Origin: Antitrichia curtipendula | Lineage: Eukaryota; Streptophyta; Bryopsida; Hypnales; Leucodontaceae | DNA: 64,000 nt | Assembly (NCBI GenBank): GCA_951230915.1 | Contig: OX579638.1 | Coordinates: 22,648,696-22,712,695, forward strand | Direction: 5' to 3' | In this document: positions 1-64,000 of the stretch, piece after piece | Numbering within the stretch: the stretch's first letter is position 1 | Layout: every line of letters starts with the position of its first letter | The notes under the pieces: generated by a model | What the model saw: only the letters and a program-made list of their open reading frames with translations | What the model was told of the DNA's origin: nothing | The model's database searches: none | Program-made: the position numbers and the translations under genes

Positions 1-283
1 GAATGAGAACTAAGAGAAGTTGTGGTGGAACGGGAGCCATCATCAATATCTTCTTCAGTTTATACTTTTCAAGTGCCGTTTCATTTGTGGTCACGGACAC
101 AGTCAATCCTCCATCAGTGGTTCCCGTGAGGCCCTCAATCACTCCATGTGAGGACACCAATGCAGACTCATAACGCCCTTGCCCAATTGGAAAATCTGTG
201 ATCCACAAAGAGGACCTGTCATTGTCGTTTGCTACGATCCACCATCCATGCTCCAACCACTTCGAATGGATCTTCGGTGCCAT
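1..283 (-). CDS. partial coding exon, unrecognised protein (runs off the window)
   Basis: On the minus strand an open frame runs from an ATG at 283 to the window edge, about 94 codons without a stop. It begins MAPKIHSKWLEHGWWIVAND and has ordinary amino-acid composition. A splice-acceptor-like CAG after a pyrimidine-rich stretch lies just upstream, so this may be an internal exon rather than the true start. GC content is clearly above that of the AT-rich DNA that follows. I do not recognise the family; a transposon-associated gene is possible given the surroundings. Confidence 0.35.
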   Translation of the reverse strand, partial: MAPKIHSKWLEHGWWIVANDNDRSSLWITDFPIGQGRYESALVSSHGVIEGLTGTTDGGLTVSVTTNETALEKYKLKKILMMAPVPPQLLLVLI

Positions 284-299
284 GATGCCCTGAAAATGA

Positions 300-2055
300 A
301 AGTTCAACTGTACTTTAGCATTCACTGACGTTTTCAACAACTTTTAAATACATTGTAATAAATTGAACAATATAATTCAAATTGCATCAAATTTGAAAAA
401 CTCACTATTGCTGTCGTGAATTCTAAAAAACTCATGCAATATAAAACAAATTCATGTTCTTTGCATGGTACTAACTGGAATTACACAGAGTACCAAACTT
501 ATAAAAGGAAGAAGAAAAAAAATCAAATGTCCATCCAATATCTAAAATCAAATCAAATTGTTCTCTAATAACACTTATTCTACGCATGACAATCAATATC
601 ACAATTGCTCTAACAATTCCACTACATTTTCAAACCTACAAAACAAAATATGATTGGCATGTGAAAATCTTATGTATCTCTTCTCAGTACAACACTGCAT
701 ATATAATTTTATCATTACCTTTATATGTTGTTCCTTTCTCTATCAAATAAAGTAAACTCATTTCCGCACTTTATAGTGAAAGTTCACTTTCAAAAACCAT
801 TCAATCTATCTTTTAGTTCCTGAACTCCCAATTCGAAACTCACTTAACTTATTCAAATGAGTATTTTTAGAGATTGTACAAAGTTCACAGCAATAATGTG
901 TTTGGGTTTTATAGAACTACAAATAAGATGTAATGTCTACTTGCTTTCAATGTCTCCTCTCTTGATAGTAGCTCAACAAATTGTTTATATACATGATGGA
1001 CATCATGTACATCTATAAATTCCTAAAAAAAAACACATTAGCTCAACTTCACTACAACTAGAATATATGTAAAATATTGGTATAAAATGCGAGGGAGGAG
1101 CAAAACTAATAGAATAACCATTTACACAATAACAACGTTCGCGTAAAAAAATAGGAATAAATTTAATGCAAAACAAATAATAAATAATTCCTAGAAACTT
1201 CAATTTCAAGAACTGGCGCTGGAGAACCTCTGAAATATAAGACAGTTCCAATGAAAGACTTTATAAACTACTGATAGACAAAGTCATCATAGATCGTATA
1301 TTTAGATACATTGTAGCTGATATTGAATATCTACTCATACAAATTTTAAAATTCAAAATTCCTCACTTGCATTTTGTAGAGTACACTTATTCATTCCAAC
1401 TTCAACATCTTCCTCAATTACTCCTTCAAAAATATTAAACATTTATTCTATATTTTTTAGCTTATGTTTTTGTGCATTTTGAGTACACAATACTTTAGGT
1501 GAACCCTTTCCATGAAACAATCATACATTTCACTTGTATAGGACTTTGATGCTCAACTTTGATCTAAAATACAAACTCTAAAACACTTATACATTGCTAC
1601 AACAAATTCTAAATGATTGCGGACGTTCCTTGTATTTTAGTTCTTGATGAGTTGTTTCGAAATGATTTTTTGGATGTTAAGAACATTTTGATTAAAGATA
1701 CTATAATTATTAGTAGTCAATGGAATTCTTATGGCATTCTTATGGAACAATCTTCATTACAACTTCCACAAAACAATGATTCATAAATACATCAAATGAG
1801 ACAATAATGAATGCAGCAATGTATCTCACATGTCTTCCACTTCAAAATTATTCATAAATTGCATTCTAGCATAAGATTAGGAAGTTCTGATTTTACAAGT
1901 TGAGAAATCATGAAGCCTTAGTTTTTTTACTTTCAATTATTGGGTTCCCTAATGCAACAAGCAACCACAATTGGAAATAACAATACATTAAAAAACTAAA
2001 TAAAAGAAACTCAAACCTTCTAAAGGCCCCAATAAAGTGAATGGACTGAATGGAT
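300..2055. other. AT-rich intergenic DNA
   Basis: No open frame of convincing composition, no RNA gene and no clear element ends were seen. Only short spurious frames and A/T runs are present. Confidence 0.5.
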
Positions 2056-2059
2056 TTAA

Positions 2060-2976
2060 CCCCTAAAACACAGAAGCCTTTTCCCCATCACAAACACACT
2101 CAAAACTGCTACTTCTATTGCAAAGAGCAAAAAACTATCAAAATTATTTTTTTTGCATATCTAACCGTAGGATCTTATACTAGACTAGTATGAGAATGTG
2201 TGCAAGAAATTTCATAAACTTTGAACAAATACATTGCAAGATATTTGCATTCAAAGTGAAGAAAACAAGTTTTCTTGGCACCTTGCTTGACTAGATTTTT
2301 TAGCTCTGAACCTATTTAATTTAAATTTTTTGTATTGTTGATTTTCATTTTCTAAGTTCATATGTTCAATACTTCAGTTCAGAATCTAGGAAAAAAAATT
2401 AAAGAAAAAAACACTAAATTTTTACTCTTTAAAAAATTGTTATGGTTAAGGCAGTTCAAGATTGAAGGAATAACTAAATTGTTACTAGCTCTAAGACAAA
2501 ATTGAAATACCATAATCCCAAAGGTGAAGTTGTTCTATGAAGGAAATTCAACCTTTTAAAAAAATAAAAAATCTGAAAATTGTAAAAAATGCATTCAAAA
2601 ATGAATCCTAAAAGTTATTTTTTCAAGAAGATGCTTAGATTGCCCAAGAAACTAACAGTGTCCATAACTTCTTCATTATTAGTCCAAAACGAATGAATCA
2701 AAGCTTCATATGTAGACAAAAAGACATAGATTTTGAAAAAAATATTTAAAAAATTAATTTTGACTATTTGTGATTTTTGTGTGCTGCCCGCCGAATCCTA
2801 TTTTAGGCATATATTGTTCTCTCCGGTACCATTTGAAATAAAAATTATATATCCACAAAGCTCTTGCAAAACCGCACAACCTCAAAAAATCCCAAAAAAA
2901 TTCTCTACAAATTGAGGTCACAGAAACCTATCCGGACCCAAATTGTTCCCCGAGGGGACAAACGGGGTTTTAGGGG
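2060..2976. mobile_element. piggyBac-like non-autonomous element, copy 1
   Basis: A 917-bp segment is flanked on both sides by TTAA (2056-2059 and 2977-2980). It begins CCCCTAAAAC and ends with the inverted counterpart GTTTTAGGGG. TTAA target duplication and termini starting CCC are the hallmarks of the piggyBac superfamily. A second copy of similar length (47473-48408) has the same termini and shares internal stretches, including a GTAGGATCTT motif and CTGCCCGCCGAA near the right end. It encodes no transposase. A Tourist-like element with a TTA duplication is the alternative reading. Confidence 0.6.
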
Positions 2977-2980
2977 TTAA

Positions 2981-3598
2981 CATTTAATACTTCTTTGTTA
3001 TAGGGTTTCGTAGTGAATATTTTCCAATACATCTTCAACTTGAAATCCACTGGATTCATGAAATTCTTTATAAGTAATCACAGAAATTTTGTACTACCAC
3101 AAATTAATATCTTCCATAAACAATTTCATATATGAAAAAAGTACATAACAAGCTCTGAAGAATGAGAATGACATCAGCATGATCAAATACCGACTTATAT
3201 TACTAAAATGTTTTTAAAAAAAAGGTGGAAACAGTACCTCGTGCAGATGTTCTTGTTGTTGTTGATTCTACAGGCAACTATGTAACATGCGTTCCTATGC
3301 CTTCTTCACTGTTGATTCTTGCGTTCGGCAACATTCAATCTTCTTGAGATATCTGCTTCAGCAAAATGCAAAATCAAAAACTCTACCATTCATTCTCTTC
3401 CTGAACATAGGTTTAAAAATCAAATGTCTCTAATTCTTTTAAGTACTGAATTACCTTCATACAACATAACAACCTTCAATTCATAAACAATTCAAGTAAA
3501 CCTCTTAGAACACTGATATAACTCCAAAATTGCAGTACTGAGCAGAAAGTGAAAATAAAATGGCAAACACAAAAAAAGAATGAAGTAATTTAAAATAT
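2981..3598. other. intergenic DNA
   Basis: AT-rich sequence with nothing recognisable except a short GTT trinucleotide run near 3255. Confidence 0.45.
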
Positions 3599-3600
3599 AG

Positions 3601-3807
3601 GACCATGAAGTTTAAAAAATATTCTTCTTCACACACAATGAAAATACGTCGAAGTCTAAGGAGTCGATCACGGAGTATTTTGACTTTCCATATTTGCTTT
3701 TTTTAATTTCAATTGTTATTACAATCAATGTAGGACCATGAAGTTTAAAAAATATTCTTCTTCACACACAATGAAAATACGTCAAAGTCTAAGAAGTCGA
3801 TCACGGA
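3601..3807. repeat. 132-bp-period direct repeat
   Basis: The stretch starting GACCATGAAGTTTAAAAAAT at 3601 recurs at 3733, and about 75 bp is nearly identical (G/A differences only). The copies are separated by unrelated A/T-rich bases. This looks like a local tandem duplication. Confidence 0.7.
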
Positions 3808-3808
3808 G

Positions 3809-4824
3809 GATTGACTCCTCTATTTCGATAATGGAAGGATAAATGTAAAAATTGCCCCTAATTTTGTGCCACTCGAATATCATATTTATTCACGTTCCTT
3901 ATCTAATTTGGAGCCTCTGATTGAAAATATAAATTCAAAAATTGCAAATTCCATAAAATGTGGCGCACAAATACACTTAATTGTATTTAGCAAAGGTAAA
4001 ATTCGAGGCAAGACATGGATCAATACCACCTCGCCTCAAAAGTTCCTTCCACTCTTCAAATTTCTCAATCAAATTATATGGATTGAACTAGACAACTTTA
4101 TTGTAATTAGCTACAGGTTTGAAAGTCCCGGTGTGAGTTGGGATCCATCATCGCCCAAATTTTATTCCAAAATCATAACTTCACAAAGACCAGTGGTCAG
4201 TGCACCACACCCCCACCATGTTTCAATCTTCAATCGTCAGAGTTCAATTTCCCAGGACAAAAATTGTAGAGGCAGAGAAAAATACTTTTGATGAACCCAA
4301 CCTCTGTAGGACACATTCTGATGTTGCCGATAGAAATGCAGGGCCAATGGTATTCTCAGTGTTTCGTAGATTTCCCAATTCCAGTCCTTGTAAATGTTGC
4401 TCAATTCCGTTCACTCCTTCTGTGTTTTTGTTCGGAAAGTGTGTGTCCTGATGAAATTATCCAAACATATTCCCTGTTCATTAGATTTCTAAGAGCATTC
4501 ATTCACATGCTGAGGCAAGTTTCTTGTGAATACAACACTGAATGATACCATAGTCCTGAACTACCTAATTCATGAGCTCCCAGGAGACTAGTCGAATGCC
4601 GTTCCAAATGATCAGTTGAGGAGCTGAATCTACAAGATCCACTAAGTTATTTTACCTGTGCATCCTAAAAGAATGCTCTGGCAGTTAAATAATCGCCCAA
4701 GTGAAGCTTTTGGAAATCAGTAAGCTTCCGGGAAGCTGCCCTTGGAAGACTAATTCGCAGACCTCCGTTCGGTGAGGAATCCGGAAAAGAAATTCACCTA
4801 CTCCCTGAAAAAAGTACTCCCGAA
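3809..4824. other. relic repeat and intergenic DNA
   Basis: The stretch near 3843-3960 resembles sequences near 57710-57830 and 58310-58400, with a shared frame around TTGGAGCCTCTGATTG and ATTCAAAAATTGCAAA. An old dispersed non-coding repeat is therefore likely. The 141-codon open frame over it (3866-4291) shows no protein-like character. Confidence 0.4.
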
Positions 4825-4868
4825 CTGAAGCAAGCTCGGCAGACGGCTGAAGCAAGTTCGGCAGACGG
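4825..4868. repeat. 22-bp tandem duplication
   Basis: Two adjacent units beginning CTGAAGCAAGCTCGGCAGAC differ at one base. The stretch is GC-rich against an AT-rich surrounding. Confidence 0.7.
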
Positions 4869-5400
4869 CGGAACAGGTTAGTTACGAATCTGCCGCTCTG
4901 TGAATTTTTCACGTTGCATTTCAATTTTTATAGTATTCATTTCCCTCACAAATTAACACTCTCCCTTTAATACAGATTAAGAAGACCCGTGCAATTGCAG
5001 AATAAATGGTCTGAAAAGGGAAGAGAGGTATTGAAATTCGAAATCAAATGAAAGTGAAACAATCTTCATATGACACTCCAATTCACAACTTCAAAATACA
5101 AAGTATTTTACAGGAAGCGCAGGGGACAGTGGAACGAAGCTTTCTTTACCTACCGCCGACCTATTCAACTTTCACTAAAAAATCCAGTTCCTGCTGCTCA
5201 CTATGCATCGGTGTGAATTCATACCTCTTAATTCTCAAACTGCTGTTTTGCAATGAAATTGACACTGTTTCACAAGCGCACTCAAGTCAGCACCGCATTT
5301 CCGCTAATTGGCTCCCCGTACTCCCACGTACTTATGAAACAAGGGTCAACATGTAGCGATGGAAGAAAAACATCGACTGCACAAGGGAGAGCGCAAATCC

Positions 5401-5510
5401 GTACCGGTGGAGTCTGGAGCGACGGAGGCTGGAGCAAGCGAGGCTGGAGTGGAGTGTACCGGTGGAGTCTGGAGCGACGGAGGCTGCAGCGAGCGAGGCT
5501 GGAGCGGAGT
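5401..5510. repeat. 55-bp tandem duplication
   Basis: The unit starting GTACCGGTGGAGTCTGGAGC at 5401 repeats at 5456 with few changes. Internally it is built from shorter GGAGCGACGGAGGCTG-type pieces. Confidence 0.75.
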
Positions 5511-5574
5511 AGGAAGTTGAAAGGCCAACGCGTGAAAGGCGATCGCGTGGTACTGGAAAACAAAAGGTGAGTGT

Positions 5575-5608
5575 CTAACTCAGGGCCTTCCACCTGGTAA
5601 TCTCATGC
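5575..5608 (-). other. candidate last exon of the gene hit by the giant hAT element
   Basis: On the minus strand a pyrimidine-rich acceptor, CCCCGTTTTCAG, ends at 5609. It is followed by 11 codons (HEITRWKALS after a split Arg codon) and a TAG. It would join in phase to the candidate exon at 22645-22563, whose donor junction was the insertion target. The evidence is splice-signal and frame compatibility only, with no homology recognised. Confidence 0.25.
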
Positions 5609-5647
5609 CTGAAAACGGGGAAAAGTAGAGGGCTTCCGTAGACGGCG

Positions 5648-5735
5648 AATTCCACTGGGGGAACAATGTTTCGCATCAGACCCCCCGCACACGCGGGGGG
5701 TCTGATGCGAAACACTGTTCCCCCAGGTCGTGGAA
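5648..5735. repeat. near-perfect long hairpin
   Basis: The arms 5648-5687 and 5693-5735 are reverse complements over about 40 bp, with one mismatch and a 3-nt bulge, around a loop of about five bases. The stem contains TTTCGCATCAGACCCCCCGC. It lies just outside the giant hAT element, in what would be an intron of the candidate interrupted host gene. Confidence 0.85.
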
Positions 5736-5782
5736 TTAGCTGAGCGAAGCTGAAATTCAAATAGAGTAGAGAGGGAAGACTT

Positions 5783-5790
5783 ACCTGAGC
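5783..5790. repeat. left 8-bp target-site duplication of the giant hAT element
   Basis: ACCTGAGC lies immediately before the CAGGG terminus at 5791. The identical octamer follows the other terminus at 22561-22568. An 8-bp duplication is diagnostic of hAT elements. Confidence 0.9.
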
Positions 5791-5803
5791 CAGGGTTGTC
5801 ATA
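5791..5803 (+). repeat. left terminal inverted repeat of the giant hAT
   Basis: CAGGGTTGTCATA fits the CAGGG-type start of many hAT ends. It pairs with 22548-22560 with one mismatch, at position 3. Confidence 0.85.
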
Positions 5804-5821
5804 ACGGGCGAGTTAGGGTCA

Positions 5822-5880
5822 TCGGACGTCCCGGACGGACGGGCAAACCGGACCGGACGGACGGTCCGGACCAACTGGAC
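5822..5880. repeat. left subterminal CGGAC-rich zone
   Basis: GGACGTCCCGGACGGACGGG followed by AAACCGGAC and further CGGACGGACGG copies. The first 30 bases recur in the same orientation at 22503-22540 near the other end. This is probably a transposase-binding subterminal region, by analogy with other hAT and CACTA elements. Confidence 0.55.
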
Positions 5881-5890
5881 GGCCTCAATT

Positions 5891-6090
5891 NNNNNNNNNN
5901 NNNNNNNNNNNNNNNNNNNNNNNNNNNNNNNNNNNNNNNNNNNNNNNNNNNNNNNNNNNNNNNNNNNNNNNNNNNNNNNNNNNNNNNNNNNNNNNNNNNN
6001 NNNNNNNNNNNNNNNNNNNNNNNNNNNNNNNNNNNNNNNNNNNNNNNNNNNNNNNNNNNNNNNNNNNNNNNNNNNNNNNNNNNNNNNNNN
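5891..6090. other. assembly gap (200 N)
   Basis: Exactly 200 N. A round number suggests a scaffold gap of unknown true length. It lies 100 bp inside the left end of the hAT element and hides the 3' end of the transposase gene. Frames read across it are not meaningful. Confidence 0.95.
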
Positions 6091-9000
6091 ATCTCGAACA
6101 ACAACATCATCATCCTCTGGTGCCTCGTCATTGGCATCTTCATTGCTGTCATATTCATCTTCTGCTTCACCACTGTCGGTGGTCCAATGTTCCTCAACTT
6201 CCGAGTTTTCATTTCGAAGCTCTATAGTTGTTTGGCCATGAGTACGTTTGCGCTTCAACCTCTTGTGTCGTTGTGCGTTGGGGTCTTCTGCATCAGAATT
6301 TATAGTAGGCCCACCTGTAATTGTTCGAACAACAAATGCCGGAGTTGACCGGCTAGGTCCTGGTACGTATGTACTTAGGAACGGTTCTATCACCCTATTT
6401 GGATCTCTTGCTCCAATTCCGAGGGGTGAACGATTAGCATGCCTTGGCGATGATGCTTCTCCAATATGCAGATCTTCTGTTCGTCCTCGGCTTGTACTCC
6501 CTCCACGGCCTGCAGCTCTACCATGGCCTCTCGTCCGTCCACGGGCTTGTTGATATTGACCTACTTCATGATGAACGGAGGGCCGAGGGGCCACAGGTGG
6601 TCTACCACGTGAAACTCTTTGCAGAGTCAAATCAACATTTCCCACTGAGCCTAATCCTTGTTGAGAAGGTCTTTGGATGGCATTGGAAATTGTTTCTGAA
6701 GATGGATCTAGGGAATGTGGCACTTGTGTACCATGTTCAGAAATAGCAGGATGGCCCGCAACTGGAGCCGGTACAGGGGCAATGTCTTCGGGTGGTTCTA
6801 CAAAAGCAAAAACATCATCATGGTCCACATGCTCTGGATCAAAAGGCCTTCTCATGTTACCAGCCGGTTGATTTCTTGCAAAAGGGCGTGGCACTCTTGC
6901 ATTTCTAACGTTTCTATCATGCTGTCTTTCTAGAGCTCTAATGTTACGAGTTGCTGGTTCCACTCCCGTAGGGCGTGTATTGCCATCTCGATTGTGAGAA
7001 GATCCTCCATGATTTGGATTCGCATTCCTCCCCCTGTTTCTCTCGCCATTTTCACGTCCACCACCATTTCCATTTCCACCACCATTTCCATTTCCACCAC
7101 CATTTCCATTTCCACCACCATTTCCATTTCCACCACCATTTCCATTTCCACCGCCATTTCCATTTCCACCGCCATTTCCGCCGCCATTTCCTGGAGGGAG
7201 GTTGTCATCATCGTCGTTGTTGTTGTGGGAAATACCATCATCAACGTTATCGTCATTTGGATTGTCGGTCTCCAAAGAAGACGACAAAGCTGGGACTTCT
7301 ACAACCCCTTCATTTTGAGGAAGTGGAGGTGAAAGACTACGACGAGGATTTGGTGGTGGTGGTCCCCTACGACCACGAAGGAGTTCCTCCTCTCCATCAT
7401 CAGCATCTCCATAGTAGTTCCGCGCTTCTTCGAGGTGATCGGCTCTTTGCCTCCAAAGATCTGGGTTTGCCGGATACTCTTGAGCTCCTCGGTTGGCTTC
7501 CCCATCAACCTCTTCTTCTTCCTCTAATTGCAGTGCGTCAAATTCCCGATTGCGTTCATTCACCGGGATCGGTCCAAGGGCATCTGGATCAGAATCCTTT
7601 GAGTACATATTCGCATCATACCAACGAACTGGATCGGCTCCTGGTCATTGGCGAAGTACACGGCTATTGGTATAAATATATACCAGGGACTCTGCCTTTT
7701 CAAGGGCCAATCGATTTCGGATCTTATTGTGAACAAAGGAATACATACTCCAATTCCTTTCACAGGAGCTGGCGGAACACGTGAGGGATAAAATACGCAC
7801 GGCAATTTTCGAAAGAGCCCAATCTCCAACCCTGTGCCACCATTGGTGGGGAAGCATTTGTGTCGCACGGATGTTGGGTGTCTCAGCTGGACTGTAGGGT
7901 CCAATACCCTCCTCGAATTCTGTTAATTCCGCCATCACATCATCAAAATTGACACCCAGGTTCCCCATCATGTTGCGGATGACTCTGTACAATGCACGTA
8001 GAGCAGTTCGATCTTCTCTGAGCGCCACGTTATCCAAGAGGTATGGATTCAAAAGGGCCGCTGCGTAGTGTGTATCTTCAAAAACCATGTGCCATCTTGC
8101 ACTGAAAGATTCTTCCAAAATGACTGCTATGTCATCACGTAAGCTGAAAGGTGGTTCTCTTAAAGAAAACACATGCCCTCGCAAATTGTGCATTACGAGC
8201 CACGCCCGACCCATGGCTGGTTCTCGTCCATCAAACACACGCAAAGCCTTCAATACGTCTTCAGTCATGTACACGTAATTCACACACCGTTGCCAGAAAG
8301 CCACATCTTCAATGGTTCTTTTGACATTACGTGAAGCGGTAGCTGCTTGCGGTCCATTTTGTTCATTCCTTAGGGTATCAAAGAAATTTAGAACACGTGG
8401 GTGGTTATTCAACCGCTCCAAGACTCCTCTGAATTTCACCAATCGCTGCAACATGAGGAAATTACAAGCGAAGCGGGTTTCGCTAGGCACTACGAGTTGC
8501 AGATTCGGACTCAACTCGCGGAAAACCGACATGGTCGCATGATGGTTTCGAATGTATTGGCACAATCTTTTTGCCCTGGCAATTAAATCGAAAATTCTTG
8601 GACTTTGGCCCAGTCTTCCAACATGAGATCTAGTGCATGTGCCATGCAGCCTTGCGCAAAAATATGCGGGTATGTGTTAGTGATGTCCTTCAATGCGCCA
8701 AGCATGTTTGCTGCATTATCTGTGCACACTTGTGTTACATATTTGGGACCCACCTTCTCAATGTACACGTTCATTTGGTCCGATATGTAGCGCATGGTTT
8801 TCTTTTGCGAGGTAGTATCAATTGACCCCAAAAATACATCACCTGTGGGGCATGACATCATCACATTCATGAGAGGTCTCCGATTGACATCATCCCAACC
8901 ATCGGTGTATATCGACACCCCGTAGTGCTTGACAGCAAATCCAACCTTTTCTTGAATCTGCTTCTCAATTTGCAACCTCCTCGGTTCAATCAAATTAGTC

Positions 9001-9632
9001 CTAAATTGATGGTAAGAAGGTGGACTGTATTCAAACTTCGCCACTGAGGTTGCCCTCACCGCTTCAATGAAGGCTAGATGCCTTGCCACATTAAATGGCA
9101 CATTCGCTTCATAGAAAAAGCTTGCCCACTTCTCATCCAACTCCTTCCTCTTTGCAATGTTGAATGCGTCCGCCATGCGTTGTTGACGTAATGATCCAGA
9201 TCTCGTAGAATTGGATCCAGCAAGACTATTTGACGTTTGTAGAATATCAATTCCTTCTGAAACGTTTGCCCCTTCTTCCGCTCTTCCACCATTGATCCCA
9301 CCCGTCACCTCATTTTCAGTGGCTTCACTTGAACTTGCAAGAGGAGTTGCTCTAGATGGCGCACTTTGAATTGGTTCTCCTTCATACATGTCCCCGACAT
9401 CGATTCGTAGCGGGACAAATCCTGCACAATTGGCAAATCTATGTCGCACTGGACGAGGCATACTTCGACAAATTGACTTCTCCGATTTGGAGCCATATCC
9501 AAAGTGTGCAAAAGCTCGCTCACGTTTGTAACTGAAGGTCCCAGCACAGAAAACACAAGTCACTTTAACCCCATTCTCCGTAAACTGAAGCCACGGCTCC
9601 CATTCCTTGGTCTGCTTCCTTTGACTTGCCAT
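6091..9632 (-). pseudogene. hAT transposase, broken by a frameshift and a nonsense codon
   Basis: ATG at 9632 starts MASQRKQTKEW. Residues about 20-45 form a BED-like zinc finger (CVFC and a downstream His). A DUF659/RNase H-like core follows, with Asp in YTDGWDD (about 244) and in CTDNAANM (about 305). Near 8584-8592 the frame shifts by one base, which looks like a one-base deletion after the VQEF codons. The next frame continues with LCQYIRN and ends with a clear hAT dimerisation domain (SASSCERNWSMYSFVHNKIR). A TGA at 7645-7647 then interrupts, and the same frame stays open for about 500 more codons into the gap. That tail is acidic and low in complexity, with GGGNGN repeats. The TGA is most simply a decayed CGA. 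Function when intact: cut-and-paste transposition of the 16.8-kb element. The long C-terminal tail is unusual for the family. Confidence 0.88.
7060..7195 (-). repeat. 18-bp coding minisatellite (GGGNGN repeats)
   Basis: About seven copies of an 18-bp unit, read on the minus strand as Gly-Gly-Gly-Asn-Gly-Asn. It sits in the C-terminal tail of the transposase frame, and its length is probably variable between copies. Confidence 0.85.
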
Positions 9633-9891
9633 TGCGTTCAACGATCCAAGGATATTTTCTTCCGTCTTCCTCCTCCTTTATATTGAAGTTAAAAGGATCC
9701 AAGATATACCAAACACAGTATCAGTAACAGCAGTTAGCGCTACTCCACTGCTTGAACTGATTTTGACATCACCTCAGCAGCAAACTAGGGCCATCTGCCA
9801 CCCAAGTAGACTCACAAGGAGCTCAAAATGAATTGAAGTCCAAGAAATAGAGGCCAGGTGACAAATGTGGGGAATGCTGGGTCTTCCTTTC

Positions 9892-9901
9892 CTTTATATA
9901 C
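9892..9901 (-). promoter_or_regulatory. TATA box of the transposase gene
   Basis: GTATATAAAG on the minus strand, about 260 bp upstream of the ATG at 9632. It lies immediately downstream of the GC-rich array starting at 9944. The same arrangement precedes the other two genes of the element. Confidence 0.6.
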
Positions 9902-9943
9902 TTAGCGGTTTAGGGGGCACGGACGTCTTCGTCACCAAAGTAT

Positions 9944-10115
9944 AGGGCGCGGACTTGAAGTCAGGGCGGGGACTCGAAGGCAGGGCGGGGACTTGAAGGC
10001 AGGGCGCGGACTCCAGGGCGGGGACTCGAAGACAGGGCGGGGACTCCAGGGCAGGGACTCGAAGACAGGGCGGGGACTCCAGGGCGGGGACTCGAATGCG
10101 CGGACTCCAGGGCGC
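9944..10115. repeat. GC-rich minisatellite, array 1 (upstream of transposase)
   Basis: Alternating 19-bp (GGGCGGGGACTCGAAGGCA type) and 14-bp (GGGCGGGGACTCCA) units on the plus strand, about ten in all. The GGGCGGGGACTC core is kept while the spacer varies. The open frames seen across the array (Pro/Arg/Ser repeats) are artefacts of the repeat. Confidence 0.85.
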
Positions 10116-10315
10116 GACTCCAGTACAAAAATGCAGGTGTGCTCACGGGGATGCATCGAAAAGTACGTTGACCTTCGCCATCCTTAATGGTCTGGGAAGA
10201 TTGTGTCCCTCCTTTTCATGGAAAAAGGGGAACATTAAATGTCGTTACGCCCCCAAATTTGTGGGCAAAGAAAATGGCTTTCACTCCCCAATGTTTTTGC
10301 TCAATGGATTGTGCT

Positions 10316-10500
10316 AGGGCGCGGACACAGGGCGCGGACTCCGGGGCGGACAATTCACACAAATGGAGGAACTTGAGAGAGCGCAGCTCAATCTCAGACT
10401 CCATGGAATGGACTCAAAGTCAGGGCGCGGACTTGAAGGCAGGGCGCGAACCCCAGGGCGGGGACTCGAAGGCAGGGCGGAGACTCCAGGGCGGGGACGT
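10316..10500. repeat. GC-rich minisatellite, array 2
   Basis: Further 14- and 19-bp units of the same family, more degenerate (GGGCGCGGAC, GGGCGGAGACTCCA). The array abuts the conserved block at 10501. Confidence 0.8.
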
Positions 10501-10705
10501 ACTCGTCCAGCCCAGGAAGCATGACTTTGAAATGCGCTTGTGCTTGACATCCTTCAACCGCCTTTTCCTTAGAGCGGGGGAAGCATTAATTTTAGCCTCA
10601 ACAAATTCTGACAAGACAATGAAAGCAAGATGCCGAATAAAGAGCTCCACGGCCTAAGATTTGGAAGAAACTCCATGGAAGAGCATGTCCCCTTCGTTGT
10701 GATGA
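10501..10705. repeat. conserved intergenic block, copy 1
   Basis: About 205 bp starting ACTCGTCCAG is closely matched by 13281-13485. Both directly follow a GC-rich array and precede an AT-rich repeat array, so they belong to a duplicated module. Confidence 0.8.
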
Positions 10706-10744
10706 AAGGTATTAGGAAAACTCTCCTATCCCAAGTTTGTGCCA

Positions 10745-11700
10745 TTCATTCGAGGTCGGATCTTTCTCTCTCCTTTTTTTTGGGCTTCATTCCTAGAACT
10801 CTCCCATTCCAACTTATTCTAATTTTTTTTCTTTTGGTTGAATCATTCTTTTTTCTATTTTGTTCCTAAAACTCTTCCATCTCAAATCAAAGCCAAATGT
10901 TCATTTTTGGTTCCATCATTCCTTTCCCTATTTATTTGGATCATTCCTAAAACTCTCCCATCCCAATTCATATTTTTTGGGTTGTTTTGTTGAATGATCT
11001 CCTTTTCTAATTTGTTTTGCTTCAAAACTTAGCAAGTCTCTTTTGTAGTATTCTTCCAACACCATGCCGATCTTTGTTTGTTGAATCATGCCCTTTCCTA
11101 CTTCATTTTTGCTTATTTCTTGAAGTTCTACCACCTCAATTCAAAGCCATAATTTATTTGTTCCATCATTCTCTTTTTTTTCGTTTTTGTTTCTGCTTCA
11201 TTTCTAAAATTCTTCCATTCCACCTCAATGCCCCTTAGTTTTTTTGGCTACATGAACTCCTTAAGCACTTTGTTTTCAACTCAATGCCATTTTATTTTTG
11301 TTCCACCATTCCCTTTCCTATTTTGTTTGGCTTCATTAATTCCTAAAACTCTTTAATTCCAATTGCATGCCAATAGTTATATGTAGAATCATTCGATTCT
11401 TTATTTTTATATACGTTCCTATTTTTTTCCTTCTTTAATTCCTAAACTCTTTTATTCCAAGTCTATGCCAATCTTTTTTTATTTAGTCATTCCCTTTCCT
11501 ATATTTGTTCTTTGCTTCGTTCCAAAAACTCTTCCATCCTAAATCATTGCCATTCTTGATTTGTTGAATCATTCCCTTTCTTATCACTTTTGCTTCATCC
11601 ATAAACAAATTCTTCCATCCGAAGTTCCAAACTCAATGCCATTTGTTTTTTAATCCATTATTCATATTCCTATTGATTTTTTATTTCATTCTTGTCTTAG
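10745..11700. repeat. degenerate AT-rich tandem array 1
   Basis: Loosely repeated units of about 60-80 bp share phrases such as CATTCCCTTTCCTATTTTG, CTTCATTCCTAAAACTCT and CCATCCCAACTCAATGCCAT. The same family occurs at 13735-15300 and 18850-20060. No coding potential. Confidence 0.75.
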
Positions 11701-11796
11701 AACAATGAGAAGTTACAAGTTATAGTTTGTTCTTCATGTAAAGGGATTCATTTTTTGGAATACTTGGCACAAGGGACTCTTTTTTAATTGAATGTA

Positions 11797-13030
11797 CAGT
11801 ACCCTCCAAGAACTCTTGCAACCCCATGTCTAGTTCTCATCCGAGTAGTTTGATTACAAATCAAACTCATGGTAGGTAAATTTAGATATTTGATTGAGAT
11901 TTTTTGCCCCAAACTAGGTGAGTCATGCACCTTGTTGTAACTCATTCCACTTCTTAGAAAAATCTTTCTTTGTGAAAGGTGGTTGATTTTGAAAACACTA
12001 AGCTAAATTTAAAGGGACAATGCTAATTTGAAAATTTCATTGTAGAAGATCATAGGTAGTGGATTTCAACCGGTTTTGCGGTTGAGAGGATCAACATTAG
12101 TGCATGCATGCTTCTAGTGATTGTTGCTTGTAGACATAGCCTAGAAGTTTTGTGAGAAAAAATTAATGTTTGTCTAAAATATTGTATATATGATGTTGCT
12201 AGAAGTTCTATAAGCAAACTTGTGAAGTTCTAAGCAATGTTGGTCAACTTTGCACCATGACATAATGTAAAATTCATTGAGTGGCCACCAAATTCTTTTG
12301 ACCTTAATCCTATAGAGAATTTATAGAAGCAAGTCAAAAATCGAGTACAAAAAAGATGTAGATCCTACAACAATGACTAAATGTGGACATTAGTGAATAT
12401 GGCATGCAAGGATATACCTCAAGAAAGTATTCAAAAGTCAATTTCTACGATGCCAAACCAAATCAAAGCTAAGATAGCAGCTCAAGGTGGTAGTACTTGA
12501 TGGTAGTAGGTGTAACACTTTGTTGCAAAGTCGTTGCTAGTCAGCGAGACATACTGTAAAATTCATGATATAGTAGGCTTTACAATACCATAGCTTCCTA
12601 ATGATATCCTATTTGACAATATTTATTCAAATGTTTTTGAATACATGACCTTTGCCTTGAACATGTATGAAAGGAAATTGCAAAATACATTAAAGCCAAA
12701 TAGACAAAAAATTTACCTACATAGTGTGCATCTTTGTAATATGAAAGATGTGAACAATGATGTTTCCTAAATATATACGCAATCAGATCTTAAAAAATCA
12801 TCATACACATTTTCTAATTAATTATTATGTAATATCATGAAAAATAAATAAAATAATTCACCAAAAATGGAGTTTCTATTTTTAGACATTGAAATTTCAT
12901 ATGTTGGTGAAGGTTCCATAAAGCAATAGATTTAATAGGATACTTTACATAGTATGTTCTTAAGATGGAGTTAAAAAGAAAAATTTGAAGGACTTCATAA
13001 TGGGGTTGCAAGACTTTTTGGAGGGTACTG
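11797..13030 (+). mobile_element. Tc1/mariner element nested in the giant hAT
   Basis: A 1234-bp segment is flanked by TA on both sides (11795-11796 and 13031-13032). It has 31-bp terminal inverted repeats starting CAGTACCCTCC that differ at two positions. Its interior carries a decayed Tc1/mariner transposase. It sits at the join between the AT-rich array and GC-rich array 3, so it landed after the giant element had formed. Confidence 0.88.
12279..12500 (+). pseudogene. Tc1/mariner transposase C-terminal remnant
   Basis: From 12279 the frame reads EWPPNSFDLNPIENL, stop, KQVK, matching the family signature WPPxSPDLNPIEN(L/V)W that carries the last catalytic residue. Further on, IPQESIQKSISTMPNQI and KIAAQGGST match the usual C-terminus. 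Stops and frame changes make it non-functional. Confidence 0.85.
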
Positions 13031-13033
13031 TAC

Positions 13034-13280
13034 AATACGGCGGGGACTCCATGGTGGGGACTTCAAATAAGGGTGGGGACTCGAAGTCAGGGCGGGGACT
13101 CTAGGGCGGGGACTCGAAGGCAGGGCGGGGACTCGAAGGCAGGGCGGGGACTCCAGGGCGGGGACTCGAAGGCAGGGCGGGGACTCCAGGGCGGGGACTC
13201 GAAGGCAGGGCGGGGACTCCAGGGCGGAGACTCCAGGGCGGGGACTCGAAGGCAGGGCGGGGACTCCAAGGCGGGGACTA
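13034..13280. repeat. GC-rich minisatellite, array 3
   Basis: The most regular array: about 15 alternating 14- and 19-bp units with core GGGCGGGGACTC on the plus strand. Unlike arrays 1, 4 and 5 it has no gene directly on its left, only the mariner insertion and the older AT-rich array. It is therefore a duplicated intergenic module or the promoter of a lost gene. Confidence 0.88.
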
Positions 13281-13485
13281 ACTCGTCCAGCACAGGAAGC
13301 AAGACTTTGAAATGCGACATCCTTGAACCGCCCTTTTCCTTGGAGAGTGGGAAGCATTAATTTAGCCTCAACAACTTATTTTGGATTCTGACAAGACAAT
13401 GAAAGCAAGATGCCGAATAAAGAGGTCCATGGCCTAAGATTTGGAAGAAAATCCATGGAAGAGGATGTCTCCTTTGTTGTGGTGA
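13281..13485. repeat. conserved intergenic block, copy 2
   Basis: Direct repeat of 10501-10705, including the phrases GAAGCATTAATTTAGCCTCA and AGATGCCGAATAAAGAG. It differs by scattered substitutions and short indels. Confidence 0.8.
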
Positions 13486-13734
13486 GAAATGTTTTTCCTT
13501 ACTTCTTCTAACACTTCAAACTACTTTGAACAAACATATCATTTAGGTTGTAAAAAACAATGTAAATTCTTTGATTTAGGAAATGTTTAGGACACTTTGA
13601 GGAAATATTTAGTAAATGTTTAATCAATATTTTTGAAATGTAGTGTACTAGATAAAAGGATAAAATTGCATTGTATTTGAAATGAAAGAAATAGTAGGGG
13701 AGTTATTTAAAATTCTAGGCCTTCAATGTGCAAC

Positions 13735-15300
13735 TGCAATTTTTAATTCCATCATTTCCTTTCCTAATTTTTCGGGCTTCATTCCTAAAAGTCTTCCATT
13801 CTAAGTCACTGTCCTTTTTTGGGGGGCATCATTCCCTTTCCTATTTTTTTCCAGGAATTAGCACAGGTCTCCCATCCCAACTTGTCAATTGTATGGCATT
13901 CTTTTTGGGTTGGATCATTTTGTCTTCTTTTTCTGTAGATGCTTCATTCGTAAGACTCTCCCATCCCAAATTATATTTAATTTTTTTGGTTTAGTTGATT
14001 CATTCCTTTTTCTATTTTGTTCCTAACAATCTTCCATCCCAATTTTCAATTCATCTTTTTTTGTTGAATCATTTCCATCTCTATTTTGTTTTCGCTTATT
14101 TCCTGAAGTTCTCCCACCCCAAGTCCCCAACTCAAAGACACCATTTTTTTCTTCATTAATTCATAGAACTCTTTTATATGAACTCCATGCCAATATTTAT
14201 TCATCCAACTCACTTCCTTTCCTATTTTTTTTCTTCATTAATTCCTAAAATTGTTTAATCCAACAGTAAGCATTTTTTTTTTGCTTATTTCCTTTCCTAT
14301 TTGTTTTATTTATTAGCACAATTATTCCATCTTAAGGGATTCCCTAAATTTTTTTCTTTATGGTACGAAATTGAAGTCTATCCATTCACTTCCCATTTTT
14401 CATATGACATAAGAGGTAATGTGAAACAATATTTGTTTCATATTTCTTTCACATTTGTTTGTTTTTATTAGCAACATTTAAAATGCACTTACATTTCTTT
14501 CCCTTCCTAATCTTTGTAAAATTCATTAGCAAAATGCCAAAATGGCTCCATTCCATCATGAGCCCGAAGGCCATTTAAATAATTTAATTTTTGTATTACC
14601 TAAGCCCTTCTTATTTTTTGTTAGTGATTTGCAAGATTATTGTATTCCAAATAGATGCCTTTTTTTTGGGTATATCATTTACTTCCTAATTTTATTTGAA
14701 CTTCATTTGCAACATTATCCCATGCCATCCCAATGGCCAATGTCCTTTATTTTTTGTATATCATTCCCTTTCCTATTTCTTTGGGATTCATTTCCTTATC
14801 AAATGTTTCTTGGGATTCATTCCCTTTCCTTTTGGGGGGGGATTCTTTCCCTTTCCTAATTTTTTGGATTCATTTCTTTTCCAATTTTTTTTAGATTGAT
14901 TAGCAAAATTGTTACATCCCAAGTTATATAAAAACTAAATGGCATTATTATTCTCTTCCTAATTTTTCTCCAACTCAATGCCAATTTTTGGCATTCAGTT
15001 TACCTTCCTATTTTTTTTGTGCTTCATTAGCAAAATTGCTCCATCTAAAATTCTCAATCAAAGGCCATTTAAATTTTGTATTCTCTAAACCCATTCTAAT
15101 TTTTTTGGGCTTCATTTGTCACGTTATTCTATCCCAACTAAATGCCATTCATTTTTAAGTAGGTAATTACTTCCCTATTTTTTGCTTTTCTCTATCATTC
15201 CTTTGCCTATTTTGCAAGTGAATTTTTACCTATTTCAATCCCTTTTGGGGGGGAGTTCCATCATTCCTTTGCATATATATATATTTCCATCAAGGCATTA
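13735..15300. repeat. degenerate AT-rich tandem array 2
   Basis: The longest block of the 60-80-bp repeat family, just downstream of the 3' end of the RING gene. Units vary strongly and poly-T runs are frequent. Confidence 0.75.
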
Positions 15301-15684
15301 ATGACATTTGAAAAGCGTTTTTTCCCCTAATTTCAAGTTCGGGCCACTTCGTGCCTTCGTGGTCCGTCCAACCTTCCCTACTTCTATTCATTGAGTGGAA
15401 ATTGGGAATGAATTGTACTCCAATTCAATGACATTTCATTTCATGGTATAAATAATTTTAATATGTATGAAGTCCACAAGTCCATTCAAATTTCAAATGA
15501 GTACGTGCAAAAAATAAATGAAGTCACTTTGGGCAAAATCATTCAAAACAAAATCAAATATATTTCATATGCATAGTGTAATACAAAGTAGGAAAGTATA
15601 TAAGCCTATATAATATTATAGTGCTAGGAAAATAAGTCTTCTAAGAAAACCTAAACTCACTAGCTAAAACACTCAAAACTATAC

Positions 15685-17982
15685 TTAGTCCATGTTCATT
15701 GGACTACTTGCACTGCCACTTGGTCCAACCTCATTGTCATGTGTCCCGGCGCGAATTGGAAGGTCTTCATCTGTTCCCAAACGAAGTCTACGAACTGCGG
15801 ATCGAGTTCTCCTCGCTGGTCCGTCTTCCTCTAAAAGAGCCTTCAATATTTGTGATTGCTTGAGGCTTTGAAGACATTGGAGAGTTCCCGGACTATGTTG
15901 TTCCAACAAGAAGTCCATCCCATCATTTCGAAAGGTTTCTCGCCACTCTGACTCCGATAGTTGTGCAAGTTCAGCAGGGTCTGGCATGTCAATGTCTTCC
16001 CCTCTCCGCATCCTCTGGTCGTCAGTAATGCGAACTCCTTCAACGCCCCACAACCATCCAAGAGGATGAGGTCCAAATTGGAAGTATTCTTGTGCCTCAT
16101 TCCAATGCCCATTGAAGCATTGGAAGAAGAAATTCCGTCGTCCTTGGCTAAAGTTGTCCTTCAATGGAACCAAGTGGTGGCACACCTCCACAATTTGAGC
16201 CGGATCTTTTTCCCAACCCCATTCGGTACAAAGTTGTTGTTTGCCCAACGAATGGATGTTCAATTTCCAACTCCACACCAAGTCTGTTCCCCACTTCTGA
16301 GAATGATCAGGGGCATTTTCAGCATTGAATTCCCAATGCGGTGGTATGTAGGGAACTAATCCAAACAACTCATACAAGTGCTTATGGAAAGAAGCCTTGC
16401 ATAGTGAACAACGTCGGCGGACAATCATCAAGCTAATTAGGCAGAATGGGTGGTACAAATGTTCACACGTGCCTAAATGCATTCCACCTTCCGGGCCAAA
16501 TGGATTAAGGCAAATGAGACATGTAGTTCCATCGTGTACGAAGGTTGAAGGGTTTGGCCACAGTAGTAATGGATTGCCTTCATGGTCCACGGCAGAGTCA
16601 ACTTCATTCTTGAAATCCCAATCATGTTTGGACCAGTGGATGGTTGTTTGTCCACCAGCAATGTCAATGGTTGCCATTTCATCCATGTTGAAATGATCAT
16701 CCACCAGGGCCCACGATGTCAAACCAAAAACCCTCTCTTGATTGTGTGCGCCGTAATTGTGGTCAATTTTTTTGAATTCCTCCACCATTTGCCTAGTCCT
16801 GTCAACACTGAAGACACATGCCAGCTTCCATTGGTAATACTGCTCCATCAATGCATGCAATTGATTTTTCAATGTCAAATTCATTGCAAGCGCGTCCGTC
16901 AGTTGGATGCTTTGGTCCACTGGCCCTGCTGCACCTACATTTGCGGGTAATTCTCCAAAGGACAAAGAATCATCCTGAGTATCCATTGTTGCACCAACTT
17001 CTGTAGGTTCCAATGGAATTTGAGAATTATTTGAAGGCCCTTGCGCTTCCCCTCGTGGATCTTGACCACGATTGGCCAGTGTTGCTGCCTCAAGAGCGTG
17101 CCGAAGTACCTCCATCTCACGTTGTTGTTGATTGATAATGTTGTCCTTCTCTTGCATGTCTTCTCTCATTTTGTTAACATCATTATACAAAGAATGCAAT
17201 TCCTCATTCTTCTCATTCACTTCAATCAACAAACCCTGGATTCGGTTTGTAGCAGCTGTAACATCCACAATTCCGACCACTGGTTCGTCAATAGGTGGCA
17301 CCTGTTCCTCCACAACATTTTCGTGTAAAACCTCAGTAGTTTGACGCGAAGCCCTCCTCTTTTTAGCTCGTAGTAGTTGAGTTCTATGGCTGACTACAAC
17401 TGGTACACGAGATCCATCTGAGTCGTCGTCCGTAGATGAGTCTTCAGTGTCATATCTTCGTGGTGCTTGAACCTGCGTATTTGTTTTCCCTAGACCACCT
17501 TCCGGGTATCTTTTTACCCCCCTTGGAATGAATCCATTTGCTGGAGTAGGAATATTGACATTTTCTCCCATTTGCTTCAAAGTTGACCAATCCACTCTCT
17601 TGTTCAACTTCAGCTCCGCATAGACCCCTCGTGCAAGGAAAAGTTGCACTTCATTGCATATGACGTTTGAGAGAGCATACAACACTTGGTACACCTCAAT
17701 GCATCGGTTTGTAAACTCTTCGTCCAAGCAGTATTTTAAATTTGCCTTGTGGAAGCGTCTGTGACAGTTGTCTCGCTCTTCCGAGAACAACTTGTCTATG
17801 TGGCACCACTCAATGTAATTGGCGCAGTCATCATATGTCCATGGTTCAAGCACGCCCTCCCACCCCCTGAATGCAAGCTTGTCAGGGTTTCGTAGAACAT
17901 GTAGTCACTTGCGATGTTTGTTTTCGGCTCGTGGTCGGGTCCTATCTCGTTCTTCCTTGGTCATTCTTGGTGGTGTATCCAT
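15685..17982 (-). pseudogene. RING-finger protein with coiled coil, cargo of the hAT element
   Basis: ATG at 17982 starts MDTPPRMTKEERDRTRPRAE. A single TGA at 17905-17907 (codon 26) interrupts, and the same frame then stays open for more than 730 codons to a stop at 15685. That gives about 765 codons in all, without introns. Seen in the protein: a Lys/Arg-rich, acidic middle region, a coiled coil (about residues 250-300, EVNEKNEELHSLYNDVNKMR), and a C3H2C3 RING-type zinc finger (about 488-530: CLIC, TCEHLYHPFC, CSLC). RING-H2 domains usually give E3 ubiquitin-ligase activity, so the protein may act on host or transposase protein turnover; that is inference. The TGA is most simply a CGA that lost a methylated C. 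A start after the TGA would give a 5'-truncated but still RING-bearing protein. I do not recognise the full-length family. Confidence 0.75.
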
Positions 17983-18078
17983 TTTTGTAGAAAAAAGCGA
18001 AATCCTCCACGTGGCAATCAAGTAGACCCTGCACAACGCTCACAACCAGCTCAATGAAGAGATGGAAGGCTAAGAGTA

Positions 18079-18340
18079 TTCAGGGCGGGGACAAATGAGG
18101 CGGGGACGGCCTTATATAGTTGCAGCTGGGGGACGCTAGGGCGGGGACTCCATCGAGTTGGGGCGGGGACTCCTCCGCGTGGAGGCGGGGACTCCTCCGA
18201 GTGGGGGCAGGGACTCCAGATAGTGGGGCGGGGACTCCAGACAATGGAGCGGGGACTCCAGACAATGGGGCGGGGACTCCAGACAATGGGGCGGGGACTC
18301 CAGAGAGTGGGACTGGGACTCCAGAGAGTGGGCGCGGACA
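18079..18340. repeat. GC-rich minisatellite, array 4 (upstream of RING gene)
   Basis: About ten units of 21 bp, typically GGCGGGGACTCCAGACAATGG. The core GGCGGGGACTCC is shared with arrays 1-3 and 5, but the spacer is different (CAGACAATG or CTCCGAGTG). Two cores lie between the TATA box and the gene. Confidence 0.85.
18110..18120 (-). promoter_or_regulatory. TATA box of the RING gene
   Basis: ACTATATAAGG on the minus strand, about 130 bp upstream of the ATG at 17982 and directly next to array 4. It closely matches the kinase gene's CTATATAAAG. Confidence 0.65.
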
Positions 18341-18849
18341 TGATTTAAATATACGAAGTTAATGTGCTTAGACATATTTCCATTTCCTAAGGTAGAAGGC
18401 TCGAAAAGAGTTTTGGCATTAAGAACTGCCCCTATAAGTGGTTGTAGAATGGACATGATGCAGTTTTCAAATTGACCTCAAAAGACAAAAAGGAAGGAAA
18501 GAAAAAAACATTCTTTATCACAAGAGCCAATCATTGTCTTTGCTATCCCCATTTTTCTTTAGAATTGCAATATGAAGGACGTAAGAATATAAATAGGGAC
18601 CTAGGACACATCTCCTTTGAAAATTTATAGTTAATTCAATAATGTTTAAAAAAATATGAAACCGATTGGGCTACATTCCTCATCAATTTTTCTTGGTTTC
18701 AAGGATGAGCTTAAAAATATTCCCATGTAAAGAAATACTGTAGAAATGCGAACCAGCCCTTAGATGAGTGATTTCTGAGCCTTCTACATTACTCCATGTT
18801 CTAAGTGACTCTAGCAGTCCATATTGAGATTTAATGTTAGATCATATCA

Positions 18850-20060
18850 CTCTAACACCCCAATAATTTCCATATCCTAATCAATCCACCATTCCATATT
18901 TTTTTTGGGTGTTAAATTGCTTCATTATAAGTTTGTAACCCCCAAACCACTTCCATGTCCAAATCACTCCACTATTCCATAGATTTTTTGGATGTTACAT
19001 TATTTTATAGTGACACCCAAATCATTTCCATATAAGAAAGCACTCCACCATTCATATTTCTTTTAATGTTAGATTATTTAAGTCCGTAAAAATAATTCCC
19101 CCCGCTAAAAATCCTAAAATAAATTGGTATGCTTTTCTAAAGCTTTGGTCACTCCATCTCCCCTTTTAGACATTGATTTTTAAAGCACACTTCCATTTCA
19201 AGTGATTGCCATAATTTTTCTGGTGTTTTCATTCTCTTCCCTATTTTGTGGGCATCATTACCAAAAAAAATTATTTGAATTCAATGCCACTTGTGTAAGG
19301 TGGAATGATTTTTTTTTCCCGCTATTAGCAAAATTGTTCCATCCCAACTCGAGGCCATTTATTTTTGAATGATCATTCCTATTAATTTCATTTTTTGCTT
19401 TTATTAGCCAAGCTCTTTCATCTAAAGGAAATTCCATTTACTTTTTGTGGTAACGCAAATCTATCCGAACTAAATGGTAAATTTTTTGGGGTGTTAGTTG
19501 AAATCACTTTGACACACTATTTTTTGTGGGTCTATGTCTCTCACAAAATTATTCCATACCAACCCCAAGCCATTTCGGATTTGTTCCATGATTTCCTTTC
19601 CTATTTTTTTTTTCATTAATGAACAAAGGAGTTCCCATGCCAACTCTATGCCATTCCTTTTGGCTTGGATGATTATCTTTTTTTGTTCGCTTCATTCCTA
19701 AAACTCTCCCATCCCAACTCATAGTTATTTTTTTTTTTTTTGTTCAAACATTCCATTTTCTATTTTGTTTTCGTTCATTAAGTGAGAAGACTATTTTATT
19801 CGAATTCATAGTTTAGCTTTATTCGTTCAATCTTTCCTTTCCCTACTTTATTTTTTTCTAATTTACTAAAGTTCTTCCACCTCAACTCAAAGCCATTAAT
19901 CTTATTGGGTTCCATCATTCCCTTTCCTTTTCTTTTTTTCGTTTTATAATTTTTAATTTTTTTGAACCTTTTTTTGTGTTCATGATTAAAATTATCCCAA
20001 TGTACTTCAATGTTATTCTTTTTTTTGTTGGATCATTTATTTTATTTTGGGGGGGCTTCA
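18850..20060. repeat. degenerate AT-rich tandem array 3
   Basis: Same 60-80-bp family as arrays 1 and 2 (for example CATTCCTAAAACTCTCCCAT near 19692). It lies between the kinase gene's 3' end and the RING gene's promoter. Confidence 0.7.
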
Positions 20061-20309
20061 TTAACTTCTAAAACTGTAAAACATAGACATAGTGAAAAAA
20101 TAAAGTGTATGTATTTTTATACCAAACTATTGCATTCACTATTTTTATAAAAGTTTTATCATCAATTCATAGAACTCATAAACATGCAATGAGAAAGAAC
20201 AATGACATAGCAGGTTAATATATTCACATGAGATTTTGAATGTACAATGCATCCGACTTCATATATATTTGAGGTGTTCGGCAATTGCGAAGTACATACA
20301 CATGGTCCT

Positions 20310-21959
20310 CTATGAGGATGATTTACCTTCTATGCCTGAACTATATGCTAAGCTACAAAAAGTAAAAAAACTAAATACTATATACGATAACAACATTCTG
20401 GCATAGTCCAACAGTGGGGGGGCCTTCTTCAATGCGTCGAGAACATCTGGCACTGACGCCCTTTCACTCACATCCTCTTTTACGAGGCTTTCCAATTTGA
20501 TCCTGAGGTTCTGATACTGCTCTGGATTCTTCGTTGTAAAGTATTTGGAGTCCCACTCTTCCTTCCAAATTTGTGCTGCTATCCATCCGGCCGCATATGC
20601 ATCAGCTGCCATGGAATACAAATGCATTTTTTGCATGGCCTCAATTGAATTTGCCGAACCTTGCTCTCCGTATATATAAAACAATTCAGGGGCTGCAAAC
20701 CTTCGCATTCTCTTCTCCTTCACTAGGATGTCCTTGTTGGGAAAGCCATACCTTGACGGCTCCTTCTCTACAGCTCGGCTAGAAAGTCCCCAATCACATA
20801 TCCCTATATACACCGTGTGCTCTTTATAATCATCAAAATGGAGCAAAATATTGGATGGAGTGATGTCGTTGTGCATGTATTGCGCATCGTGACATTTCTC
20901 CACATTGACAAGCAAAGAGAGTGCCAAGTTCACTCGGTTCCGTCGGTAAGTTGCAACCCATATAAGCTCCTCTTTTGTCAACCATGTACCTTGTTCATGC
21001 TTAATCTCATCGACATCCAATGTTTCGCTTACTTTCGAATTGTATTTGGATAAGAAAGAAATTAGAGAGCCTCCATTCCACCATAACGTGTAGCCTTCCA
21101 TCGTTTTAGGGTGGAGGTACGCAATTCGAATGATGCCAGGATGTCTCACTGGACACCCGCCCGCCTCATTGATGATTCTTTGGCGCTTCTCCTTTTCATT
21201 CGTGGTTTTCAAGCTCTTCCCAGCAAAAAATATCCAACTAGGAATGCTCTGAAGTTTTGTAAGCATCACCTTCCTCACGGTCCCATATGAACCAACGGCA
21301 CTCTGTTCCGGCATGGGGATGACTTTTACTGAACTTTCAAGCCACTTGAATGTTCCACTAACACAATGAGCTGTTATGGTGTCTTCAATTGTCGCTTTTC
21401 AAGGTGCTTGCTTTTTCTTACGTGATGAAGAAAATTGTTGAGCAAAGTTTTGAATGATTTTCAACTTTGCAACCACCTCTTTATTTTGTGTATCCCAATC
21501 GCTACCATCTTCTTTCTTCCCCATGTGGTAACACTAATTTGACACTATATTGGTTGTGAAGGCAACCACCTGTTTATCCAGCCAGTCTTGGTGCAACCAA
21601 TAATCGGAGAAATTGTTGAATTTCTCAGATGCTTCAAACTTTGACTCCAGCTCCGTTCGCAGGTCCCTCGTGAGTTTGTGGTACCCTTCTTCATTGAGCG
21701 CCACATACTCCCTGGTCAACATAGTCGTACTGCGACGAGTGTAGAACACCACAACTATTGCTCTCCCTTCAACTATGAATTCATGTGGAGGCATATGGGG
21801 ATTGAGTGCTTTCTTGCGTTTCTTTTGGCTTGATGAAGAAGGGTTCGATGAACCTGAGGCCATCAAGTTGTCCGTGGATGGAATTACCATCTCACCAACA
21901 TCATCTAAATCTACAAACATAGGACGTTTCTCCGCCGATGCACTCCCTTCCCCCGCCAT
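20310..21959 (-). pseudogene. protein kinase, cargo of the hAT element, two nonsense codons
   Basis: ATG at 21959 starts MAGEGSASAEKRPMFVDLDD. One frame of 550 codons runs to a stop at 20310, broken only by a TAG at 21534-21536 and a TGA at 21399-21401. The 3' part is a protein-kinase domain: Gly loop GSYGTVRKV, a Lys in FFAGKSL, catalytic loop MHNDITPSNILL, metal-binding GICDWGLS and APELF. The catalytic Asp and Asn are kept. The usual HRD is HND and DFG is DWG, so it is divergent but could have been active. The N-terminal part holds a Ser-rich, basic stretch of no known family. The C-terminus ends with a hydrophobic stretch (SYIVFSFFTFCSLAYSS) that could be a membrane anchor. The stops fit C-to-T decay of CAG and CGA. 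The second ATG (21314) would leave a kinase domain alone. Confidence 0.8.
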
Positions 21960-22141
21960 AACGAAAAGAAATTGTTCAATGGGCCTCTGCAAGCACAAAA
22001 GCCCCGAAAATTTGAAAAAAACCGGGTCACATATGAGGGCCAAGCCCACCACCTTCCAAACTCACTCACATAGGCCGTGGAGACGAACTAGTGTGTGAGA
22101 CGTAGGGCGCGGACTTGGCAAAGAAATGAGGGCGGGGACTC

Positions 22142-22151
22142 GCTTTATATA
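22142..22151 (-). promoter_or_regulatory. TATA box of the kinase gene
   Basis: CTATATAAAG on the minus strand, about 185 bp upstream of the ATG at 21959. Two GGGC(G)GGGAC-type cores lie between it and the gene, and array 5 lies just upstream. Confidence 0.65.
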
Positions 22152-22196
22152 GTTCCTCCGCTCCTCAAGTACCCGCCCCGACACGTGCCGTCCACG

Positions 22197-22400
22197 CCCC
22201 GTCCTCCTCACGTTCCCGCCCCAGTCGCTGGAGTCCCCGCCCCACTCTTTGGAGTCCCCGCCCTCCACTCACTGGAGTCCCCGCCCCCACTCACTGGAGT
22301 CCCCGCCCCCACTGTCTGGAGTCCCCGCCCCTACTGGATGGAGTCCCTGCCTCCACTCAATGGAGTCCCCGCCCTGACTCTGGAGTCCCCGCCCTGCATG
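22197..22400. repeat. GC-rich minisatellite, array 5 (upstream of kinase gene)
   Basis: About nine units reading (T)GGAGTCCCCGCCC on the plus strand, the reverse complement of the cores in arrays 1-4. The spacers are CACTCAC-like, giving a period near 21-25 bp. It is therefore inverted relative to array 4 although both precede minus-strand genes. Confidence 0.85.
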
Positions 22401-22502
22401 TTCCTAAATCCACGTGGCGTCCCCGTGGCGTTCCCGTGGCCTACTTTTTTGGTTTCATAAAGTCAACTTTGTGTTGACTGTATCGGGCGGGTGAGACCTC
22501 TA

Positions 22503-22540
22503 ACGGACGTCCCGGACGGACGGACGGGCGAACCGGACTA
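22503..22540. repeat. right subterminal CGGAC-rich zone
   Basis: GGACGTCCCGGACGGACGGA followed by CGGGCGAACCGGAC. It repeats the left subterminal motif in the same orientation, within 60 bp of the terminus. Confidence 0.6.
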
Positions 22541-22547
22541 CGTACAG

Positions 22548-22560
22548 TATGACAACCATG
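22548..22560 (-). repeat. right terminal inverted repeat of the giant hAT
   Basis: TATGACAACCATG is the reverse complement of the left terminus, with one mismatch. Confidence 0.85.
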
Positions 22561-22568
22561 ACCTGAGC
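22561..22568. repeat. right 8-bp target-site duplication
   Basis: ACCTGAGC, identical to 5783-5790. Confidence 0.9.
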
Positions 22569-22645
22569 AGACGAGGCAGACGCTGCAGCTCCAACACGTG
22601 CAACAGTTCCTCATGCTCCTTGTCGACTAGGGTTTCATCCACCGC
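22563..22645 (-). other. candidate host exon interrupted by the hAT insertion
   Basis: On the minus strand an 83-nt stretch after TTTCCTAAG is open and protein-like (AVDETLVDKEHEELLHVLEL then QRLPRLL). It ends CTGCTCAG. Before insertion it was followed by GTAAGT, now found at 5784-5779 across the element. The duplicated target octamer, read as GCTCAGGT, spans that exon-intron junction. The downstream partner would be the exon at 5608. The gene family is not recognised and expression is unproven. Confidence 0.3.
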
Positions 22646-23200
22646 CTTAGGAAATGCACAGCCCGAAATATGTCGATGAGGGGGAGAGTTTCATGGTCGT
22701 TTTGAAAGCTGTAGTTGTATAACCGACCTCCTTTCGGCGTCCACAAACAGAAATGCCCGCCTTCGCCTCTACGCGCGCTTGCCCACCAAGAATTACCCAC
22801 TGTCTGCGTCCAGAAATGGAGATGCACGTTCGCTAGCCCACCAACAGTGAGACTCTAGATTAATGTCTACAATGCCGACTCCAAAACCCTAAATATCTTC
22901 ACGAAGTTCCGGTTCTCAAATTGTCTCGTGTACGACTGCGATGAACAAGGTCGGCATGTTTAACCCTAAACCTCATCAATGAACTTCGAACCTAACATGA
23001 GTTTGAGCGGCGACTGAAGGCAAGTAGAAGTTTTGCCAGACATGAGAGAGAGCGATTAACAGCAATCTCTGCCTCTCTCATCCTTAAATGTAATTTCGAC
23101 AATTTTTTACTCATACAAAATTAAAGAAGAAGCATTGTTTAACCGAATGGTTTATGGCGATATGAACTTCGAGGACCAAGCACGATTGAATGAATCGCTG
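22646..23200. other. flanking DNA right of the giant hAT
   Basis: Moderate GC content to about 22900 (possible upstream part of the interrupted locus on the minus strand), then AT-rich. No supported gene. Confidence 0.4.
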
Positions 23201-23202
23201 TA

Positions 23203-23612
23203 AGGTAGTATGCTCTTAAAGCGAATATTTAAGGGCTGGTCCGCCTTTTTAACAGGCTTTCGTAGACGAAAATATTTTTAGATCATTTTTCAGAGAAAGA
23301 AAAATAGATGTGGAACCTAACACAAGTGGTTTTGTATTTTTCCAAGCATTTCTGAATTACTTATGAATTTTCAAAGATTCAGGGCGTAGGCACCTATTTG
23401 TGATCATAGGTCTTCCAAAATCTGTCCACTTGCAACTTGTAAAGAGATGTGTGGAAATCAAAGACAATGATTGGCTCTTGCAATAGAAAAACAATTTTTC
23501 CTTGATACATTCAATTGCTAAACTGGTCCATTTAAGGATCACCCCATCTCCATTTTCCACCTAAAAATAGGGGTGGTTTGAAGAAGATGGGCGCTTTTAG
23601 AGCACACTACCT
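23203..23612 (-). mobile_element. TA-flanked MITE, copy 1
   Basis: 410 bp flanked by TA (23201-23202 and 23613-23614), with terminal inverted repeats AGGTAGTATGCTCTTAAAGC and its counterpart GCTTTTAGAGCACACTACCT. It is highly similar, in opposite orientation, to 44875-45283. The TA duplication points to a Tc1/mariner (Stowaway-like) origin. The open frame of about 67 codons inside is a by-product and is not evidence of a gene. Confidence 0.85.
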
Positions 23613-24220
23613 TACAGTAGGGTCCAGCAATAATTCGAACTTCTCCTTGATTTATTTCTAGAATATTGTATAAATTAAAATGAATTAGTCATTTAATATC
23701 TCACATAATTAACATTCAATTGTAAGGCAATCCTAATGAAGTATACATAATTTCTATTTTGAAATTTAAAGTTTCTATTTTTCATGAATTTCTAAAGTCA
23801 ATTCTCATGGATTACGTAATAATGTCATTGAAAAAATTGGTGATTAATTTATTTAATTTGATTGCAAAAATATGTAGGAGACATCCGTAAACACATCTTT
23901 CATGTCCAAAAGTACCCTATGAAGTAACAAAGATATGATCTATGAAGTGTTCAGTATGAACCAAATTAGTGAATTGAGTATTTTACTATTTTAAGCAAAT
24001 TTTGGCAAAAAAATTATACCATCGTGTTCAAAGGTACGAAATTAGAGAGGGTGCAAGGTTCAAATACCAAAATATAATTAAAATCTATTTTCTTAGCAAC
24101 CATATTGCTCAAAGACAAATTTGAATTATTTTTGTACCCCACTGTACATTGATTGTCTTTCCGGAGGCAACAAAACAGGGGGTTTTGATATGGCCATTAT
24201 AGGTTTCGCAATTCAACAGC

Positions 24221-24428
24221 CGGGTTGAACTGACCCCCACGCTCGGCTCAGCGGGCGGACCCTCTGTAGTCCTTCGAATTTTCTTTTGGAAATTTTGAAT
24301 TCATATTGGGAATCAGACACCTAATTAGTCTCATTCCATCAATAATAATCCATGGATTGGACCAAAATAGGGGGATTTTTTTTTAAAAACACCCATAGTA
24401 AGGCCGAGCGAGGGGGTCATTCCACCCG
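24221..24428. repeat. inverted-repeat pair (small foldback element)
   Basis: 24221-24249 (CGGGTTGAACTGACCCCCAC then GCTCGGCTC) is matched in reverse complement by 24402-24428 with a few mismatches, around a 150-bp centre. The ends of a possible element extend beyond but are unclear. Confidence 0.55.
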
Positions 24429-24429
24429 T

Positions 24430-27400
24430 ATCCAATTCAACTAACGGGTCTGCTCGTTTGTGCTCCTTCCTTCCTCCTCGTGCATTTCATGTGTTCCCAA
24501 GTATCATGTTTAAGTTGTGAGTCAATTGGGGGACTTCGCTCCTATGAATTCCATGGAAGAGTTGTTAGGCTTGTAAAGGAACATAACTTAATGTCTTTGA
24601 AACAATTTCGTTGGAAGAAAATAGGAACGTGGATCGAGGACCAATATTTTAATATTGTCTAGACCTTTTTGTAGGAGTTTCATCCCTGAATGCTCGTGGA
24701 TTAAAATTCTAGTGTCGGCAACTTTGTGAAGTAAATTAAGAGCTCACCAAGTTGTTTTTTGCATTATCTAAAATTTCCTTTAAAGTTATTTTTGAAGTCT
24801 TGTTTTAGCATGAAAAATCTTAATTTGTAAATGAAGAACTTTGATTTTATTGTTAAACTTTTTGCGAAGTGGTACGTTTTGCAATCTCCACTTTGCGTAG
24901 TGTTCAGGACTCCTTGACATGAGCCTGAAGTACACTAGATTCTAAAGGGAAAATCACACTAGCATTCTAGAAGGTCATTAAAAAGAATTATGGTTAAGGC
25001 TTTGAGAAGCCCATAATTGGTTGAGATTATGCATGTTTGTTTGTTCATCTCATTTTATTTTGATGAACAGTTATATTGATTTGATATGCAAAAGGAAAGT
25101 TGAAAGAGTTTCATAGTTTCAACATTCTCACGATGAAACATTATAATTTGTTAATCTGTAAATGATATTTTTATGTTCTTTTCTTCCATATGATATTGAC
25201 CATGTTCAATTCAAACTTGTAAGGTTACTTATTAAAAATTAATGAATCGAACTTTTTAAAATGTTGGCTTCTTGTTCAATATATAAAAAAATTCTAGAAT
25301 CTCATAATAGGGCTTAGACATTCACATATTACATGAAGTGGTCATTAAAAGAGACCACCTCCTTTCCTGTACAATTCATGTAGCTTAAAGTAAGATGTTA
25401 CAATTTGTTCATTGAATATTATTTCAAAGTGTGGGTTATTTAATTTTTTTTGAGTGAACTCAGAAGTGCTCCAATTCAGGCCTTGGTACACTTTGTGTGA
25501 AACCAAGGAGGACGAAGTGGTACTTTGAATTTCCAAAAGTCTTTTGATATATTATAGATAATTAAGTTTTGTTCAAGAAAGATAAAATGTACCTATGTTT
25601 AATGATTGATTGTAGAGTTTGGTTGATGTAAGAGGGGACCACTTTCATATGCAACATGTTTGTGTATTGGTCGCAATGGTTTGTTTTTGTTGTAGTGACT
25701 TTTAAATAATTTATTTGAAGACTAATAATTATTTAGTGCTTGTTTTAGATTTATCTTTTTTATTGCATTGAATGCCTAAATGTACAAGTTACGCCACTTG
25801 GGAACCCAAATGGAGATTGTTGAAAAAAGCATAGAAAAACATTGGAAGTTTGAGAATTTTAAAAAAATCAAAAGAAATATTGTCCATGAATTACAAAGAT
25901 TTTATTCATTCCATGAAGAGTAGTGATGAGGTATTGTTGGACAGTCTTGTCATGTACACAATGTAAAGAAATCAAAGAAACAAAACTGTTTGATTATTTT
26001 TTCAAAAGCAAAATTTACTAGTTTTGAAAAGAAACCGGAATGCGCTCAGTTCTTGAACAAGACCTATTGCAGCGCTGTGATTAATGTTTTTGAATTCCAT
26101 GCTTGATTTATTCATATTCTAGTTTTATCATCAATTTTGAAAGTACATGTATTTTATTACCTGTTTCGTTTGCAAATGATTACTATGTTTGACAAAATGT
26201 CTTGATTACGTCAAAGAAGACATTGTAGAAACCAATTCTGCACTATAAGTTTAGTTCATTGTTTTTCTAGCGTTCATTAAAAAACTTTGACACCTTATTT
26301 GAATTGTAGTTTTAGAGTATTGAGAAATATAATTTTCTGGGCATTTACAAGGATTAGCATTGGTCAATTAATTTTTCAGCATGATTTTTTGTATGCAATT
26401 AGTATATGCCGTAGACCATGTGCAATCCCTTAATCAGCCCTACCAGAACCTCACCTCCATCAAACAGGATGAATTCAAAGATATAAGGAATTAAGGAGTG
26501 AATAGTGAATTGACCTCTCTATTCACATCATTTGTCATGTAATTAATGATTACATGGAAGGTACAGAAAGTATTACTAGAACTGGGTTTTTGCATTACAA
26601 ATAACAATTTGAAAACTAATCTCACATGTGGACAATATCGCGGAGTGGTTTAGGAACAGTCCTATAAAGTGAAGAATAACATAAAAATGAATAGATTATT
26701 TGGGTGGAGGGAGTAATTTCTAAGGATAGTAAAAGAAGTGTGTTATGTTAAAATTTCTTTCTCTATTATAGGCTAAAGTCTTCAACATAATTCATAAAAT
26801 ATGCAAAATGTGTAGTGGCAAAAGAATGAAATACAAACATTATAAGTTTTTTAAATGTATTGAAGAAAAGTCAGAAATTAAAACATTTTTTCATCCTTAA
26901 TGAAAACAATCAAGGAGTCCTCTTATTAAAGGTTTTGGAAATGGACTGAACAAGATAACTTTATATGTTTTTCTTGCATATAAAGGTAGTGGTATGAGTA
27001 CATCTTGCTTCTCCTATCAAGTATTGTGAAATCAAAGGTCCATGCATGTGTAAGTAGGTCGTCATTTATAAATGTATTTCGAAATAATTTAAATCCGTGG
27101 AACAAATTTTTGATCTTGTGTTTTGACTGTTATACCCAGAGAACCCCTCTGAAATTAGCAATATTCATTGAAAGGACCACATAAAAAATAGTGTGCATAG
27201 AGTATAACGAGTACCTTTCATTTTACAATATTCATGCACAGGTAGAATTAAGAAAGTTTGAAGAGCCTGTTCATGTTTAAAAATACTTTGGACGGGCTAT
27301 TTTATGCTTATTTGATTGAAGAAGTGAGTTCAATTGACATTATTGTAGAAAAACGTAAGACATGTAGAATGGGAAGTTGTATTTCATGTTTCAATATTTT

Positions 27401-28152
27401 GTCAATAGCGTTTCTTTAAATTATGTGTACAGTCCACTGATTACTATGAGAGTCATATGACATATATAAATGAGGAACGTAGATATGTCGGCTCTGGGGT
27501 TTGAACTTTCACAAGAGAATCTTCAAAAAGAAAGAGAGCATGATGAATGTTAGCAATGTTAGGAATGTGATCACGCATGTATCACAAGTTGTAATGGGAT
27601 GCTGTTGTTTGCATGTTTACAATGAAGTGTTCAGTGTACACGGATTTGAACAAAATTTTATGATAATTAGAGTTAAAAATACAAATATATTAGTATAGAA
27701 AGTGTTCACTTCTAAAACATCATTAATAATTGAAATAGTAAAAAAATAATGTAGTCCTCTATATGTACAATGTTTGTGTTATGCAAATGAACAAAATGGA
27801 CATTTACAATAGTTAGTTTGAGAAGAATTGATTATGTGGAAGTTGTATAAAGAGCATGCACCGGTTGCTTCAATATGATGGACAAGTGTATCTTCAGAAC
27901 TTTGCTGAAGCAAATGAAGGGAAAAAAGAAACAAAAATATAGGATTTGTTTTTGTATTACTCTGTATTAGGGCTTGAAAATAACTCATGATTGGGGGGTG
28001 TTCATTGTTGTTTTAAAACTATGTAGAACCACTTTTTTTTTGTGTACTGTGTGAATGAAAATATAGAGAGGATATTTGTTTGCAAAGATATTGAATTACA
28101 AAAGCTCTTCACCAAATGCATGACTATTACGTATGAAGTGTGAAGCAGGCAA
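24430..28152. other. AT-rich DNA upstream of the DUF7869-type gene
   Basis: No supported gene. A TATA-like ATATATAAATG near 27464 is the only promoter-like feature noticed. If the downstream gene is a transposase, one end of its element probably lies here, but I could not identify a terminal repeat. Confidence 0.4.
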
Positions 28153-31100
28153 ATGGCATCAGAAGGATTTGGAAGTCCAGTGGTTTTCAATGCGGTAGTG
28201 ACAACATTGGTTGCTACAGAGCGAAGGACCGTAGGGGAAAGATTGGCGCGTGTGGTACGAGGAAGACTGTTCGAAGAAGAAGATCGTGCACCTGTGGATG
28301 GAGAATTCCAAACTACCAATGGCATGGTTCAACTTCTTGGAGACGAAGGTCAAGTTGTGGGGGTCGGCGTGGTGGATACAAATTTTGTATGCGGTGATGA
28401 ACTTCATCGAGAGAAATTACGTCCTTTTGAGATTGCGGTTCGTGTCACACATGCTGTACATGAAACAGAATGGGTTGGTGAGTTGGTAGGGAAGACTATG
28501 GGAGATTGTGTAGATAAAATTATACGATGGCGTCGTGCTTCAGTTCGTTCTGCACGTCCCTCCGAGGTGAGAACGACGGCAACAAATTCGAGGGAGGGGC
28601 GGAATTCATCTTTTCCTCCAATTTCAACACCACAGTTTGATTTTCATGACGTAGAAGAGAACCCAAGCACTTCCGAATGCATGCCAACAAGTCAACATGG
28701 AAGAAACACAAAAGAAAGAAGTTCTCCTATGACGCTAGGCTCTGAAGGTAGCACTGCGGATTTCAGAAGAGTAGAAGGACTACCGGAGCTTACACCGAGG
28801 AGGCGGTATTCAATGGCAAATCGAAAGGCAAGGGTGAGAAGTCCACGGGAGAGGGGAGAGTCTGCTAGTCAGAAAGTTACTCTGGACAGTGTTATGTGTG
28901 CGAAGGAAAGGGGAGCATGTAAACGCAATTGTTTGCGTGATGTAGATGCAAAGTATGTATTGGACCAACGATATATGGCTTGGGGACAGAAGTACGAAGC
29001 ACGTGCTACTTGGATAATGCAAATGCTAAATGCCTTTTACACTCGCACGGAGGGTCCGACAAGAGACAAGTACGTGACAAAACTGGATGGCAAGGTCGTG
29101 TGCAATGCATGCTACGCCGCGGCGTTGGGTTATTCTCAGAGGCGTTTGAAGCAATTGAAGACAGCACATGTTGTATATGGCAGAGTGGCAGCCGTTCATG
29201 GAAACAGGTGTCAACACAAGGAAAGTGCAAAAATGTCTGCAGCTAGGGAAAGCCTCAACGTTTTTTTCAACGAAGCCGGTTGTCAACAGCCCCATCGATC
29301 GATTCGCAGGAAAATGGACAATGCGGTTCTCCCGTTGATTTTGTTGCCAATGAATACCACCAAGTTGGATGTTTTTCAGTATGTGAATGAAGAAGTGAAG
29401 AAACTAGTGGACGGGTCGGAGTTGTCAATGTCTTCGTTTCGTCGGCTTCGGCGGAAGGAATTTCCACATGTGCAAATTTCACCTTATTCCCGGTTTTCGA
29501 AGTGTTATCATTGTTGGGAGTACAAGTGTGGGATGGAATCCACGACAAATGCAGTCGCAAAGGTGAAGATAAAAGAGCTGTATGTGCTGCACATTCGATT
29601 TCAAATAGAAGAGAGGCGAGATTATTGGTTGTTCAAGAGGTCCGCAATGATCACTCCGGACTTTTTTACGTGTTTGATTGTTGACGATATGGATCAGAAT
29701 ACGACCATGATACCAAAGATGAGGCAGACCGTGAAGAACATCGAATCTCGGTTTGTGAAGACTCATTTGTGTGGTGTACTTGTACATGGTATCGACCTGT
29801 ATGCGGACGTGTGGATAGATGCTCACCACAAGCATGATAGCAATCAAGTCGTAACGTCGGTGATGAACGTCATATGCGACGTGAAGCAAAGGAAGGGGTC
29901 ATTGCCACCGACATTGAGGATTCAAGCGGATAACACCACGAGGGAGAACAAGAACGCTTACATGTTTGCCATGTGTGCTGCACTAGTTGGGCTTGGTTTC
30001 TTCAAGGAAGTGCATCTTTGTTTTTTGATAGTGGGCCACACACATGAAGACATCGATCAGAGGTTCAGTGTGATTTCGAACGTACTGAAGAGGAAAGACG
30101 TAGACACTTTGACAGAGATGTTGCAGCTAGTGGAGAAGGGAATGTCGTACACAGAGGCTTTTGTGAGTGCTCGCAAGCTTGAGCACGTTCCCGACTGGAA
30201 GGCATTTATCACACCTCATTTACTACGAGGAGGGGAATCACTGACATGCATCACATTTCCACACCATATGAGGTTTTACGTGGAGAATGGGTTGGTCCGT
30301 GTGCAACACAAGCATTTCTGCATAGATGAGTGGGGCCCAACGAGAGGGCATTTGTGTCTGAACTCATTGCCTAGCGTAGCAGAGAAACCGGACCTCGCGG
30401 AGGTGTTTGCAGTTGATCAGAGGGAATTGAAAGCATTGGACGAGTTCATTGCATACAAGAAGAAGATGATAGACAGAGGCTTCAACCCGATCAGGAACAT
30501 GGAAGTGGTGGACGAAATAGAACAGTTCAAAGAGTATTTGGAGGAATTTCCACAACGAAATAGGGAAGGCGTCCGTGATTTACCATTTTGGCCCAGCGAT
30601 GTTCTAAACCAAAGCAGGGATGATGGAATTGTTCCTGACGTGGAAGGAGGTACAATTCCAAGTGCAGTTGCTGATGAGGATGGAAATACGACGGAGAGTG
30701 CAGTCATTGACAGGATTATGGCGACAATGCCAAATCCTGAGAGGAGGGGGTATTTCGGACCTCGCAGAGATAGACCTGTACAAGCAACATCACGAAGAGT
30801 GACTAGGGGAAGGATTCAAGGCAGAAGGAATGCAGTTGTACCAGAGGTACGACAAGATGCAGAGGAAGATCCGTTTCCTCCATTCAATCCAGAGAATGAC
30901 GTTGTTGTAGGGCATTACGTAGCCCTTACCGTAGAACAAGCGGAAGTAAGAGGAGGAGTACCTTTTTTTTTAGGGAAGGTGCTCGAATTCGGGCAGGAGA
31001 CGTGGGCCTCGAAGATGAAGGTCCTGTGGTATTGGCCTACTATGAGACCTGGAACACATGATGAAGCGGATAGTAACCGAGTGAGGTACACGAACTGTAT

Positions 31101-31356
31101 GGAGTCAACGTGGGAACCGTCTGGTGAGATGTTGGGCTGGACCGAGAAGGAAGCCGCTATATATTCATGGACGGATGTCCCTCGTCGAGGGAGAAGTGGT
31201 CATGTTATAGGTTCCAAGATTACAATGTATGGCGTGAATACAGAGGAGACAGTGATCATTCCAGCAGAGGCTAAAGTACATCTTCTCGAGTACATGGCAA
31301 TGCAGATGGAGAATCTAGATGATGAACGTCTGCAGAATGATTTGAATAGGTACTAG
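28153..31356 (+). CDS. DUF7869-type protein, probable DDE transposase
   Basis: An intronless ATG-to-stop frame of 1067 codons, much more GC-rich than its surroundings. Residues about 505-640 match the DUF7869 pattern as I remember it: VDDMDQNTTMIP (Asp 511/512), HGIDLYADVW, LRIQADNTTRENKN (Asp 593) and VGHTHEDIDQRFS (Glu 632). The order and spacing (Asp, 81 residues, Asp, 39 residues, Glu) fit an RNase H-like DDE core. Cys-rich stretches upstream (CAKERGACKRNC, CNACY, CYHCWEYKC) look like zinc-binding DNA-recognition parts. Residues about 925-1015 resemble a chromatin-reader (BAH/chromo-like) module (VVVGHYVAL...FFLGKVLEFG...KVLWYWP). A basic linker lies between. The N-terminal 250 residues are not recognised. 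Such proteins are repetitive in many eukaryotic genomes. Unlike the other transposon genes in this window it has no stop or frameshift. A domesticated host gene is the alternative. Confidence 0.75.
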   Translation: MASEGFGSPVVFNAVVTTLVATERRTVGERLARVVRGRLFEEEDRAPVDGEFQTTNGMVQLLGDEGQVVGVGVVDTNFVCGDELHREKLRPFEIAVRVTHAVHETEWVGELVGKTMGDCVDKIIRWRRASVRSARPSEVRTTATNSREGRNSSFPPISTPQFDFHDVEENPSTSECMPTSQHGRNTKERSSPMTLGSEGSTADFRRVEGLPELTPRRRYSMANRKARVRSPRERGESASQKVTLDSVMCAKERGACKRNCLRDVDAKYVLDQRYMAWGQKYEARATWIMQMLNAFYTRTEGPTRDKYVTKLDGKVVCNACYAAALGYSQRRLKQLKTAHVVYGRVAAVHGNRCQHKESAKMSAARESLNVFFNEAGCQQPHRSIRRKMDNAVLPLILLPMNTTKLDVFQYVNEEVKKLVDGSELSMSSFRRLRRKEFPHVQISPYSRFSKCYHCWEYKCGMESTTNAVAKVKIKELYVLHIRFQIEERRDYWLFKRSAMITPDFFTCLIVDDMDQNTTMIPKMRQTVKNIESRFVKTHLCGVLVHGIDLYADVWIDAHHKHDSNQVVTSVMNVICDVKQRKGSLPPTLRIQADNTTRENKNAYMFAMCAALVGLGFFKEVHLCFLIVGHTHEDIDQRFSVISNVLKRKDVDTLTEMLQLVEKGMSYTEAFVSARKLEHVPDWKAFITPHLLRGGESLTCITFPHHMRFYVENGLVRVQHKHFCIDEWGPTRGHLCLNSLPSVAEKPDLAEVFAVDQRELKALDEFIAYKKKMIDRGFNPIRNMEVVDEIEQFKEYLEEFPQRNREGVRDLPFWPSDVLNQSRDDGIVPDVEGGTIPSAVADEDGNTTESAVIDRIMATMPNPERRGYFGPRRDRPVQATSRRVTRGRIQGRRNAVVPEVRQDAEEDPFPPFNPENDVVVGHYVALTVEQAEVRGGVPFFLGKVLEFGQETWASKMKVLWYWPTMRPGTHDEADSNRVRYTNCMESTWEPSGEMLGWTEKEAAIYSWTDVPRRGRSGHVIGSKITMYGVNTEETVIIPAEAKVHLLEYMAMQMENLDDERLQNDLNRY

Positions 31357-34300
31357 TGAGATATGATATTATGCAGTGTTGTTTGACGTACTTGTAGTTG
31401 TAGGTATGTAGAAGTACTTGAGTGTGAAGCGTAGACTAATAAGTCTTGAAAGTAGTGTGGAGTGAAAAGTGTGTAAGGTTTTTATGAAGTAATTATAAAA
31501 AATGGAGTGTTTGACAACTTTTCACCAAGCAATTTCTCCTACTAAGAGCAAACGATGTTTGCAATAATCGCTCCCCCCCACAACATTTGAGACTGTCCAT
31601 TTTTGATGCCGTACTAGCCAAGTGCAATGTCGCACCCCCCAAGTGCAAGAATGTCTAATTCGGTGTTCAAGATGAAAAACTATTGCATCATTGTGCTCAA
31701 TGCTCGTTTTTGGTGGGAAATTACAAATGAAAGGGTGATTTATCATGTGAAGTTGCAACCTTAATTTTCTCGCTTTTAAGAGTTCATGCTTCAAATATCA
31801 AATATGATATTATTTTTCAATTTTCCAAAAATGCCTCGCGAATAAGAAGTTAACATAAGGTGAAAGCACTTATAACCAATCAAATAAGCAATTTTAGACA
31901 TGATATAGATTAGTGCAAGGCAAAACAAATATTTTTGGGGGTGCATTGAAAGAAATGATTGCAAAAATTTTGATAATTTTATTATTTGAACTGAAATTAC
32001 TAAGAATTTTGGGAGGCAAAAGTGCTCCGGATTCATAGCCAATGTCTTCTAGACTCTTTCAATTCTGACCATTCAATAACTACTTTTTGCTCATTACTTC
32101 CAACTTTCTTGCTCACTACTTTGGGACATGTGTTATAAACTTAATAGTCCAAACCTTATAAAGGAGAAAAAAGCACATTCCAAACTTTGGTTGGAAATTT
32201 GTTCCAGCCTTGGTTGAAAATACTACACCCTATTGATTACTGATAAGGAGCCAATTAGTAATGAGTGCCTTTACCTTACTTGTTTACATTCATTACTTTA
32301 TCAAATTCTCAAATTTTGCCTTAATCTTAGGAAAAGTTTTGTCATTAGACAATCATTTCAAGACAAAGGGGGTAATATCTCAGAAAATTGAATTGGAATT
32401 TGGAAATCTATAAAAAAATATCAAAAAAAATAATTTCATTTTGTGCCTTAAAATAATTATGTGGATTAATATATAAGTCAATAATAAAAAATAAATTGCT
32501 AATAATTCTAACATGGATGTGAAACCTAACACTTTCAAAGGTTAAATTGATGTTAAAAACCATCTATATATATACATTTTAATTTAAATTTTTAAAATTT
32601 TTAAAAAAAAATTTAGATTTTTTTTTAAATATAAAAATACTGAGTTAATTTTGAAAGTTCCAAAGTCATTTTTTTGGACAAAAACCACTCAAAACATTCA
32701 TTTCTAGTGCAAAAAGCAAAAATCTCAAACATTTGTTTTTCTGCATATTCAATTGTAGGATCTTGCACTAGAACAACCTTAGATGTTTTTCAAGGATATT
32801 GGAGGGCCATTTCAAGCTTATTTCTAATGTTCTGAACGAGCCAGTGTTGGTCAGAATAAATAAAAAATATAATAATAAAAAATAATAATAATAATAATAA
32901 TTTTAAATATATATTATTATTTGACGTGGTAGTCTCTTTGACACACTCGTTGCCACGTCACCCTTCTACTGTGGCAAAGTATCCATAGTTCAGAAACTTG
33001 GGGGAACTCATAGCCCTGTAGACTAGTTGAATTTCATCTAATGTATGAGAATGCCCAAAAGAAATTTTAGAAATTTTGACCATATAGATTACAAGATATA
33101 AGCATTTAAAGTGAAAAGAGATATAATTTCTTTTGCACCTAGTATGACTAGATTATAAGGCTTTTTATCCCCTTAACTTAAATTTTCTTAAAGGACCAAT
33201 TTTAAATTTAAGTTTTTAATATTGAAGAATTGAATTTGGAATTTGGAAAAATTATTGTTTAAAAAAAACACTTGATTTTCATTCTTTGTAAATTGTTATG
33301 TCAAAAATAATTATTAAAATAAAATTGTTAAAAGAAACTAAATTGTTAATATCTCTAAGATGGAATTAGGTTACACTAATCCAATAGTAAAGTTGTTCTA
33401 GAAAGTAAACTAAATGGTGTGGATCTATTCTATAGAAAACTATTTTTTTAATTTAAAAATAAATATATTTAGCTACCCAAAAATTTAGGGAAAGAAATTA
33501 ATTGATGTAAAATCTCAAACTACAAACTTGTTTTTTTTTCCACTTGGCTAATTTGAAAACTAGAAAAAAAATCCCCACTTTATATATAAGTTCCATAAAA
33601 TATTGTTACAAATTGCATTCATGGGTGCATGTTAAAAAGTGCCAAATGCAAAAATCTATTTTGATTAATGGAAGACTTTAGAGATTTATTAAGATAAAAA
33701 GTCATGAGATCTTTGAGTGTAATTGGTTGGCATACAATACTCTCAATTTGAAGATTCTTACAACTTTATTTGTTGCTTGAAATTATAATTTCACTTTTCA
33801 ATTTCACTTTTCAACTTCACTTTAAACTAAAAGTCAAGCAATTTTTACATTCATTTGTGCATTTCATACATTTTGGATTACTTGTATCTACATGTTGTCA
33901 AGATTAGTTTAGTGGGTGTGATTGGAAATGGTTTTACTAGGTGTGATTGAAAAATTATAGTCATTTCTAAAAAGTTCTTTTGTTATTGTTGTATGACATG
34001 CACATGACTTTCTATACATGAACTTCAATACCACACTATATGCAACTTCTATATGATTTGAAGTTTCAGTAGCTTTAAAAAAGTTATAACTTCACAAAAG
34101 TTGCAATTTAAAGGAGTTTTTGAAAATAAAGATTTAATAAAATTATAACTTAAAAAAATTATTAGAATTTCAAATCATATGAAATCACATTATTGCACTA
34201 AAAGTCAAGTTAACTCTGAAAGGCTACCGTCCTATCACCAAGGTAGTTAGCTCCCAAATCAAATTATTAGATGAATAGGTGTATGCTTCTTCTCTACATT

Positions 34301-35700
34301 TTTTTAGAAAGTCATTTACAAGACAATTTTAGTCCTTGGCATCATCACAAGGTTAATATCATATAACAATGTGAAATGGGCATTTTTGAGATGATGTTTT
34401 GATATGACAATAGTAACCCTGTAATGTTGTTGTAGACACTAACTGTTTGTTTAGACACTAACATTTTTGAGATAATGTTTGTTGTAGACACTAACATTCG
34501 ATGACTTTGCCTAAGTCTACAACGGATGAAGGAAGGCATTTTTTCATACAATTTTTTTTTGATGTTGCTTGAGTACATTTTTAAAGAATAGTATTATTTC
34601 ACATTTTGTCATTACGGTATTATTGAATTTTCTGAAGAAGAAGATGCTTATTCAACCAATCACCCTTACAGTATTTTGGCCATTTCTTGCTATTTACTTT
34701 TAATGTGAATTTGAGTCCAACACTCCAACTAATGAAATGAAGCTTACCAAGTGTCATTTCTACTCTAATTGGAAATTTTGAAGAATTCATAAATTTCAAT
34801 ATTTTATATATAGCAGTATGAACTATGGGCCTAATGGTTTGTTAGTGAAAATTTCAGATTTTCAGTTATATTTGATATGAAATTTCTTCATTTTTTTCTT
34901 TAAAAATTCACAATAATTTCAAATTTTTCCCCAAAAAAATTTGAAAATTTATTGACCAATACTAGACCTATGACTTCATTTCTGAAAAATAAATATAAAT
35001 TTTTTCTTTCATATCTAGTTGCCAGTAAACAGAGTGAAGGACATCATATTAGTAACCCTAGAAGGCCGGGGGGGCAATTCACCCTGGCCCTACAGCAAGC
35101 CCCTACCGAAATTCTCCCGAAACTGAAGGCACGTCGTCTTCGGTTGCGGAGAACCTGAAGATGCTCTTTCGCTCCTCAACCCGAGAATCGTGAACTCGGC
35201 AAAGGCACGAACTTCGACGGACCTCCCGCACTCCCGCACACCGGAATTAGACATCGAACTATATTTCGCTACACAGGCAAAGCTTCAGTCTCTAATGTAC
35301 AACAATTCCCTGGAATCCAAAAATACACGACAACAGTAGTGCAACTAGCGTCGACAACGGCGGAATGAACTTCCAAAGACCTCAAGTGTTTTCCACACAA
35401 ACATTCACCTGGTTTTCTGGTAAAGATCACACTTAGGTGACAGTGTGACACCAGATCTGTCGGTCTCGTAGCTCAGACTGCTGCACTCGATCTCACCTTG
35501 GGATTCAGGGATTCTGGGCTTGCTTAATTAGATAGAAGTATGCGTGGGAGCAGAAGGCGGTATTCGAATCGAAGGAGATTAGATCGTGGCGTGGAGATCG
35601 GAAGACCTAGCATTTGTACCAACCTGTGTGACAAAGGATGCAGGGTTGATCTGATAGCTAGCTTGCAGTGTTGGATCTGAGGCTAGTCGCCGAGTTTCTA
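31357..35700. other. AT-rich intergenic DNA with relic repeats
   Basis: It contains a degenerate segment at about 32650-33480 that resembles the interior of the piggyBac-like elements (GTAGGATCTTGCACTAGAAC and following bases). It also has an (AAT)n microsatellite at 32881-32900 and short repeats of TGTAGACACTAAC at 34430-34495. From about 35050 the GC content rises toward the phytocyanin gene. No supported coding region. Confidence 0.45.
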
Positions 35701-36613
35701 ATGGCGCCGAGTACGCAGGGAAGAGGTCCAGTGCAAGCGACGGTTTTGGTGGTCCTTCTGGCATCGTTTCTGGAAGTGACGCACGCCGTGCAGTGGATTG
35801 TGGGTGACGATGCGCAGTGGAGCTACCTTCATGCGAATGCTGCCCAATCCTTTTACAACGACTGGGCGGCTAGCAAGACGTTCTCCACTGGTGACACGCT
35901 CCGTAAGTCTGCGAATCCCGGTTTCTGCCAATTGCATTCATTTGGAAGTTCCTTCCTGGTTCGTTTCTAGTAGTTGCTACGGGGCCCCAAAATCTTGACT
36001 TTCTAAGCTCGGAAAACTAGGGCTAGTTTATATAGATCGAAGGTTACTGCACCACTTTCACTGAAACCCGCCATTTCCACGAGTATGACGTTCTAGGAAT
36101 ACCGACAGGAACTGATTGCTCGATTTTGTTATTGAATGTATTCGTTTCCCGATCATCGTTTTCTGCAAAGTCTAACTCAGAGACGAATAAGGGTTTCAGC
36201 TCCATGCGCGGCATGTAAGGAGTTTTCACCAACGATATTGGTGTGATTGAACCTGCATTGCAGTTTTCGAATACGATAACACCACCCACACCGTGTTGCA
36301 GTTAGCGACCGGATCCGACTTCCTTTCCTGTAACTTGAAGGCCTCCATCACCAAGTGGACGACGGGATACGACTCTGTGTTCATTTCCAAGGCTGGGACG
36401 TACTACTACGTGTGCGGGTCTCCATCCCATTGCGAGCAAGGCATGAAATTCTCGATTGTAGCTACAGGGGATTACGTTGCTCCTCCTCCTGGCTCTACCA
36501 ATGGGACCACTGCACAAGCTCCGACTGCCAGCCACGCTACACCAGCAGCCCAGGTCTATTCTGGGGCTATAACGCTGCTCATTGGGGCCATGGCTCTTGC
36601 TCTCTTCGTTTAG
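35701..36613 (+). CDS. phytocyanin (uclacyanin-like), secreted and GPI-anchored
   Basis: Two exons, 35701-35902 and 36264-36613, joined by a phase-1 GT-AG intron of 361 bp, give 183 residues. Order: signal peptide (1 to about 29, VLVVLLASFLEVTHA), cupredoxin domain (about 30-135), Pro/Thr/Ala-rich linker, and a C-terminal hydrophobic tail (SGAITLLIGAMALALFV) typical of a GPI-anchor signal. All four type-1 copper ligands are visible: His76 (NTTHTV), Cys118, His123 and Met128 (VCGSPSHCEQGMK). Cys90 and Cys124 form the expected disulfide. It should therefore bind copper, unlike early-nodulin-like members that have lost the ligands. A Met axial ligand fits uclacyanin/plantacyanin rather than stellacyanin. 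It probably acts at the cell surface in apoplastic electron transfer. The ATG at 35701 is chosen because the signal peptide follows; an upstream in-frame TTG is ignored. Confidence 0.9.
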
Positions 36614-39600
36614 GTCAGTCGAAGCATTCTCATTGCAATGGCTGTTATCCCAAATTGCGCAAATTCCTCTGTCTGTCCAGCAAGCTTCTGTGCAGGCACA
36701 AAACTGGTTAAGAATTAGTGAAATCACTGGAGTGTGGAACTCTAACTTGTAGGAGATTGCCCATGGTTCTATAGCAGAGTTTTTTGTGCATTTGTTTAGA
36801 GAGATTACTAGTTGACCAGTCATGATATTTAATCCCTTTGGGGTCCGATTTTAACTAGTTTACATTGAACTTTTCCATTTGTCATCATTTTAGGGATAGT
36901 GTGAGTCACTGGAGAGTTCCAGGTCCAATGTACGCTCAATATCATGTGTTACTTCAATACATTCGGAAACTATTATGGATCCGTGACTGTTTATTATTCA
37001 CAATTTTGAGGCAAGGATTCGTATCATACTGCTCAAGGCAATCGAAAATCTTCAGAGAGTTGCCATATTTGGTGCTTTTTTTGAAGAGGCCAATTTTGAT
37101 AGCACTCGGGGAGAGGAACCACTTGCAATAAACTTAGATTCGTTACTGAGAGTACGCTGTCTATCTAACCTGGTGTTGTAAACCTCACTCCGTTGTTTCA
37201 ACACGAGTGCGTTTCGGTGATCGGTGAAATTGGTCCGTTCAGTTGCCTGACTGAAACCTCAGATCTACATCAGTCCTATTGAGCTCTTAATACTTGGAAA
37301 GTAGTAGTTTTTAAGCACTTGAATGTCACAATTTTGGTGCAATGAAACGATGCCATTCTAAGAGATATGGCCATTTTACTAGGAATTTAATTAGCATTTT
37401 CGCAATTTGACTGTTCAAGGTTGGCAGGGCAGCAATTAATATATACAGATATGTCAATATGTATATGTACGTCAATATGTTAATTTTTGCATATGTATGT
37501 ACGCAAGTGTATGTATATTAATTAATAAATGATTACTGTAAGTACAAGAGAGGTTTGGTGGAATGACACCGAATGGATAAATGATCCTTTGGTTGTCATT
37601 TATCTCAATAGAATGATTTGATTCTTAATGTGTCATTTTGTCCCACCTTAATTTCTCATTGAGAGGATTGGGAATTAGTCTTGTCACCAAATGGTTGACA
37701 AGGGTGTGTGGTAATGCTTTTGCCCCAACAATAAAGTCACTTATCATTTTGTATGCAGGTTAGGTTGCATGTCTCTAAATTATTGATTTCAAAAATCAAA
37801 AGGCATAATGAGCATAGTAGCTTGACTTCTTGTCCCACCAACCATGCTGACGTCTTGCAAATTTTGTATCAAATTTTAGATCGGCCACATCATAAATCTT
37901 ACAAGCTATTGAATATGAATCTAAAATAGGGAGGGCTCTCTAGAACATTCAACGCTGTGGAGCAGCATTGAGAGAATTCAAGTACTCTTTTTTTACCACA
38001 TTAGCTAGTGGTAGTTATTTTTAAAGATCTTGAACAAGTGGGACAAGATTTCAAAGCATTGAAAGGAAGTTTTAGTAGAAGAATATTGGTAGTATTGGGA
38101 ACTCAATACATGTGCTTGACAGGCAATCGAGGTCCTTGAAGAAGTCCCTCTCCAAGTGGTCGTCAGGAGGGCAAGTTCCAGTGTCACCAAGATGGGCAAT
38201 ATCACAAGTCCATCTGCTGTAGTAATTTCGAGAGCTGTGTAGCCTTCAAGCTTGTCACGGATGACCACTTCTTGTGCACGTTTGCAGATCGGTTGTTAGA
38301 AATTTAGGGTGATGTATACAGCTACATGACTGCAGGCAGATATCCTACGAATGCATTCTGTCGCAGCGTCACTTGGAACGATTCAATGCTAATCAAACTC
38401 ATTTGACAAACAAGATCAATCGGTGCAGGTATGGAAATGATTCTATCACAAGAAAATAAAAAAATCATTTAAGAATGTCCACGAGGATTGCAATCCCTCT
38501 ATCCTGTCATGTTGACAGCCAGATATATCATATTTATATATAGGACTTCGTCATGTGCTTCATGGAGAGCCGGTTTGAATTTTTCCTCAAATTGAACCTT
38601 AAGATCCAATGTAGGACCTCCGTTGCCATCTTTCTTACCGAGTGGCTGCAAGCGAATAATCGAATATGAAGTAATCACTTCTCCGACTGTTTGGAATACC
38701 CAGTCGACATTGACCGACCTGTGAAAACCACGTGCAACTGGAAGAGGCAATGGCATGCTTCCAGATTCGGTGCATCATTACGGGGAGAGGACGATACCAC
38801 TTGGTGGCAGCATTATTTCCCACCATATATTTTGCAGCTGTGTCATGAAAGCAGGAAATTTTTGTTAATTCTAAATGAGTTATATATGGTTCAAGTTTGC
38901 ATTGAGATTTGCAACTGACCCGAGATTCCCTTTCAGATTTCAGTGCAAGTTGTGTGGATTGTGGAATCATCTAATGTGCAATTTCATCCTCTGAGTAAGG
39001 AGGAAGATAGGTACTGGTCACTAATTATTCCCTCAAACTATTTTATCATTGTTGAGAAATTTCGAATGGTGTATTGAGCTGCATGACTGAAGATATCTTA
39101 AGTGAATGCAATTCTGTCACTAGGAACAATTCAATCAGCTAATCAAATTGACAATCGGGAACAACTGGTGCAGGCATGGAAAAGATTCTATGACAAGAAA
39201 ATAAAACATTATTTCAGAAGCACCACGAGGATTGCAATCCTGTCTTGTCAAGTTGACACGCAGATTTTTCATTCCGCTATGGTGGCATAGATAAAACGTC
39301 GCGAGCTTCATGAGGATTCGGTTTGAATTAAGTTCGTCGTGAAATTGAACCCAAACCCTGAATATTCTTCCGAGCAAGGGACATACCAAAAGAAACGGAA
39401 ATATCCGAATGCTGCCAAGCAATCCGGATTTCGTATATTGTAGCAAAACTGATCATGATCAAAACAGAGCCGGGTCCGACCTGCAACTCCGGACCCCGGC
39501 GTCCAAAAACGTACCACCTTCAGGACTAAAACTCTAGATCTAAAGTAAATTCAACAATTATCGTATTATGTTACAAATGATTTCGTCTCTACATCTTCCT

Positions 39601-39660
39601 ACACAGATCAAGTTCACTAAAGCTCCGTGCAATTGAACCAGCCGTCAAGTGACTAGCTAG
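36614..39660. other. intergenic DNA between phytocyanin and peroxidase genes
   Basis: The 3' flank of the phytocyanin gene, then AT-rich DNA with TATGTA-type runs at 37440-37520. Scattered open frames (for example 38499-38970) lack protein-like composition. The stretches 38330-38530 and 39080-39270 resemble each other (ATTCTGTC..CACTTGGAACGATTCAAT, ATCGGTGCAGG), a diverged duplication. Confidence 0.45.
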
Positions 39661-41463
39661 CTAGCGGTTGTACGAGCTGGCGCAGACAGGCGTCTCGGTG
39701 GATTTCGCCGGAATACAGATCGTCGGACTGATGGGATCAAACTCAAAGTTGCTGAAAGGACTGATGACCTTATCCATAGTATTCCTCACCCAGCACTGCT
39801 TGCGAATCTGCCCTTGCGTCCCCGTCAGGATGCCAATCTTGCTCATCTTCCGCATGGACTCCGCGAAGGCGGTGTAGAAAGCAGCCTGGTTGTTGGCATA
39901 CTTAGCGACGAGATCTTTCGTGCGGGGATCGGTGGACAAGTCCGCGTCGGAGGTGAGCACGCCGCGGCCTGCAACCAGACTGCGGAAGTAGCCGTTGTCG
40001 AAGAGTGTCGTGGTGTTGGGATCCAGAGCAGTTTTGCGATCCTCCCCATTCTGGGTACCTTCCAGACAGTACGCGTAAAGCTCCTGCCCATACTCGACGT
40101 CCGGGAATGGGTTGTTGCCCGTGCTGGCGAAGCGGTCTTGCATGAAGCTGGAGCAACGGGCTTGGCCGATGGTGTGAGCTCCTGCAACAGAAAATTAGGG
40201 CACAGACCACATTCAGAAAATGGTCAGAAAACGTATGGTAACATGGCTTGCGTGTTTCAGAGAGCCAAAATTGTGTGCACGGAGCTTTCAAAACTATGAC
40301 TTTCAAGTGCACAAAGCTCTTAGACTGGTATGGACCTGAGGTATAGAGTCCGCCAAGTTCCCTTAAATCCGCCATTGTAACAGAAATGAGGTTAAATGCG
40401 ATTTAACCTTGCTAAAGAACTAGCACTTGGAAGATTGGAACCAGAATGGCGTGCGTGATTCAGGAGGCCGACATTGTATGCCCAGAGTATTGAAAATTAA
40501 AGGACTTCGAAGTGCACAAAGCTCTGTACATACACTTGGACTGATATAGATCTGAAGAAAAGACTTCGCCGAGTTTATTTGAATGCGCCATTGTAAGAAA
40601 GGCGAGGTTAAATGCGATTGAACTTTGCAAAGAGGTAATGAAGGGTTCCAATATGTGATTCTTAGTGATCTAGTGTACCTGAGAGCGCGACCACATCGGT
40701 TAAGTTCATTCCTTGGTTGGCGAAGTTTTCAATGAGCCCTTGGACGTGAAGGAAGCCTCCGGGCATGTTGGTTTGTGCGGCAGTTGCAAACGAGTCCAGT
40801 GCATCTCTTCGCCCATACGCGAAGTAGATCTGAGGCCCTCCAGCCTGGACCACAACAATAGAAGAGAAATTTTTAATCACCACTGAATCTCTTACTAACA
40901 GAAATCTGCAACGAAAAGCCTAATTCAAGGCGCGGAATTGCTCTCACCTGTATCACGGCTTCCACAGCTACGGCCGCCAAGATATCGGCGCACGACACAA
41001 TGCCAGGACAGGCGGCCTCCAGGGAGTCCTTGATGGCGTCTATGACGAAGAACTTGCCCAGAGTGGCACTCTTCTCTTGATCTTTCTCAGCTAAGTTCAG
41101 CACCGTGGAGTTGATCAGAAGCGACCCATCGCATCCCTGGACAAAGCAGTCATGGAAAAACAAACGAAGAAGAAACGCGGGGGCCAGGGAATCATCCACT
41201 GTCGCCTCAACTACGTGGTCGTGCACGATTTGCTCAAACGTCGGACAGGATTGCGCGTAGAAGTCGTAATTCAGGGGAGTCCCCACGAAGACGTCGACGC
41301 CAGTTGGACGTGCTGGAAGCGGCGATGGAGTGGCGACTGGAGGGACCGCCTGAAGGAGGTTGCGTCTGCTGGAACCACTGAATGGACAACTTGCGCTTGC
41401 GACATGCAGAGATGCCAGTGCCAATAGGATACACAGCACAACAAAGCGTCCCTGTGGTGCCAT
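39661..41463 (-). CDS. class III secretory peroxidase
   Basis: Three exons on the minus strand (41463-40948, 40844-40679, 40181-39661) join in frame to 400 residues. The introns are GT-AG (103 bp, phase 0; 497 bp, phase 1). Signal peptide 1 to about 25, then an unusual Pro-rich stretch of about 40 residues before the mature start (NYDFYAQSCPTFEQIV). The distal haem site LLRLFFHDCFVQGCDGSLL has Arg100 and His104. The proximal site DVVALSGAHTIGQARC has His230. The conserved cysteines of the fold are present (73, 106, 111, 152, 158, 237 and C-terminal ones). It oxidises phenolics with hydrogen peroxide in the cell wall, or generates reactive oxygen. At 400 residues it is longer than the usual 310-350 because of the N-terminal insert and a C-terminal tail. 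No defect seen. Confidence 0.92.
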
Positions 41464-42995
41464 TGCTTTCCCAATTCTGAATCAAATCTTACCTCCAAAG
41501 AATTTTCAGATTAAGTTCTCCGAGACGGATCCACGTACTCGATCATGAATGGAGCTGTTCGTGCATCTGCATCTGCATCTGCACCATACCAGACCAGGAT
41601 TCAGCATCGAAACAACTGTCCTCTCTGATTGACAAAACAAAGCACAATCTCTCCTCAAGGATCGAAACTCCTTGCAAGAACTGAGCACTGTGAGTCAATG
41701 CAATGCAGCACCTGCTCAAGGCAAGTCTATTTCGCAAGATCTTCAAAAGCCAAAGCTAAAGACTACATGAGTACTTCGAAGATAACTCTACTGTGAACAA
41801 GCGAGAGGCCGCTAGTAAGTTTCGAGTACCTGAATACAAAAGTGATTTACATAGGCGCTGAGTGTAAGGAACACACCAATATTGGATCCCAACCTAGACC
41901 GCAATGGAGCTTAATCTTTGCTAATCAGATCGATGCAACACACAAAGTTGAAATGGAATCTCTAGTTCACAGAGCAACTTCGATAAGCAACTGATCGCCG
42001 ACGACCTGTGAGGTCGACAACCCCAGATCCACTAGCCTGACCACGTGAGAGTAAATGCTTTGACACAATGTTATGTCGGCAGTTGTCCTCTCACGTCGGT
42101 TAGCAGCATGCACTATTCAGGAATGCGAAGACCAAGTGGCTACCTGTTCACCCTAATTTCCCATTACACTAGAAAATGAGTTGCTCCGTTGCAGGAAGAA
42201 TAAGTTGATGAACTGTTCACCACATCAGCCACTGGAAATCAACCACCTTCCCACGATGTCCCACAAGTTCCTCAAATGGCTAAAAACTGAATGACACGTT
42301 TCGCTTTGCAATGGAATTCCATTTGCTACCGCATCCCCCATGATTCCAAGAAATAGGATAAAAATGGATCCAGGAAAAGGGATGGACACATGGACACATG
42401 GACACATGGACAACCCAGGAAAGTGAGAGCAAGGCCAGCTTCAGGTAATTCACATTACGGACCATACTAAGGAAAATAATACAAAATTCTGAGAATGCTC
42501 AGAATTTCGAACTCCTGGCGAACGAAATTGCTCCGAAGTTTTGATTTTCTTGGTTCATCCCAATTGACAGTGATCCTTATTATTTCCATTGCACAAGAGC
42601 GAGATATATTACAGAGAGCCGTCTGGGAGAGTTGAATTGCTCCACACAAACCCGAACAAAAAAAAAAAAATTTAGAAAAAAATGAACCGGTTGTTCTGGC
42701 CTTGAGATTATTCTGTCCGTGTCCGCTGGCGGCTCTTGCTCGGCAAGTAGCGTCCCGCTCGGCCCTAGATGCGCAGAACGCAAGATTCCCTTTGCGGCCG
42801 CAACTCTCGGCCCCGGGTTTGACTGAGCTCAGGAGGACTCCACTCGTGTTCGGGAAATTTTCGGTTGATTTCCTCCATCCACGGAAATGGACCGGGTTGG
42901 GCTTTTCACTTTTTTTGGGGGGGGGGTTGGAAACAAATGGACAATTCCCATTGATAATTGCATCCTCTCAACCACAAAATCTAGATAGATAAAAA
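41464..42995. other. upstream region of the peroxidase gene
   Basis: Contains a CATCTG hexamer run near 41562-41585 and an ATGGACAC octamer repeat at 42382-42412. A GC-rich island of about 200 bp at 42715-42900 is followed by a run of G (about 42922-42930). No coding region supported. Confidence 0.45.
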
Positions 42996-45296
42996 CTTCG
43001 GTCTTCAAAGAAGGTCGGCGTGAATAAAGTGTCTGTTTGTAATGACAATGAATCAGTGTCTTCGCAAAATCTACAGATTAATTTCTTATCATATCAATTC
43101 TCCACCAATCGATTAGTTTCCTCCAAACTCAAAGCGACACAGGCTACAAAAAAGTCCATTTTATACTTAAAGTACTAATGAATATTGCATCTTTGGATTA
43201 GGTGTGTAGTCCTTCCCGCATTGGCTGAGATTACACAAAGTATTCAATCATGGTGGGGATTTACACTTCAATTTGGCCAATGCCGGATGTCAAGGATTTT
43301 GCCTATTGAAGTTCCATTGTGTTTCTTCTTTGTTCTTTACAGTTTTTGATTGGACAAATTTTACATTCTTTTTTGGAAATTTTCTCTTCCACACTCAACT
43401 TAGTTAATCCATTTCTTAATGTTTTGCTCCAATTCCTACAAATATTGGAGCCTTTCATTTGACTCTAAATTTTGCAATCTTTTTGCAGCCCTTAGATGTT
43501 TAGATAAAGGTGAAGGTCCTTTCCACACTAGGTAAGATTTCTATGTGAATTTATGGTTAAAATAGACATGTTTAATTTGGTCAATGAATGTAAAGGGCAT
43601 GTGTTTGAGGCTCTCGAGTAACCTTTTTGCTACTTGTAGTTTTTGATTGTTGAAACTTTGCTACAAGTTTTTTAAATTTCCTTTTTTGTTGTTGTTGAAC
43701 AAGGTCATTTTTTAAATAATTTGTTGTTTATGATCAAGCAACTTTGGCAACACTCTTTTCTTGTTGTTGACTAAGGTCATTTTTTAGTATTTTGTTGTTC
43801 ATGATCAAGCAACTTCGGGTAATGCGTTGAGATGATAATTATTGTAAAGTATTGTTATTGTCAATCCTTATGTCCAACAACCAAGCCCTCCACCTCCTAT
43901 GTCAATGCTTGCCCTCCAAAATTTAAACCTTACATGGTACCTCATCCAGGTATTAATCACTCATTATTATCTCATGGCATCTAAAATTCACCAAATATTA
44001 AAAGGATTTAACATCCTTTGTTTTCAAAATGCAACCATTTTTTTTCCAATTCCACTAGCTAACTTTGAACTAGCTGGTAGGTTTTTCTAAACATTGTTCC
44101 ACCGTGTGAGGGAGGATAAAAATTTGGAACTCCAGTGCATTTTTACCTTGCAAAAAATATAGGAACAAATTATTTACTGCAAATGAAAAAATTTAGAATT
44201 TAGAATTCATATTTGGAATCCTAGCCCCCCGATTATAAATTAGAGGTCCCAAAATATAAAATTGACTACTTGTATAGGAGGCAAATTTTTTTATGCACAA
44301 CAAGCATAGGAAAAAAATTCTCACAATTCTTTGAAAGACTCACAGTTCTTTGAAAGGCTCGTAGCACTACCAGCTTTAGACAAATCCATCTCATGGAGCC
44401 TTCTGGACTTAATTCCAATTTTTCCCCAATAGAAAATTCAAGAACTTCTTATTTGCCGTGGATGATAAAATTTGAAAATTTTGAATTCATATTTGAAATT
44501 GTGGGTGCTTGCAAGAGAGACTAGTCAATTTTGACAAAAACAAAGGTCCCTACAGTAAATTAACTATTATGACTATTACATGCCGCCATTACGAGCGCCA
44601 TTAACAACAAGAGTTGTCAAACTTGGAAGACTGTTGATGATCCTCTTCATGACTTTATTCTGCATGAATTGCCAATTTGCCATATGTGAAGGAACATTGA
44701 AGTTAGAGATGGCAAAAATCACAATCTGTCCTCGACACATGATTGAGTACCGGTACTAAGCTCACAGGTCCAGAAATCACCCACCTAAGAGTTGAAATTG
44801 AATTTTGGGGAGGCGAAGCTTCTTGAAATAATTTTCAGTAAATTTTCTTGAAAGACAAGTGGAATTGGCATCTAAGGTAGTGTGCTCTAAAAGCGCCCAT
44901 CTTCTTGAAACCACCCCTATTTTTAGGTGACGAATGGAGATGAGGTGATCCTTAAATGGACCAGTTTAGCAACTGAATGCATTGAGGAAAAATTGCTTTT
45001 CTATTGCAAGAGCCAATCATTGTCTTTGATTTCTGCACATCTCTTTACAAGTTGCAAGTGGACAGATTTTGGAAGACCTATGATCACAAATAGGTGCCTA
45101 CGCCCTGAATATTTGAAATTCATAAGTAATTCAAAAATGCTTAGAAAAATACAAAACCACTTATGTTAGGTACCACATCTATTTTTCTTTCTTTGAAAAA
45201 TGATCTAAAAATATTTTAGTACACAAAAGCCTGTGAAAAAGGTGGACCAGCCCTTAAATGGTCGCTTTAAGAGCATACTACCTTAACCCAAGTAAC
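42996..45296. repeat. 1.9-kb tandem repeat unit, copy A (interrupted by a MITE)
   Basis: Starts CGGTCTTCAAAGAAGGTCGG and ends at GGAATTGGCATCTA. The MITE 44875-45283 is inserted just before the last bases. Copy B follows at 45297. Most of the unit is alignable between copies by eye; it is AT-rich and not coding in any recognised way. Confidence 0.8.
44875..45283 (+). mobile_element. TA-flanked MITE, copy 2
   Basis: 409 bp flanked by TA (44873-44874 and 45284-45285), with the termini AGGTAGTGTGCTCTAAAAGC and its inverted counterpart. It is inserted in repeat copy A. The matching position of copy B (48684-48685) has the single TA and no insert, which proves the exact ends. Confidence 0.9.
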
Positions 45297-45720
45297 TCCG
45301 GTCTTCAAAGAAGGCCAGCCTGAATAAAGTGTTTGTTCGTAATGACAATGAATCAGTGTCCCGGCAAAATCTACAAGGCAAGCTCTTGTCATATCAATTC
45401 TCCACCAATTGACTAGTTTCCTCCAAACTCAAATTGACACAAGCCAAAAAGTCCATTTCAAACTTAAAGTACTAATGAATATTGGATCTTCGGATTAGGT
45501 GTACAGTCCTTCCCGCATTGGCTGAGATTTCAAAAAGTAATCACTCATGGTGGGGATTTACATTTAATTTGGCCAATGCATGTCAAGGATTCTGCCTATT
45601 GAAGTTCCATTGTCTCCTCTTTGCTCTTTACAGTTTTTGGTTGGACAAATTTTACATCTTTTTTTGGAAATTTTTATTTCCACACTCAACTTAGTTAATC
45701 AATTTCTTAATGTTTTGCTC

Positions 45721-46538
45721 CAATTCCTACAAAGATTGGAGCCTTTCATTTCTCTAAATGGTGGTCTTTGAATTTTGCAACCTCTTTGCAGCCCTTAGAT
45801 GTTTAGGTAAAGGTGAAGGTCCTTCCAACACTAGGTAAGAGTTTTTTGTGTATTTATGATTTGAATATACATGCTTAATTTAGTCAATGAATGTAAAGGA
45901 CATGTATGTGAGGCTTTGGAGTGACCTTTTTGCTACTTGTAGTTTTTGATTGTTGAAATTTTGCTATGAGTTTTTTGAATTTATAGCAAAAATATTTTGT
46001 TGTTCATAGACTCATAGTCAAGCAACTTTCGGCAATGCGTTGAGTTGATAATTACTACAAGGTATTGTTATTGTCAATCCTTAGGTCCAACAACTAAGCT
46101 CTCCACCCCCTATGTCAATACTTGTCTTCCAATTCCTACAAAGATTGGAGCCTTTCATTTCTCTAAATGGTGGTCTTTGAATTTTGCAACCTCTTTGCAG
46201 CCCTTAGATGTTTAGATAAAGGTGAAGGTCCTTCCAACACTAGGTAAGATTTTTATGTGTATTTATGATTTGAATATACATGCTTAATTTAGTCAATGAA
46301 TGTAAAGGACATGTATGTGAGGCTTTGGAGTGACCTTTTTGCTACTTGTAGTTTTTGATTGTTGAAACTTTGCTATGAGTTTTTTGAATTTATAGCAAAA
46401 ATATTTTGTTGTTCATAGACTCATAGTCAAGCAACTTTCGGCAATGCGTTGAGTTGATAATTACTACAAGGTATTGTTATTGTCAATCTTTAGGTCCAAC
46501 AACTAAGCTCTCCACCCCCTATGTCAATACTTGTCTTC
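45721..46538. repeat. 409-bp tandem duplication
   Basis: The segment starting CAATTCCTACAAAGATTGGA at 45721 repeats at 46130 almost without change. The single equivalent in copy A starts at 43431. It is therefore younger than the 1.9-kb duplication. Confidence 0.85.
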
Positions 46539-47184
46539 CAAAATTTGAACCTTACATGGTAGCTCATCAAGGTATTAGTCACTCATTATTATCTCACGAC
46601 ATCTAAAATCTGCCAAGTATTAAAAGGATTTTATATCCTTTGTTTTCAAAATGCAACCATTTTTTTCCAATTCTACTAGCTAACTTTGAACTGGCCGATA
46701 GTTTTTTCTAAACATTGTTCCACTCTGAGGGAGGGTAAAAATTTGGAACTCCAATGCATTTTTACCTTGGAAAAAAATTCAAAAATGTAGGACCAAATTA
46801 TTTACCGCAGATGAAAAAGTTTTAGAATTTAGAATTCATATTTGGAATCCTAGCCCCCGATTAGAAATTAGAGGTCCCAAAACATAAAATTGACTGCTTA
46901 TATAGGAGGCAAAGTTTTTTTATACATAACAAGCATAGGAAAAAAAATTCTCACCACTCTTTGAAAGGCTCATAGCACTACTAGCTTTAGACAAATCCAT
47001 CTCATGGAGCCTTGTGGACTTAATTCCAATTTTTTTCCTAATGGAAAATTCAAGAACTTATTATTTGCCGTGGATGATAAAATTTGAAAAATTTGAATTC
47101 ATATTTGGAATTGTAGGTGCTTGCAAGAAAGACTAATCAATTTTGTAGCATTTTGGCAAAAATAGAGGTTCCAACAATAACTAC

Positions 47185-48426
47185 ACTAATGATGATAAAT
47201 AGTGTTGGCAACACTAATTACACAGCACAACACTAAATGTCAACATAGACACTATTTGTCAGCTACTGGATATCAGGTTTTACAAGTTTACATTTAGTGT
47301 TACCTATTATTTCATCAAATTGCAATGGAAAAAAAATAAGCCTTAATATATAAATGCTTATCCAAATGAATATTTTATTAAATAGACAATGATAACTCTA
47401 AATGTCAACTAATTGAAGTTTATAATGGATAGGATAAGAGTGCAAGTAACACTATTTACAACATAACATTAACCCCTAAAGGTTTTTGACTATGTTTTCA
47501 CCAAAACCACTCCAGAACTGCCATTTCTAATACTAGTGCCAAATTTTAGAAAAAAAAAAATTTTGGAAACTTGTAGCCGTAGGATCTTGTAGTAAACTTG
47601 TTTAAGAAGATGTGGAAAAAATTTCAAAATTTTCCACCAAGTGGATTGCAAGATAATAGCGTTTGAATTGACAAAAATCCTTTTTTTGTCCCTGCGAAAA
47701 AACGGGCAGCTGCCCTCCACAAGGTCACATTTGTATGAAAAAATGTCCAAAATGATGGTTACTCTTTGGATTTATTCTTCAAAGAAAGTTGTCTACATGC
47801 TTGAAAAATTTCAGATCATTTGGAATTGTACAACATATAGGAAAAAAATAGTAAGTAGGAAGAAGTAGAAAATGATTCAAAGCACTAAATTGTCAAGAAT
47901 TTATTTATGAAATTGAAAAATGCCAATCCCAACAATTGTAATGTTGTAATAAACAATCTACACCCAATGTTTTTATTTTTTTTCAAAAATACTGAAAATC
48001 GAGTTAAATAAAGGACTTCAAAGTTTATTTTAAAGTAGAGGTTCCATAACTACCCTCAAACTAAGAATCCTCATAACTTTTGACTCATTGATCAGAATGG
48101 AATGATTCAAAGCCTCCCACCGACCTATAAATCTAAAAAACCAATTTCAAATTTTAGTTTTTTTTAAAAGTGATTTTTAAAGAAGTTTTTTTTGCTGCCC
48201 CGGCTGCCCGCCGAACAATGAAAATGACATATCATGCAATAACTTTTTAACCATGTAGTCAAAAGTTACGAAAATTGTTGGACCTTAAAGCTACTCCTCG
48301 AGCACATCTTATGTGAAAATTTCAAAGAAAAAAAACTAAAAATTCCGGTCATAGTAAGCTGCCCAAAATCGCTATGTTGTCAAAAAACGGTGTTTGGTCC
48401 TTTAGGGGTTAAATACCATCATTAGT
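47185..48426. mobile_element. outer inverted-repeat element carrying a nested element
   Basis: Copy A lacks everything between about 47175 and 48427. The extra DNA starts ACTAATGATGATAAATAGTG and ends with the inverted CATCATTAGT. Short repeats (AACACTATTT) lie inside. The piggyBac-like element sits near its right end. The target duplication could not be settled. Confidence 0.55.
47473..48408. mobile_element. piggyBac-like non-autonomous element, copy 2
   Basis: 936 bp between TTAA at 47469-47472 and 48409-48412, starting CCCCTAAAGG and ending CCTTTAGGGG. It is related to copy 1 at 2060-2976 by termini, length and internal stretches. No transposase frame. Confidence 0.65.
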
Positions 48427-48683
48427 ATACTATTATGAATATTACATGCCGCCATTAACAACAAGAGTTGTCAAACTTGGATGATTTTTGCATGAACTGC
48501 CATGTGTAAATGAAAATTGACTCTGTCCTCAACAAAAATCACAATCTGTCCTTGACACATGAGTACTAAGGTCACAAGTCCAGAAATCACCCACCTATGA
48601 GCTGAAACTGAATTCTGGGGAGGCGAAGCTTCTTGAAATAATTTTCAGTAAATTTCCCTTGAAAGACAAGTGGAATTGCCATC

Positions 48684-48685
48684 TA
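48684..48685. other. paralogous empty site of the MITE
   Basis: GCCATCTAACCCAAG here corresponds to the sequence split by the MITE at 44873-45285 in copy A. Confidence 0.85.
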
Positions 48686-48692
48686 ACCCAAG

Positions 48693-50868
48693 TCGTTTCA
48701 TATTTTTTGGAGCTCTGTGGAATTAGTTATAAAATTTTGAATTTGAAATGGCATAGGGCTCTAAAACCGCCCACCTCCTAAAATGTACATTGTTTATACA
48801 TTGCTTGAAGGCTATGAAAAAGCAAGTTGTACACATAGTGCACATTTGAGGATGTTTAGAGCATGTACAATTTCAAAGCATGTTGCTTTATATAGTACTT
48901 AGTTTTACCAAACAATACTATGGCATTCAAGGGTTTTAGTTTTTCACGAAAAAGGATTATGTTGAGGTTTTAATTTATAATAAATCTGACATAGGGGGAA
49001 AAAACTCAAAATTGGTCATTTTTGAAGACTTGATGGTGATGAGTTTTCACCAAAAAAAAATGAGCTTGAAACCATCTTCAATGTTCAAAAGTGTGAGTGC
49101 TATAGAGTCTTATTTATAAGAGTATGAAGGACATAAAATAATCTATTTTTAGATGTCTCTAATGCAAAATATGACCGCCTACTAGGGAATAGGCTACAAA
49201 ATTTTTAGCTCTAGATCATAAATTTTAGGTACTCAAAATTCTCCCAAACCACTCAAACTAAAAGTGAGACAAATTAGCAAAATTGACTTCTAAATATAAA
49301 ATAATTTATTTTTTTATCTTAAAATAAGTAAAATGATTAAAATAAAAACATTGTTTCCAATTTAAAAATTTTAAGTTCATTGAATTAATGCTTCAAAAGT
49401 CATAGTGAATCACAAGTTTGTCATGCTACATGTGATGTAATCAAGGACTGTTGTTTCTTACAAATACCCTTGTAATCTATAAGAACTCAAGAAAAAGTGT
49501 AGTAATGGTAGGAAAGGTTTGAGATAAAAAAACACCTAAAAAATTAGGGTGAGGTTTTTTACATCATATGTAGAGGTGAAAAAATTGGAGCTTTTGCATC
49601 TTGAATCTATAAGGATATGATAAACTCTAGCCTTGGACCTTATTCTTTCTTACTAATCTTCTAATAGGGAGAATTACAATAGCTTCAATGAAATTTCCTC
49701 CAACTTTTTTAGTGCGTTTGGTGAAGGGTTACTCTACTACTTATCCCTTGAACAAGGGACAAAAGTTTATCAAATTTGATTAAGGTTCTTGAGCAATTCA
49801 ACTAAAGTTTTCCACACATTCTTTTCACCAAGTTAAAAGATTATCCAATTCAGGAGGTCCTTGCTATGACTCCCTTTAAAGAGAGGTTGAGGCTAAAAAG
49901 AGAAGGATTCATAGAATTAGTGGGCATTAAGATTGGATGTTGTATATGGTTTTCAAAACTTTAATGTTTTGAATTTTAAACTACTTTTGAGGAGGTTCAA
50001 TATTCTTTAAAAAAGTTGTTTTTACAAAAACTTGCCCTAGAGGTCAAATTTGGAACATTCCATTAGATTTGAATTTGTTTTCTTTACCTCTTTTTATCAC
50101 CACTTATTGCCCAATCTACCTTTATCTTGTACAACTTAAAGATTCAGAGTTTTAAATTGTGAAAGCTTTAACTTTTATTTTTATTATGAAGGAAATGTGT
50201 CAAAATATGAATTTGAAAACCTTCTTTAGCATCTAATCTTTATGTCTTCTAACTTAAGATATTTCTCAAATCAATTAGTTCACAAAATTAGCATGCACAA
50301 CTCTAAAATTTTCACACTGGAAGCAAATGTAGAATATATATAGAGAGAGAGAGAGATTTAGAGACACCAAATTAGATTGCCAAAGGATTGAGAAATGCAA
50401 AATCAATTTATCAATAACAAAAAAAATCCCTTAGCACAAATTTTTACATTCATTTGCAAAGATGAAAAATTTGAATAGTTTGTCTTTTCATTGTTAAATA
50501 TGTTAAATAAAACCTTGCCTATAAATTGAAGTCAAAGAATTATGTATGAAGAAATATTTTAGGTAAAATAACATTGTATAAGGACCTTCCAATCTTCTTG
50601 TTTAGTAATATTATGGATTCTTGAGCCTTGGCTTCTTTGGATTTCTTTATTATAATTCCAAAGTGCATCATTTGGTTTGTAGAGAGTAATGGTGGAGTAG
50701 ATACACTACTAAAAGGTAAAATCTTGCAAAAATGATATGTACTATTTTATGACACACTTTTGCATTAGAAAAAGAATGGGGTCTCAAGAGAATCACTAAA
50801 TCTAGTCCAATTGTACAAAATTTTAAAAAAAAAATTTAATTTAAAAAATAAAAAAAATAAAAATAAAA

Positions 50869-50940
<72 letters not shown>

Positions 50941-53900
50941 TTTTATTTGCACTACCAATCCATATCTAGCGGCACCTTTGAAGCCCCATTTTTTTTTCTA
51001 ATAATACTATAGTTGTTTTCAAGCACAATTCTGAAGGTAATGAAATAAAGTAGTTGAAACTTTAAACTTGCATGAAAAGCAAACATGACAATAATCAATT
51101 CAAATTTTTTTTTAATAAGATATCTTAAAGCCAACTTATTTATAAAAATATTGGTTAGTGAAGCTTGATCTAATAGTTCACACGTGTTTACGAATTATAA
51201 CTTTAACAAACTTATTGTTTCAAGAACTTTTACATTGTAATTTTATGATTAGAGAATTACTCTATACTTATTCTTTCCAAAGTACAATCTTCTTGAAGGT
51301 CTACACATTTGTCATATTTTTTAACTTGAAAAAAGAAGATTTATATTTCCTTTACAATCCAAAATATGAAGTTTTAGTTATAGTATTTTTTATATTCTTA
51401 TTTCATTTATTTATTCAAGATATTTATGAAGGATCATTTTTTGAATCTAAAAGGATTCTTTTGCAATTAAATAAACTTGTACACCTAAAACTATAGAATA
51501 TTTACTAAGAATTTTTTTGAAATTCTACAGAATACAAATTTGCATAGAACCAACACAAAGATATTTAAATTTTTATATGGATAGAAAATCAATTTTTAGT
51601 CTATTTGAGACATGATTGCGCTCATTTGTTGTTCAAATTTTGAATGTCTAGTCCTTATGGATTGAAAGGATTCTATAAAAAAAAAAACTAGTGTTGGTGT
51701 AAACGCAATAAATTGTTACAATGTTTCTTGTAATCATCAACCTATACTATTTATTCATATCACCTATAGTCAGAGTTCATAGTCAGAGTGTTATCCAAGC
51801 ACAACCTTAAGAACAGTGATCCAATGTTGCTGACATTTAACCTTAAGGTGAATATGGTCATATAAAATTTATATAAAAATATCAGTATTTTCTAAAATTA
51901 ATTTAGCAAAAAATATTGGTTTTCAAGATACATCACCCTAAAGGATTTTAGAGGATTAGAATACTATTGAATACCTATTAGAACAAAGGATTTTGAAGCT
52001 AAAATTTAGGGGGTTGATAAGCTAATATATTAGCTATAAGAGTCTCAAAAAATATATAAATAGTTAATTTTATATTATATAAATGTCTACAAAGTAAGAT
52101 TTATTCTACATCATTTTTACAGTGTTTGAAAAAACTTAATGAAATCAAAATACTAAATATTAAAGAGACACTAAAAGTAGAGTTTCTCCAAAAATTGAAA
52201 TTTAATGATAAAAATTTCAAATTTTTAAGAAAAAAAATACTTCAATGTTTGAAAATAATTTAAATAGTATAATTTTTTTTTTAAATTGGCAATTTCTTTC
52301 AACTTGAAGTTGTCTTGATCAACTCAAAAAAAATTAATTGATAGTTCATGTGATGGTACAAAAGAAATGCATTTGGAGCCCAATCATGTGTAAAGAAAAG
52401 ATTTTTGTATTCTTTAGAGAAGCTCATTGTCAATGTATGTAGTTTTAATCAATGTCTTCTAATCTTAATTTCAAACTCTAAATTTTCATTTTAGAACTAA
52501 ACTTGACATTTAAAATCCATAGATACAATTTAAAAAATGATAAAGCATTTTTGGAATATATAAAGCAAGTATGTAAGGTCTTAAAGAATTCTACATATAT
52601 TTTTTATGTAGGAAATTCATCATACTTGATATAAGAATCCCTACTACATTTATCCTTGATTAATTGCTTGAAGAAATAAACTAGGTAAAAAAGAGTATGT
52701 AACTCTACTATCAATCTTTTAAAATCTATACTTGTTAATCCCTTTTATAAAGTCTTTTTTTATATTGCTAACATAAGCTTCCAAAATCTATCGGAGGTAC
52801 ACTACAAAAATTACATAAAAATACTTCTCCTAGAATTTGGAGACAAAAAATAGGTCAAATTGTGTTTTTGTGTTTACCTTTATAGAGCTAAAATTTTGAT
52901 TAAGTATAAAATAGAAGCTTGGCACTTATCTAAAAAGCCATTTATTTATTTTTCAACAAACATTCATATATATATACTACTATCCTTCAACTATGTCGAA
53001 AATAATTGCTTAACCTCAGCTATAATGTGAGAGGTGAGAAAGACATTTGTAGTGTAGAACTAAAGGACTCAATCTAGTGAATGGATTTTTGCAACACCTC
53101 TTGGTTTATGCCAAAAAAAAATGTAGTATATGCCATACTATGAACTTAAGGAAAAATAACTAGGGCTCAGCCTCTCTCCATGCTACGAGTGACAATCAAA
53201 TAAAGGTTTCGGGACTATTTTAGGATCTGGAGACTTTGGCAATGTAACTTTGAACATAAAGATTTGAGCTTTGAAAGAATGGTTGTTAGAATGGGCTTTG
53301 GAGAATGTCATGAGCCTCTTTTTGCCAAATGTTTCTACCCATGCACATGGAATGGGATGTAAAATGCAATGTCTGTGGAGTATGATATCATAAAGAATTC
53401 ATGATACAAATATCCATCAAGTTGTTGCATGATGTCAATATTCCTATTTGAAAGGCTATCTTGATGCATACAACAAATATTTAGGTTTGGTCTCCACGTC
53501 AAGAAGCAACCATGTTGTGCACATCATTAAGGAGTCATAGATGGTACAAGTTAGGGCATGTGGGCATTGCCAAGTTCAACGTTGGGAAAGATCTAGTGGG
53601 TGCTATGGAGTTACAGTCATTGAAATTGACAATGTACTACCAAATCTCCAATTTTTTTTGTCTACATCAATAAGTTTATAGTAACCACAAAAAGAATAAA
53701 AAAGTTTCATTGTGGAATTTTGGAGTTTGGTCAAGGATTAATGAGAAAAAATATCAACTTCAGTTACTGAGCATAAATAGCAGTTTATGTTTAGACTCAA
53801 ACACTTAACTGTGGTTAAGGCCAAAGATAATGACCTCTTTGAGAGAGAGTGATAATTTCCTTGCTATTGTAGAGTTTTTATTTGATTATAAAATGGTAGG

Positions 53901-56900
53901 GATTTTGTGTGATCGTTTTATGATGACCTTTTAGTTGGAATTGGTTTTGAGCTTGACTTATATAGAATCTAGTTTGTTGAGCACTACAATGTCAAAGAGC
54001 CTATTTTATGCTTTATACAAATTTAGCTACACTCTAATGATTTTATACATTCAAAAATTTATGTATTATTTTAGGATAATCACTAATTGTTGTGTTTAGT
54101 AGATAAGACTTTACTTCATGCCATTCTAGCAATTATTACAAAAGTCATAAGATTATTTCAAATTCCATCTCAATGACAACATTTGAGTACACTTTCATTA
54201 AAAGATTTACTAATTTTTCTATTTTATTTGATAGATTGATGTTGGTTCAATAACCTTGAAAATAAAATACAATATTTAAAAAAATATTGAAGACATTTAA
54301 AGACATTTAGAATTTCAAAATGGACCATTTTCCAATTGAACGGAGATCCTACTTAACAAATTGCATTTTAAGAAAAAAAAATAATGATTATTTTCTAATA
54401 CAATCAAGAAACACTTTGAAGATTTAAATATATACAAGAAGGAAATTTATCATTTTTGTAGATTATTTTTGTCTTCTTAAGTAATCTCTCAAATTTCAAT
54501 TTTTTGGCTCCAAATTTGCCTTGGAACTAAATTAATACTAAATTAAAAAAATTAAAAAATAGGATATTCATATAGGGTTCAATTAAATAATTAAAAAACT
54601 AAAAATATACAAAAGAAGATATATATGGTGTAGAATGGTCTCGTGTATTTGAGGTCATTTGGAAGTCTACTAAATACTAAATTTATAGCCAAAATTCACA
54701 CCTGGTAGGACTTAGGGACAAGAAATAGGAATTTTTTCTTACGATTATTTATAAGATTTCAGAATTGAAATTTTTTTGGTTTGTTTAATTGGTTGTATAT
54801 GTTGCAGACATACATCCAACAATACATTTGAATAATCTCTTGAACCTTTGTATTACATATGGTAGTTAGTGAAAATCGAACTTTGTAAAGAAGGCTAGCC
54901 AAATAATTATCTACCTTGTATTTTAGATGAATTTTGCATTAATTTGTATACATAGTCTACTTGGAACCTCATCAAGTAACTCCTTAAAACTATGTCTTAG
55001 GTTCTTGAAGCATCTTCAATACTTCTAGGCTTTTTTAGTGCCTTCTAGAAGTTTATAGGTTTTCTTTGAAGAAATTATAAGCCTTCATGGTTGTATGTAG
55101 AAGGCAGAATGTTAAAAACTTCAATCTTGCCTATATAAGTTTTAAACATTGTTCTTAAGTTTATACTATGCTATTCAATTTGTGAAAATGGTTTGTACAA
55201 CCTTTAAACTTTTCTAACCATATAGTTATCTTTTGTTGTTGTTGTGAACTAACAATACTCACCATGCTCAAATTTTATAGTAAAAAAAATCTTTGGTCTT
55301 AATATAAAAAGAGTTTAATTATTGTGGTATCTTTGATAGTGCATGGTTTCTAAAAATTTATAAGTTTGTTTCTTCTTGACTCAATTTTTGAAAACCAATT
55401 TTATTTAAGCAAAGAAAAAAAGATTTAAGATAGTTATTGTATAACACTAATTGATTTAACATTTTTAGTATGTAGATATTTGAATGGTTGCATGAAAAAC
55501 TTGACAATTTTGTTATGTTTTGTTTTAGGATTTGTTACTTTTCTAGTATATTTTAAAACAAGAAAACCAAAATAAGTTTTTGAGTTCAAAAACTTATCAA
55601 TATGTAGATCTTTAAAAGATTGTACCCATGGAAGAGCAAGAAAAAAATTAAAACATCTAACTAAGAGAACAAAAGTGCAAAATCTAAACAAAATAGAATT
55701 ATATTTATCTCTTAAGGTTTCAAATATCAAAACCAAAATATGTAAAAATAAAAAAATAATTTTGAAAAAACTAGATATATGAAACAACTCTATAAAAAGG
55801 TTCATTCAACAAAATAAACACCAAAATAATTTAAATTTCATATTTTAACTTCTTTACATCAAAGAATATAATTGATTGATTTCAAAAATTTCTTTATACA
55901 TTAGCATTTGTACATTAAATAGTTTTAAATTTTTTTTTAGAATAGAAATTAAATGATATTTAAAATCAGTGTTATATTCTTTAAAATAGTTATTTTCTAT
56001 TCATTTAATTGCACAAAATAATAAATAAATTGAAATATGTTAAAAAAGCCATATCAAACTTAGTGGTGAATTTTAAATACACTATCCAACTCAATTTCTA
56101 ATAATCCAAATGTTCTTCATTAAATAAACCTCAAACATACTATGTGACAAAAATAGTACAAGACTTTCTTGCAATCATTATTGATACAAGTAATGAGTGT
56201 CATAGTGTAATAAATTTAAACAAAGTTGATTTAGTCTCTCTGGGGGTGCACTTAGTTCTACTACAACAAACCACATACGAACAAGTGGTTTCTAATGAAC
56301 TATAATTTCAACCTAAAATTTTGAGCATTGTTTAATAATGACTATAGGTTTCTATTGCCAAAATTTTCAATTCAAATAAAATATAAAATGATTTCTAGAG
56401 GAGGTTGAAAATGAACTAAAATGACATGTTTTTCAGCTCAAATAATTATAGAGAACACATTTAGATGACCATTAAATCAATATTCAACTCAAATGAGCTT
56501 TCAATAGAGAATTGTTTTTAGGATTTTTTTGTTCATATTTTAGACAATTTTTTCTTATATAATATAGGGGTGTGAAAGTTATTTTTTAGTTCTATAGTGA
56601 CATAGTGTATCTTTTTACTTCAAAAATTTGTAACTAATTATTATTAACAAATAAAAATATCAATAATTCAAAACATAAACTTTCAAAGTAGGAAAATTTA
56701 GTCATATATTTTTATTTTTTTCAAAATTTAAAATTCAAAAAGTATATAGGGGGTCCAAAGTTTTGTTCGCACGTATATGGTTTCTAATGGATACTCTAAG
56801 TGAACTCCCGAAGTTTAGTCTTTGATTATAGTATTGAATAGTAATTATTAGCTCACTTAGCTATTGATTTTTGAGTACATGATACTCATCTATGACAAAG

Positions 56901-57920
56901 AGCCTATCTCTATAACAAACTTTTAGGATAGCCTCACTACCCATGCCTTTGAAGCATGACTAATCAAACTATGACCAACAAACTCTTTATTCATAATGAT
57001 CATTGGCCTAGTGATATATGTAATAGTCTTATTGTATTGCCAATAAAATAATATGACTACAACATAAGTTAAGATGGTGATTTTGATTTAAAATATTGCG
57101 TGAAATTTTTTTATATTAGGAGAAATAAGAATGACCAAAGACAATAAATCAATATATATGGGAACTAATATGAATATGTTCCTGTGCCAATCACTAGAAG
57201 ATTCAAGTTTTTTCTACCTTTGAGTCTCTGACGAAAGACAAGCAAGACCTCTATGTAAAATGCCAAAATGCTCTACAAATTGAAAATAAAAAAGTCAAGG
57301 CTAGAGTTAGATTTCATCTAGTCTTGGCAACTCTAGCTCTTGAAAATTTTCCTCTAAAGTATAAAGGAAAAACTTAAGAACTTGTTATTTTCAACATTGA
57401 TAAAATTTTAAAAAATTGCAATTCATGTATAGAATCAATGACCCTACATTACATCATGTAGACATCCAAAAATTAAAAAAACCAACACCAACAACCAAAA
57501 AAATAGTAATACTTATTTATGTAGAGCAACAAGAATGAAGAGTATGTCAAGACTAAATAATTTTTATTTGCTACACTAGCTACAAAATAGTATGTAGATA
57601 TTTACATTCATCCACCAAGGTGAAAAATTTGGAGTTTAGATCCACATACTAAAGGATCAAGTGAATGGCCAAAGAGGATTTGCCCCCTTATTGTCCCATC
57701 AAAGGATAATTGTAAAAATGTCTCCCTATTTTGAGCCACATAAATTTTGTACTTCTTCACCTCTCATCACTATTCTAGAGCCTTTGATTGCGAGTATGAA
57801 TTCAAAATTTGCAAATTTGATCATATGCGGTCAATAAAAAATTTCAGTGTTTTTTCCAAAGATAAAACATGCAACAATATGGGGTCAAAAGTCAAAACAC
57901 CTTGGCTCAGAATCTCAAAT
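48693..57920. other. AT-rich DNA without supported genes
   Basis: About 9 kb of very AT-rich sequence, probably old transposon debris. Notable contents: an (AT)n microsatellite at 50873-50935 and a short GA run near 50343-50355. A possible copia remnant lies near 53530. Open frames such as 51158-51496 and 55434-55805 are Phe/Leu/Ile/Lys-rich, as expected from base composition alone. Confidence 0.5.
53530..53630 (+). pseudogene. possible Ty1/copia GAG-pre-integrase remnant
   Basis: One frame reads RWYKLGHVGIAKFN, VGKDLVGAMELQS, resembling the copia motif WHxRLGHxxxxKL...DLVxGMxL. Stops lie on both sides and no other copia domain could be read with confidence. Confidence 0.3.
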
Positions 57921-57927
57921 GAGCTCA

Positions 57928-58500
57928 CATAACATTGTTAACCAACGTTGGGGGGACCTTTTTGCTCCCTGTAACGCCATTTATAAACTAAACCAATAAA
58001 TAGGATAAAGATCCTAAACTTTTTCGTTAAGTTATTGCAGCCACGTTCCATAGCAAGCATTTTTAGGCAACCTGGAGTTGCCAAGTAGTGCTTGCGCTCT
58101 ATTCCCTTTGCCTCAGCCACTAATATGCTGTTGAATCACCATCCCGATAGCCAATCATGTCATTCATATTATAACTATACATTTTGCTAGGCATCTAAGG
58201 AGGGATTATTCCGCCTCTAAGGGGGAAGGAATCGGTCGAGTCTATAGTAGTGCAACAAACCTCTTGTGAAGGTCCAGCCAAGAGTGAATGTAAAAAGAAA
58301 GACCCCCTATTTTCTGTTGTATTCATTTATTGTTAACACCTCACACAACTAATTTGGGGCCTTCGATTGCAAATATGAACTCAAAATTTGCGCAAGAGGT
58401 TCCTGCAATTTCCCCAGCGGTAAAACAAGAGGCTCCTCAAGAGGCTCGTTGCACTACTATAGACTCGACCAAAGGAACCCTCCCAGTTAACAATGTTATG
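57928..58500. mobile_element. nested-palindrome foldback element
   Basis: Outer inverted repeats CATAACATTGTTAAC (57928-57942) and GTTAACAATGTTATG (58486-58500) are perfect over 15 bp. Inner inverted repeats (58234-58256 and 58448-58470) are perfect over 23 bp (centre CGAGTCTATAGTAGTGC). No coding capacity. The target duplication was not determined. Confidence 0.65.
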
Positions 58501-60704
58501 GCATTCAGTTGCCTGTAGCAGTCAGTGTGAACTAGCCCCAAAATAGACACAAAAAGTGTCACAAAAAGGAGACTTGATTTTCAAAACGTCACCCAGAAAG
58601 TGTCATGAATGCAATCTCTCAAACCTGCGGCACATTATTTTCCCCAACTTTGCTGCGTCTGTACAGTACAGTACAGTAGGTCTGTAGCATGCTTCAGTTG
58701 CGGACCAACGTCCCGATGGTAGTTCCACTGGTTTGAGCCTGTCAGTCTTCGTCCCTCAAGATTTACTGTTCGCCCGTGGTGTGAAGACTTGTGGTAATTT
58801 CTGTTGCAAAAACAAACAAACCCACCCGGCTAAACGTCCCCTTCCGCAACTTGAGAAGACACGAATCTATTTCCCAGATCCCAGCCCTAAACATCGACGC
58901 TAGATATTCTCAAACACACCAGTGAATCACCTCCACTAAGTTACCGAATACTCGGACGTTATTTCCAGCCCCAACAAGTGTGCTTAAATTACTAATACAA
59001 CAAAACTAAAATATCAAGGAACAGCGTCGAAGCGCGCTGAGTGAGGAGCTAGGCAACGTGCAAGCAACTGAACTTCCTCGCACCCCCAAATGCGCCACTC
59101 CACCACCACCACTGGCGGTGCACAACTGCGCATCTCCAAAATCAAGATGTACCAGTGTGGAAGAAACGATCAGTTCGGAGCCTAATAATTTTTGCACAAG
59201 GCATGCAAAACCTAAATAACTTTTGCCGCTTCGGAACCTCCTTTCACTTGCCAACAAGAAAATATGACCAGGCTAATAGTCGTAACTAGACGCAGTAGCA
59301 AAAAGTGGCGGTTTGGGGGTGCCCACCCAACCTATTGAGCCAGTTGGAATAATCAAATATATTTCTCATGGAATAAATCAATATAATATCATGGAATAAT
59401 CAAATATAATGTCATACAAGTGGAAAGACTGAATGTATCCCCTACAGGACTGTTCTCTCTCTGACTGGCTAGGTGGGGAGGGAGTCTCTCACTATAATCC
59501 CCAGAAGTACGCACTGCTATGCAGATACCTTTGCACGAAGTCACGAACCCTAAATTTACCTGCATGCATGGCAAAAATACACCTACCAAAATATATATAA
59601 ACTTTCGCGTCCGTCATCGTCGGGTGCGGCAAAGAAAGAATACTGGCAAAATACTGGCTGGGGCCCTCAATCCCAAATACACTCGCATCCGCATCTGCAG
59701 GCCCAAAGAACGCTACTGTAGTCGATCTAGAGTCAGTGGCTGCAGGTCCAAGTTTGGTTTTGTTGCAACTGAATCGGTATGAGGGATGGAGTTTGAACTT
59801 TTGATGATCACCGAGTCTGGAAAGTGTTATTAACTGAGCACTGGTGGCTGATGATCTGCTTGAGATCCTGGCATTGCGACAAGAATATATCCAACAGGGA
59901 ACTCGTCTGGACATTGACCAATTAAATCTATGCATCGGCATCTTGGATGCGAGCTTCATTGCTCTGGTGAGTGTCAAAAACTTTGAGGCTTTGACTTGGA
60001 AATTAGGGCCAGGTCGTGAACTTGTCCACAGACTTGGATTTAGAATAGATTAGGCAGGCATTGTTGGTACGGTGCCATCTCGGAAGTCTTATGAGACGCT
60101 TCGGTTGGTCTAGCGTAGTTTCGGATTCACGTCGTACGCAACTGGATCCCGATCGTAGAAGAAGAGCTCTGTTGTTGCTATTGCTCTCAAGGGTTTACTA
60201 GGTTTAGGAATCCAGTGAGGATAGTCTAGGAGTTGGGACTATCTAGACATTGCAAAACTTGTACGGGTTAGAGATTTTCAGAGAGTGCATTTTTTAGTCT
60301 GGTACGAAAGCTCTGCGATGTTGTCCTGAAATCGGATTGATAAGCCTGGTCAATGTGTGTTAGATTCAGTTGGCAGACATGCTCAGTTTGCAATAAACTC
60401 GAAAGGAAATGTTAGTTTGACGATGCGATAATGGCGTGCTCTGATTTGTGGAGACGTACTCTGTTATGTAGAGACGGCTCTCATTAGTCCTTCGTCTGAC
60501 ATTGATTGTTGTGATCGTGTAACAGCCAATTGCTTTGCCAATGGATTGACGGCGACTGGATGGAATGTTGAGACCCTTACTAGTGGTTGCCAAAATTGTT
60601 TAATGAAGAGCTAGCCTGGCTGCAGAGTGTATCTCTACACTAAATAGTCGATCTGATCGATCGCCCACATGACTCGCAAGTAGTAATACGTGCAACGTCA
60701 AGCA
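58501..60704. other. upstream region of the phytocyanin-receptor kinase gene
   Basis: GC content is higher than in the 49-57 kb stretch. It includes a CAGTA/TACAG run near 58663-58680 and CCACCACCACC near 59101. Apart from the candidate exon at 59839-59966, no coding region is supported. Confidence 0.4.
59839..59966 (+). other. candidate internal exon or gene fragment
   Basis: Between an AG and a strong donor (CTG|GTGAGT at 59967) lies an open, protein-like stretch: ADDLLEILALRQEYIQQGTR then LDIDQLNLCIGILDASFIAL. Composition suggests an amphipathic helical protein. It has no ATG in frame and no partner exon was found, so it may be a captured or decayed fragment. The family is not recognised. 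Confidence 0.3.
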
Positions 60705-62537
60705 ATGATGCGAGAGTCGAACCTCAAATTTCGAGCGGGAGCTCGAACGCTTACGTTAGTTTTGACATTTTTAGCTCTGATTGAAATCAGTCATGGCGTC
60801 GATTGGATCGTCGGTGGCGAGTCCCAGAAGTGGAATTTCCCCCCGAGCTCCGCCTGGTATGAAGACGTGTGGGCGAAGAACATCACTTTCCGAGTCGGCG
60901 ACCAGCTACGTACGTAACATTTCTTCACACTTGATTGCTTACCGTTCGTTTGTGAAGCGGATGATTCTGAATTTGGGCAAATTTGACAACTCCTGGTGGT
61001 GATGATTGTTTTCTGTGCAGTTTTTAGCTACACAACCGGTTTGCATAATGTCCTGGAGCTTAAAAGTCAGGAAGATTACGATATGTGCAATTTGGCTACG
61101 ATCGATGCGACATTCAATTCAGGATACGACGTGGTGGCCCTGAATTCAACGGGATGGCATTACTACGTCTGTGGCGTGTTGGGTCACTGCGCTCTACGGA
61201 ACCTCAAGGTGAAAATCTACGTGAATGGAACCGGTGATAGCGCTCCGATGCCTGGTAAGAGCACCAACATCGCCCCCATTGTGAGTGCCGTTGCGGGTAT
61301 TGCATTGCTCATGTTGATCGCGGCTTTCGGGGTTTGGTATTGCCGACGCCGCAAGCGCAACAAGCTCGGAAGCGGTCGTAGCGCTGGTTCAGCTCGTAAG
61401 AATTCTCTCATCCCCATCTCCAACTTGGGCATGGACGGCCCGCGCGTATTCACGTACAAGGAACTCGCGTTAGCAACAAAAAATTTCGCGCGATCCGAGC
61501 TTCTCGGCCGCGGTGGATTCGGCAGCGTCTACAAAGGCCAGCTGCGTGACAAATCTGCTGTCGCGGTGAAATCCATTGCGAAAGACTCTCGTCAAGGAGA
61601 AAATGAGTTTTTAGCGGAGGTTTCCATCATTGGGAAAATCCGGCACCGGAACTTGGTGCGCTTACGAGGGTGGTGCATCGAGAGGGAGAAGCTCATGGTG
61701 GTGTACGATTACATGCCAAACGGATCCCTGGATAAGTGGATCGTGAGCTCGGAAGAGCAGGAAGAAGCTGCGCCGGTTCTGCTCTGGAACGCGCGCTACA
61801 ACATTCTCAGTGGTATATCGGGAGCGTTGGCGTATCTTCACGAAGAGTGGCAACAGTGTATTCTCCACCGCGACGTGAAACCCAGCAACATCCTTCTGGA
61901 CGAGAAGTTCAACGCGTACTTGGGCGACTTCGGCATGGCCAGGTTGATCGACCACAACAAAATGGCGTACTCTACTGTCGTCGCGGGGACAATGGGCTAC
62001 CTCGCACCTGAGCTTCCGCACACACGCAAAGCGACGCCCAAAACGGATGTTTTCAGCTTCGGCGTGCTGGCGCTCGAGGTTACGTGCGGACGGCGCGCCT
62101 TCGACCCCAACTTGCCGCACAGCGAAGTCTACTTGCTCGACTGGGTGTGGACGATGCACCAGAACGGAAACTTGCGGAAATGCGTGGATACGCGTCTAGG
62201 TGAAGACGTGGACGTGATGCAGAGCCGACTGACGCTGCATCTGGCGCTTCTGGCATGTCACCCTGACCCTGCTTCCCGGCCAAGTATGCGCTTCATACGA
62301 CAAGTGCTGAACGGCGACCTGTCGCTGCCCACCATCCCGCCATCTCGCCCCGTGATTTCGTACTCGTGGAGCTCCACCATGCAGCCGACGCAGGAGTGCA
62401 TTTCCATAGACGTGCAGCATTCCTCCGGGAACACCGAAGAATCTGTAAGAACTGACAAAACGCTTGCACCTGTCAAACCTAGCCAGGCTCCGTCCCCTCT
62501 CGCAATCACGCACAATCGTGCCCAGAATCATGGATAG
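60705..62537 (+). CDS. phytocyanin-domain receptor-like kinase
   Basis: Two exons, 60705-60909 and 61021-62537, with a 111-bp phase-1 GT-AG intron, give 573 residues. Order: signal peptide (1 to about 31), phytocyanin ectodomain (about 32-137), membrane span (about 152-175, APIVSAVAGIALLMLIAAFG) with a basic stop-transfer CRRRKRNK, and a Ser/Thr kinase (about 212-490): LGRGGFGSVYKG, Lys252, Glu268, HRDVKPSNILL (Asp353), DFG at 371-373, GTMGYLAPE. It is an RD kinase with all catalytic residues, closest in motifs to L-type lectin receptor kinases (FNAYLGDFGMARL, TDVFSFGVLALEV). In the ectodomain the copper ligands His77, Cys119 and His124 and the Cys91/Cys125 pair are kept. The axial Met is replaced (Leu130, or Asn129, depending on alignment). 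It probably senses an apoplastic redox, metal or ligand cue. The first ATG, at 60705, gives a complete signal peptide; another ATG follows at once. Confidence 0.9.
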
Positions 62538-64000
62538 CGCTAGTTGCTGCGTGCGCCTTCTTTGATTTTTTCTAGTTTCTTGTGTCTATCTGTGTTGGAG
62601 ATCGATGGGAGAGTTTTTTAACGGCAATGCAAACTACCATTCCTGAAGATCCTTGAATCGCGTAGGTCAGCCCCGTAGCCAAGGTTCAGCTGCTTCCAGA
62701 TGTGGGGTATCGTGGTGTCTCCGGTGTTCTCAGACGCTATGCTTGTACAATGATATATCAATCTTAGGGCAATCCCTGCATCATGTGACGTTTTCCAGTT
62801 CAGTCGTTTGTTATTTTTTACTTCTGTAAATGAAGCGGTCCAGTCCCAGTGTCTAATTATCTGAAGTGACTGATGTACTTGTGAGGTTAATAATTAATCG
62901 AATTAATAAATAATTAGGGCTAAAGTGCGTGTTGTCCTCCGTGGTTCGAATTACTACTATTATTTACTCCGGTATGATCTGAACTGCGCAGAATCCGCTT
63001 GTACTTAGCGCAGGCTGAAGCTGTAGCATGAAAGTGTCGTCATTGAAGTCTTGCTGAATGATCATGATGAGTACTAGAGGAGGGGTCATGCGGGGACCGT
63101 ATGCGAAATCGACATATCTGCAATCGAACGGACTGACTGAGCCTTCAGCAAATGAAAGCTTTAGGCCTCTAATCATCAGGACTTACTAGTCTTCTGCCAT
63201 CAATCGGCCAGTCTAATTGAAGGCTTCTTACTTTTCTTATGAAGTCCTGACTCCTGACTCCTGACTGGCGATCTCTGTAGCTCGGACTCTTGTTTATAAC
63301 GTTAATTATCCACCTGAATGTACTACCAGTATGATTTTATACCATTGGCAGCTGTGCACAAATCTGACACTTCATATCGGTACTCTCGATGCCGATACTG
63401 TCAGTTGTCTCTGCTCTATTTCCATCAATGCATGGGTTGCCCTCATTTAAAACTCCTGTGACAGTCCCTACTTGCTCCACCTATAGAAGAGCACCAGTCC
63501 TTGAAATTGGGATTGGCGACCTCATTTGCGGGTCTTCAGAGCATTCGGCTTGGAGCATGAGACCCTGCAGTATGCTGAGATTCCTCCTTCAGGTTGTTCA
63601 CAGTTTAAACTGGGCAAACTGTCTTGCCGGTAGCACTTCCATTTCAGTCGCCATCACAAGTCCTCGAATTTGAACTCACAATTCTAACTATAAAATTTAG
63701 AGTTTTGAATAGTGTGACTCATGTATTACAATTCAATTCACAGATTGCACTGCACATCGATCATGGTCAAAATGGTTGAATTCGTTACGACTTTCGCATC
63801 AAACCGAAACTCCATGATTTGCACGAATGTGCACACATCAATTGCACCAATAGTTTATCTTGATTTGAGTACAGTGGTGCAGTTAGGAACCAACATGGGA
63901 TTCCTAGCCCATTCCACCTCCTCTTGCACCAGTTGCACCCATTGGCGTGGCTCCAGAGTGTCGAGCAGCAATGCATGCCCAGATTGGCAAAGAATATAAA
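62538..64000. other. downstream region of the receptor kinase gene
   Basis: The 3' flank, then unrecognised sequence with a CTGACTC octamer repeat near 63241-63265. Short open frames at 63389-63673 (+) and 63785-63976 (-) have no recognisable motif. Another element or gene may continue past the window edge. Confidence 0.4.

What the first reader, a model, noticed from the sequence alone, without database searches (positions are those of the whole stretch)
5783..22568. A 16.8-kb multigene hAT transposon with exact ends
The ends CAGGGTTGTCATA (5791) and TATGACAACCATG (22560) are inverted repeats (12 of 13). They are flanked by the identical octamer ACCTGAGC at 5783-5790 and 22561-22568. Within lie a hAT transposase plus two other long genes on the same strand, each with its own promoter. 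Known hAT elements usually carry only a transposase in 2.5-5 kb, so a cargo-bearing giant hAT would be a new element class, comparable in concept to Starships or Mavericks but with a different enzyme.
Basis: partly seen in the sequence, partly recalled or inferred. Interest (0 to 1): 0.92.

Follow-up and report, generated by a model that had tools for sequence, protein, structure and literature searches.

The report
Three-gene giant hAT transposon family
This plant genome carries a large family of 15-21 kb jumping genes that move as one unit with a transposase plus two extra conserved genes, a protein kinase and a RING-finger protein, whereas the usual members of this transposon superfamily are only a few kilobases long and carry just the transposase.

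Summary
At 5791-22560 lies a hAT element with 12/13 terminal repeats and an identical 8-bp duplication. In the window's own 400-Mb genome the terminus CAGGGTTGTCATA occurs 329 times, against 4 for the reversed control. The seven + to - pairs 17.9-20.9 kb apart among the 100 places listed were fetched by spacing alone. All seven carry transposase, RING and kinase sequence, with different 8-bp duplications (6 exact, 1 with one mismatch). Ten more copies of the window's subfamily carry all three genes and the same two ends; 7 of 10 duplications are exact. Five copies are 96-97% identical end to end at unrelated sites. A Tc1-like passenger sits at the same internal place in 3 of 3 copies probed. 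dN/dS between subfamilies is 0.11-0.25 for all three genes. Kinase and RING genes thus look like conserved core genes of a multi-gene hAT, not chance cargo. The window's copy is decayed, and its N gap probably hides about 1.4 kb. Transposition itself, an empty site and the function of the two extra genes were not shown.

The parts
5783..5790 (.). 8-bp target-site duplication, left copy (ACCTGAGC)
   Evidence: identical to 22561-22568
5791..5803 (+). left terminal inverted repeat CAGGGTTGTCATA
   Evidence: 329 exact copies in the own genome against 4 for the reversed control
5824..5842 (+). subterminal motif GGACGTCCCGGACGGACGG, left
   Evidence: 2 in window, 0 expected by shuffles; its core GGACGTCCCGG also 33 bp from the left end of K1
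5891..6090 (.). 200-N assembly gap; K1 has about 1.4 kb here with a GC-rich subterminal array
6091..9632 (-). hAT transposase gene, broken (one frameshift near 8.6 kb, one premature stop near 7.65 kb); 3' end runs into the gap about 20-25 codons before the stop of close relatives
   Evidence: DUF659 1.9e-35, Dimer_Tnp_hAT 3.6e-7; frames; C-terminus against relatives
9892..9900 (-). TATATAARG box of the transposase promoter
9944..10498 (-). GAGTCCCCGCCC promoter arrays of the transposase gene
10700..11700 (+). AT-rich degenerate spacer repeats, block 1
11793..13034 (+). nested decayed Tc1/mariner-like insert, 35-bp inverted repeats; also inside copies K4, K7, K8 at the same place
   Evidence: the Tc1/mariner name rests on a recalled motif
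13039..13279 (-). second GAGTCCCCGCCC array; with its flank a diverged duplicate of the transposase promoter region
13700..15300 (+). AT-rich degenerate spacer repeats, block 2
15685..17982 (-). RING-finger gene, single exon, one premature stop near 17.9 kb
   Evidence: weak RING matches; 29 homologues; 765-aa open frame in K1
18110..18337 (-). RING promoter: TATATAARG box at 18118 and GAGTCCCCGCCC array
19200..20020 (+). AT-rich degenerate spacer repeats, block 3
20380..21959 (-). protein kinase gene, single exon, two premature stops and a frameshift near the C-terminus
   Evidence: Pkinase 2e-11; frames; 79 homologues; 526-aa open frame in K1
22130..22394 (.). kinase promoter (TATA box at 22151) and array close to the right end
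22505..22523 (+). subterminal motif GGACGTCCCGGACGGACGG, right
22548..22560 (-). right terminal inverted repeat (CATGGTTGTCATA on the minus strand)
   Evidence: exact in 10 of 10 K copies
22561..22568 (.). 8-bp target-site duplication, right copy

Best explanation
5791-22560 is a decayed copy of a giant autonomous-type hAT DNA transposon. The family encodes three proteins: a long hAT transposase (about 1,100-1,200 aa), a RING-finger protein (765 aa in K1) and a divergent protein kinase (about 525 aa). It moved by hAT cut-and-paste. The transposase is inferred to bind the 13-bp ends and the GC-rich subterminal arrays and to insert the whole 15-21 kb unit with an 8-bp target duplication. Movement as one unit is shown by many copies with the same ends, the same gene set and different duplications. 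That the kinase and RING proteins act for the element is inferred from their constant presence, shared promoter type, co-divergence and purifying selection. My most likely specific role is modification of the transposase or of host silencing, repair or cell-cycle factors by phosphorylation and ubiquitin-type ligation; this role is not shown.
For: Ends and duplication. 329 termini against 4 control. 7 of 7 TIR pairs 17.9-20.9 kb apart carry all three genes, duplications exact in 6 of 7 and one mismatch in 1. Five of those copies are 96-97% identical over about 17-18 kb while the 300-bp flanks of all eight copies compared share nothing. K1-K10: right end exact in 10 of 10; duplication exact in 7, one mismatch in 2, four mismatches in 1; all three genes in 10 of 10 (for kinase, 103 for K1, 121 for RING and transposase probes in 9 of 9). 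K1 has all three frames open. Same-place Tc1-like passenger in 3 of 3. dN/dS between subfamilies: transposase 0.22, kinase 0.12 and 0.11, RING 0.13 and 0.25. All three genes show the same order of divergence among subfamilies, C and F closer to each other than to K1. The 40 GAGTCCCCGCCC matches in the 64-kb window all lie inside the element. Self-similar pairs: 79 inside-inside, 3 inside-outside, 32 outside-outside. 23 of 30 kinase genes on C1 and C2 have a correctly oriented exact terminus within 25 kb; one of the 23, at 24.8 kb, is the terminus of a short element and probably not its own.
Against: No empty site and no direct excision or insertion was seen; the joined flanks were printed but not searched. 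K1, the one copy found with all three frames open, has a duplication that does not match (4 of 8 differ). The window's copy is dead in all three genes. Of the four A-G copies whose frames were listed (B, C, F, G), none has all three genes open: C has an open transposase and kinase but a RING gene in two pieces; the RING probe of K10 also falls into two frames. 43 of 84 listed kinases contain stops. The kinase lies on the opposite strand to the RING gene in A-G, so gene order is not fixed across subfamilies. dS of 0.9-1.6 is near saturation, so the dN/dS values are rough, and one recent pair (kinase C against G) gave 0.46. Genome-wide RING and transposase searches did not complete. 7 of 30 kinases on C1 and C2 had no listed exact terminus within reach.
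Confidence: 0.94

Rival explanations
1. An ordinary short hAT captured two host genes (Pack-hAT or transduplication), and the copies merely amplify useless passengers.
For: Gene capture by hAT elements is documented: a fungal hAT amplified a histone H3 gene (PMC6710886, abstract seen), and Pack-hATs exist in plants (PMC8903248, passages). The window's copies of both genes are broken, as are about half of the listed kinases (43 of 84); the recent kinase pair C/G gives dN/dS 0.46.
Against: dN/dS 0.11-0.25 in kinase and RING between subfamilies, like the transposase; all three genes diverge together; complete single-exon genes, open in K1; both genes present in 18 of 18 copies; promoters of one type inside the element only. 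Only weak similarity to solved kinases (best E 1e-4), not what a recently captured ordinary plant kinase would be expected to give.
Confidence: 0.05
2. The two ends belong to different insertions, or the unit is a chance or assembly product that joins unrelated sequence (macrotransposon or scaffold join at the 200-N gap).
For: A gap lies 100 bp inside the left end; 58 of 1000 simulated windows contain some 12/13 pair with an identical 8-mer.
Against: K1 reads through the gap place without N and is 96-97% identical to the rest; 17 other copies have the same ends; C, E, F and G have no N at all.
Confidence: 0.01
3. Two or more separate transposons are nested: a short hAT, and another element carrying RING and kinase that travels by itself.
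For: The kinase is inverted relative to the RING gene in A-G, as if modules can move or flip; a Tc1-like element is indeed nested; the promoter region is duplicated inside.
Against: No second set of ends was noticed in the window element; kinase genes have the hAT terminus within 25 kb in 23 of 30; 7 of 7 TIR pairs picked by spacing alone held all three genes; gene divergences are congruent.
Confidence: 0.03

Closest known systems
hAT superfamily autonomous elements (Tol1, Tol2, Ac)
   Same: transposase domains, 8-bp duplications and short TIRs starting with CA (8 bp and CA recalled); Ac/Ds share 11-bp TIRs and some subterminal repeats (PMC3260210, abstract start in the listing)
   Different: Tol1 and Tol2 are 4.4 and 4.7 kb in the conventional transposase-plus-TIR form (PMC10175614 passage) and Ac is 4.6 kb (PMC3260210 listing); here 15-21 kb with three conserved genes
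Fungal hAT that amplified histone H3
   Same: a hAT that carries a non-transposase gene in many copies (PMC6710886, abstract)
   Different: there a captured housekeeping gene whose copies were inactivated; here two divergent genes kept under purifying selection across subfamilies
Pack-TYPE / Pack-hAT elements of plants
   Same: hAT ends enclosing coding sequence (PMC8903248, passages)
   Different: Pack-TYPE are non-autonomous and carry gene fragments; here the transposase and complete genes
Enlarged En/Spm (CACTA) families of Chondrus crispus
   Same: 16-20 kb elements with 4-5 ORFs (PMC6431247 passage citing Kojima et al. 2013)
   Different: another superfamily (CACTA) and host; the extra ORFs were not compared here
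Starships, Mavericks/Polintons, Teratorn
   Same: giant eukaryotic elements with genes besides the integrase or transposase (passages)
   Different: different enzymes and life cycles; Starships carry variable accessory genes, here the gene set was constant in the 18 copies examined

Membership tests
hAT superfamily | 8-bp target-site duplication | tested here: met
   window exact; A-G exact in 6 of 7, one mismatch in 1; K1-K10 exact in 7 of 10, one mismatch in 2, four mismatches in 1
hAT superfamily | transposase with hAT dimerisation domain and catalytic signature | tested here: met
   Dimer_Tnp_hAT and DUF659; motifs TDGWD, CTDNA and SSCERNW present in K1; their role as catalytic triad is recalled
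hAT superfamily | short terminal inverted repeats | tested here: met
   13 bp: 12/13 in the window and in K1-K10; 13/13 in A-G, which were chosen by exact ends
hAT superfamily | demonstrated transposition by this transposase | not testable with these tools
   no assay; inferred from copies with different duplications
Pack-hAT (Pack-TYPE) | non-autonomous, gene fragments instead of a transposase | tested here: not met
   transposase sequence in 18 of 18 copies (probes in nine); full-length extra genes
Starship | tyrosine recombinase captain gene | tested here: not met
   no such domain in the six ORFs scanned inside the window element at E up to 0.1; the mobility enzyme is hAT
Maverick/Polinton | protein-primed DNA polymerase and integrase, 6-bp duplications (recalled) | tested here: not met
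   8-bp duplications; neither domain in the six ORFs scanned

The most novel reading that the evidence does not exclude
A new class of giant, three-gene hAT element. Its kinase and RING-type ligase form an element-encoded helper module that modifies host or transposase proteins to license transposition of an oversized hAT. At least three subfamilies, present by the tens to hundreds of copies in one plant genome, have kept the module for a long time, and relatives of all three genes in unnamed metagenome and transcript data suggest that the class is spread over many species.
Probability: 0.5. Interest if true: 0.9.

Novelty: new variant of a known kind. Interest (0 to 1): 0.82.

Why it matters
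hAT transposons are thought of as compact single-gene elements, and the efficacy of DNA transposition is said to drop above about 6 kb of cargo (review PMC6431247, passage). A family of 15-21 kb hATs in many copies, with 41 of 84 listed kinase genes free of stops, challenges that size limit. It offers a natural system to ask why a transposon would encode its own kinase and RING protein. Such genes could easily be annotated as host kinases and RING proteins, and one relative already sits in a database as a bacterial kinase (P0031).

Tried and rejected
Scans of viral contigs with the kinase, RING and transposase alignments and with the subterminal motif gave no relatives. A scan of prokaryote genomes with the kinase gave three weak matches of 29-37% over 60-150 residues, treated as unrelated kinases without further test. 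A possible fourth gene (167-aa frame in copy C) was rejected: it overlaps GC-rich repeat arrays and recurs as repeat in short elements. The RING structure model was poor (mean pLDDT 59.8); its fold search had no match at E 0.001 and its best rows were mostly RING domains. The kinase model (mean pLDDT 84.2) is a kinase fold with an extra N-terminal helical part. Host species: not identified; class III peroxidase and plant receptor-kinase matches say land plant or close relative only. Not fetched: two wider + to - TIR spans in the list (C3 2.13-2.17 Mb, 30.9 kb; C1 21.56-21.61 Mb, 53 kb). K1-K10 are a choice: eight of the 23 kinase-terminus pairs on C1 and C2, and two on C3. Not done: genome-wide RING and transposase counts and a search for empty sites.

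Paper searches for a giant or gene-carrying hAT; none of the listings shown described a multi-gene hAT with kinase and RING genes, but only open-licence papers are held and I saw only the listed rows. Papers: PMC10175614, PMC11623301, PMC6431247 and PMC8903248 by passages; PMC6710886 by abstract and outline; PMC3260210 by search listing only.
Full report
Observation. The two 13-bp ends and the identical ACCTGAGC octamers are at the stated coordinates. Only these two places in 64 kb match the end motif exactly; two others with two mismatches are at chance level. A second motif, GGACGTCCCGGACGGACGG, occurs only twice in the window, 33 bp inside the left end and 37 bp inside the right end, with none expected. 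The terminal pattern alone is not overwhelming: 16 of 200 and 58 of 1000 simulated windows hold a pair of at least 12/13 with an identical 8-mer, and 2 of 1000 one with CA ends.

Genes. On the minus strand lie a hAT transposase (DUF659 1.9e-35, Dimer_Tnp_hAT 3.6e-7), a RING-finger gene (RING matches below the Pfam cut-off) and a kinase (Pkinase 2e-11). All three are broken here: transposase one frameshift and one premature stop, RING one premature stop, kinase two premature stops and a frameshift near its end. Homologues number 41 for the transposase, 29 for RING and 79 for the kinase, with generic names or none and no organism beyond one bacterial bin. The transposase tail stops at the 200-N gap at a point about 20-25 residues before the end of its closest relatives, so the left terminus is where the end of that gene should be.

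Coherence of the interior. All 40 matches of GAGTCCCCGCCC (at most one mismatch) in the window lie between 9964 and 22394. Of six TATATAARG boxes in the window, three lie at 9900, 18118 and 22151, upstream of the three genes and next to the arrays. AT-rich spacer repeats between the genes are all in one orientation, 18 of 19 motif hits inside the element. Self-similar pairs are 79 inside-inside, 32 outside-outside and 3 across.

Other copies. The genome holding the window has 400 Mb in 303 contigs and contains the exact left terminus 329 times, against 4 for the reversed control. Only the first 100 places were listed. The seven + to - pairs of 17.9-20.9 kb among them (A-G) were fetched, chosen by spacing alone. 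All seven hold transposase, RING and kinase sequence (in A and D the metagenome transposase matched only in part, the transposase of copy C along its whole length). Their 8-bp duplications all differ, six exact and one with a mismatch. A, B, C, D and G are 96-97% identical over 17.4-18.4 kb; E and F form a second subfamily (89% to each other, 83-84% to the first, over 12-13 kb); the window is a third (72-74% over 7-8 kb). The 300-bp flanks of the eight copies share nothing. Eight short TIR pairs (2.4-6.5 kb) were also fetched; five were tested and none matched the three proteins. Their duplications are exact in 4 of 8: probably non-autonomous relatives.

The window's own subfamily. A kinase search scored 84 genes of 1436 first-look candidates, all 87-89% identical to P0030; 41 of the 84 rows show no stop (counted by eye). 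On contigs C1 and C2, 23 of 30 such kinases have an exact, correctly oriented terminus within 25 kb; the one at 24.8 kb is the end of a short element and probably not its own. Ten kinase-terminus pairs (K1-K10, eight from C1 and C2, two from C3) were examined. The right end TATGACAACCATG is exact in 10 of 10 (best of one or two candidates); the duplication is exact in 7, one mismatch in 2, four mismatches in 1 (K1); lengths are 14.9-18.9 kb. K1, read in full, has all three genes as open frames (1184, 765 and 526 aa) and is 96-97% identical to the window; across the window's gap it has 1398 bp where the window shows 236. In K2-K10, 600-bp probes at the RING and transposase positions matched in 9 of 9 at 97.8-99.3% nucleotide identity to K1; the RING probe of K10 falls into two frames. 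Of A-G, frames were listed for B, C, F and G; none has all three open.

Movement as one unit. The Tc1-like insert at 11793-13034 is best read as an accident of one ancestor. It sits at the same internal place in K4, K7 and K8 (3 of 3 probed, 98.8-99.2%), copies with different target duplications, and is absent from K1 and A-G. Together with whole-length identity and unrelated flanks this shows that the entire unit, passenger included, was copied to new sites. That the hAT transposase did this is inferred from the ends, the duplications and the encoded enzyme.

Are RING and kinase genes part of the element? Between K1 and copy C, dN/dS is 0.22 (transposase), 0.12 (kinase), 0.13 and 0.25 (RING, two parts); kinase against copy G 0.11; the recent pair C/G gives 0.46. 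dS is 0.9-1.6 between subfamilies, so these are rough, but all are well below 1. For each gene C and F are closer to each other than either is to K1, as expected if the three were inherited together. In A-G the kinase is on the opposite strand to the RING gene, so arrangement changes while content stays. Conserved kinase motifs (lysine, HN with near-invariant D, CDWG, APE) across the 24 relatives aligned suggest an active kinase; the model is a kinase fold with an added N-terminal helical part.

How it most likely works. Shown: TIR-bounded multi-gene units with target duplications, repeated in one genome, with conserved genes. Inferred: transposase binding to ends and arrays, cut-and-paste movement, increase by transposition during replication or by repair as in other hATs (recalled). 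Inferred with less certainty: kinase and RING proteins modify the transposase or host factors to permit movement of so long an element or to avoid silencing. They could equally be needed for regulation only.

Novelty. By transposase, ends and duplications this is a hAT. Known hATs quoted here are 4.4-4.7 kb; hATs with captured genes and Pack-hATs differ in carrying captured genes that were inactivated or are fragments; enlarged CACTA elements with 4-5 ORFs are known in a red alga. I found no description of a multi-gene hAT with kinase and RING genes in the listings of ten paper searches of an open-licence library (named in Tried and rejected). I rate it a new variant of a known kind.

Noticed in passing
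window 5655-5726: A 34-bp near-perfect hairpin (97%, 4-nt loop) just 64 bp left of the element, with a 55-bp tandem repeat at 5401-5510 further out; possibly another small repeat family.
   Followed up: no
window 28144-31356: Open frame of 1070 aa with a DUF7869 domain (8e-51), probably another transposon protein.
   Followed up: no
window 42994-47145: Diverged direct repeats (86%, pieces of about 0.7 kb) with a 409-bp, 98% identical tandem duplication (45719-46541); the nearby stretch 44873-45285 is 93% identical to 23201-23614 just right of the element.
   Followed up: no
window 60987-62537: A plastocyanin-like domain fused to a receptor-like kinase in one open frame.
   Followed up: no
own genome, e.g. 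L027-L031, L046-L048: Short (2.4-6.5 kb) elements with the same ends, spacer sequence and GC-rich arrays; five of eight were tested and matched none of the three proteins: likely non-autonomous derivatives moved in trans.
   Followed up: partly
P0031: A close relative of the element's kinase (76%) is filed as a protein of a Bacilli bacterium metagenome bin; by its relatives it looks like eukaryotic contamination.
   Followed up: no
copies A-G against K1 and the window: The GC-rich arrays differ by subfamily (GAGTCCCCGCCC in the window type; CGTCCGCGCCC-like units in several of A-G), which may be co-evolving binding sites of the element's own proteins.
   Followed up: partly
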